Below are positions 1-64,000 of a DNA stretch of 64,000 nucleotides, in pieces. The notes below the pieces were generated by a model. That model saw nothing but the letters and a program-made list of their open reading frames with translations. It did not search any database and was not told the origin of the DNA. The DNA is from Clavelina lepadiformis (taxonomy: Eukaryota; Chordata; Ascidiacea; Aplousobranchia; Clavelinidae). Made by a program: the position numbers and the translations under genes. Positions within the stretch are counted from its first letter, which is position 1. The number at the start of each line of letters is the position of its first letter. The stretch is taken from contig NC_135240.1 of the NCBI RefSeq assembly GCF_947623445.1, forward strand, positions 22,630,001 through 22,694,000, in the 5' to 3' direction.

Positions 1-113
1 CTTTGTTTGCTTCGTTTTAAAGATTTAGGTTATACGTAACACAGCAGGTTGCTGAAAATGGCTCCAGGCATGCTTACCTAACATATTGTGAATGCTTGGA
101 GAACTATTTGAAC

Positions 114-121
114 TGACGTCA
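114..121. promoter_or_regulatory. Perfect CRE-type palindrome TGACGTCA next to the receptor start codon
   Basis: TGACGTCA is the consensus site for CREB/ATF bZIP factors. It lies 5 bases before the receptor ATG, probably within the 5' UTR. A perfect 8-base match can occur by chance, and other copies occur in this window (for example within 7960-7980), so function is unproven. Confidence 0.3.
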
Positions 122-126
122 ATAGT

Positions 127-3100
127 ATGCAGTCATCCCAGCAAAAGGAAGAACAAATTAATTGCTCAGACTCCTTTAATTTTTTGTCAATTCCAAATTA
201 TTGCAGTGGAGGAAACAGCTGGTTTCAGCCTAACCCAAACTGTCCTAATCACAAGCAAGGTGTGCCGTTCAGTGCAGCCTACGGTAATCCGAATTCAGAA
301 GGTGATGTTTCATGCGCCAATTGCTTCATGCATTCCACAATAATGCAATCAATGGCTATGTCGTGCCAGCATCTGCACGCGTGTTCCAACTGCGCAAGTT
401 GCTATTCACACAACAACCATTCTCCGTCCCTGTCTTCGTCGGCAGGAATGTCTCCGCCCTTATTTCCTAATGGAAGTCCGTTGTCATCCGGATCTTCTCC
501 ACCACTTTTTGCACCCGTAAGTCCGCCGGAATCGTCGAACTGTTCATCCAACAGCTGTGCTATGGACGTAAATCTTGCAACTGCCCCTTTCCGGAATGAG
601 ATAAAGATCTTTGCAGGAGAACAACCTTCGGTTTCTGGAAACGATCAACAAGCAAACTCCAGTCATCAAGTTTATCCCCAGTGTCAGGTTTCGAATTCAC
701 TTCCTTCATTTACGGTGGGAGGACAACGATCCTCATTTACTGGACAAAACCGATTTTCTCCTGCGCACAAACCTGTTACGTCATTGCCAACAGAACAACC
801 AAGGTTGAAGGAAACCTATCAGGAAAGTTCTAAGTCTCAGCGCTTGGTTTCTAGTGAGAGTTTCAGCAGCGATGTAACGGAGGTGAACAAGCCAACAGAG
901 ATAAAGCAAGAACACACCACTATTATTGTAAGTTTTGTTAAGATCCAAAGAGCTTTTCCTTGATTATTTTGAAATCTTTTACATGTACGATTTTTATAAA
1001 ACGACTTGATGTTATTAACAACTTTGCAGTTTTTATTTACAAAGAAATAGCATAATTTTGCGTTTGCATTTTGCAGCAGAATCGAAAACGTGGCGCGAAT
1101 GACGTATGTGAAGTTTGTGGCGACCGCGCATCAGGTTATCATTATAATGCATTGACGTGCGAAGGTTGTAAAGGTTTTTTCAGGCGGTCAATCAACAAGA
1201 AGGAACCCCCTTACAAGTAAGTTTCGAGGTTAGGTTTGTTTTCTACTTCTCTGAAATGTTGACGCAATTGTGATTAGGCAATTTTCACTATAATGCTTTC
1301 GCAAGCTTGATCAAATGATTTCCTCAAGCACTTTTGTTCAGTCGTTTAAACTTGACTTTTCTCAATACAGATGCAAATACGGGGGCGCATGTGAAATGGA
1401 CACCTACACCAGACGAAAGTGTCCCGACTGTAGACTGAGGAAATGCAAGGCAGTCGGCATGCTCGAAGAATGTGAGTCTATTTTTGAAAACTTTTTTATC
1501 GCAATATCAAAACAGGTAAACTTTTTCGAGTACCGCTTAATGGTTGTTTTGAAACTCGTCGTGGTGTTTTCCTCTCTTTGCCCGTTCTCCCACTCACAAC
1601 TTGGGCGCATAACACATAGCTGCTCTTGTGACTAATGGTATGGCAAAGTTACGCTTATTCCAATCGCATTTGGAATTGCCCTACATCTGGTGATCTCTAT
1701 TAGTGGCCTGTTTGTACCAGTTCTATATCATACGATACGATACGTCATCTACGTAGAAATACATTTGGCTGACTCAGTGTCGGAATTAGGTTAACGATTG
1801 TTGTTATAACCATGTGACACATCCAAAGGCGCCCAGTTTGAATAAGGCGGCATTGTAAGTTTGTATTTTATTGCCCTGTTAATTGTAAATCGCCCTGTCA
1901 ATCGAATTTGCCCATTTGACTATTATAGGTCTCCTGACTGAGATCCAGTGCCAGTCGAAGAGACGAAGCCGGAAGACAAAAAGAACCGCAGCCAACGAAA
2001 AACAAACCACTAGCAAGGACACAAGCTCATCTGCGTCTCAATCGCCATCATCGTCGCAGCCATCGCCAGTGGACAATAAATCATATGAGTCTACAAAACA
2101 GGTATTCGACTCTAATCCTTGAACGTCAAAACTCGTTTGTTTTGATGTTGTAAGCCAGGCTATAGACACTCCTCTAAAAAGGCACGTAATAAGAACAATT
2201 TTTTTTAAAAGAACTGATAATTTCTTTAAAGTCTGCCTTAATCTAGTTTGCGTTTAGTTAAGACCACCTTTGACATAGTTTGTAGGAGAATATGAGCTTG
2301 GAAATTCCCGGTCATTTTTGCCATAAATGATTCACAATTCTGCGTTACTTTAGATTTGACTCACTCATGCTAACCTCACATCTGACACGTATATTAAGGT
2401 ACCACCTGTCGAAGCCAACCCTGAGCAGGACAGACTTGTGCGATACGTTGGAAACGCATTTCACCATTACCGGTCGAGTCCTGAGGTCGTAAAACGATGG
2501 GTAAGACTTACTCATGATATATACACCGTGTTATTCCTTTGTGCCATAATTGCAACGACCTGCATAGCTGCAACCACGTACTTCGTGGCAATGGCTGTAC
2601 GGTGCGAATCAGATTTTCATTGTGTTTCGTTTGTGAAGGAAATGTACCTGGAGAAAACGCAAAAGACCAACCTGTGTGAGATTGCGACCGCTCACGTGCG
2701 AGTTTTGGTGGAATACACGAAACAATTACCAGGTAAAAAGGAAAAGTAAACATCGCTAAGTACCGAAGTATGAGACTTGGAGATTTATTCAGCAATAATA
2801 GTGTTTGACAACATGACACGTCTTTCTGTGAAAGATCGACGATTGCCCATTTTGTTAGCTCGGAAATGATTTGTTTGATAAAGCATTTGAGCTTATGATT
2901 GTTATCCATTGGGTTCCCTCAACGATGCAAGACAGTAGCTATATCTGGGCCTTTACAACGCTGAAAAATCAGCAAATTCATACCGATATCTGCATACCAA
3001 CTCGTTAAAATGTTTTATGACTAATGTTGAGTCACGTGACCGGGTTTTCTATTGTCTTCGATGTTTGCCAAAAATCGCGTGGTGGTAACGACGTTATTTG

Positions 3101-4860
3101 CTGGTATCTTCCACGCCTATACACATCCATTCATTGGTAACCTTACTCACGCGAGCACCCACGGGCGAAATATCCAGAACAAATAGGTAATCCTGAGAAA
3201 CATATCCTTATTTTACAGTTTGTAATACAAGCTTCACTCTTGCGCAATATCGTCCGTGCTCTTCTTTCCGTTGGTCGCTCTTGCGGGTATAATCATTTAA
3301 CAATCTTGATAATTCTTTGGGGCGGGCCAGATAACTATGTACTTATAATGTGGTATTAACGTCTGTGCAAATATATGCATTTTTTATTTGGTACGCAATC
3401 TTAAAACTTGGCTGAGCGTATAATAACTTAGTTGTCAAAAATCCCCTCCGTTTTTCACTGTTTTTTTTAAAAGTCACTTGTGAGTTGTTGACGACAGAAT
3501 TTCAAATTTCTGAAAACTCTTTTTTTCGATGTTTACCGCATTTTATTGAATCATTGGTTACGCAATTGGTTGACTTAATAATCTTCCGTCGCCGAAATGC
3601 TCGCTTGACGATGTCAAAAAGACTCGACATTATTGATTTCTCGATTAAAATAGCTCCTGGAAGCAGATTTTTGACTTTGTGGTTTACTGATACGAGCATA
3701 TATGGCTGCAATAACAAAAACGTATTATAAAATGGTATATATGAGGTTATGGTGTTTGTTTACTGTCTTTTACATACAGGTATTTTGTGTGAATAAAAGA
3801 AAAGCTGTAAAACCGATAAAATTCTGCCATGGCCTTCTGTTCTATTCTACGCACCAAACGTCTTACGTTTTCCACGTAATAACAACGAAAATAAATAGTA
3901 TTTAAATCTAATCCTGTTTCATAAATTACAGGATTTACTAGACTTGGTCCTGAAGATCAGATAGCTCTTCTCAAAGGAAGTGTTGTCGAGATAATGCTGC
4001 TTAGAAATGCATGCGGCTATAACTTCAAAAACAGTCAAATCGACATTTCCCTCTTTGTCAAAGATACAGGTAAATTAAAACTTATTTCCCCAAACAAATT
4101 ACCCTAATCAGTGTTTAATGGTCGTCTAAAATGAAATGTGTCGGAAAAAGATTAAAAATAACGCAGTGATTATAAAGCTATTATACTTTCAAACGTGAAT
4201 GAAAGCATTTGTGCATTGAATTGTTGCTTTTTCCACCGACTAAGGTCTTCATGAAGCGAAGGTCCGAGGGTTACTCAGCTTTTTTGCCGGAATTAAACAC
4301 CTGGCTTTGGATGAGAGAGAATACGGCTTACTTGCTGCGATCATTCTCTTCGATTCAGGTAAACCGTGACCCTGTCCTTTAAACGCCTTATAGAACCGTA
4401 ATTAAAGTTAAAAACTAAATTAATATTGTTAGAGTATGTCGGATATTACTTGACAATTTGTAATTATAGCGATGCGTTTTTATGTTATAGTGGAATGTTT
4501 CGCCGTCTCCGATACCAGTTTAGTACTTCGCATTTTGTATAACATTGAAATGATTATATAGTAATAGTCGTATGCAGTACACCAAACATACCGTTCCGTG
4601 TTATATTTTAGAATTAACTTTCAGATTACCCCCATACGCAAGATAAGGCGCGCATAGATCGCTACAGGGAGACCTACATCTCGGCGCTCTCATACTACAG
4701 CGTGAAGAGGGATCCGCGTCGGACACAGATCGTCGCGAAAATCCTCAACCTCATCACCAAACTCCGGACTCTGTACCACACTTACGCCAGGATGGTGTCG
4801 AATCTTAAGGAAAAGGAACAATTTTCACCGCTCCTCTGTGAAATATGGGATCTGTCTTGA
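127..4860 (+). CDS. NR1H4-like (FXR): FXR/NR1H-type nuclear receptor, 9 coding exons, about 632 aa
   Basis: Ligand-regulated transcription factor acting in the nucleus; vertebrate FXR senses bile acids and pairs with RXR. Inferred exons: 127-927, 1077-1216, 1371-1471, 1929-2101, 2399-2500, 2639-2732, 3932-4069, 4245-4358, 4625-4860; phases all join. Residues 1-267 are a long Ser/Pro-rich N-terminal region. The two-zinc-finger DNA-binding domain starts near Cys278; its P-box is CEGCKG (295-300), as in NR1 receptors. After the DBD comes [12 protein letters not shown], the FXR-style extension. The ligand-binding domain has [14 protein letters not shown] and [10 protein letters not shown], closer to FXR than LXR, and ends with an intact AF-2 helix ([10 protein letters not shown]). 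Start choice: an in-frame TGA lies 18 bases upstream of the ATG at 127. The ligand cannot be told from sequence; a tunicate FXR need not bind bile acids. The promoter probably lies left of the window. Confidence 0.92.
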
Positions 4861-5279
4861 GAATTCGTCCAAGAGGAGGACTTACAAAGATGCGATTTTG
4901 GGCGGTCTGTGAGATTTCAAACGGAGGTCACTCTTTCATAACTCTGCTTTTATGACCCTTACGGTAAATACACAGAACGCTTTATAACAAAATCAGTTTT
5001 TGCGGTATTCATTTTACCACAGGTTGGCACGTAGCGAATGTAGCCTAAGTATATTGCCATTTGGTTAAAAAATGCCGGCTACGACTGCTGAACGTATTTA
5101 TTTCCTGTAATAAGTTCAGTTTTTACACATTTGTCGTTGTAACGTCGTGTTAAAGTTTTGATACGTTTGTAAAAGCTGCCGGTACAATACTGGTGGAAAT
5201 GCCAAAGTGTTTATCATTTAGCCTTGTTTCTTGTAACATATTGCAGTTCATTGTTTTCATTATCACTGTGCAACAGCGA

Positions 5280-5285
5280 AATAAA
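5280..5285 (+). terminator. Poly(A) signal AATAAA of the nuclear receptor gene
   Basis: A canonical AATAAA lies about 420 bases after the receptor stop codon. It is the first clear signal after the stop, so it probably sets the 3' end of the transcript. The stretch from 5290 to 6010 holds no other gene that I can support. Confidence 0.5.
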
Positions 5286-6018
5286 TTTTATGGTACACCG
5301 TCATATAACCGACATGCGTAAGTTTTACGAACACATAAGACTGTTGGATGCAGCCTACATTTCCTAAGGCGTTTGAATTGAAGAACAGAGAATTCGGACA
5401 GTTCGCAATGCAAATCTGCATATTATCTGACGTGAGTTGCTTTGCGGTTCCTCGCCTACGTATTTGCTTGAATGACGAGATTCAACTGTCTCATTACAGT
5501 TTTGTACACGGTGCCTTTCTCATGACAACTTAAACTGTGTTTTGTTATCTGTAACATAAATTACTGTCAGCAAGAACAGATGCGGTGAAAAAACGTGTAG
5601 AAAACGGTTTCCTACATACATAGCTTTTACGTCATTACCGCTGGTAGAAGCATTGACATGTAGTTATAACTGTTTTTACTTTTGTTTAATATAAACTCTT
5701 CTTTTACGTAAGCATGAAGCAAAATGACGTCATGTCATGAATACAGAATAACGTCTGTTTAGAGAATACCGGAAGCCTTATTAATAGAGCGTATAATGAC
5801 GTTTTTAAGTCTACAAATCTATAGTTTATATGTTAGCAAGGTGGCTTAAGAGAGTAGCCTATCTGGAGAAAATCAATGGAAATGTAAAAAATGTTAAGTC
5901 CACATTATTATTTTATTTAATTTGGTTAAAAGAAAACAGTTTGGGCTCCGAAACAACTTTAGTGTTGTTTCTTTTGTGCTATTTAGGTCATGGTTTCATC
6001 TTCTATGGTAGTCTAAAC

Positions 6019-6460
6019 CAGGGCTTCCCAAACTGGGGGTCGCGACCCCGCAAGGGGTCGCGTAACGAACTTCAGGGGTCGCAGAGCGTATACCAATTTT
6101 ACACGAAGTACAAAATACAATCAAAACAAAATATACTTCCAGCCTAATAAACATAGAAACCGCCTTGAGACCAGCATTAACAGATATTGAGCCACGGCTG
6201 GACTTGCTTTGTAGCAGAAAGCAGTCGGACCAATCACACTGAATAAATGTGTGTGCTTTTTTGTTTGCAGTAGCCTACATATGTGTAAAGTAGTAAGTAA
6301 GCTTTGAGTACTGGTGGCTTGAATTCAGTCTTTGCATCTCAATAAATGTCACTAATGACTAATGTATATTTCGCACTGCTTATCAATTTAAACGTGAAGG
6401 GTCGCGGAAAACTTCAGAAGTTTGAAAGGGGTCGCGAGGAAAAAAGTTTGGGAAGCCCTG
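6019..6460. mobile_element. Non-autonomous hAT element (MITE) with perfect 8-bp target duplication
   Basis: The left end reads CAGGGCTTCCCAAACTGGGG and the right end is the reverse complement of CAGGGCTTCCCAAACTTT. Both are followed inward by GGGTCGCG-type blocks (GTCGCGACCCC left, GGGTCGCGAGG right). The element is 442 bp and is flanked by identical 8-bp copies of GTCTAAAC at 6011-6018 and 6461-6468. CAG ends plus an 8-bp duplication are the signature of hAT DNA transposons. It has no coding capacity, so it must have been moved by a transposase from elsewhere. The perfect duplication suggests a fairly recent insertion. Confidence 0.9.
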
Positions 6461-6468
6461 GTCTAAAC

Positions 6469-7987
6469 GATAATAATTTTTAAATAAATACTGTATTGTC
6501 ATCTTTTGTTGCCTATACCACTACACTTATAGAAACTAAACGTGTGCTATTATTATTCATTGTTTGCTGTTATTATTATATTATTAATTTTTGTGCATTG
6601 CAAATCGTATGGAAAAAATAGACTAAAGTTGTAAAAAGTAAAATAGTTAACGTTAAAAAGATTTTCTTTGCAACTTCGAAATTGTGGCTGAAACTTCTCT
6701 AACAGTATATCAAAATAAACCATTTATAGTTTAAATTTTAAAATGAACCATTGGCCTATAGAGCTGGGGTTAGTGCGATAAAGCTTTCGTGGGCAAACAA
6801 TTTAATTGAATCCAACAGGTAAAAAATAAAACGATAAACACAAATTATATTTATCGTTGAAACGTCTTGTAACATATAGAGATGTAACACTCCGAAAAAG
6901 CATGATATCAATCCACCTTCTTTTATACGATTTTCATAAAAAGCTGAACCCCTCAAAACTTTTTATCGTTATTTTTTGGTTTGTGTGAAAAATTAAAACA
7001 TTCGGGATAACTTTTTATTTTAAATAAAGGTTTAAATTATGCTATGCTGGCCTTGTAGTCAATAGCCATGTCATAGTGTACTGTATAACATCTGTATACA
7101 ACCGTTCTGCCAGCAACGAACACCACTAGCGGCGAGAAAATCGCGAAAAAATTTCATTTTGATAACACACGGGCCGAGCAGAAATTAAATTTTTGCAGCT
7201 ATAGGTCTTGCAGGACATGTTTGGAAACACAAAAGAAGAAACAGCTTTCTTTATTAAAAAGAGATTGGCGTTCGAAAAATTAGCCTAATTGCTAGAAGTT
7301 TACTCGGCCTATAATCAATAAATAATAATCAATAGAAAATTTTCATTACATTCATTTCATTTAGTGCGGTTTTTGGTAATTCATTCCGTTTCTAAGCTAA
7401 CCGCTCATAAAGAAATATTTACAAGTCTTTAGCGGCACACAGTGGTCGATACATAAGCCTAAAGGCGTTCTAAACGGTATAACAACTTACTAATATTACA
7501 GTACAGTAATAGCAGTGGGGAAACGCGCCGCCATCATTATGCATGTTTAATAACTAACACTTGAAAATAAACAAAATGGAATAATCTAAGGTAATAAGAT
7601 ATGGGTTGAATGTAGATTATAGGATTGCATGGCGTCGATTAACAATTATTCGAAATTAAAATGAGAACTTATTTCGGGTACGAAAGTCATTGGATAAATC
7701 ACACAAGCAAACTTTACACAACGAGCGTTACTTCAGTGAGATAGATAACAAGATCATTTCCTTATAGTAAAGCAATTTTCCCTATGGCGCAAGGTAAATT
7801 ATGTAATCGTCATTGGTAGCAAAAGACTGAAGCAAAAAATATGAAGATCATGTAATTTTCACAAACGTACAAAAGAAGTCGTTGGAAAAATTTCAAGAAA
7901 ATTATCTAAATTGAAATCACAACCAAGAGCATTTGACTCGAAGCAGATCTAGTTTGTTCCATATGACGTCATCAGTTGATGACATCA
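6469..7987. other. Intergenic, AT-rich, between convergent receptor and EFCAB6 genes
   Basis: No open frame with coding character or recognisable domain was found. It should contain the 3' end of EFCAB6, which is transcribed leftwards. Around 7960-7980 it has a TGACGTCA palindrome followed by a TGATGACATCATCA block just past the EFCAB6 stop, with no clear function there. Confidence 0.5.
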
Positions 7988-10900
7988 TCACTGAAGAAAT
8001 GCGCGAATAAAATCGTTGTACGGTAAGCGCCCGCTCATTTTGGGGTCATAGAAGGACAGCAGGTGAAAAAAGTCGTCCTCGGACATGTTAATTGAAAATT
8101 GACGTAAGACCTAAAACGAAAAAGAGAAATCTTTCGAACAGTAATTATATATTCCAAAAACTTGCCTGCAAGTTTCAAGCTGCTTTTTGAAGAAGTTGGT
8201 ACAAAAAGCACAACGTAAAAACATTTACTTGTCGGAAGGAAGCCGGCGAAACAAAACCTTCTGCGCGAGTATCCATTATTCTAAAGGTTCTCCTCATCTC
8301 TTTCCAACAGAGGAGGATCCTTTCTCTCAACCTCACCATCGCTTCAACGAAGCTGGCGTTCTCCTTGCCGGTATCAATCTACAGTTGAGGAAATAATTTT
8401 CCAGTTGTAAGCAAGAAAGCACGTGGTGGAAAGAAAGATACATTCAATAGATTAATTAGAGTGGGAAATAAAGCAAGTTTATGCCTAATACTGTATATGT
8501 AAAACAGAAATACAAGAATACACTGCCTTTTCAGCCAATTCTTTCAAAGAATTTACCGGCAGTCTCGCAGTATGAATTTTGCGTCTTTTCAACAATCCCT
8601 CATCGTGCGGTTTTAAAGTGAGGATAAAATGCCGAAGGAATTCGCGATATGAAAATTTTCCCTCCTTTTCACCCATGTTGTACTTCAGCATGAGTTGTCT
8701 CGCTTCTTCTATGGACAGCATCACGCCGAAGTGATCCAAGAGACCTTATGAAGTTTGCAGTAAAAGTTAGCAATGCTTTCAGTTATGTATACACATATAT
8801 ATTATTTCATAATAAAACGCAACTCCACATCCAGGCCCCCACGGCATGACAAAGGGTTAGCTATAAGTGGCACGTACCGACAAATTCATCTGGTAAAACC
8901 GTTCCGGTGCCGTCTGAATCAAGTTTTCTGCACTCCCGCTGGATGTCTTGCCAATGCTTGTAGACCAAAGTCTTTATTTTGGATTCAGCGCTCTCGGCAT
9001 TCACCAATGGCGTTGAGGAACGAATAGAACCAACAGCAGATGCCAGACGAACCGATAACATGGAGTCAGAAGTGCCCTTAACAGTTTCAATGTTTTAAAC
9101 AAAACCAAAGGAAAATATTTTTGGGAAACTAGGCTACATGAAACGGAACACAAAAGGGATCCCATAGGCTACAAAACTGTAGTTGGCTGAGTTTTGCACT
9201 ACGCCTATAAAACAAATCATAGCTAAGTTGTTATTTACCAATCTGCTTGGCGGTCGGGGAGGTAAAGCATTTTCATTAACTTCCGTTGGTAATCGTGGAA
9301 TACTCCCATTTGTTAAATCTTTTTCCTGTCGGCATAACTTTTGTTACCAAAACATCCAATTTTAAAACACAAATTTTTCAGTGGTCAGCATTGCGCACGT
9401 AACCTTTTATTTGCCAGCAATGATGTTACTATAGGCTAATGAATAGGCAAAAACTTTGAAAATTTAAAGTTTCCTTATGCGTATACGCAATTTTCTTGTA
9501 AATGAGAAAGCAGTTAGTTCTGAGGCCGGCGGCTACAGGTACCTCTGTTGCTTTCGCATCATGCTTTGAAAGTTCCTTTGTTTCGTTTTGGTCCTGGTCA
9601 CCATACTTCTTCAAGAACTCCCGGTATTCTATGTTGTTAAACTCATTGACAGACTGTCTGGCCCAGACTCTGTCAAACTAAGAGAAAAACCGTGAAAGAC
9701 TAAAGCTAATATCATCTATATAAAGATTATACAGCCAATATGAGACATATCAAGAAAAGATAGCTGTAAAACACCAAGATTCCTCCACAACTTCTCCATG
9801 AAAACCGAGATCACTTACATCCAACTGTTCACTTTCTAGCCTTCTGATGATTGCCTTGCCACTGGGGCACATGCGAGTTACATTGTATCGAGTTATGTTA
9901 TCAGTAAAGCCATAATCCATCTCGCCGAGTAGAGCTATTTCTTCCAAGCAATTAAGTCATTTTAGAAATAGTGTCTACTTCTGTGGGGAAATCGCATGTC
10001 TTTCAAAAATGGTTTCATCAAAATTTTTACGCATGAAAAGGTTTGTTTTTATGGCTGATAATAAAATATTAAGCTTTTACAGAGCTGTTTGCTTAACGTT
10101 TAGCGGGCTCAAGTAAGATCAAGTCGCTAAATTAGCAAAGATATATAACCAAACTTATAAATAAAGCCATAAAATCCAATACACTAAATACCTAACAGGT
10201 ATTGCTGCTGACACTATATACATTTCTACCCTAAAACGATAAGTGAGGCCTAAATAATCGATTTCGGGGTTATATGTTTTCGATAGAACAATCACTAAAA
10301 TCACAAACGCTCGTGACATTTTGTATGTTGTCTATGACAACGTGGAATAAATCTTATCAAAAGACCTATCGACAGTTGTGACACAATCGGCTTCAAGCAA
10401 GAACCAAGCGTAAAAATAACTTTCGCTACCCAAGACGATAACTCTTCACCGAGTTTGTTTGTTCAACAAATAAACCTTTGAACGACAACTGGGGCTCATG
10501 TCGAAAAAGAATTTCCACGTATTATGTTGCGAAATTTCTCACTTTCCCTAATCTCTTACAGCACCAACGTCTGGTTTTGGGTTTGATTAAAAAGTCGAGT
10601 GATTTCATGAGGACCTTGAGAAGCTTTTGAGGTCTTTTGAATGTCAAGCGGACCCGCTCCAGAAAGTTTATATAAAATCTAAGCTCTATTCAAGCCCAGA
10701 AAATTCCGATTTTCGAGTACCTTTCAAAAAGGAAGTTACTTTTAGCAATCTTACAACTGTAGCACTTATAAATGTAAAGAATTTCAAGATATCAACTTCA
10801 AAATTTATGCATGCCTGTAAGTTGTACCGTGTATGTTTCAATAATTATAATTGAAACAAATATACCAAAAAAACATATTAATTAGACGTAAATCAGTTAA

Positions 10901-13900
10901 ACAAACAAGGTGCTTATAGACAAAACCTTTTCGATGTTTTTAGCTGCTGTTGCTCAACAAGTTTTAATATCATATTGCAAGACACGTTTCTTATCTAGAT
11001 TTATGTATATTACGTAAAGATCAAGCAAAATCAACATAATTCTAATAATAATACTTCTTATTTCTTCACAAACCTGATCATCAGTTAGTCGCATCACGTG
11101 TTCATTTAAAATATCCCGAAAATCATCCTTGGATACGACGTATATCTTGGCGTAGTCGATGTCGTCAAATGCTCTCGATAAAGCGTAATAGCGCCCACTA
11201 ACGACCTCTCGCATTCTGTCTTCCACATCATCTAGAGAGAGCTCTTGCGGGGTTTGAGGCGGGGCAATTTTACCGACATAATCCGTCCATTCTTTGAGCC
11301 TCTGAAAAATAAACGTTAACCTTTAAAAACGTGTTTACATTCAACTTATAGAAAGTGAGCAAACGAGGTTTTAAAACTAAAAAAAGAAAATGGCGAGGGA
11401 TGGAAAGACAAAGAACATCGCTCCTACCACATCTTTGATCTGAGAAAAGTCCTGCAAGAATACGATCCAGTTGATCATCTTCGAGGAATTGGTGAGTGAT
11501 CCGCCACTGATGCGACATTTGCCCAGTACTCCCTTGAATTGTTTGTCAGTTAAACGGAAACAGAAGTTATCGAGCAAACGACGAAAGTCTGCTATCTTGA
11601 TCAAACCGGTTTGAGCCCGATCAAAAGCTCTAAACGCCTGTATAAGAATATGATCATTTAAATGTCTTAAAACAACTGAAAAACACAAAAGAAAGTATGT
11701 TTATATATGTTGCCAAAATGATAAAGAATTAGGGTATTCAAAATGTGGCTACATCTTGCACACCATTTTTGCGCATTATTTTTTTATAAGTTCTTGAACG
11801 TGTTTACTTACTGCATTAATACTGTCGTAATTGACAGTAACTTTATCCTTCAATTTGGCCAACGCTCTGTCCAGTGGTAAATGATGATAGTATTGCCACG
11901 TAACCTGGTCCTTCTTGACGGCCATCGGTCTGGCAAATTTCGACGCCCTACCGTCATCGATCGCTCGAAGAAAATCAAAATAAGACAGACGAGATTTTGT
12001 TGTGGGAAGCCCAAGACGTTTCAGCAGGGCTACGAACTAAAACAGCATACAGTAAACTTTCAAACGCATAAATAAAATGAAGAAAAGAAGACTTGAAACA
12101 AAGTCATAAAGTCATCTGAAATTGTCCTGAAAACGTCAGAAGCGATAGTGTAAAGGCTGCAGTTTCTTGTTTTATTTAATTGATTAACTCCTTACTTGAT
12201 CTTCATCGAGGAAGTAATTCAACTGAAGCAAGACCCTTTGAAGATCAGCAAGAGTGATGTAGCCGTCCTTGTTCTTATCCATCTGCCGAAAGGCTTTGTC
12301 GAAGTCGGAGTAATATTCTCGGAATCTGTCCCTGTAAAAAGTTTACAGCGAATATGGTACTTCCGTATAGGAAATTCAGGACGTTATAAAGAGCCAAAAG
12401 TGTACATAATAACAACACTGCTGTCGTACATACTTCAATTCTCGCTCCACAGTCTCTGCTGTTAAATGTTGCGAGTATTTTATCTGATTAAAAGCAATCT
12501 CTTCGTGCTTGGCCTGCTGAAAGTCGTGATGATTTAAAACGTTCTGATAATTTTCATCAACCATCTTTCTGCTTGTTCCTTGCAAGCCTGCATGCCAAAA
12601 AACATTTGCGATAACTCATACTCAATTGGATATCGAATATCGATTAAGATTGGTATCCTATAGTACAGAGTACTAAAATTTACTCTAAAGATGTCAGGCA
12701 TTTACCAAGATTGTCTCCTGCAGCAAAATTTACTCCCAATTTTCTTAGAAAGTCCTGATGTGTGATGTATCCCTTGCCTTCTTCATCATATCTGTTCCAC
12801 AGCTTCTGAAACTGGGCATTGGACATAGGTAGAATAAACCTGGATACAAAAATTGATGGAGGTTTATATCATTTTCAACAAGGTGAAGTTTGACTATTAG
12901 TTTTGGCCCAATTCTCGTGGCTTTGAACTTTCCTAACTCACCTGTATAATATCGAGCGTAGTTCTTTCTTCTTGATAATCCCATTTCCATCGGCGTCAAA
13001 GTTTTGGAAAGCTTTTGCTAGATCCGACCAAGCTTGCTCTGCTTTCATGCAAAGACATTCATGGACCTTGTCTGCAGCAAGCTCGGCGGAAGAACGTGTT
13101 TTGTTAAACCTGCGGCAGAAACGTTATTGCAAAAAATCATATCTATTAACTATTACCATAATTAAACGTCCACTATCAGTTTTTTAGTAATCAGCATCAA
13201 CCTGTGTTCAGAATTGAGCCAGGGGTGACCCTCTTCCTTGTCCACGACTTCGAACTTGCGTAGAAAGTCGTGGTACGAGAGACTTGACTTGCGCGTCAGC
13301 CCAAGCATAGTGAGAAGCTGTTGGAAAGTCTGGTCTGCAAAATGTATGTGATGCGTTCATGGCTAACGTCGTTGGCAAAAATTGACAAATTACCACCGAT
13401 AACTTACCTGTGATTATAAACATAAAACTGTCCAGTAGTCTTCTGAATTCTTCCATCGTTAAAACACCGTCATGGTCATCGTCCACTTTATAAAACGCTG
13501 ACCGTACGCTCTGTTAGAGACAGTTAGCAATGTTTAGTCTTGTAAGACGTTTACTGTTATACATTGCAAACTAGTTCCAAGCAGGATTTACACCAAAGTT
13601 TTGTCTCATTCTCTCGATAATCTGGTGGTAGCATTCCTGGGCATTCATGTATTTGACGTTGGTTGGATTCACCGTGTGATTTCCGGCTCTTTCAAGTTCC
13701 TAAAAGAAGTTTAACAATACATGTTAAAGTGTTTTTAAAGGCAACCATTTCCGAAGAATCAACAGTTTAGAGAATTCAAAACCGACCTGGCCCATTCCAT
13801 GCGTTCTTAAATCCTGGAAACTTGCAATAAAATCTGAGTAATCTAATCCTTTTCCATTAAACGGGAGGATTTTAATCAGCTCTAAGAACTGTGTTTCTTC

Positions 13901-16900
13901 CATGATAAAACCCATGTCCTCCAGCATCTAACAAGTAGTATATTATCACGTGCACTCAAAGCATTACATGCTTTCATTGTGATAATTTGCAATCGCTTAT
14001 TTTTATTTCTATTTTCCCGACTAACCAGTTTTAGGTCTTTCTTGGTGACTCGTCCTTTCCCAGATTTTGAATATCGGAGGAAAGTCTTTCTGATGGCGGT
14101 GTCATGCTGGGCCATCCGCTGCTTCAACTTGATGATCACTTCGGGTGCGGAGAATATGCGGGTGTGATGCAAATCCACTTTTTCTATCTCTCCGATCCTG
14201 AAGCAAGGCAAAATAACAACCTTTTATTTTGATGTCCTAGTCTGTAGAAGATGAAGGGATAAAGAGCGAAGTAGCGATAATATCGCAAATAAATAAATAA
14301 AGTTTGTCAGCTTCCAACCGATCCATTTGATCCGAGACTCTTCTTGTTTCTCTTTCGTTACTTTCATCATGGATTCTAGTGCTCGTCCCTTCCAGATCAC
14401 CAGGTTGGACGTCGATGCCAAGATTGTTGAGGAATTGCGCCAACATGATTCGGTCTTTGCCTTTTTGCTCGCATACATTCCACATTCTATCAAATATGCA
14501 TCGTATATAAAACACGCAGAATGAATCAATGAAAAAAGTTGTAACATGATAGAGTACAGTGAAGTATTTTCATATCATAAAACAATTAGCAATTTTGTTT
14601 AAATTTTAGTAATATATAATGACGACACGTTATGTCTACCTGTATTGCGATTATAAAATTGCTGGCAGTAGTTGGGTATATTGACTGTCTTGAAGCTAAC
14701 TTACTTGTTGAAATGGTTGTCCGAAACTGGAAGTGCGTATCGGTCAATTAGACGGCGAAGGTGGGTTTTTGACACAGATCCGTCTTCAACTTTATCCAAA
14801 GCAGCAAATTCACTCGCAACCTAACAGAAGCACAAACACATGTTCGAACATGCGGCATAATTATACCCTTCCAACAGATAACCCTGCCGGAACCTAAATA
14901 CGTTCGAATACTTGATACAAAGTACTTAATAAATTACTCTAAACGTAGTTACTATAAGATATGCATGGAGAATATGCAACTGACATACCAGCTTATAGTT
15001 TTCAGAGAGTTTTTCTCGCAAGATTTCCTCCACAGTTTCCCAAGCCATTATAGCGGGAGGTTGATTTTCATTAAACTTGTGGTCGGAGAAAAGCCATTTG
15101 TGCGCTGACACGGATTCTTTCGGCTCAAACAACTTCAAAAAACTGCCGTAAAACAGCAAAAATAGGTTATAACAGTTGATTAAATATTGATAAATGAATA
15201 AGCGTTTATTGCCAAAACATTATTACTGCGTTGTAATAACTCGTTTGTTTTAGTTTATTGACGTGCGTATAGAGTACGGGCAATCAAGCATATCGAGAAC
15301 ATTTATTTTATTTACTTATTTATATATTTATTTTATTTTATTTTATTTACATTTAATTATTTATTTTAACATTCATCGAGCCGATCACCAAAACAACTAT
15401 CTCTTACTTGTGGTAATGTATGAGTCCAGTGTGTTGAGGATCCAACTCTATCATCAGATCCTTGAAGTTATCGTCGGTGAGTTTTAGCGCAAAAGTTTCA
15501 ACAATTCGCCTCAAATCTCTGCGAGTAATAACCCCTTTCCGGTTCTGCATAAAGTATTAAGCAATAAAGCTCAATAAAATATACTTTTAGGCTTTATCAG
15601 GTGTAAAAACTGCACGCGTCTTATAGGAAATACAAAAAGTTATTTTCATAGTTTATTCACAAACAGGTTTTTCAAAATAAACCACATCCATGTATCATTT
15701 TAAAAACTTTTACCTCATCGAATGCAAGAAAAGCTTGCTTTAAAGTAGAGTAATTGTTAAGCACATGTTTTTTCAGCTTTTTAAGTATTTCCGGAGTTGT
15801 AGCATCACCTAAACTGTGGCGAATTGGATTAACCTGTAAAAAATTGTGACCAAAGTTACATTTGAAAAAGGCATTTTTAAAATGAAAGTAAAAATCAAAC
15901 CTTGTGATTTTGTCCAATGGGTAAAGTTTGTCCATTTCCACTAGATTGTGGATCCTGAAACTTTCCCAAAAATTGCTCCCAGGAAACTTTACCGGTACCA
16001 CGGACTTCATATCTAAATAACAACGCCACAGTTCACCACGCAATTGCTTTGATGATGGCATAAACATACTATATTAATGAATACAACCAACTAACTGTCG
16101 TGCCACGCGGCTTACGCAATGTACAGCACGGCAGTTACAATGCGAAGTTATGATGCAATGTGATATTCTGCCGAAAATGCAGTTTCAAAGCTTCAATGTT
16201 AATCATTTACTTGTACATGAGTTGATGAAATATTTCGTCGGTAGTAGGCAGTACAAAGTTATCGATTACAGCTTTTAAATCTTCGATTGTGATGAAACCG
16301 TCACCAGAGAAATCAAATGACATCATCGCCCTTTGTATGTTTTCGTAATTAACCTGCATCTGCAACAATTGCAATGAAAATTATTTAACACAGTTGCCAA
16401 CGTTAAGGGCATACATCGAATTTAATATATATCCGTCTGTGTACATTACTTTTTTTCGAAACTCTTTTTCAATCGCCGTGAATGACATTTCTTGAGTTCG
16501 TCTGCTTCTTCGCTTGTTTCTGTCCTTGTTTCGGTTTAACACAAGATCAGTCACATCTTTTTCTCGTTCAAGGCGCTTCTTCTTTGCATCCCAGGGGGCT
16601 TCAAAACAAAAGAAAGCAAAGTTATGCATATATGGTAGGATTATGGATTCGTAAGTACAACTTAAATAGAATTCAGTAAAGCTTGTCGTACGTTGTGATG
16701 TGGCAAAATAAAACAGTCGTACTTGACACATACCGTCATTTCCTCCTGAATCCTGGCTAACGTTTAAAAGTTGTCGTTCACCGGTAGCAGCATTGACTCC
16801 CAGTCTTCTGAGAAACTCTCTGTAATCGATTGCTCCAATATGGTGAAAGTCGTAGCGAGACCACAGTCTGCGTTTATCAAGGAAAAACGTCGACAAACAA

Positions 16901-18656
16901 AATTTCAGATAAAAGCATATATATGGAAAAACCCTATGAATAGCGGCACACTCTTGCTCTACTACTACTTACAAACTTAACACACATACTTTAGAAGTCG
17001 ATCAATAAATAACCTATGTTGTGAAATTTAAAGGTTGGTTTCGGCCTTTCCGATAGTTAAAAGTTTACTCTTGTCCCGTTTTAGCTCTTAAAATACACAA
17101 TTTGTTCAACGTGCAACTTCTATTAATCAATAAACATTAATAAAACAAAGCAGGGAAGGCGTACAAGTCAGGATATACTTGAGCTAGTCAAAATAGTATG
17201 CTATATACCCACTTGTCAAACTGAGAGTCTGACAGCTTCAAACAATAAGTTTCAATCACTCTTCGCAGCTCATGACGTTGCACTTGGCCGTCACGGTTGT
17301 AATCAAATAAACGAAGTCCTCTGACGACATTTTTAAGATTATCTGCTATTTTGTGTTGAAGATGACGTTCTATTGTATCAATACCTAAAAATGCAAGTAT
17401 AACCACCTAACTTTATAAGTTATTTCTTTTAATGACTCGTACTATGTATATTACGCGTTTGTTTCCAAATGCAGCAACTTACTTTGTTCTTGGGAAGTTT
17501 TGCTGACAGCAAATTTTTGTGGCTTTATTTTGCTTTCTATCAATCTACCGGCATGATCACGTTCATTACCGCTTAGTACTACAGCTGATTTCGAAATAGT
17601 AACTACGGGAGGAGATAATGGATTCCCGGAAAATTTCTCCAAAAATTTTTTGTATGAAATAGTTCCATTTGGATTAACATGGACCTAAAGAAGATAGATT
17701 TGAACACCTCTTGTTACTGAAGTGAAACAAAAACTTTAAGTTGGTAAACAAACTTACACGAGATTTAAAACCGGACAAAATTTAAAGGTTAACTAACAAA
17801 ATTGCCACCAATATTACAGGTGGTTTCCATTAGCTTTGTATTGGCTCATACCTTTGCCAAAAAATGGTTAAATTGATCAGTGGTTAACGGCAAACAGTAG
17901 TTTTCTAACACACGCCGAAATTCTCCTTTTGTCACGTTTGTACAACGCTCCGCGTCGTAAACGTGGAAGGCTTGTCTTATCGCATCCGCTTGTTCATTTA
18001 CTTTCTAAAAAGATGTTAAATTTTTTAGTAAGAAACCGATTAAATATGGTCACTTTCTAATGTTGTGCGACCATTCAAACCCGGCAATTAACACCTTCTG
18101 AGCCATCTAACCCGAGAATTCGGGGTTTCAATTGTCGTTATTTCCTTTTTAACTTTATAATGTTGCACTAACCTGTTTTATTACACTTTCTACTTCGAGT
18201 GCCGTTAGCTTGGGTTTCGCCAGCAGCATCGCAGCACTTTTGCTTCCAGATGAAGAGACGTGACTGGGAGGCTGAAATGATCGCGATGGGGGCATGGAGC
18301 TGCTGCGTAAACTCCGAACGTTTCGACCTGAGCACGACACGTAGAACTATTTACAAAAGTCGTAAATAACAACTTACGAAGAGAAAATATACTCTACGTC
18401 AATTAGGCTACTTCAGAAAAATGTGCGGAACTTAACTAAAGTAATGAGATACTGTGCATGCCTGCAGTAAGTTCTAAGCTAGTACAATTTAAAAAAGATA
18501 CCGGTATATTTTAACACGAACTTGAGGACTATGGGCAGCAAAAATACCTGTATTTAAAGCAGGTCGAGGTGAGAACACAATACCCCTGGAAGATGGTCTC
18601 AGGAGCGCCGGTTCTCTTGACGGCTCTCCTCGGCTTAAAACTTGCGCGCTTGCCAT
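7988..18656 (-). CDS. EFCAB6: EFCAB6, multi-EF-hand protein, 31 exons, about 1,578 aa
   Basis: Large calcium-binding EF-hand protein; human EFCAB6 (DJBP, about 1,500 aa) binds DJ-1 and androgen receptor and is linked to testis and cilia. Exons run leftwards from 18656-18548 and 18327-18173 through dense short exons to 9677-9543, 9076-8878, 8744-8557, 8378-8229 and 8110-7988; every junction keeps phase. Near-canonical calcium loops: DYNRDGQVQRHE (234-245), DFSGDGFITIED (374-385), DDDHDGVLTMEE (827-838), DADGNGIIKKKE (934-945), DKNKDGYITLAD (1066-1077) and DSDGTGTVLPDE (1412-1423). Other EF units have degenerate loops and may be structural. Human-like landmarks are FDRVWARQ, LLCWKEMRRTF and the C-terminus NDFIRAFLQ. 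The start at 18656 opens a Ser/Arg-rich leader with no EF-hand. The longest intron is 9678-11073. First-exon choice is less certain than the rest. Confidence 0.93.
15299..15366. repeat. TTTA-rich low-complexity tract
   Basis: About 65 bases of imperfect TTTA/TTTTA units inside an EFCAB6 intron. It looks like a simple repeat, likely length-variable, with no evidence of function. Confidence 0.7.
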
Positions 18657-21278
18657 GTCAGACGATGCACTTGAAAGCGGAACTTGAAAGGAGAAAAATG
18701 AAATGGCAACGGGTGAATAAAGCCGAGATGAGCAGTCCGAATTACTTCGGTCGACCGGAATCGGAGGTAAGATGTTAGCAGTGAGCGGTAATTAAGTTTA
18801 GATACAGAAATATCAAAGGGCAAAATTCTTTTCTGCAAGTTACATGCAAACTTTAAAAAGATTAGGCTCAATTTATAGTTGATAAAAACTAACGTCAGTT
18901 AACGAATGCTCTTCTACTTTTTGTTAAAACTGCTGATATACCAAGAAAAGTGAACGCTTCAAACTATCGCTATCTGTTTGTTTACAGTTGCAGCATGAAA
19001 ACCAAGGTCCATAACAACTAAACTGGTTAGCAGTAACGAGACTATGATTTAGCTGATAAAGTTTAGGTTCATCATTATAACTTTAAAATGTTTTTGAGGT
19101 AGGTACAAATTTCTGCCTTTTCATTTCAATAAATAGATATAACTAAAGTGTCTATTAAGAAATCCTTACCAATGCTGCCATATCTTCTCAAACTGTTAAA
19201 GTCTCTTGCTAACAAGCTTCATCTACAAACACGTTTTCTATTCTCTCAGGAAATTAATTAATGATTTTCTAAAGTCTTTGTTTGATCATAATGGAGTGTG
19301 TGAACTAATAAACACCAAAACAACACTAAACTACAGCATGCTGTTTTAGAGGTTTCTGCATTACACTGCTTAAAAGCATTCCTGTGTAACTAAAACTTAC
19401 GTATCTTAACGCCTCTTTCATGTTTAATACTTAATCGATTAGTGTAACTGCTGTGGACCTTTTTCATTCCAGTGATGTTTTTCGTGACTTTTTTCGACCT
19501 CTACGTGATCTCAAACAAACAAACAAACAATTCGCATCTTACAAAATATTATCCTTCCATACCTTCTAGTACTGAATGGGTACTCAATTCCACAATCACA
19601 CCGACCCTTTGTAGCAACAAATCGTTCATAAGAGAGAGATACACGATTCGAGTGAGATACCCACGCGCCCGAGTTGTCACAGGCAACGGCTGTCACGCTC
19701 TATCAACAGAGCGAGCGATTACGACAAAAATTTCTCTCGTTCTTGGGCTCGCCTTCAGAAATATTATAATCAAACCTCATGACGCAGCGTAAGAGTATTT
19801 GAATTATATGGTTGAGGACAACACTTTAATGCTTTGATATTGATTTCCTATCTTTGTTTCCATTCATATCACCCATTAAATGAAGTTTATCTATTTATCA
19901 GCAAATCAGTGTTATCGGTTAAAGCAGTTATAATCACCAAAATGAGACAAATCGTTATTTACCACAAACTGCATTGTATGTCCATTTTCTTTAATAATAA
20001 AAGTGATTAAAAAGTAAACCCAATGGGACTCGGTAGTCGGTAACTTTAAGTTGGCTTAACTGTTAAGAAACGCAAAATATTCGCAGAATCTAGCAGACAA
20101 ATAGAACTTTGAGATTACCGACACAATTGAGATTGCCTGAGGCGGGTTCTTTGCAAAATTGTTTGTTCTGTACGATGATCGGCATCTATTTCAAAAGCTC
20201 TAATAGTTTTTGACCCAAATCGACACGAACAATGTAACAAGGGTTAAATGGAAAGTGTTTACACTGCAAACAAAACACAAAGGTAGATCGGTTTTCACCA
20301 ATTTTTAATGATCAATCAACACTTTTCGTATAATGGTAACAATAGTTATACCAAACTCTTCCAGGAAGATAATCTCGTATCTGACTTATAATTAAGGCAC
20401 GGGGCATTAGCATTACTGTTGGGCGCGATATCATTAAAAATGTATCAAAATCCTTAGGCCTACTCTTCTACAAAGCAGCAAATCATCCTCAACAAGCAAA
20501 AATTTTTCTCCAGCCTAGTCGCAGACATACGTAGTAACGAGCAAAATAATACTTAATGTTAACACTCAATCAAGAACAAGACGTTAAAATATTATTACAT
20601 TGTGTATGACGCCGCATAATCGCACAAGTACTTTCAAGTGGCGCAAATAACAAAAATATGAACTACAAAGACGTCTACTATTGTCGAATCTTTCAAGAAG
20701 TGCGGGTCGAATGCGTTGGTGACCATTCTGGGAAAGAATTAAAGTTTGCAATTTCGAACGAGAAAGTTGCATTATCTTGCTACATCCGGCGTATGTTGCT
20801 CACATACGCAGGTTGAACAAACCAACCAGAGAAACTTATACCTCTGAGAAACTCAGAATTTACTTCGCGTACAACGAAATTTGTTTAACTCCAGAATCAA
20901 TTATGCTCCACAACCAAATGGAGCATTTAAAGTTTCCATTTGTCTTTGTTTCGATGTTTGCATTTTAACTATTTTTTATGTTTGTTATCGTGTGTTCAAA
21001 AATTGTCAAACATATCAATTTAACTTCATTTTCTTGCTTGACGTTAGCTTCAACTTTCGGCTAATTTCAGTAGAACAAACCAATATTGTGATAACTTAAA
21101 GTAGAGCCATAAATAGTATGTTTCGATTAAAAACTCAAATGAATAAGCTTAGCATCAAATACAACAGGTATAATAAAACAAACGTTTTACAGAAAACCTT
21201 TCAAGACCATTCGCCTTTTTACGACAATCAAAGAAAAGCTTGCTGACTAAATAGTACAAACCAACCCGCAGTTATCTC
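18657..21278. other. Intergenic between EFCAB6 5' end and LIPT2 3' end
   Basis: About 2.6 kb without a supported gene. It should hold the EFCAB6 promoter, for which no TATA-type element stood out. The block 19560-19800 has more G+C than its surroundings and an open frame on each strand, but no domain or splice context supports coding. A similar weak island lies at 20580-20830. Confidence 0.4.
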
Positions 21279-24147
21279 TCACATATCTTCATAAGATTCT
21301 TGTCTAGACAATAGCTTCGACCTTGGTTTATTATGGCTAACTTCCTCGTACATATCGGCCAACGAAAATGCTTCCGGGAGATGACGCAATGGAGTCATAT
21401 CGCAATTGAAACATCTTGAAAATTCGTCCAAGAACAAAGGAAGAACTTCTTTAACTGTTACTGGTTTCTGGAGAATCTCAGTAAAAGATGTGACTCCTTT
21501 TCCGTGAATTCCACAAGCCACAATGTGAGAAAACCACTTCATGTCTGTATTGCAGTTAAGAGCCAGGCCATGTGAGGTTATTCGCCCTTGGCAGTTAATT
21601 CCTGGAATGTGACGGCATGTGAAAACTTAGGCAACAATCATTTATTCAACCAATGAAAACATAATACTCACAGGAATGCTATCAAAAAGTTAATCTATTG
21701 GCAATAAAGCAAATATTACTTCTCAAAACCAAGACCAAACTGTGAAAAACAGAAAAGACATGGGAAAGGAGTGGACAATTGTCTTAAAGAACTAGAGAGG
21801 CTTAAACAATTACTCACCCATTGCACAAAGTTTATTGTTTCCAACCCATACTCCAGTGTGAGGTGATCTTTCTGCTTGAATACCATACCTTAAAGAATTA
21901 ACTGTAGGTTTTAAGTATGAAAAAATTCTGAATCAGTTAGTAAAATGCTTAAACACAAAAATATATTTCGCCAGAGAGAGCCTGTTTCAATAAAATAATC
22001 CAATAAGTATTAATACACATGATAAAATCACAGATGATATTGTTGGATAAGGCATACAAGTATTTTTTGAATGCAATGCGTTTTATATGCTTAAAACATA
22101 AATGCAAAAACGCTTTAAAAGTCATGGAATTAGCTACGTGCTATTAGCTATTTTATTTACCTTCCACTCAGGTTTATTATAACTTCTTCAAGAGTTTCTA
22201 CATACTTTCGGACTCCAAAATCAACAATCTTCAAATTAAAAATTGGATATGCAACCAACTGACCAGGCCCATGAAATGTTATTAAACCTAAAATAACACA
22301 CTTTTAATTTCTGTTTATTATTTATTTTCTACATAACACTAGCGAAGTCATAGCAAGTGTTTCACTGATGATCCTTCATTGCTAAAACCTCAGTTAGTAA
22401 ACGCTTGTGTGTACATTGTGCAATAGATCTATTTTTGATTTGTAGTTTTTAGTTTTTTGTGGCCAGAATTTAAAGCTGTTCATCTGAACACTGAATAAGA
22501 GCAAGCATTGTTAATGCCTTGCCCAAGAGAATTAAAATGGCAGTGCAATGCCATCGAGTTGTGGACCTAGGTCACATAACTGTGAGTCCAACACTTGATT
22601 CGCTACACTACCAAACCAAAGACGATTTTAATGGTGTTAACAACCTTTAGTCAATAACTATCTAATAAAGTGGTGAATGGTTGTGATGATACAGGGGAAG
22701 TTTATTTACTTAAAATTGAAGTATATCATGATCTGACTTTTATACAATATAAATTTTTAATATAGGAGACTCAAGAGTTTTGGATGGGACCAGTGCACCA
22801 CAGGTCAATTACTTCTGGATTAAAATATTGACTAAGCTATTATTATTCATCACAATCACAATGCAAACAATTTTTTAGAGTATACTAGCAGTTAGCATTG
22901 ATGCGGTGACATGTCTACACTTTGCTTGTCGATAGAATAAACAGTTTTTGAATAATTACGAGATAACGAATGTTGCATGAGCCTTCGGGTAGTCGAAATA
23001 CTATGAGTTAATTAAAGTTTAAATTAATGAGCTTGCACAAGGTTTTTCATGTGTTTTAATAGACCTTTTGCTGGGACCAGTTCAGTTACTTCGAGTTATC
23101 TGAATATTTGACTTAAGCAAATTAGAGTAAAATAGCTTTTCTTTGCAATATGCAATTACCTCCTCTCTTGGTTCGCACAAAGTCAGCACCAAGTGAAAGA
23201 AGATGATTTTCTTCCTGCTTGCTGTACACAGATGATCGTATTCCTAATAAAATATAATTTTATATATTAGCTAACGGTAGGCAGCATTTAATGACGGTGA
23301 ACAAAATTAACATTTCTTTGAAAAAATACATCAAAAAAAAAATATTAATCACTGACATTTACACAAAACAATTTTTTAAGCTATCGCAACTTTATCATAA
23401 CATTCTATGAACCAATAAAACAACCATAAAAACACTGTTATAAGCTCAAATGCACCTACCGACTGTATATACAGGATAATGCTGCAGCAACAACAATATG
23501 GGATTACAGTTATTGAGATGGCTTGTCTGCCATTGTACAAGAGTTTCTTGCAGTTTTAATGCCTGTTTGAAAAAAGGAAAACATTTACCGAGACTTGAAT
23601 AACAGAACTGTTGGGATTATGCAGTGCATACTGTTTGGAATGCGTGTGTCTTGCCGCAATTTATAGTCTTTCTTTATTGCACTGATTAGTACCGCACTAC
23701 ATAAGAAAGTCAATGAGCGCCATTCAAACATTCTACAAGTTATGGTCCACTTTTTATATTGTAATCTTCACATTTTACAGTGCTCCCTGAATTTACCCAA
23801 TGCTTTGACCTTGTATGTTGATGTTCTTGGGTATATGTATACTTGTATTATCAATCAAAAATACAACAAGAATTACATAAAGTATGCTTCATTCAAATGC
23901 GAGCATTACTTGAAAGAGTACTTTCAATGCAGACAGGTTTTTGTCAAAAACTGTCACACCTTTTAGTCTGGTAAATAACTGGTTTTAAAAACCATCATAT
24001 TGCTACACTTAACAAGATTAAGTTTTATGAAAAAAAAATTTATTACTAAAAATTGGAAAAAAATCAATACTTTCATACCTTTAAATACTTGATTTTGCCC
24101 AGGTAAAAGCATTGAAAAAGCGGTGAAGTTCCTTTGATGACATGCAT
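21279..24147 (-). CDS. LIPT2: LIPT2, octanoyl-ACP:protein N-octanoyltransferase (LipB family), 6 exons, 258 aa
   Basis: Transfers octanoyl from mitochondrial acyl carrier protein to lipoate-dependent proteins (glycine cleavage H protein first), the opening step of lipoic acid synthesis. Exons: 24147-24079, 23562-23460, 23243-23160, 22287-22161, 21888-21818, 21601-21279, all in phase. Family landmarks: FYLGKIKYLKALKLQ at the N-terminus, HYPVYTVG, RGGLITFHGPGQ (HGPGQ at 91-95), the catalytic lysine in NNKLCAMG (Lys147), RITSHGLALNC, and the catalytic cysteine in HIVACGIHGKGVTS (Cys181). Both catalytic residues are present, so the enzyme should be active. The start is fixed by an in-frame TAA just upstream. 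Only about 14 residues precede the enzyme fold, so the mitochondrial presequence is very short or lies on an undetected upstream exon. Confidence 0.93.
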
Positions 24148-25476
24148 ATAACTTTATTGATTTGATTATTATTGATAGATTGGTTTATGTAAAAAATTTC
24201 ACTAACAAAAATTTATTGAAATATATGTAAAATATAGGGCGACAATAGAGATAAGCTTACACAGATTATAATTATTTCAAGTTTAATTGCTGATAAAGAG
24301 GCAATGGCAGGCAAAGAATGCAATTGATCTGGTATGGTATCGGAGTATCAGTCTATAAAAATTGTATGATATCATAATCTTTATCCTGTCACTGAAGTAA
24401 CCTTAAGAGCGTTACTAAAAAGAATTTACCCTTCAGAGCGACTATTTCACCGTAAGTAGGTCATCAAGCCCGTAGTTAAAGATAGGCGATCAGGTATGGA
24501 GAATGGGTAGGTAATCTGTCGATTTAGGTCAAGCTATTTAGGGTTTAATTGAAGTTAGGTGTACCTGAGAAGAACGATTTAGGTTACTATGTTGTAACCT
24601 TAAACTTAGGTTAACAAGAAATCCTGAAAAGCTTTTAACGTACGATTTTTCCCAGTTTAACGATTGCGTTTACTACAGTATTATGCCGTTTCACCAACGG
24701 TTTTGTCAATGGGCATTCCCCACTGTTCTTGTTATTAACTTCGTTATGAATGCTATTTTAGTTAGAATGTTTTAAAAAAACTTGACATATTTATAAAAAA
24801 AAGAGAAATTCTAGAAAAATTATATTTGTACTGGAGGTCACACTAAAGGCTAATACTACTATTACTATGATATGTTACATTATTATGTGTGCATGTTTCA
24901 AAACTTTCCTGCCATGTTTAAATAAATTGATTTCTTTGATTATGGAGATTTCCATGATGCAAAAGCAACGCAATGGAAATTTTTGAAAATAGGTAGATAG
25001 CATACGTAGGATTACCCAAGGACGGTAATATTTGTATAAAATTCCTATTTGCACATCTTAAAAATGCGAGACGAGAAATTATCTGAATCAATAAGACAGC
25101 AGACTACGGTAGGAGACGTTGCTTTTTCTAAGGTTTTGTTTAATAGCGTTCTTTGTTCGGTAGCCTACGGTATCAGTCGGTCAGTTGCAGTTTACCTAAA
25201 CAAGTAGGCCTATTGTATGCGAAATACGGTATTTTGGTTAAAAATGCGATTGTCGTTTGGATGATCCTCAAGATCGAAAGTTCTTCTCAAGAATTTTATG
25301 AGATTTTGTTTAATTTGTATCAAAAATAACTTGCGTAGATGTTAATTGCAAATACTTTTTTTGTAAATTCTCATTTTACAAGTTTGTAACCATGATTAAA
25401 ACTCGATTCTCAAAGGTGATGGTTAAAGTATGAGTATTTTCTGAAGTAAGTTTTTGCATAAAAAATAAATTATAAA
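24148..25476. other. Divergent intergenic region between LIPT2 and UBR7
   Basis: 1.3 kb separates two genes transcribed away from each other, so it should hold both promoters. It is AT-rich. I see no repeat, RNA gene or recognisable promoter element. UBR7 may have a non-coding first exon here, but no clear donor-acceptor pair was found. Confidence 0.45.
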
Positions 25477-26679
25477 ATGTCAAGAATGTCTCAAAAACGA
25501 AAACATGATGAGGACGAAAACAATCAAGAATCTATTTCTCTACAAGATGTCATCGAAGAAGACCAGGAAATGGAAGAAACGGCAGATGCAGTTCTTGGAG
25601 CCAGTGATGATCAGGAGTGCACATTTACAAAGGGATACCTAGGAAGACAAGCTCTGTATGCTTGTGATACTTGCAGCAGCATAGATGATTCACCGGGCGG
25701 AATATGCTTGGCATGCTCCCTGGAGTGCCACAATGGTCATGATCTATATGAATTATACACAAAACGTCATTTTCGTTGCGACTGTGGAAATGACAAATTT
25801 CCTGAATTAAAATGTAAACTCATTCCTGACAAGGATCCCAACAACCCCGAAAACATTTATAGTCGAAACTTTAATGGGTTGTACTGCATGTGCAAACGAC
25901 CCTATCCAGATGAGGAAGATGATGTTGAAGATGAAATGATCCAGTGTGTTGTCTGCGAGGATTGGTTTCACGGACGCCACCTCGGTGAAGCAGCAATTCC
26001 AACTAACATGGGCTTTTCCGAGATGATATGTTTCGACTGTTCAAAGAGTTACACATTCTTACACAAGTATAGTGCGTTGTTAGTTAGCCCTGTCAAGTTG
26101 GAGAAATGCTTTGAGGAAGGTGATGTTGATGTTACAGATATGAAAGCCAGTCCAGTAAAATCAGATGGAGCTGCTGCTATTGCCTGCTTGCCCATGAAAG
26201 AGGAAAATATAAAAACCGATAGTGGTGATGTTGCTAATGGAAGCGGCAGTACATCAAATGATTCATCTTTCTGCAAAATTGAAGGTGCTATCCCCGTGAA
26301 GATCATTGGGGCTACATTTTGGCCAGCAGGATGGAGAGCAGTGCTGTGTAAATGCAACAAGTGCATGGATATCTATAACGACTTCAAGGTGCTTTTCCTG
26401 CTTGATGAAAACGACACTGTGTCTTCATATGAAGAAGAAGGAAGAAAAAAAGCTCTCGCAAATAAATACGAAAAACAAGAGAATGCCTTGAAGGGGATGT
26501 CTAGGGTGCACCAGGTAGAGATGCTACATGGATACAACGACATGAAAGAAGGTCTCACTCAATACCTAAGAAAATTTGCTGAGGAAGGAAAAGTTGTCAC
26601 TGCAACAGATATTCAAAATTTCTTCAGTGGCCTCAACAATAAGCGCCAGAAACTGGACATGTCTTACAACTGCCGTTAA
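25477..26679 (+). CDS. UBR7: UBR7, UBR-box/PHD E3 ubiquitin ligase, single exon, 400 aa
   Basis: UBR7 is a putative nuclear E3 ligase of the N-degron UBR family; human UBR7 (425 aa) has been reported to modify histone H2B. One uninterrupted frame. Residues 1-47 are acidic. The UBR box spans about 48-114, rich in Cys/His, with CDTCSS, CLACSLECHNGHDL and HFRCDCGN. A PHD-type finger follows at about 137-188 (GLYCMCKRPYP, CVVCEDWFHGRHLG, MICFDCSKSY). Residues 200-270 are a variable linker. The C-terminal UBR7-specific part includes FWPAGWRAVLCKCNKC. Length and domain order match the family, so it looks complete. Unlike most genes here it has no intron, which suggests intron loss or replacement by a retrocopy. 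No poly(A) tail remnant or flanking duplication was seen. Confidence 0.95.
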   Translation: MSRMSQKRKHDEDENNQESISLQDVIEEDQEMEETADAVLGASDDQECTFTKGYLGRQALYACDTCSSIDDSPGGICLACSLECHNGHDLYELYTKRHFRCDCGNDKFPELKCKLIPDKDPNNPENIYSRNFNGLYCMCKRPYPDEEDDVEDEMIQCVVCEDWFHGRHLGEAAIPTNMGFSEMICFDCSKSYTFLHKYSALLVSPVKLEKCFEEGDVDVTDMKASPVKSDGAAAIACLPMKEENIKTDSGDVANGSGSTSNDSSFCKIEGAIPVKIIGATFWPAGWRAVLCKCNKCMDIYNDFKVLFLLDENDTVSSYEEEGRKKALANKYEKQENALKGMSRVHQVEMLHGYNDMKEGLTQYLRKFAEEGKVVTATDIQNFFSGLNNKRQKLDMSYNCR

Positions 26680-27545
26680 ACGACCTTGGTCTACTGAAAT
26701 GTTTAACACTTCACCATTATGCTGTTTGTTAGCTAAAGTTTTTTTGATGCATACACTGGAGTTCTTGTTTAAATTTTGCGTTTCATTGTTTTTATAACTA
26801 GCATAAAATTTAAATTTTTTTGTGACACATGTCCTTGCATTTACAATGTATTAGACGTAAGAATAACTGTTGCTCAATAAGGTTAATTCATGCACAGGGG
26901 CTTATGCAAAACAAATTTTAGGGTAAAAGGTGGAAAATCCAGATCTAACGCACTTTCTCAATGAAAGTATAGGCCTGCTTTAAAACTAATTAAATGGAAT
27001 TACATCGTAATGTTCATCGGGACAACAATGACGGTGATCCTTGTTAACCAGGGCTGCTGAAATTTATATCATATTGATTGAGAAATTTATCAGCCGGAAG
27101 CATGCATGTAGGAGAGAACTTATGCAAAATATTTGATAAGCAGCTGAATCTTGGAAATGTGCTGTTCTGAAAATCATATTAATGGTTGAATAATTTATTT
27201 CCCTGATAAACTGTGGAGTCTAGCAAGTCCAGGTTACCATCTATCTGTGACCCAAAATAGAGAATGACAGGACACAATGTTCTGACAGATGTCAAATTGA
27301 CCTGCGATAAATTGTCAGCCGAAAAATTAAATCATCCATAAAAAACTACCTGGCTAGCAAAGCTATACGTTCTGCTTTTTTGTGTTGTATCTGTGGTATC
27401 TTTTTTATGATGTCACAAAATGTTGAGTGGCAAAACACTGGAAGTATTACCTCCGCACATCAGCTGAAAAAATGGGATGCTGGAAATAAGATGAATAAAC
27501 CCTGCATTTAAAACCATAGTACATTATTATTAAAATTAAGACTTA
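26680..27545. other. Intergenic 3' of UBR7
   Basis: AT-rich. Probably contains the UBR7 3' UTR (an AATAAG variant signal lies near 26875). No coding frame, RNA gene or repeat with clear ends was recognised. Confidence 0.4.
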
Positions 27546-28098
27546 TTAATAATTATTAAAATAAAGATGCAAATCATAACTACGGACGGTATGGAAGCCC
27601 CGTATGATGCTCTTTTTGTTTTCACCAAACTCCTAAATGAAATTTGAAAAATGTTGGTTAGGGAAGTTAAATAGTATTTACCGAGTCATGAAGTGTATAA
27701 TGTGCCCAGTTTTTATTAGAAGCTAAAATAACAAAAACTTAGTCAATTTCTTTGCTCCCACATATCTGACAACACAACACGGTAAAAACGTCTTTGTAAA
27801 GCATATTTTAATGTACATAAAGTGTGAACCTAGGCAAAGTTTTAATGGACATCTATTACATAACGACTTCACAAATATGGGAAGTTCACTGCAAAGTTAA
27901 TTGCTGAACTCATTCTTTTCCTCTGCGCCGTGAGTTTTGGGTACGGCAATACTTGTACGGTGTCTTTTTTGATATGGTAGTGATGCCCTCAATTTTAGCA
28001 AAGATAAATCCGTTTTTAATTTTCCATGAATCCTGTTATGAACAACCCATACAATGGGCCATCGACAATGCTGTCTCATTGGTCCCATCTGCATCCAT
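27546..28098 (-). CDS. Candidate small spliced gene, 3 exons, 59 aa, unrecognised
   Basis: Speculative model built from splice signals alone: exons 28098-28047, 27722-27682 and 27632-27546. A polypyrimidine acceptor (CAAATTTCAG) lies about 30 bases before the ATG. Exon 2 is bounded by TTTTAG and GTAAAT, and exon 3 begins after ATTTAG. Phases agree and the frame ends in TAATAA. The peptide begins MDADGTNETALSMAHC and continues through NWAHYTLHDS and IIRGFHTVRSYD. I recognise no family. A 65-codon open frame in another phase overlaps exon 1 (27897-28094), so the true product could differ. Transcript data would be needed to accept it. Confidence 0.3.
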
Positions 28099-29883
28099 TT
28101 TAAATAAAACGACCGACAACTTCTGCTGAAATTTGAGTTAAGTTGGTATCAAGAGCTGAACATGTTTTTCCAGATGTGCTGATGTTCCAAAATATAAAAC
28201 TAACACAATATTAACTTATCTCAAGAAAATTACTTAAAATTGCCCTAATAATTTTTACATTAGTAGGTTAAAATACAACCTTTTTTATTCCAACTTTTCA
28301 GACAATATTCAACTGTTTAACAAAACTGCAAACAAGTTAGTCATGTTGTAAACTTTTTGACTGAAAACAAGACATTTAGTTTCATAGCATTTGAAGTTGA
28401 TGTCACTTTAAACTCACACATCCCCTAAACATTTTTCATCCTGATTCTTATGAATGAATATAAGCAGTAGTTTTGCTTGCAATAAACAATGTATATAAAT
28501 CAAGAATTAGCAATTATGGCAGCTTAAGGCTATTGTTATTCGCTAAATTCCCATTGGTTACTCAGTGATTAATTTTTAGTGAGCTGTCACACAGTTTCCT
28601 GTGGTTGTCAGAAATTTATGATTGTTGAAATGTTATTGAATTACGTGTATAGTAACCATACCAGGGCAACTTGAATTCAAAAGAATGCTGTAGACTTCAT
28701 TAGTAGTTGTGTATCAAGTCTTCACTGTTGACTCTATTAGCAAAAAAAAACACAAAAAAGCACAAAGAAATACCGGTTATTTAGAAAGCCTGTAAATATA
28801 CAGGCGTAAAAATCCTAAAATCGAAAAAAATATCTAGTAACATGAATGACAATATTTTTCTGAAGCATACTCGGACGTTATTATACCAAATTTAATGCAT
28901 CCGGCAGTGTTAATATGGGCACTAAATTGTCTGGCACGTTTTTAAGTATATAGGTCACAACACTGCAAAGCTACTTCCACAAAACAAAAATGCGAATCTG
29001 TAATGTTATGTTAGAAGTGGCTACCCCTGGATAATCCATCCCCAGCATCCTACAGCTGTAAAACAAGAAAGAGTTCATGAAATTGCAATCCACACTTTTT
29101 CTTTGCTGTACAAAAGTTGAACACATCTCGGAAAATATGGGGCAATAGGGAGGTACCACATTGAAAAAGACTTATTTGAGGAATTTGCAATAAAACACAC
29201 TGCAATAACATGAACAGTAAGCAAATGCTTACAGATAACAACAACCTCAAGGTTTTAGTAAGTCACATTCACTTTACACAGTTTAAATTTAAATAGTTGC
29301 ACAAATTGTAGCACTTCATTATGTTGTTATTAATGATATATATTTAAAAATTTTGGAATTAATAGAACAACGTTAGATCATTTGTAGTATTAGTAGCTTG
29401 CAACTTCATTGAAATGTAATGGTTTTGAAGTAACTGACACATGTTAAGAACACAACTGGCCAACTGCATTAGTGCAAATGATATATATATAATTTGAAAC
29501 TGGTGATAACCAAACTATGATTCCTTGATTTTTATTTATGTTATAAGTTAAACTGAATAAGCACAAACTTACTTTGAGCATCTAACACAACAGAAATTTC
29601 ACAAATGGTATGTACAATTGTACACAGATGGCAGTACTAAATGTGACAGGTTGTAATGTTAACATTTAAGTTACCAGCAAATAATTAAGGTCATATAAAA
29701 TTCTTGTTTTGAAATGAAAGTTTTATGATTGAAGACTCCGAGAGATAAGCATTGCATAAAATGCAAACTTTTTTTAATCTTCTAATTAATGGTATGTCAG
29801 TGACCACTTGGCAGTACTGCCCAACAAATCAACCTAAACACAATTTTCAAACATACACACATACATAGGTAAACGGTAAAATG
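28099..29883. other. Intergenic between the candidate small gene and PCIF1
   Basis: About 1.8 kb, AT-rich, probably including the PCIF1 3' UTR at its right end. Several short open frames occur (for example 28971-29159), but none shows a domain or consistent splice context. No transposon ends were recognised. Confidence 0.4.
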
Positions 29884-31575
29884 TCAGTCTTGTTGTCTAT
29901 TATGGTGTCTTGCAACAGGCTTAAAAGCAGTGATAAGTTTGCGAAGACGCTGCTGTGTTGGGCCCCACAATTCAAAGCCTGGGTCATTTTGCAGGAAAAA
30001 TATTAGTGTGCCATGAACGGCTTTGTGATAAACCTCTTTCTGGGGTGCAGCATGATGGAGTCCACTTCGATACTCATGTTCAAAAGCTGGTATGAGCACT
30101 TGCTTCCTTTTAAATGCACTATTTTCCATTCTCAGAAGTGCAACCGGGGTTGGGTCTCTCCATTCTGGCACAAAAACAATAAAAGACAGAGGTTCGTTTG
30201 ACTGTTTTAAAAGCTTCTCAAAGTGATCAACCATTGCTTCCATGAGCTCTTCTACAAATGGAGCATTCGCTTCAAAAGAGCCACGAACAGGGAAAAATTG
30301 AAGAATTGGGCCACTAGATCCAAAGTAGGTATCTGTGTCAGCGAATGCAGAGGAATAGTGTTTGTAGAAGCAATTTAAAGGAGAGGCAAAGCACTCCATT
30401 GTAACTCCAAAGGTATCGTGTAAACACTGGAACACTTGTGTAGGCAACGCACCGTGCAACATAATGCCTTCATACTGATTTGGTCCAAAAAATGTTTGGT
30501 ATCTGCGTAAGAGACACCATACCCTTGGTAAAAATAATTGCATAGTTGGATCGTCTTTACATGAACATCTGTATAGCTGTTCCAGTTTTTCCAAATACCT
30601 ATGATTAATTCTAAGGGTATTAGCATTGTATGTTAGTGATACAGTACCTTTAATTGCAACCTGGGTTATACTGTTAGTTAACATAGGAGTGGCACATAGC
30701 ATGGGTACTGGCTTTACAGGACATAATTTACCACTAGGCTGCAAGGGTGCGGGAACATCTATTTTGTAAAGCCTAAGTACAGCATGATGTTTGTCGAGTA
30801 GCTTTTTTGCATTTTCTTGTGCAATAAAGTACATCTTTTTGCAAATATTTTCCACAGAAAATCTTGCTGCTTCAACTAAATGTGGACCACACTGCCTTCT
30901 TATGTGAGCAAGTCGGTTTAAATAATCTGTCAAGACTGCATTTTGCTCTTTTCTAAGCCAGCTCAAAGTATCTTCGATGTGCCACTTCACAACCTTTCGA
31001 CTTTCGAGGCTTAAGTTTCTGCTTTCAATCATGTGCTTTGCTGCTTCACCGTAGCGGAACAATTGTCTTCTTGCATCAGAGCAAGATTTTATTTTGGAAA
31101 TTCGAATTGGAACATCATGAATAATCTCACGAAACATAGCAGGCGAGACATCATTGCAACAAGCTGTAGGCAGTATGGGATCAGTACCCTTGTCTGTAAT
31201 TTTTCTTTCCAATAGCCAGCGATTGAAGGATTCCTGTGGGGCGTCTATTCCTTCATTTTGTTTGCAAATATCCTGATATTCGTCTCTCATTTGCTTCACC
31301 AGGTTGAAGCGAAAAAACTCAACTTCAGGTATGGGAGGAAGAAAGATGCACGGAGCACCTTCCATTACAACTACATCAGATTCCAGAGAGAAATCCCAGA
31401 ATTTTTCAGCTTTAAACAACTTTGTGTCCTGGGGACTATTATTTGTTTCTATCTCTGCAAATTTTCTTTTAGCTGTTTGACTTGTGGAAGGATCCAAGTC
31501 AGAGGAGCGAGTTTCAGTCAGTGGTGAATGCTCTTTAAAATTTTCATTGTTTTCATGAACATCTAACGCCTCCAT
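29884..31575 (-). CDS. PCIF1: PCIF1/CAPAM-like cap m6Am methyltransferase, single exon, 563 aa
   Basis: Vertebrate PCIF1 methylates N6 of 2'-O-methyladenosine next to the mRNA cap and binds the phosphorylated RNA polymerase II tail through an N-terminal WW domain. This frame matches the human protein in the helical and methyltransferase parts: EVEFFRFNLVKQMRDEYQ, ASPLNCFYKHYSSAFADTD, YFGSSGP, SFEANAPFVEEL, LSFIVFVPEWRDPTP and AFEHEYRSG. Two differences stand out. There is no WW domain: the frame starts about 80 residues before the conserved core, an in-frame TAA precedes the ATG, and a splice acceptor lies only 33 bases upstream. The catalytic N-P-P-F motif reads N-A-P-F at 437-440. Length is 563 versus about 704 in human. 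Activity is therefore uncertain. The gene has no introns. Confidence 0.93.
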   Translation of the reverse strand: MEALDVHENNENFKEHSPLTETRSSDLDPSTSQTAKRKFAEIETNNSPQDTKLFKAEKFWDFSLESDVVVMEGAPCIFLPPIPEVEFFRFNLVKQMRDEYQDICKQNEGIDAPQESFNRWLLERKITDKGTDPILPTACCNDVSPAMFREIIHDVPIRISKIKSCSDARRQLFRYGEAAKHMIESRNLSLESRKVVKWHIEDTLSWLRKEQNAVLTDYLNRLAHIRRQCGPHLVEAARFSVENICKKMYFIAQENAKKLLDKHHAVLRLYKIDVPAPLQPSGKLCPVKPVPMLCATPMLTNSITQVAIKGTVSLTYNANTLRINHRYLEKLEQLYRCSCKDDPTMQLFLPRVWCLLRRYQTFFGPNQYEGIMLHGALPTQVFQCLHDTFGVTMECFASPLNCFYKHYSSAFADTDTYFGSSGPILQFFPVRGSFEANAPFVEELMEAMVDHFEKLLKQSNEPLSFIVFVPEWRDPTPVALLRMENSAFKRKQVLIPAFEHEYRSGLHHAAPQKEVYHKAVHGTLIFFLQNDPGFELWGPTQQRLRKLITAFKPVARHHNRQQD

Positions 31576-31608
31576 ATCAGGACAGTATTACTACATCAAA
31601 TAAGAGCA

Positions 31609-31621
31609 CTAAAAAAAAAAC
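31609..31621 (-). promoter_or_regulatory. Splice acceptor just upstream of PCIF1, possible spliced-leader site
   Basis: On the minus strand a run of 10 T followed by AG ends 33 bases before the PCIF1 ATG. Because the coding region is a single exon, this acceptor joins either a non-coding first exon or a spliced leader; SL trans-splicing is known in ascidians. No matching upstream donor was identified. Confidence 0.4.
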
Positions 31622-31776
31622 AAATACGTACATATAACCAGTCTATTTGATTAGCGAACCATGTTTTGAAAGCATTCAAATATTAAATATGCTGATCATA
31701 GAACAACAAAAATAGTCAAACTCAGAAACATGTGTATAATATTTGGAGGTTCATCAGTGTGCACACAAAGCTTTTC

Positions 31777-32330
31777 TATCTTAACGCCAACTTATAATAA
31801 ATATACAAATAAAAACTAACGGCTTGAACGGCAATTTACAGTATAATAATAAATAAAAAAAGAATTGAAGCTTCAGTGCATGCCACCATGCCAAAATTTG
31901 TGTCTTCGCACACATGAGTTCTCGTTGCAAGTTGCAACCTGGTGCCACACTTTCAACTATGGATGAGTCACGGTGCATACCAGCTGTTTCCTTGCACACC
32001 TGCACCTGGGAGTTTGCTTTATAACTCCAGAGATCTTGGTGAAAACTGCCATACTCTGTAGTACGGCTCTTTGGGAAGCACTGCCTCAACAGAAAGTTTT
32101 TGTCATTTTGATCTCGTGGAGAATGTGGCACCTGTACGCGCACAAGATTCATCAACATATACGCTGGGTATTTTGCTCATCATGCCGATTTATAATAAAG
32201 AAAATCAGGTTGTTTGAACCCCAATTTATAATAAATAAACAAAGAATTGAGGTTTCAGTACACGCCATCACGCAAATTGCGTGTGTGCACGCACCACTTT
32301 TGTAGAAAACTGCTGTACTTTCCAGTCAAG
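31777..32330. repeat. Two tandem copies of an interspersed repeat unit
   Basis: Unit 1 (31777 to about 31960) and unit 2 (32181 to about 32330) share blocks such as GCCGATTTATAATAAA, the GCTTGAACG region, AATTGAGGTTTCAGT and CATCACGCC. A third copy lies at 48143-48320. The spacer between units holds AGAGATCTTGGTGAAAA, also found before the third copy near 48008, so the units belong to one larger element. No target duplication or transposase was found, so the family is unclassified. Confidence 0.7.
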
Positions 32331-32412
32331 TGGATCTATATGATAGTATTCTAAACTGACTAAAAAACTAGAAGAAAAAGAAAACTTCTTGGACTGAGAA
32401 TGGTTGATACAC

Positions 32413-32998
32413 CAGAGATGGAAACAAGTCAAGTCACTAACAACGCAAGTCCAAGTCGAGTGAGTAAAGTTAACTTAAGTCTCAAAGCCATGTCACCATT
32501 TACACTTTATTTTTCATTTTAGGTCGATAATTATGAGAATTGAAATTGCTTTCTGAACACTCGTAACATGAATGTAAGGGCTGCTACTATTTCTCCAAAA
32601 AGTTCAAGCGTTGAAGCTATTTTTCACAGTTTCTTATTAATCTAACTCAAGTTTTATAACAAAGTAACCCAAACGCTAAACCTAACCTATATCTACCTTC
32701 TAATCTAAATCTAACTCCATAAAATCTTAAACAGCTAAAATCAACTTTTTCCACACCCATTCTCCTAACCTAACTGCCTAGCCTATCTTAATATTTAACA
32801 ATATCTTTAATAATATAAAAGCTTATTTCTGAAGTTTTTGCACACTCAGTAGAATGTACTGCATAGTCATTTTGGAATAAAGTCTTTCACAAATTTATAT
32901 AAAAACCGATTTTCAGATTTTACAACGTTTTGAAATAATTTTTTTTGTGACTAGAGTCAAGTCTTTCCAAAAACCAGACTCAAATCTTTCTATCTCTG
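32413..32998. mobile_element. Probable inverted-repeat DNA element, about 586 bp
   Basis: The left end reads CAGAGATGGAAACAAGTC and the right end in reverse complement begins CAGAGATAGAAAGATTTGAG, so the ends form an imperfect terminal inverted repeat starting with CAG. The interior is AT-rich with several CTAACCTAAC-like stretches and no coding frame. Flanking 8-mers do not match, so the insertion is old or the ends are slightly misplaced. hAT membership is inferred from the ends only. Confidence 0.5.
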
Positions 32999-33006
32999 AT
33001 TTAGTG

Positions 33007-33344
33007 CATGCATGGTTTCTAAACCGGGGCCCCATGGCACCCCTGGGTCGCTCTCCGGGGGCCACAAGCAGAGAACTCACTAGTGAGCTATAATGTAGCA
33101 GTATATGGGAAAGAGGGACGCAGTACATAGTGGGACACTTCAAGTTTGGCACCTCTACACCTCTACAAGTAAACAGTGCTTGCTGTGCAAAAATTGCGGC
33201 ACGAAGGCTACTGCACACGCACTATCGCCAGTGTTTTGTAAACAGCAATCTACATTATTTTATTGATGAGATCGGGTCCACGGATTTTGAGGGCCAGTGC
33301 AATGGGACCACGAACCCTGAAAGGTTGGGACTTGGGAACCACTG
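33007..33344. mobile_element. Non-autonomous hAT-like element, about 338 bp
   Basis: The right end in reverse complement reads CAGTGGTTCCCAAGTCCCAA, a typical hAT terminus. The left end, CATGCATGGTTTCTAAACC, is a degraded match. Flanks are ATTTAGTG (32999-33006) and ATCTAGTG (33345-33352), seven of eight bases alike, fitting a decayed 8-bp target duplication. It abuts the preceding element exactly. No coding capacity. Confidence 0.65.
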
Positions 33345-33352
33345 ATCTAGTG

Positions 33353-34449
33353 ACTGCCTCGTTATGCATTGTATACTATGGACATCTTATAACCGATTTT
33401 GCAAGAGGTGCAGTTGGGTTCTACTGTAAAATACCTGGACTAATTAAATTTTAAATGCATTTCAAAACGAGTGGTAGAAATCCAAGCTACAACGGTTTTA
33501 GTGCATAAAATTTATAAATATTTTGCATTATTACAAACATATAGGTACTGGACTGTAGAGGAAAAAGACCTAGTAGACCAATTTGGTGTCGGACACTGCA
33601 TTCGTGAAAACTGTACCATATTCAAAACATTCGACTATTTCCTTGGAGCAATAGACACCTTGAACTCGCAAGTATAACTTGTCTATACTGTCATTCACCA
33701 AGTACAGTGAAAGTTTATTTTAATATCATGCAAAGCACGCGGATAGCAGCTTCACTAAAGCAAGAATTCAAGAAACAACTAGCATACAACTACGCACGTT
33801 TTGCCTAAAAGCATCAAACACTTAAACAATTGTACAATAATGCACGGAAATGAGGAAATGCGTTTAAGGTTTAATGTACCACTTTATCACGCTGATGTCG
33901 ATAGCACCACCACATACAAATACAGGGTCTAATCGCTAAACAATATTTACAGTTTCTTCAGTCACATGCTGCAGGGTGGTATGCCTTTTCGGACAGTTAC
34001 GCGTATGTCAAGCACTAACTGAAGCAAAAAAACTAGGTAATTTAGAAGTTAAAATGTAACGGAGGTCCGTCCCGGTTAGGCAAACCAAACATAGTCAGCT
34101 GGGTGACCTACCCCGGATATTACATTCCAAACATTGTGTTACAGTATAGTATCGACAACGTTAGGTCAATTTGTTACACATTCCATATTGTAGTAAAACG
34201 TTCTAGTTGAATGAGGTTGCAACTTGACACAAAAACTCAAAAATGGTCTCTATTTACAGTTTAGTAGGTATATAGTCAGACTGAACTTCTTTAATCAAAA
34301 CAGGAAAGGTTGTTCCGCTACGCGGCTTTGCTAACATTAAAACGAGTAGTTACGTGTCCCGTTTAAAACCGAATTTGTGCAAATGTAAAGATTATTATGA
34401 TGACGCATATCGTATGCAAGTGCGTTTAGTGAGCTTGCCAACCCGTGGG
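33353..34449. other. Intergenic, 3' flank of SRPK
   Basis: AT-rich and without a supported coding frame. It should contain the SRPK 3' UTR near its right end. Nothing else recognised. Confidence 0.4.
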
Positions 34450-42454
<8,005 letters not shown>

Positions 42455-45400
42455 TCTGTATTACTGATGAAAATATACCGGTTTAAAATCTTTACTTATA
42501 CCCTCAAAACATAACTTATATTAACACAATTTCTTTCTGTGAAAACATTATGGAAGCTAGGTAGCACAACAGAAATAGTTAAATAAATATCTTTGAAGAT
42601 ATTATGGCACATAGGACCAGTGACATCATTTACTGTAATGAACACATTAGACAGTCAGTTGAGAAAAACTCTTTTTTAATAAACATTAGGACTCCGACAG
42701 CAACCTTCTGCCAGATACACCCACATACGTCATATGTATGCTCTGTAATTAATAATAAAATATAACAGTGATTTCCTTTTGAGCCTTAGGGTATGGCAAG
42801 GTTTTAATGACATCCACATTTACACTAAAATGTGTATATACTGTTTACTTACAGCTCTAATTATATTATTTAGTGTCAGTCGTAAAAGTACTTTGATAAG
42901 GTTTTTAGTATTTTTCAAAGTTTACATTAACAACTGCTACTAGTACTAACTATACAGCTGGCATAGGCCAAACTGGTGATTTAAAATATATTTACTGGTA
43001 AATGATACAAGTATTGCAAATAATGTCTCCAAAGTTGATGGAGGCTGTTTCGACTCAGTATTATCAGTATATAGTGAAATACAAAAAAAAGGATAAAGGA
43101 TGGCACTCTAGGGTTAAATTTTATTTTTAATTCCTCTACACAAGCTTTTGCAAGCATCCTCTTGCTGCATCAGGTGTATTAAGAGATTAATAATATAGTA
43201 TATACATAGTATGTTAGAAGTATATCTGTAGAAAAGTTATCTAACCTGGTTCACTAGTTATGCAAGCACAAGGCTGGTTGTGTAATTGCATTTCCAGAAC
43301 AATATACGTGTTCCGGGAAAAAAATGTATTTCCACTTGTTCCAGTTTCATAACATTTACATTTTAAGAAGCAAGAGTGTGTTTATATGTGTTTATGTTCA
43401 TGAGCATAAATTAATCAGTAGAAGCAATGCATTGCATGCAAACTGCAACACATTATACATGGTGAATGCTAATGAACACAGGAAGGTCCTAAGGATGGAA
43501 CAACACGAATCCAAGCATGATTAGATAGATACCCTGAAGAATGAAATTATTACCAGATTCGAGTGAACACATATACTAAGACAGACAAACACAAATACAT
43601 CGTGACGTGTAAAATTTTCAATTAAAAAATACCTTATTGTAAATTTATCAGAAAAACAAGATTACTACAGAAATATATCTTTCAGATCATCATTCACCAA
43701 GCAAAGTTATGTTTTCAAGAGCTGATAAACCATAGCTTCGAAAATGGAACAAATTACTAAACAATTATATAACGTTACAGCCCTAAATAAAGCAAGCTAT
43801 TAAATAAGACATTTTTTGGTACTTCCATAGATTCGAGATATGTTCAAGCCAAAATGCTTGATATTTGTGTCGAAATGTACCTGGGGTATATATATAAACT
43901 TAAATATTCATAATTGTTGCCTCAGCACATCCCTAGTCACTACCCCATGGGAAAAACTTAAAAATCAATACAAGCCACAATAATACAAGTATCATAAGTA
44001 AATACTATGGCTTGGAAAATATGGCCGGCTAATTAAGAGATCTTAGTGACAAAAGATTTTGTTTCTCATAAGCCGAAAACATACATCAGGGAGAGATTTT
44101 GGAGCAAAATTTTTGGTAATCCATTGACTAATTTTGCTGCTCTGTTAGCCATTTTAATGCTTGAATACTTTGTTTTCCTAATAGACCTTGGAGTCTAGCA
44201 TTGCGTAAGTTGTTAATACAACTCTTTTCATCAGATTTCTCCACAATTAATAGTAGTTTTAGAGACTATGGCAGTTAACCTCCAGGTAACAACTGATGCC
44301 ATTTAGCTGATGGCTAAACAAAATCGGCAAAATTCCCAGTCCTAGTAAACACACAGGTTTATAACATTTAACGGCATGTTTGTGATAAATACTTCCACAT
44401 AAGATGCACTGAATGAAATGAAACTAACCTTTTAATCTAAAACAAAAATTTGGAAAAAATATAACATATTATATTTATATTTTTTCCAAAAAATTACAAA
44501 ATACCACATATCAGAATTTCAGACAAGACTAGTATTAACAAGCACTGCGCAAGTGCGCATACTTAATGAGGTTTTTATTTTAGAGAATGATGGTTGCTAA
44601 CAATGTACATTAAGTGACATATATGCATATTTTACAACTTCATTGGTTTAATTACGTTCCTTAATCTCTGAAACAGCATCAAATAGAAAGATAATAAAAC
44701 TTACAAGATCCGCCGACCTTTGGATTGCTTATTTCAATCAATCAACTTTTATTTTTTTCTTTATTGTCATTGGTGCGATGGGGACGGAAAATTATTACTA
44801 TCCAGTTGTTAATAGCATTTGCTAATGTACAGGGAAAAGGTGACAAAGCCTAAAAGGCTTAAAACATAGATGAAAATAGTCATGGTAATAGTTTCCTGAC
44901 AACAACTAGCCTGGCTACCACATCTCTCATGTTAACCAATTTTCTGACTTGTTAATTATTATAGAGTTATGTGATGTTACCAACTAGCATTGTTTTCAAT
45001 GTTCAAAATACTGTCACGTGTGCTATTCCTTGAGCTATCAACCAGCATAGTGTTATCATTATGTCCTGACTAACTACAAACAATCACCTTTTTTGAAATC
45101 AAATTCCACCCATTACCAAAAATCAAGGGTTTCCAAAGCTACCTAACTCCTTTACAATTTGGTTCCAACAAATTTTAAAATATGTTTCTTACACCCTAAA
45201 CCAGTGGCTTTACCCACTGTTTCTCTCATTATTAAAATACAAAATGTATGTAAGTCATATATTTACTTATACATTATTTATACTGTGCTGTATTGTCCCC
45301 GCAAACTCATTTATCTGGCACCTTGGCATATTATGAAGTCTATACTTCATTGCCAATGTCGATTCATCCAGGTCATATAACACAAATCTTACGCACAACC

Positions 45401-45480
45401 TTAGACACAACCTGGAGAGTTTGCTTTCAGTGCACCAGATAAATGCGACAACAGATGTAATGTCAAAATTTGCGCCAGGC
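42455..45480. other. Intergenic upstream of SRPK
   Basis: 3 kb of AT-rich DNA with no supported coding frame. It should include the SRPK promoter and any non-coding first exon. The only distinct structure is the inverted repeat at 44450-44489. Confidence 0.45.
44450..44489. repeat. Perfect 14-bp inverted repeat with 12-base loop
   Basis: TTGGAAAAAATATA at 44450-44463 is mirrored by TATATTTTTTCCAA at 44476-44489. It could form a hairpin. In AT-rich DNA such palindromes arise readily, so significance is doubtful. Confidence 0.7.
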
Positions 45481-45719
45481 CAACATAATACTTATAACCT
45501 AAAAAATAGGGTATAATTGCTAACAGTTACGTAATCGAGTAACTGTTACAGATGTCTTGAAGAAGTAACGTAATTTTGGTACTAGACTGTAGAGGGTAAA
45601 TTTGTCAGTGATGCAAATTAATTTATGAACTGTCACTTGTAATTAGATCATGCCCACAATGCGCATCTGCATTTCGCAATCAGTATATCACCCATTCACC
45701 CCTATTGTTACACAAGCTC

Positions 45720-46640
45720 CACCATAACCTCCAACAGTAGTTCAGGAAGGACATTTATGATTGAAGTTTCCCCAGCACAGCCTTGTTTTAGATTGGCAAA
45801 ACACGGTGGGGTTCCCTACATAAAATGTTTAACCACATTGTTGAACAATGCGCTATAAGGCAAGTTTTAATGCATGCTCACTCTTCTGGTTTATGCTCTA
45901 CCTGGCAGGATATGGTTGTTTTTGAAAGTATTTGCGCTGTACTTGATCCGCTCTATGATCTTACCAATATTTTATCTGGGGAAAAACGTATCACAATATC
46001 TGCCATCAAGTCAACCTGTAAATTGATAGACTTGAAAATGCAAAGCAGTGAGAATGACACAACTTCAACAAAAGATATTAAACATAAAGTAGCTAGTTGG
46101 ATGCGAGCCAAAATCAGTGATAGAATTCCCAAAAATGCCATAAATAATGTACGATTTTAGATCCCTGTTAAACATCTTCTTACTGATAACGTGATTTCAT
46201 CAAGCAAAGCATTTGAAATGAAATTCTGGATGTGTGTGTTGGCGTACCTCCGTCATGTAACATTGCCACTAACACCGATGTTATTGGACCAGATCCAAAG
46301 CGAGCGTGTCTAACATTTAATGAACTAGTAACAGAAGTTGATGATTTTGAACAAACACCATGCTGCAGGAGTGAAAGCTCGGTAGAGGATGAGATTGAAT
46401 TGTATACAGTGGTTCCCAAATTGAAAGTTGACGCCGATCCTGTTTTGTGATGGAGGGAAAAAGAATATGTGAAGGAGTTGGTACATCTGCCAACAATGGC
46501 GAAAAAATATCTTAGTGTATGTGCAAACTAGTTGCCCAAGTGAGCGGCTCTTTAGTATAGCTGGTTTTGTAGACAATCCTCGGCGTTGCAACCTGTAGCC
46601 AGACATGCTCACATTCTTAACAAAAAATGTTTAAGGTTTT
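45720..46640 (+). pseudogene. Decayed hAT-family transposase (plain DNA transposon)
   Basis: Pieces in several frames match the C-terminal half of hAT/ZBED-type transposases. 45825-46160 encodes a stretch with FESICAVLDPLYDLTNILSG. 46232-46450 includes an acidic linker. Near 46530-46625 lies PSERLFSIAGFVDNPRR followed by MLTFLTKN, the hAT dimerisation block. The pieces are separated by stop codons and at least two frame changes, so no working transposase is made. The N-terminal BED finger was not found. GTAAC-rich stretches at 45500-45590 and 47150-47185 may be the decayed element edges, but no terminal repeat or target duplication was confirmed. Confidence 0.75.
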
Positions 46641-47439
46641 CTTTTTTACTTTGTGTATAGATGGTTTAATAAAAATTTGTTGCAACAAAGTCAGGTGTTC
46701 ATTATGAAGACGAAGAAACTATTTCGTCATAAGAAGGTCACACAGCCGGCAGTTACGGTTATGCGACTCAGTTAAAAGAAAGGGTACAAATAGAAATTTA
46801 TATTAGATGATAAATTTAAGTAAGGTGTAGATTTTTATGGTGCGATACGCCCTTGAAAGTTGTGTAAAGATAAGATGAAGAAACATATAATGAATAAGTG
46901 TACTGCACAACCTTATTAGGCGAAAGTAACAGCCACGTTTTGGAAAAATCCTCGTCTGATCAAAACCACTGCGACATAATTATGTTGGGCTTGAAGGAAT
47001 ATCATAAGTTTCTATGCACTTCTTCGTTTGCAAAGTACGCCAAAGGGCGAACGTCAATCTTAATGAGAGCCATTTTGCGTAAATGATGGTAGTTAATACT
47101 GACACAGATGTTACGCAGGCAGTAAACAACAGAAGTACTGTGCCCGCTTTTAATGTAGCTGCAGCAATAAAAGTTACGTAATTACTTATGATACAAGCAG
47201 GCATAAATTATGAAATCAAATTCCGTGTTGATACCACTGCTCCGGTTCCATTACGTCAAAAACTGTGCAGCTATGACATGTGACTGTTCTGCTGTCAAGC
47301 CCCAGCAACATGGTTAGTTAGAAAAGGTAGCGCCAAAGAGAAAACAATTCTTAATTTTGTGAAGGGTTGCTGTTAAATTATGTGAATTCAGCCAATAGTA
47401 GTAGGCTAGTAGCATAACATCTTATGAAATACATCGCAG

Positions 47440-47564
47440 AAGGAGCTATTTTTCAAACAACTGCCTCCAGCTCCATTTGAATTTCAGGTAGAGTTCCGGC
47501 TCCAGCTCCGTTGAAAATGCACGGCACCGGGGCTCCAGGATCCTGGTCCGGCTCCAAAGCCCTG
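47440..47564. mobile_element. Terminal fragment of a GGCTCC-rich hAT-like element
   Basis: The right edge in reverse complement reads CAGGGCTTTGGAGCCGG and the interior repeats GGCTCC and AGCTCC words, a style seen at ends of some hAT elements. No matching left end was found nearby, so this is a single end or truncated copy. The family is inferred from the terminus alone. Confidence 0.4.
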
Positions 47565-47994
47565 ACTAATAGGGCAAAACAGCAATTCTGTGCCAGAAAA
47601 TTAACATAACAGCCAACTTTCTGCACCAGTTAAGTCCAGCGCATCATACAAACTTTTCAGCAGGGCTCTCAAACAGCTGTCACAACCAGGATATCAAACC
47701 ACACTTTAAAACAATTTTCTGTTTGGTAGGTTTTAAAAAATGTGATTTTCTGGTTCTGGTTTGCACAAATGAAATTTGTAGCATTTCAAATTCTTGTTCA
47801 GCCGTAGTGGAAATCATGGCAACTGCACCCCCCAGACTTTTAAAGACTGTGCTTTGTGCTCCTGAATGTCTCCTTTTTTGCCGCCGAAAGAGAGCGCCTA
47901 CAGGTTTTGTGTTTAGGTTAAGGTTCATTGCGGACTGAAAAATGCACCTAGTATGCAAACACCAATTTGCATCTGGTGCACCTCGATTATTGCC

Positions 47995-48320
47995 GTCCTG
48001 CAGCCTAGAGATCTTGGTGAAAAGTGCCATGCTTTCAGCCTGGTGGTCAACAAGCTTGGGCATACAGGCATGTATATATAGGTTACATAAATTATATATA
48101 CAGTTTATATAGTAACATCACCCATAGTGGAAAATATGGAGTTTTTTATCTTCACGCCGATTTAAAAGAGATAAACATAGAATAACTGGTTGCTTGAACG
48201 CCTATTTATAATAATCAAACATAGAATTGTGCCTTCAGTGCACACCATCACGCCAACATTTGTTTCTTTTCACGGTCGAGTTCTTGTCAAAAACGAGCCT
48301 ACTTTCCACTCATGACAACA
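47995..48320. repeat. Third copy of the 31.8-32.3 kb repeat family
   Basis: AGAGATCTTGGTGAAAA near 48008 and the unit from 48143 (ATCTTCACGCCGATTTA, the GCTTGAACGCC block, CACACCATCACGCCAA) match the copies at 31777-32330 in the same order and orientation. An open frame on the minus strand at 47680-48063 overlaps part of it but has no recognisable domain. Confidence 0.65.
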
Positions 48321-48479
48321 TTTCTAAGAACTTTTCGAAAAGATTATCACACTTAGCAGGTGGTAACTGCTGAGAAAGGTTCACACTCCAGTTTCGGGTT
48401 ATGCTTTATCACTTTTGATGGTTCAGTTCAAAAAAATTAACAAATTGGGAAAATATTTTGACTAAAAAATATCAAGTCT

Positions 48480-48595
48480 AGTGCAGAAGTGCACAACCAA
48501 ATAACGTCACAATTTGAGTAGCTGGGGTTTAGTATACAAATGTCAGAATGTATCCTGTAGTTGTGCACTCCTATACTACACCCCACTTCTGCACT
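48480..48595. mobile_element. Short inverted-repeat element, copy 1
   Basis: Begins AGTGCAGAAGTG and ends CACTTCTGCACT, a perfect 12-bp terminal inverted repeat, with GCACAAC words just inside. Total 116 bp, too short to code. No target duplication was identified. It shares its interior with 49891-49972. Confidence 0.6.
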
Positions 48596-49890
48596 GAACC
48601 CAAAATATTCATTTGAACCAATTTACAGGTTCAAGTTTGGTGTAACTCTCTGTTAGGCTGTTGGAGAATTCAAATTTAGAACTCTTGTTTTTAGATCAAA
48701 AAAATTTAATTTGAAACAAGCAGTTTATTTTTAAGCAAAATATATATATAACATAACATAATATAACAACAGGCTATAACAACCTGAGGCAAATATATAT
48801 ATATTTTTAATTAGGCTATAGAGAAGCTTTATAGCGAGATATTTGTGTGTTGATATTTGTTTACAATGTAAAGTAATTATGACACTTACCCTTTCGGGTT
48901 ACTCGATTATGCCTAGCCTAAACGTAAAAAGTAGCCTAGGCTATGTGGCTCGTGAAAAGTCATACAAACCGTAAGCGGTGTTAGAATGTCTTGGTAAGCG
49001 GTATGTAAAAGCAACAATAGGCTGTAATTATCTTCTTCATATTATCTAACAGTAAAGTTGTAGCAGCGAGATAAGCACCGACAATTAGGACAGAACCACA
49101 GATTTCTTGTAAGCCAAATTGCTTTCTTCGTTATTCCATGCCTTGCGTGGCCCTATTGTTTGTTCTCACTTTTTCAGGTTCTGTGTTGCGGTTCAGAAAA
49201 AGTTTCAATTAAATTAAGCCTATCCATGCGTGACTACAAATAAACGGGATAGTGAAAGAATTTATCGCAGTCAACTATTTCATTTGCGTTTGTTTAACAA
49301 TTTGCTTTCATTTATTTTCTATTGATGGGTATTAAGCAAAATAAATATATCTAGTAAGTCATAAAGTGTATGGAGTAAATCTTTATAGAATACTTTGGAC
49401 CAACTTTTCATAAAAAGGCAATTGGAGTTGGGAGATTTTGTCCGTACTGCATTCAACGTCCAGTAATTTTTAGCTTATACAGCATGCACCAGCCAAATAA
49501 CCTTAATTTGTTCGATTTTGTACAGTGTTAAAAGAATCAGATGTTCCAACTTCGAACCAAAGAGAATAAAACACCGTGTTTAGGTCCATGACCAACATCA
49601 CGAAGCTGAAAAACTATAAAAAGGGAAACGTTTATTGAGAGTTTTAAATTAAAGTCTTGCAATAGAGAGAAACAGGTATGACCAATTTCATAGGTATTCA
49701 CTTTAGTTAAGACAATTTGGCAGGAAACTTTGCAGCAAGTTTAGCAACAGTTTCAAAAGTAGTACATTTCTGCCTCACGGAATTCCCCCTATCCACTTCC
49801 AAACTTAGCGTTCTCATCTGCGATCAAAAACATCTAACGTCTCAGGAAGAGCTGGCGGTGTAAAGTCTGTAAAGCCTTGGTGGGTCTATT

Positions 49891-49972
49891 GCAGAAGTGC
49901 ACAACCACAGTATACATGCATTTGTATACTGTGCTAGACCCCAGCTACTCGAATTGTGACGTCATTTGGTCA
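49891..49972. mobile_element. Short inverted-repeat element, copy 2 (rearranged)
   Basis: Starts GCAGAAGTGCACAACCA like copy 1, but its interior (TTTGTATACTG to GTGACGTCATTTGGT) is the reverse complement of the copy 1 interior (ACCAAATAACGTCAC to GTATACAAATG). One block is therefore inverted relative to the shared end. This fits a fold-back element or recombination between copies. Confidence 0.55.
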
Positions 49973-50315
49973 AACTTTTGGAAATTTTGCTTTTAGCGCT
50001 ACAGTTAAACCTTCCAATAAATGGAACACCTAAAACTGTAACATATTAGAAATAATAAGGTGTCATATAGCACTAGGCATGCATGGACTTCAAACACAAT
50101 GCATATTTAAAACTCAGAAGCACATATTCTGACATTGTGTAGTGGTATTGTTTCGGTTTATGGTCAGAGTGCAGTTGTATGTGTACGGTTCCCCCATTTT
50201 TTGTCAGGTTTTTGTTAATAAGAAACATTTTTATTTTGTGCCGCTTATAGGTATTGGCCTATGTAAATTTTTACTAGATACGTTTTTTTTATAAATGTAT
50301 TTGTGTCAATTCGAC

Positions 50316-53300
50316 ATGGATGTGAAGTACGCAAGTCCTTGCTCCTCAGCCGAGGGTGGTATTGGAGAAGGGATCGACCAGCATGAAATGAAAGAAACTG
50401 AGGCAAAAACTGCTGTAAGTGAATACCTGAATACAGGTTATTACCCTATTGGAAAGTTTGTATGATGCAGCGGGTTTCTGCATCATGCACAAAGCTGGGT
50501 TTTGCGCCAATTTTATGGCGTAGAATTGCCGCTTGGCTTTATATTGTATGTTACAAGTATTCACTGGTGCATTTATCTGGGGTTATTATTGCTTGCATTT
50601 TAGCCTAGAACACATTATTGGACATATAAGAGTATTTTATAAATGAGTCGTTATGTATTATTTTAAACTTGTAATATCCAACAATGTTTATAACACAAAA
50701 ACAGCATTATACAGCTAATCAGTACAACAAACAATTACAAATAAAATTTTTACTTCTAACCTATCTACACAATGGTATCTACTGAAGTTGCATGGAAGCC
50801 AGTTTGAGAAGTGTATTGGTATAAATAATGATTTTTTACTATAGGCCTCATTAATTTAAACCACTTTGTTTTGTTAAAAATTGGCGCTTTATTGAGGTAC
50901 CCATGCACCTATTGCAGTAAAATTCTTTACAGAGCTTTACTGTGACTTGAATGAAGTAGAACTTGCCTAAGAAAACAGGCAAAAAACCAGATGGAATTTT
51001 CCATTGTAGAGAAACAGTCAACTTAAACAAATGAAACACTCACTGTTTTTTGCTTGTTTGTTTACTGTATTGAATCAGTTGACATAAGTCTAAGATAGCA
51101 TGTATTTATAACTACAATAGATTAAGGCACGAAAAAAGAACTTCACTGAAAATCCAATTGCACCCAAAATGATTCAATTCAAATAAAAGAATATATAAAA
51201 TTGGTCAATCACTGCACGTAAGACACACATTAAAATCTGACACCTATGAAAACGTAATTTAAAAATATGTAACATTTGTTGTAATCCAGATTAGTGTTTT
51301 TTATTATTGATGTGGCATACCCATTCCTAAATTGTCACTTTGTAGTTGGATTTGGACAAAAAGGTTTCTGGATTAAAGGGATGAGTAGTATGGGAAGAAA
51401 CTCGTTGGCCTAGCAGTTTAATGTTGACTATTGGGGATTCCGTTTTTTCTGGGTTTAGGTTAACAAGAACTGACTAACTGTACATAATTGATTTAATATG
51501 GTTCTTTGTATGCAGACTGATATTCTTCGTACAAAAGGCTTGCTTTCTTCTGTTGATAATGAGGATAAAGACTTGAAAAATGAAGAAAAGATTGCCTGGA
51601 TGAAGAATGTGGATCAGGAGAAAGCTGAATGGGATGCTCTTGACTTGATGAAGCATGCAGGTATTGTATTGGGCTATTGGCATATGTTTGAGCACATGTG
51701 TCACAGACCGTTTTGAAATTGTGTGCTTTTTAGAAAACATGCTTGTACGAATTCAGTCTCATTAGTTGGTATTTTTATATATTATGATAACTTGTTTGGT
51801 AAGGGAATAACGTGATACCTCAAAATTCAAATGCCCTTAAACTCAAACAGCTCAAAATTCCAACAAATGTTTATAAAAAATTTGTGCCGGCAGTCAAATT
51901 TTTTTTGAAATTTAATCATTACTAAATGTACATACGTAAACAATACTTTCAACAAGTAGATACTTTTTCATTAGAAATCTGTTTACGAGTATAACGTAAA
52001 GAATTTCTTTCTTTTGTTTTTTTTTGCATTTATAATGGTACATATTGTAATGCTATTATTGTTTGCGTTGGGTATCAGTTATTTCAGGTATTTACTAGTT
52101 CTTCTTACTGAAACATGAGGTATTCTGAGAATGGAATAGTTTACTGTAATTTACATTGTTTCATATGGGAAACATTGTTTTAACTTCCATCCAGAAAAGC
52201 TTTACATTCTACTTAATTTTTTTAAGAATGAAAAATCCTTAAGTAATGTGGGCTAATTTGAATGTGCCTGATAGGAGTGAAAAGCTAACTGGCATTTTTA
52301 ATGCTCTTTGACGTCAAACAATAAGTAAGAAAAATGTTGTTGCTATGCAAACCTGCAATCAGTCATTGCAATAGAGGATTTTCAAGCTTTTTGTTTGTAC
52401 TCTATATCGTTGTCTTATTTTGGGATTGCATTGGCATTAGTCATTTTATGATTTAAGTGTCTTGCCTTTTTAATGAATGTGTGATAACTTGCATGTAAGC
52501 TTTGATAAACTTGAGTGGCAAAAATCAACTTGAGTCACCTTTTATTTTTAATTTTAGTTAGCGGTGTTGTTAAAGCAATAGAAGACATACTGTTTCCGGA
52601 AGCTCTGCAGTTTTTTCAAACTCAGGCTGTCGGATCTACAGAAGGTTTTACAAAAAAACGGCGTTCACGAGTTTCACAATTGATGAGGCTAATTTTTGGT
52701 CCAAGACGTTTGAATAAATCTTTGCACCAAGAACGTGATTTGATATGTCGCATAAGCCAGGGTAAATTATACTGCTTGAATGATATTTATAGTTTGTTTT
52801 AAAAGATTACAGGGTTAGTCCAAAACCATTGAAATATTTTTAAAACCCTTTTACATATAGATACAGTATATACCTTTTTATTGCATGTTATATTGTTTAC
52901 TACCGGTACTATAAAAATACCATTCTGGTCTAAATTTGTATCTTTTTCACAGAGATGTTTAAGTTACAAGGCCTTCATTGCTAAGGTGATACATGTTTAT
53001 TGTATAAATTTCAGCTATGTTGAATCATGATGAACCGGTACATTGTCGAGTTATCCAAACAATTTACAAGCGTCTAATTGGTTCCAAACACAACTGCCCC
53101 AACCATGGGCCCCATTGGGAAGTTATTGGTTTTCAGGGTGGGTAGGAGTAAGGCAGGATTTATTTTCAGCATCTTGTCTCTTTTATGCACCTTGTCGCTT
53201 TTTATGCAATTTTTGTGGATTTGCTCACAGGTCATGATCCTGCGACTGACTTGCGTGGAGCTGGATTTCTTGCACTCCTTCATCTGCTGTTCCTCGTCAC

Positions 53301-54210
53301 AGAACACCCGCATGTTGCTGTTGAAATTTATCAACTCTCGACACATCCTGTACAAAACTTCCCATTTTGCTTAGTTTCTATAAATGTTACCAGAATTGCA
53401 CTTTTGGCTTTACGTGAAGATAAGCTTTCCAGGTTGCAAATAATTATTTGATTTTTATTGATTATGTCTGGAGTTAATTTTTTAATCAATTTTAAAATAT
53501 TTTGATTGTTAAACTAACAAGTTTTCGATGAAATGGTTCTGTTAATTTTATTCAACTAATGTTATTCGGGAAAGAACTAAGTTTAAAAAATAATTTTTGT
53601 TCAGAATATGCAACAAACGGAAACAAGTTGTTTCAGTTATGAATGAATTTTATCTTGCTGTCTTTTGGCATATTTACTATGTCTGGAAAAATCAACATAA
53701 AACAATGAATGAATCTGGTCACGTTATGAAGGGTAAGTGCGTGACTGCGTTAATAATCTTGCAGAACCAACAGAATAACACTTGTATTCCGACATACAAA
53801 ATTAACCAGGTTTAAATATTCTAGTACCAGAATAATAAAAACAACCAGTAATCAAAAAAAACTTAAATTGTCATTCATTAGCTGCGGAAATAACTGCTTT
53901 GAAAGATCCTGCAATGCTCATGAAAGCACTAAACAGTGCTCTTGAAATGAGAAGAAAGAAGTTGAGTGTTGTGCCTCCTACGATCGTCTTATCCAGGCTC
54001 TCCACTGCTTCAACGGATTCCGATGTGTCCACTCATTCTCCTGTACTGACTTCCCAATCGTTGGATGTTGTTTTGCAGCCAGTGGAGAGGGAGCGGGCAG
54101 ATTCCAAAACAAGCGATCCTCGATTTGCTGGGGTTCTAGAAATCTATAAGGAAGAGATGACTGTTACTCAAAGGGAAGAGAAGGAGACGAATGTCACATT
54201 GCAGTTGTAG
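50316..54210 (+). CDS. ELMOD3: ELMOD3, ELMO-domain GTPase-activating protein, 7 exons, 409 aa
   Basis: ELMOD proteins are GTPase-activating proteins for ARL2/ARF-family GTPases; human ELMOD3 (381 aa) acts at actin-rich and ciliary structures and is linked to deafness. Exons: 50316-50414, 51516-51660, 52558-52761, 53015-53137, 53231-53432, 53605-53732, 53882-54210, all in phase. The ELMO domain begins around residue 105 ([11 protein letters not shown]) and includes [29 protein letters not shown] and [20 protein letters not shown]. Arg199 in DLRG is the conserved residue needed for GAP activity in the family. The last about 75 residues are low-complexity and divergent. The first exon (33 codons) depends only on ATG and donor signals and is less certain. 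Confidence 0.92.
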
Positions 54211-55497
54211 TCTTCGGAAGCAATATTTTTTTTATTAGATGCCAAATGCATCTGAGTCTGCAGTTTTTCTGCTGCTGATAGGTAAGCTCTTCATTGTCTA
54301 CTTTAGGAATGATCATATGAACCCAAACCTCTTTCCAGTTTTTTAAATCTTATCACTGTGCTTGGTGGATTTGTGGGGTTGTGCTAGTTTGTTTTATATT
54401 TAACAGTTATTTGTAAATGAAAGTGGTGCTCGTTGTTCTGTGATAACAGTTAATTGTCTTGTTCTTTAAGATGAAAAGTTTGCTATTATGTTCCAAAATG
54501 CCACAAGTAATTCCACCCAAGGAAATGCACCCAAACATAGCCGTGGTATCAACGAGTCATGTTTAGAATCAGTTAATTGTAGCCTATGCTACCGAAATGA
54601 AGCACTTGGTTATGTGTAGATTACATATATATGTATTATACAGTGGGATCTCGTTATTCCGGAGTTCACTACTTGAAAGCTCACACCAATTTATACACAA
54701 TGTTCTATGGAGAAAAGACCTCATTGTGTATAGCTTCTCGTACTGGCTATATACTTTATCTTTTTCTCCACAACACCTATTTCCGAATAACAAAGTTTCA
54801 CTACTTTTACAACTTTCAGCCATCCATAACCATTGCGTTATAAAGGGAATGTTTCAACATACAACATTTCTGGGATATTTTCAATTTTAGATATTATAGA
54901 TATGATGTTGGTCTGTGTGTACGTCAAACAAGTCAGTAATTCCGATGAAGTAAGGGGTTATGAAGTTTGTTTACCGTAATATAAATATGAAAACTACCTA
55001 AGGTCTTGTATAGGTGCATTTTCTTACGGGTGCAAATGTTGTGGCAACCACCTGTTTCTACTTGCAAATTTGCACTACAATTGATTGCTGATTTCATATA
55101 CTCTGTCATTTTTATTTTGCCTTACCTTGATGTAAATTCTTATTTGCTTTTAATTGTTTACTTCGGAAACATTTTATGTCTTTAGCACTGTGTGTTGCTC
55201 AATATACCTTTGCTGTGTCTGTATGATGCATTGCTATGTGCCGAGTTAAATGTGAAATTAGCTCAAAAAATTGGCTTTCCACTTCAACACTTTGTGTCAC
55301 ACTCAAAGTATGATTTTTGAACGTTTTCATCCCCGTTTTTCGCTGGCCCTGTTAAACACTTAGCTAATCAAAAAGTAGGTTAAATCATAAAACCAAACAG
55401 ATATAGATTTGGAGAATAAAGCACTCTGCTATTTCACAAAAAGAGCTTAATATATACAGTGCGCATATATGAAAGGCAATGAAAGAACCCGCAAAAT
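54211..55497. other. Intergenic between convergent ELMOD3 and the four-repeat gene
   Basis: Contains the 3' UTRs of both genes. No coding frame, repeat or RNA gene could be supported. Confidence 0.45.
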
Positions 55498-58302
55498 TTA
55501 CATGATAGCGCAACCGACAAAACAGCAAAATGGTTCGGCCGGTTTGTCTGTGGGTGGCTCCACCACGTTAGTGAGAGTGTTGGGCTTAAAAAAGACTCTG
55601 ATAACAGTCAGCCTGCATTCCAAAGAGCTTCTGCACAATGTTGAGACATGATCTTCCTTGTTGTAGGTCCGCGAAGGCAGCATGGTGTGGACATTGTATG
55701 AACTTTTTTGCCACTTTTCAACATTGTCGGTTTGTACGCATATAACTTCAGCACCTTGAAAGGAAGTTGTAAGCTCGTGTAAAAAAGATGTAGCCTATTG
55801 TACGATTTTGTATAAATATAATCACACAATATAACTCACGCAAGGTTAATCACACAGTACATGGAATAACCAATGCTGGAGTTGGGTTGTTACACTATTA
55901 TGCAAACCTGTTCGAGACAACCAGTCGTTCATTCTTGCTACGGTATGCCGCATGGTCGCATGGATGGCCCTTTGAGCTCCGCAGCACCATCTTGTGGTTA
56001 ATTGACATGGCACAAAGGTTGCCATGTCAATTTCCTGCTTCAGATCTTCCCCAAATAAGCTTAACTCCATTGACTTTCTGCCATCGTCTTGAACGTTTTC
56101 CCGTGAATACCACACCCTCAGTACTCGCAACGTTGTATGCAGGGCACTGACCCGCGTCGTTTCAAAGCAAGAAATACTGGTGTTGAGGTAACCTTTAGAC
56201 GCATCTGAAAAAATTATCGATGTTGTGATGATGATACCATAATTGCTTGTAATAGTTCAAAGACTTGTATGTTATACTGACTCAAATGTCTCATCTTGAA
56301 GGGAAATTCCACCGATTGAATATTGATAATCTTTTTTGAACGCTCCCTTTTCATCCAGTCGCTCGCTTTTATTATTAAAGTCGCATGTGATTCGAATTGT
56401 GGAGTCGACGGCGGCATTGAAAGAATTCCGGGAACGAAATCCACATATCCTATAGGCAACACCGTGCTGTAACGTAAGTATTTTAACCACTGTGATACAG
56501 CGAGTACCTAGGTCTGGGCTTGTGTTATGAGATTCGCTGTCAGCAGAATAGATCCTGATCATGAAAAACTCCCAAATTCCCTGTGCGTCAACATTGCAAT
56601 AGGTCGTGTCTGCATTCAAAGTTCCGTCTGTGCGATGCGCAATGGCGTAATTAAGTGGAACCGTTTCAGCGTTAAGGAACCTTCCTGCATACAAAAAGTA
56701 CGTTATGTTAAAGATAACTTACAATTTATCAGGAATTTCTGTTTAAAACACCAAGGAAACTTAGCGCAAACTCTAGTCATTTACGCCTTCACCGCAAGAA
56801 TATTTCACTCTTTTTGTAGATTCAGGCCCACCTTGTAGAGGCATTGCCTGCATTTCTTGGTTCAATTTTTCTAAGGTTTTCGGAAGATCTTCCATGTACG
56901 GACAATCTCCTCGCTTCCACTTTCTGTCCTTGTTTTTTGTTTTGTAATCCGGGATAATGTTTTGGTAGTTTAGTATCGTTGGACGAAATTTATCAGGCTG
57001 GCGTTTAACCCACAATCTAAAAAGAGTTTGATAAAGATCCCTCATGTAGTTGGGCAAACTTAGCCTACAATAGTGATTACAAAATGATTTTCCAAGCTCC
57101 TTTGCTATTTTAATTTTCCTTTTTCAAATGAAACATAGCAGGGCCCGCAGCGGTAACTTACCTAAGTCCAATAACATATGAACGATCATCAGAAGCAGTG
57201 TTTTCTGTATTCAGTTCATGAAACTGATCCATACGATGGCGGACGCTCTCGCATTGTGTAACTTGGTATTCCGCGTTTTCGGCCAACCATAAATTTGCCT
57301 CTTCGACACACACTCTGTCGTGAAATTATAACACAAAAATTATTGCAAGATTAGCAATAAGACACGCTTTAAAATTATTATAATCTAACGATAAGATTTT
57401 CAGTACTGGGCCTACATTACCACGATTTTATGTTGTCACGTTTCTACATTAACCTACAACTCTTATGTTACTACTATACAAGCCTATGACACAGATTTGT
57501 ATTACAACGTATGCGCTATACAGTATAGCAATAAAAAAGCGATAACGTTTCTATTTTACCCAAATTCCTGATATTCCCTGCTCCAAAATGATTCTTTCAC
57601 TATTTTGGGAACAAAGTCAACGTAGTCTACGCTGTTGTTGCTCAGAAGTTGTACTTGACTCGTACCGGAAGCATTGGTTCTCAAAAGTGTTGTATACAGC
57701 GGCGAAGATATTCTGGAGTGGCTTCGACTAGCTGAAGTGGATTTAATGAAGGGTGTCTCGACGCGAACAGTTCCTGGATCTTCACTTACGTTGGGTACGT
57801 CCACAGAATCGAAGCTGGGTTGTTCTTGCTCGTTTTTTGCAACCGTACCATAAGGAGTGACGTTTCCATAATACTTCTCAAGTGTCGCAGAGTTGAACTC
57901 TTTGTACTCTGTGACGTCTTGCTTATGTGTAGGCACTGTATACGAGGTGGATTCAGAAACACATGGTGAAACACTCCTGTCTCTTTTGGTTACACTTTGA
58001 CCGTCCGGAACGACCACCAGTTTCCTGTATGTGCGCTCTTGCTCTGGAGTTTGCAGCAGAGACATGGTTTGCTCCGGAACTGCAAGTCCAACATTCTCTT
58101 CCCCGTGTTCTGAAGCGTCTTGTTGGTTCGTGCTTTTCACTTGAGTCAGGTTTGGTGATACTCTTCCACTTGCACCTTTAATCACGTGATTTTGTTTTTT
58201 GATTTGACTCGATTGAGTTTTTGGTGCTGAAAGCTTTTCTCCAGCTTGCCATTGTGATGAATTTACAGAACTTTGTACAAAAACCTGTTGCTGTTTTTCC
58301 AT
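55498..58302 (-). CDS. Unrecognised four-repeat protein, 7 exons, about 659 aa
   Basis: Function unknown to me. Exons: 58302-57560, 57314-57162, 57016-56832, 56684-56508, 56449-56282, 56204-55908, 55754-55498; phases close to a stop at 55498. Residues 1-220 are Gln/Ser/Thr-rich and probably disordered, with no signal peptide or membrane segment. Then a unit occurs four times, each as DFVP-like start, aromatic stretch, N-x-W-L-like helix, CESV-like strand and LRLW-like strand. Unit 1 is 225-305 (YVDFVPKI, EANLWLAEN, TQCESV, IGLRLWVK). Unit 2 is 313-407 (NIIPDY, LEKLNQEM, FLNAETV, FFMIRIYS). Unit 3 is 420-512 (YVDFVPGI, KASDWMKR, NIQSVEF, LRVLRVWYS). Unit 4 is about 535-633 (MATFVPCQ, RMNDWLSR, VICVQTDNV, LTVIRVFF). 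An intron falls inside each unit after the W-L segment. The repeats themselves support the splice model. Confidence 0.75.
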
Positions 58303-59615
58303 TTCTTGTATATAGGCTATAAAAAGCTGTATTCACAATATTGTAGCCTCATTGTTGTCGCCTATACTTAATAATTCGATGTGTAAAGAATTCAATTTTT
58401 AAACTAATTAACCTTCAATTTTTTGTGCAGTATTTGCCACAATACGATGCTGACCTTAATGCAATTAGAGAATAAATATTGAGATAAGCCAGCAACTATA
58501 GCATCTAAATCTTTTAAGACAATAAAACTAGTAAGTTAAAGCTATTCTCTAACCAGACGTATCAGCACAATACTACGCGACCGAGCTTTATAATGTCTCT
58601 AAAACATATAGAGTTAGGCTGCTTTTTAAAATAGCGTTTCATATTTCGAGTAGTAGATGTCGCTCTGTTGCTATCAATATCTACAGTAAAATGACAACAC
58701 GCAGAACATACGACAGGCCACAAGATAAGCTAAGAGCTTCATCTAAATGTAATAAGAGTCCGTATGCGAAGCATTTAAGGTAACCTAATATTCACTGTTC
58801 TTTATTATCACTGCTCTGATGAAGGTCAAGATTACTCATCCCCAGAGTAAGATAAAACCACGCTGAAAGTTAAGTTCAGCAAAGTTGTTTTATCTTCTGG
58901 TGTATAATATCACGACATTTCTTCTGGCATTCGATAATCCCATTAGCGCTAGTCATTTCAACGCCTGTCGTTCAAGCGTCATGTCGCCAAAAAATGTCGA
59001 CCCAACGTAATTATCAATTCCCAAGCGATTAGGCATTAAGAAAAACCATCGAAGCGTGGCTGATTTCGACAGCTGAAACGATCGGACTTGAAGAGGTCAA
59101 CCGAGTCAAAAACCTATGCCATTGCAACCTGACTCAATCTCTATTGCCATAAATTGCAAATGTTTGATGAATTTGGATTACAAGATAGCACATGCACTAA
59201 ACAGTACATTTAAAAATGCAATGTATCGTGATTGTATTATTGCACAAATTCCGAACAAATAACCTACATAATGATGGCATGTTCCCGTATACTCAATCAA
59301 ATAAAAACCACGCAAAAATATGCATCCAAAACTTCTAGTGAACTGCGCATCTCCTGAACAAAAATTAGGGAAACTGCGCAGTAACATACGGAAGAATAGG
59401 GGGCAGTGTAAATTAAAAGTGCACGCAAAATTAACAAATTTACTCATTTAAGTGAAAAGTCTATTTTCTACCTATTAAAAGTATTTCTGTAATCTATATT
59501 GTTCTCTTGTAGCGTCAATTACATCAATTAGTTGCATATAACCAGTGAACAAAGTTTATAATCATAAAACGACTACTTCATTAGAAGTTATAAAAAATTT
59601 GCAACTGGCTTCAAA
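58303..59615. other. Intergenic between the four-repeat gene and HACL1
   Basis: 1.3 kb, AT-rich. It should contain the promoter of the four-repeat gene and the HACL1 3' UTR. No further gene or repeat recognised. Confidence 0.45.
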
Positions 59616-62600
59616 CTACATCTTGCTCCTCGTCAGCCAGCCGAATTCCTGCTTCTTTCGGCTGGACGAGGGATCAATCATGACGTTGATCAAGCTCGGA
59701 TTTTGATTGGAGCGCGACAAGCAACGTTGAAAAGCTTTGGCCAATTGGTCAGCGGACTCACAATAATGGCCTTCCTCTCCAAAGGCTTCCATCACCTTCT
59801 CATAACGGGCATTGGGGGAAAGGAAGATAGGCAATGCTCTATGAAGCGGAAGATTGTATTAAACGGGCGGCAACTTATCAGATGCCTGAAGTAGATGCAC
59901 CACATGAATGGTTGTATGAAGCAGAGAAACGCTGTTTTGCATCGTTTTAAAGTCTGACCACGTCTTCTCCTCTGCTCATAGATTTCAAAAATATTCAGAA
60001 TGATATCACTTAGCACATACTGTCGCACTTTGTACAAATATTCCGGCATTGACATGTTAATTGCATTTAAACGGCAAACTATTTGATTTACACTCGGTCA
60101 CATATGACTACAGCGTGTATACGTTTAATGTGTCAAGTTATTTCACGATGATGAAGATACCGGCGACTTACCCCACAGCGATCTCGTCAGTAGTTTGCAA
60201 ACCTTCCCAAAATTCTTTGCCGGCTCCTTGCCCGATGCCGTTGTTATTTACAACCACGAAGACAATGGGCAGTTTGTATCGACAAACGGTTTCTAGTTCC
60301 ATTCCAGAAAAACCGAAAGCGCTATCGCCCTGGATACAGACCTGCGTTGGCAATAAGAGAGTCGTTAGAAAAAAAGTCATTAGGATTAACAAAAGAAAGT
60401 TTATAGACCTCTGGCAGTCAAGTGATTATCAATTGTGCGACGATGACGTCACCAATGAACCGAGCGGAACCCCATAAATTTTGTAAATCCTAACGAAAGA
60501 TTTATAACCTTTCTAATCTTTTAGCACTTACTAATCTCAAGATTATGCAGGACAAGGGCGTTAAAGCCGTTTGGATTAACTGCTTATCAACACATCATCA
60601 CAACTTAACGTAGCTATTTTTTGTAAAGGAGGTCGTTAGAGAACGTATGCACACTGAAGATAGCATGGTAAAGTTAACCCGTCAGTTTAGTAGCAAAAGC
60701 AGCTTTTGAAAATGAAGTAATAAGTTAATATCAGGATTATTATTATAGTATTCACAAAGATGAAAACTGTTCAAAGGCTTTGTTCAACGTATGAGCAATA
60801 ACACGAACCACTTTCTCCGGCTCAGCTCCATTTTTACGAGCTGTATCAGCAGCATACAGGCTTGCAGCGATCGCGAATCCGAGTCCCAACCCCATTGTGC
60901 CGAAAGTCCCTGCATCTAACCTGCAAGTAGTTCAAATTATTTTACAAACACTTACAAAGGTACAGTTTGACGAAGAAATTGTAGTGACGACGAAGTGTAC
61001 AGGCTTTTAAACAACGCTTAACTCCGCTATAAAACACACCTGTGGCGTGGTAGGTAATTCGGAATTGTACTTCGGCAAATATCCATGGTGTTTGCGCCCT
61101 CACTGACGATATAACAATCCTTTGGCAGTTGTTTTTTAAGAACGTCAAAGACAGCGTAGTAATTGAGTGGCACAGATTTGTCGTTGGCAATGTCCTACAA
61201 TATCACATAGAGAGCATATTTAAGCATAACGTCCCTAGCACTCTGCACGGGTTTTGACAAAAGTAACCTCTGTCTGTTTTGCATTGGAATTTATCTTTTC
61301 CTGCAACGTTTTCCACCATTCAGACTGCATGGGGAATTTCCAAGCAACACCTCTGTATGTCTTGTGATAACACTCATTAAGCTGCAAACATTTAAAATAG
61401 AAAAGAGACATGAAAAAGTTTAAAAAGACACTTTATCATTTTGTCTCACGCTGGCCGAATGTGAACTGATTCAAACCTGTTTTACAATGTTGCGCACGTC
61501 TCCGAGTAAAGCAACAGTCGTTGGCACGTTATTGTGAAATTCCTCAGGACAAATGTCAACTTGAATAATTTTCACATTCTTCTGAAATCGAGGAGTCCTG
61601 TTACGAGCATTATAAGTACGATTTGTGTTCAAGTGTATCAAGTGGATTGCATTAAAAGTGAAGAGAGTTGCACACAAAATTACCTTCCAAAGTGTAGCTG
61701 CCAGTTAAGCCTTGCCCCCAGAAGTACAATCACATCAGCATTAAGCAATGCACTAAGAAGAAAAAATGTTCGTTAAAAAAGAAACAGAAATTAAACGTAT
61801 GTTAATAAAACCTTTTCTTAGATACACATCTCCAATCTCCAGTGAACATCTTAATATGACAAAATTGTGCTTCACCGTGAACGAGCAGCTGCAACTGAGA
61901 GTGGGTGGTCATCAGAGAGAACCCCTTTACCCATTGGAGTTGGAAGAAATGGAAAGTTGTGTTTTTCCACAAGTTCCTTTATTTCTTCGTGAGCTCCAGC
62001 ATATGCAGCACCCTTTCCAACAACCACAAGTGGGCGCTTTGCACTTTGCAGAACACGACATGCTTTTTCTACATCGCCTGGATCAGCCAAACTTCGAGGA
62101 GGAGGAGGACACATGCCACGGAATCTTAAGAAAAATTTCATTAGAAACACAGAAAACACATAACATTTGTACTTACGTAAATGTAAAAAAAAGAACAGAC
62201 GAATAAACTTTATTGTCGAGGTTACCTTAGCGTTTTACTTTTGACTTGTGCATTGACGAAATTGCCAGGTATATCAACATAACAAGCACCAGGGCGGCCA
62301 TACATTGACAAACGGACTGCCTTTTCAATAATTTCAGGGATTATCTCCATATTTGTTGGCTTTTCGGAGAATTTACTGTACATGCGGCAAGCCTCTACCT
62401 GAAAGAAAACAAGCATTTTAACGAAAACTTCGTTAATCACACCTGAAACGATGATGCAAGCATCATAGATTGTTTTATGGTGGTCTCCAAGGGTTAACAA
62501 ATGATATTCTTCCCTCTTAATTTTAAAAATGGTGACCACAAAACAACAATGCGCATGCAATAAATCTCTATGAAAACAATACGCGCACCCAGGCTAATTT

Positions 62601-63591
62601 ATGTAACCTATGATTTACTCTTGTCTATTTTTGCTATGATTAAACACAAGTTGGGAATGCACAATGGCACAAGTGCGTTAGAGATGTGGATATGGTCATA
62701 GAAAAACTGCAAGCCTATTTACAGTACCTGAGGAAATTCTTGAAAAGCCCCCATAGATTGCTGGTCATTATCTGATGAACCTCCTAATACAATCATTGGC
62801 CAACAGTTAACCATTGCATTGGCCATACCACCAAGTGCATGGATCAGACCAGGACCTGACACAACTAAACATGCTCCTGTAAAACAAGTAAATTGCTATT
62901 GACAGCAAAACATAAACTTTTTGTAAATACTTTATAACAAGCATAACAGTAGATTTTAATAGAACTTAATAATCCAAACTGAATCTCACTACAGCACCTA
63001 AATTCAGCATTACCTATTGCCCATTCAACTCAAGTAGGAATAGGAAGATTTATAACTTACCTGGTTTTCCAGTTAAATAACCTATTGCACCAGCTGCATA
63101 TGAGGCTGACTGCTCGTTTCTCATGCCAATATACTTTATTCCAGCCTGTTGTATTGCCATGCCAACCTCTATCACTGGAACACCAACAACCCCAAAAACA
63201 TACTCCACACCCTGATAAAATTTTATTAAGAGGACTTTTAAAATGATTTTTAAAGCTGATAAGCAACAACTATATAAACAGTATTTGTAAGCTTGTAGCT
63301 AAAAATGATAACTAATCAATCAGCAGTACATAAAAAAATCTGATTGAAACGTAAACTTTGTAGAGTTGCTTTATCAACTGATGTCTATGAACCAAATTGG
63401 CAAATTTTTCAACAAACACAAATCTTAGTTGGTCATTTTAAAAACTTCAAACATCCAGGCATCCATGTTATTTTCATTACTCACCACAGACCATCACATG
63501 TAACCTCACTTGTTCCAACATCACTAACCTGAGTTTTCAGAGCATGAGCAATGACCTCTGCACCCGTCATGGTTTCATCAAGATCAGTCAT
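59616..63591 (-). CDS. HACL1: HACL1, 2-hydroxyacyl-CoA lyase, 12 exons, 582 aa
   Basis: Thiamine-diphosphate enzyme of peroxisomes that cleaves 2-hydroxyacyl-CoA to formyl-CoA and an aldehyde, used in alpha-oxidation of phytanic and 2-hydroxy fatty acids. Exons: 63591-63529, 63211-63061, 62876-62728, 62398-62226, 62124-61876, 61752-61684, 61597-61477, 61381-61268, 61194-61040, 60920-60809, 60341-60172, 59838-59616; all phases close. The active-site Glu54 lies in [17 protein letters not shown]. The central domain has [17 protein letters not shown]. The ThDP/Mg motif is at 457-487 (GDSAFGF to VVVNNNG). The protein ends WLTRSKM; SKM matches a PTS1 peroxisomal signal (human ends SNM). Human HACL1 is 578 aa, so the gene is complete and should be active. 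The 60809 donor and 61597 acceptor were chosen by homology. Confidence 0.95.
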
Positions 63592-64000
63592 CTTCGTAAA
63601 TTTTATGTTAACTACCACAAGCTATGAATTTTTTATAAAAGAAATTTAAATTTATTAGTTGAAGATAGAAAGGGTATAAATGATTAAAATGATGTCTGCT
63701 TGCTACAAACCAAAGATGAATGAGATACATACGGTATGAATGTTAGAAAAAACATTCATACAGTATATAAGCTGTCACTATTTCACCAGAAAAAGTTGTA
63801 TGGTATGCTTGCAGCTATTTTGTCAAGTCCTTTATTGACTTAACTTGAAAGTTATAATACAGTAACCTTAATCAATTCCCAAGGCAAATGCAACTTCAAC
63901 TTAACCTAAATAACTAAAATCAACTTTTACAGATATTATACATATCTTTTCTCTTAACCTAGCCTATTAACCTAATTTTTTTGTAAAGCAGATCACACAG
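63592..64000. other. Upstream flank of HACL1
   Basis: AT-rich, with CTAACCTAAC-like words near the end. It probably holds the HACL1 5' UTR and promoter. No gene seen before the window ends. Confidence 0.4.

Follow-up and report, generated by a model that had tools for sequence, protein, structure and literature searches.

A predicted tunicate protein with divergent tandem modules and a CaaX-like C-terminal tail

Small protein modules built in the order strand-helix-strand-strand are described in Pfam as DUF4177 and DUF1737, and unnamed repeat proteins of animals may carry FVP, NxWL and GLRVWY segments in that motif order. A different kind of feature, the farnesyl-type CaaX box, places a cysteine, two aliphatic residues and a final X (Met, Ser, Gln or Ala) at the C-terminus of a protein. 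In doubly lipidated proteins, palmitoylation sites are found at cysteines close upstream of that end. One such box, CAIM, terminates lamin B1, which is farnesylated on it (PMC5074355, PMC7674641). Here we describe a gene of the ascidian Clavelina lepadiformis whose product would combine an array of small, diverged modules with a CAIM end.

The gene lies in a window of 64 kb, by which we mean the whole stretch of DNA that was analysed. Between 58302 and 55498 on the minus strand, seven exons join into one continuous reading frame of 659 codons plus a stop (model B), in agreement with the initial annotation, which had placed seven exons in one frame at these same coordinates. The exons and the sites downstream of them are as follows.

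Exon 1, 57560 to 58302, minus strand: ATG, a 226-residue N-terminal region rich in S/T/Q/N and of low hydrophobicity, and the putative first strand of unit 1 (YVDFVP); ends in phase 2.
Exon 2, 57162 to 57314, minus strand: putative helix of unit 1 (EEANLWL), CESV strand and loop; ends in phase 2 inside the last strand.
Exon 3, 56832 to 57016, minus strand: C-terminal end of unit 1 (LRLW), then the first half of unit 2 (NYQNIIP ... LNQEM); ends in phase 1.
Exon 4, 56508 to 56684, minus strand: second half of unit 2 (AETV ... MIRIY); ends in phase 1, followed by a 58-nt intron.
Exon 5, 56282 to 56449, minus strand: first part of unit 3 (YVDFVP ... SDWM ... IINIQSV); best-scoring donor at 56282, phase 1.
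Exon 6, 55908 to 56204, minus strand: remainder of unit 3 (LNT loop, VLRVW), then the first half of unit 4 (ATFVP ... MNDWLSRT); acceptor at 56204 or 56192; ends in phase 1.
Exon 7, 55498 to 55754, minus strand: second half of unit 4, the C-terminal tail and the stop.
Candidate poly(A) signals, 55111 to 55154, minus strand: ATTAAA from 55154 and AATAAA from 55116, 3' of the stop.

Splice sites were scored with a generic consensus matrix over all stop-free, in-frame GT/AG combinations at each junction, the flanking frames and search ranges being those of the model itself. The model's junction ranks first for introns 1, 2, 3, 4 and 6 (among 20, 7, 7, 4 and 25 open in-frame combinations, respectively), and the sixth junction, that of intron 5, is carried by its donor: among eight combinations, donor 56282 comes first, with acceptor 56192 (-2.4) or 56204 (-2.9), and stands about 8 bits above the best combination using donor 56342. 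Acceptor 56204 yields a protein of 659 aa and acceptor 56192 one of 655 aa. Two further solutions for intron 5 were set aside. Model A (donor 56342; 639 aa) uses a donor ranked 196th of the 203 GTs in the region and would leave unit 3 a loop of 7 residues (counted by eye) against 22-35 in the other units; model C (56278/56176) has a poor donor, ranked 159th of 203. Model A is probably the chain behind the initial annotation, as its 639 residues fit the "residues 220-640" named there.

Phase-compatible sites can be picked by an observer, and the chain could then be an artefact of that choice, made of mis-joined open frames or of a decaying gene, the true product being shorter and exon 4 continuing unspliced to a stop just after 56275. 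Exon 4 is indeed open without splicing to 56275, and the donors of three introns score modestly (-1.0 for intron 1, -1.6 for intron 4 and -2.6 for intron 5). Several observations argue against such mis-joining, however: unit 3, which is read in another frame, is clearly like unit 1 (0/1000 shuffles, see below), the generic matrix selects the same junctions, and G+C is higher in the exons (40-48.5%) than in five of the introns (30-37%; the 58-nt intron 4 has 43%). We consider mis-joining very improbable, and the gene model appears reasonably supported and ordinary-looking. Just 5' of the ATG, AG dinucleotides are present at 58312-58335 (minus strand), one of them after a short T run, and are possible cis or trans-splice acceptors that would lead to upstream exons or a spliced leader.

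An ELMO-domain exon at 53152-53448 on the plus strand (PF04727, E 1.8e-18) indicates that an ELMOD-like gene adjoins the repeat gene on the opposite strand. Thiamine-pyrophosphate enzyme exons (PF02775, PF00205), which we take to belong to 2-hydroxyacyl-CoA lyase, occupy 60168-62234 (minus strand). Elsewhere in the window, an uninterrupted 567-codon open frame at 29887-31587 (minus strand) matches PCIF1 (PF12237, E 1.2e-70) and could be a retrocopy or an intron-poor gene, and a 405-codon frame at 25462-26676 (plus strand), presumably UBR7, carries a zinc finger of the UBR-box type (PF02207) together with a cysteine pattern that looks PHD-like by eye. A partial nuclear-receptor C4 zinc finger is found at 1294-1632 (plus strand; PF00105, E 5.9e-9). 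The protein-kinase-like piece at 36024-36581 (minus strand; PF00069, E 1.7e-5, below the cut-off) perhaps forms one gene with a frame at 40331-40723 that looks kinase-like by eye. Likewise, an EF-hand exon at 13211-13513 (minus strand; PF13202, E 4.4e-6) lies among frames from about 10957 to 17000 that are EF-hand-like by eye and perhaps make up one long EF-hand gene.

Beyond its N-terminal region, the predicted protein of the repeat gene was divided into four units:

Unit 1, 56998 to 57624, minus strand: residues 227 to about 305, with introns 1 and 2 inside.
Unit 2, 56545 to 56970, minus strand: residues 315 to about 407, with intron 3 inside; marginal likeness to the others.
Unit 3, 56095 to 56449, minus strand: residues 421 to about 512, with intron 5 inside.
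Unit 4, 55579 to 56028, minus strand: residues about 535 to 633, with intron 6 inside.

The units were compared by single-sequence local alignment against shuffles, with unit 3 taken under each of the splice models A, B and C. The relation between units 1 and 3 is strong whichever model is used (0/1000 shuffles in each; under model B, a local score of 56 against a shuffle mean of 23.5), and judged by their sequences they are certainly copies of one domain. Pairwise likeness of units 3 and 4 is weak (19-29 of 1000 shuffles), and units 1 and 4 compare at chance level (225/1000). A profile of units 1 and 3 finds unit 4 at 4/2000 shuffles (20/2000 with unit 3 as in model C), a profile of units 3 and 4 recovers unit 1 (2/2000), and a profile of units 1 and 4 recovers unit 3 (0/2000). 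We also used an unbiased profile alignment, set up with units 2 and 4 kept out of view and scored against 400 shuffles and 462 natural pieces, in which the score of unit 4 was matched by 3 shuffles and 2 natural pieces; two pieces taken from the N-terminal part of exon 1, scored in the same way, were matched by 312/400 and 54/400 shuffles. The relatedness of unit 4 is thus moderate, and its place as a copy of the same domain is supported. At least two copies that resemble each other beyond chance, the mark of a multi-copy single-domain protein, are found here in units 1 and 3 and in unit 4.

Unit 2 is more difficult to place. Its pairwise scores are at chance with unit 1 (629/1000) and unit 4 (692/1000), and with unit 3 under model A (693/1000) and model C (462/1000), with 36/1000 under model B. 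The profile of units 1 and 3 finds it at 5/2000 shuffles, but in a shifted register; neither that profile with unit 3 as in model C nor the profile of units 1 and 4 matches it; and it fails the profiles of units 1, 3 and 4 (256/2000) and of units 3 and 4 (457/2000). In the unbiased profile alignment its score was matched by 5/400 shuffles and 16/462 natural pieces. A five-block test put all four units beyond 1000 shuffles (0/1000), but this test overstates the case because the blocks were picked with all four units in view.

These results bear on the possibility that only units 1, 3 and 4 are true repeats and that residues 315-407 are an unrelated linker or another domain. Such an arrangement would explain the chance-level pairwise scores of unit 2 with units 1 and 4, its failure in the profiles of units 1, 3 and 4 and of units 3 and 4, the 16 of 462 natural pieces that match its score and the second strand that is not predicted in it. 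Less easily accommodated are the similar order of its other predicted elements, an intron that aligns with that of unit 4 in place and phase, its 5/400 in the unbiased alignment and its 0/1000 in the block test, biased as the latter is. We regard a three-copy protein as doubtful but a serious contender, and unit 2 as a likely, still putative, copy of the same domain. The four divergent copies of the initial annotation are accordingly retained for units 1 and 3 (0/1000) and unit 4 (3/400, 2/462), with unit 2 marginal (5/400, 16/462).

We propose, from the aligned sequences, a common order of elements consisting of a strand YxDFVP, a helix ANxWL, a strand xVxxCESV, an LNT loop and a strand GLRLWY. 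The loop takes the forms LNTENT, LNADTT and LNTSIS and was not seen in unit 4, and the last strand appears across the units as GLRLW, MIRIY, VLRVW and VIRVF. Simple propensities of the Chou-Fasman type reproduce this strand-helix-strand-loop-strand order clearly in just two units, 1 and 3; unit 2 lacks a predicted second strand and has its other elements in a similar order, and in unit 4 only part of the helix is predicted. AlphaFold2 was applied to two pieces that can be read from contiguous DNA. For unit 4 translated straight through intron 6, which adds 51 residues and puts Gly in place of three stops, it returned a mean pLDDT of 40.7 and, at that low confidence, placed a helix at NDWL and strands at AEVICV and at LTVIRVF. 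Applied to exon 5 with a three-row alignment (two partial rows), it returned one long helix at a mean pLDDT of 61.2, which runs against the proposed helix-then-strand order, the input here being a truncated module. Neither model (pLDDT 40.7 and 61.2) gives a confident fold by which the shared fold asked about in the initial annotation could be judged. A small alpha/beta domain, as the initial annotation had it, is plausible, with propensities that are clear in units 1 and 3 and partial in units 2 and 4, but both AlphaFold2 models are of low confidence. We infer that the units, including unit 2, would share one fold.

The N-terminal 226 residues consist of 38.5% S/T/Q/N and 25% hydrophobic residues, compared with 24% and 36% over the remaining residues, a composition that suggests a flexible or disordered region. 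Over the whole protein no membrane span was found, the highest 19-residue Kyte-Doolittle mean being 0.82.

Introns 1 to 6 lie in phases 2, 2, 1, 1, 1 and 1. In units 2 and 4, introns 3 and 6 respectively fall at one aligned place, just 5' of the second strand, at a Gly codon and in phase 1, although this shared place is uncertain because the alignment of unit 2 is itself uncertain. The intron of unit 3 falls later, within the loop; unit 1 has two phase 2 introns, one 5' of the helix (the W-L segment) and one within the final strand; and intron 4 sits at the border of units 2 and 3. The claim that an intron interrupts each copy at almost one position after the W-L segment holds, by alignment, for two of the four units only (units 2 and 4, phase 1), and the array lacks the recurrence of one intron position and phase in every copy that defines an exon-phased repeat. 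Growth of the gene by exon-pair duplication, which had been drawn from that claim, is a weak proposal, since the units differ in the position and phase of their introns and only units 2 and 4 seem to share one. Doubling of a two-unit block, with units 1-2 giving rise to units 3-4, would agree with the resemblance of unit 1 to unit 3 and with the intron shared by units 2 and 4, but remains a guess because unit 4 resembles unit 3 (0/1000) more than it does unit 2 (25/1000) by sequence in the same analysis as the five-block test.

Searches for relatives covered domain libraries, structures and genomes. Pfam, queried with the exons and then with the whole model, gave nothing over the cut-off (best E 0.0024, 17.1 bits versus a cut-off of 27), and the four units found no NCBIfam model over its cut-off and no significant PHROG (best E 0.071). 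The profile search for a known family that had been advised was in this way run with Pfam, NCBIfam and PHROGs, and no match passed a cut-off. Matches below the cut-offs to FANCI_HD1, MotY_N, CATSPERG, Sulfotransfer_4, Ribonuclease_T2 and DUF3884 were ascribed to chance, as none recurs across units, and weak matches to two NCBIfam models and one PHROG were treated likewise for the same reason. Sequence searches of the PDB returned one match at E 0.63 for unit 1 with the first half of unit 2, and one at E 0.56 for a four-unit profile (A2). Pattern scans, which reach close relatives only, gave one unconfirmed match in viral contigs (unit 1 as query), 11 matches in contigs of prokaryote species, none of them confirmed (units 3-4), and no match in phage records (units 3-4). 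The general resemblance of the units to DUF4177 and DUF1737 in the order of elements did not extend to the searches: neither family was listed by hmmscan at E up to 10 or matched in the genome at E up to 1, and we do not retain them as distant kin. Literature searches for such a domain or such a CaaX protein gave no pertinent paper among those listed. The view that the gene encodes an unrecognised protein with tandem copies is borne out: nothing in the libraries searched passed a cut-off, three copies have statistical support and a fourth is possible.

In the organism's own genome (209 Mb, 95 contigs), four protein queries detected no second copy, one row at E 6.9 being taken for noise, and the gene appears to be single-copy as far as searched. 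A probe composed from the FVP/NxWL/GLRVWY motif matched only this gene in the genome, and weakly (E 0.05 and 0.5). The same genome contains, at C9:12557714-12558331, a cellulose-synthase-like exon that includes QRSRW (L023:1255-2184, minus strand), a tunicate mark. The best NCBIfam match of this 309-aa frame is cellulose synthase TIGR03030 (E 3e-31, 108 bits; full-length cut-off 699), and all six PDB sequences among the matches listed are cellulose synthases (best 5ej1, E 7e-22). Because the TIGR03030 profile, at the genome-search threshold, also matches in 11 of 14 control prokaryotes, identification of the frame as a cellulose synthase rests on the PDB ranking. PMC6523144 reports cellulose synthase from every tunicate genome sequenced and from no other metazoan genome, which makes a tunicate host very likely and supports the ascidian origin assumed in the initial annotation at the level of tunicate.

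We also identified a CaaX-like tail, a new observation that was absent from the initial annotation. The last residues of the protein read EPFCCFVGCAIM, followed directly by the stop.

C-terminal tail, 55501 to 55527, minus strand: CCFVGCAIM, comprising the CaaX box CAIM and, 5 and 4 residues ahead of the cysteine of that box, a pair of further cysteines.

The CAIM end has the farnesyl-type form, with Met as X. The predicted protein resembles CaaX-box proteins such as lamin B1, the Ras family and PPP1R16B in its C-terminal Cys-aliphatic-aliphatic-Met, here on a protein with no membrane span, and differs from them in its remainder, an unmatched array of repeats that gives no Pfam hit to these proteins. 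Candidate parts of the modifying machinery are present in the same genome, where prenyltransferase alpha-repeats (PF01239), which are common to other prenyltransferases, match seven times at three places, and the ICMT family (PF04140), which also matches in 5 of 14 control prokaryotes, matches three times at two places.

It could be that the repeats are real and that the CAIM end arose by chance, in which case the product would be soluble inside the cell, would bind partners by way of its repeat modules and would have no lipid anchor. Among the 1165 open frames of at least 30 aa with a stop in the window, a strict CaaX end is found in 4 (the repeat gene included) and a loose one in 10, which sets chance at about 0.3% (strict) per open-frame end for a box that was spotted after the fact. 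Against a chance origin, the tail stands on a frame with supported splicing, and its two cysteines lie close upstream, as in doubly lipidated proteins. Moreover, the four letters form a known farnesylation box (PMC5074355, PMC7674641), and we judge a chance tail to be unlikely, although by no means far-fetched. The identity of the box with that of lamin B1 could alternatively point to a protein of the lamina or nuclear envelope, tethered by CAIM in the manner of B-type lamins. Many other farnesylated proteins carry similar boxes, however, as a table in PMC7674641 lists, and Pfam gives no lamin-type match; a nuclear-envelope protein seems to us highly improbable.

The reading that we prefer, tentatively and at somewhat less than even confidence, is that of a lipid-anchored cytosolic array of small modules that acts as an adaptor or scaffold on membranes. 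The gene would encode a 659-residue intracellular tunicate protein with a flexible N-terminal arm of about 226 residues, three or four diverged modules and a CaaX box. We hypothesize that the CAIM tail may be farnesylated, trimmed and methylated and that the cysteine pair before it is perhaps palmitoylated, whereby the lipid tail would hold the protein on the cytosolic face of a membrane. There, the module array could serve as a multivalent adaptor for partner proteins, with the flexible N-terminal region as a regulated arm.

More broadly, the module might represent a new animal domain family, a strand-helix-strand-strand unit that is absent from the curated libraries searched and is arrayed on a farnesylated anchor as a multivalent, membrane-tethered adaptor in tunicates and perhaps in other invertebrates, a proposal that we consider rather unlikely. 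If it is true, the animal protein set would gain a domain so far undescribed, carried on a lipid anchor, and localisation and farnesyl labelling would then offer a direct cell-biological handle. The array also illustrates that repeats can drift far in sequence yet keep their order, and the gene model is useful for annotation and as a seed for profile searches in other animals.
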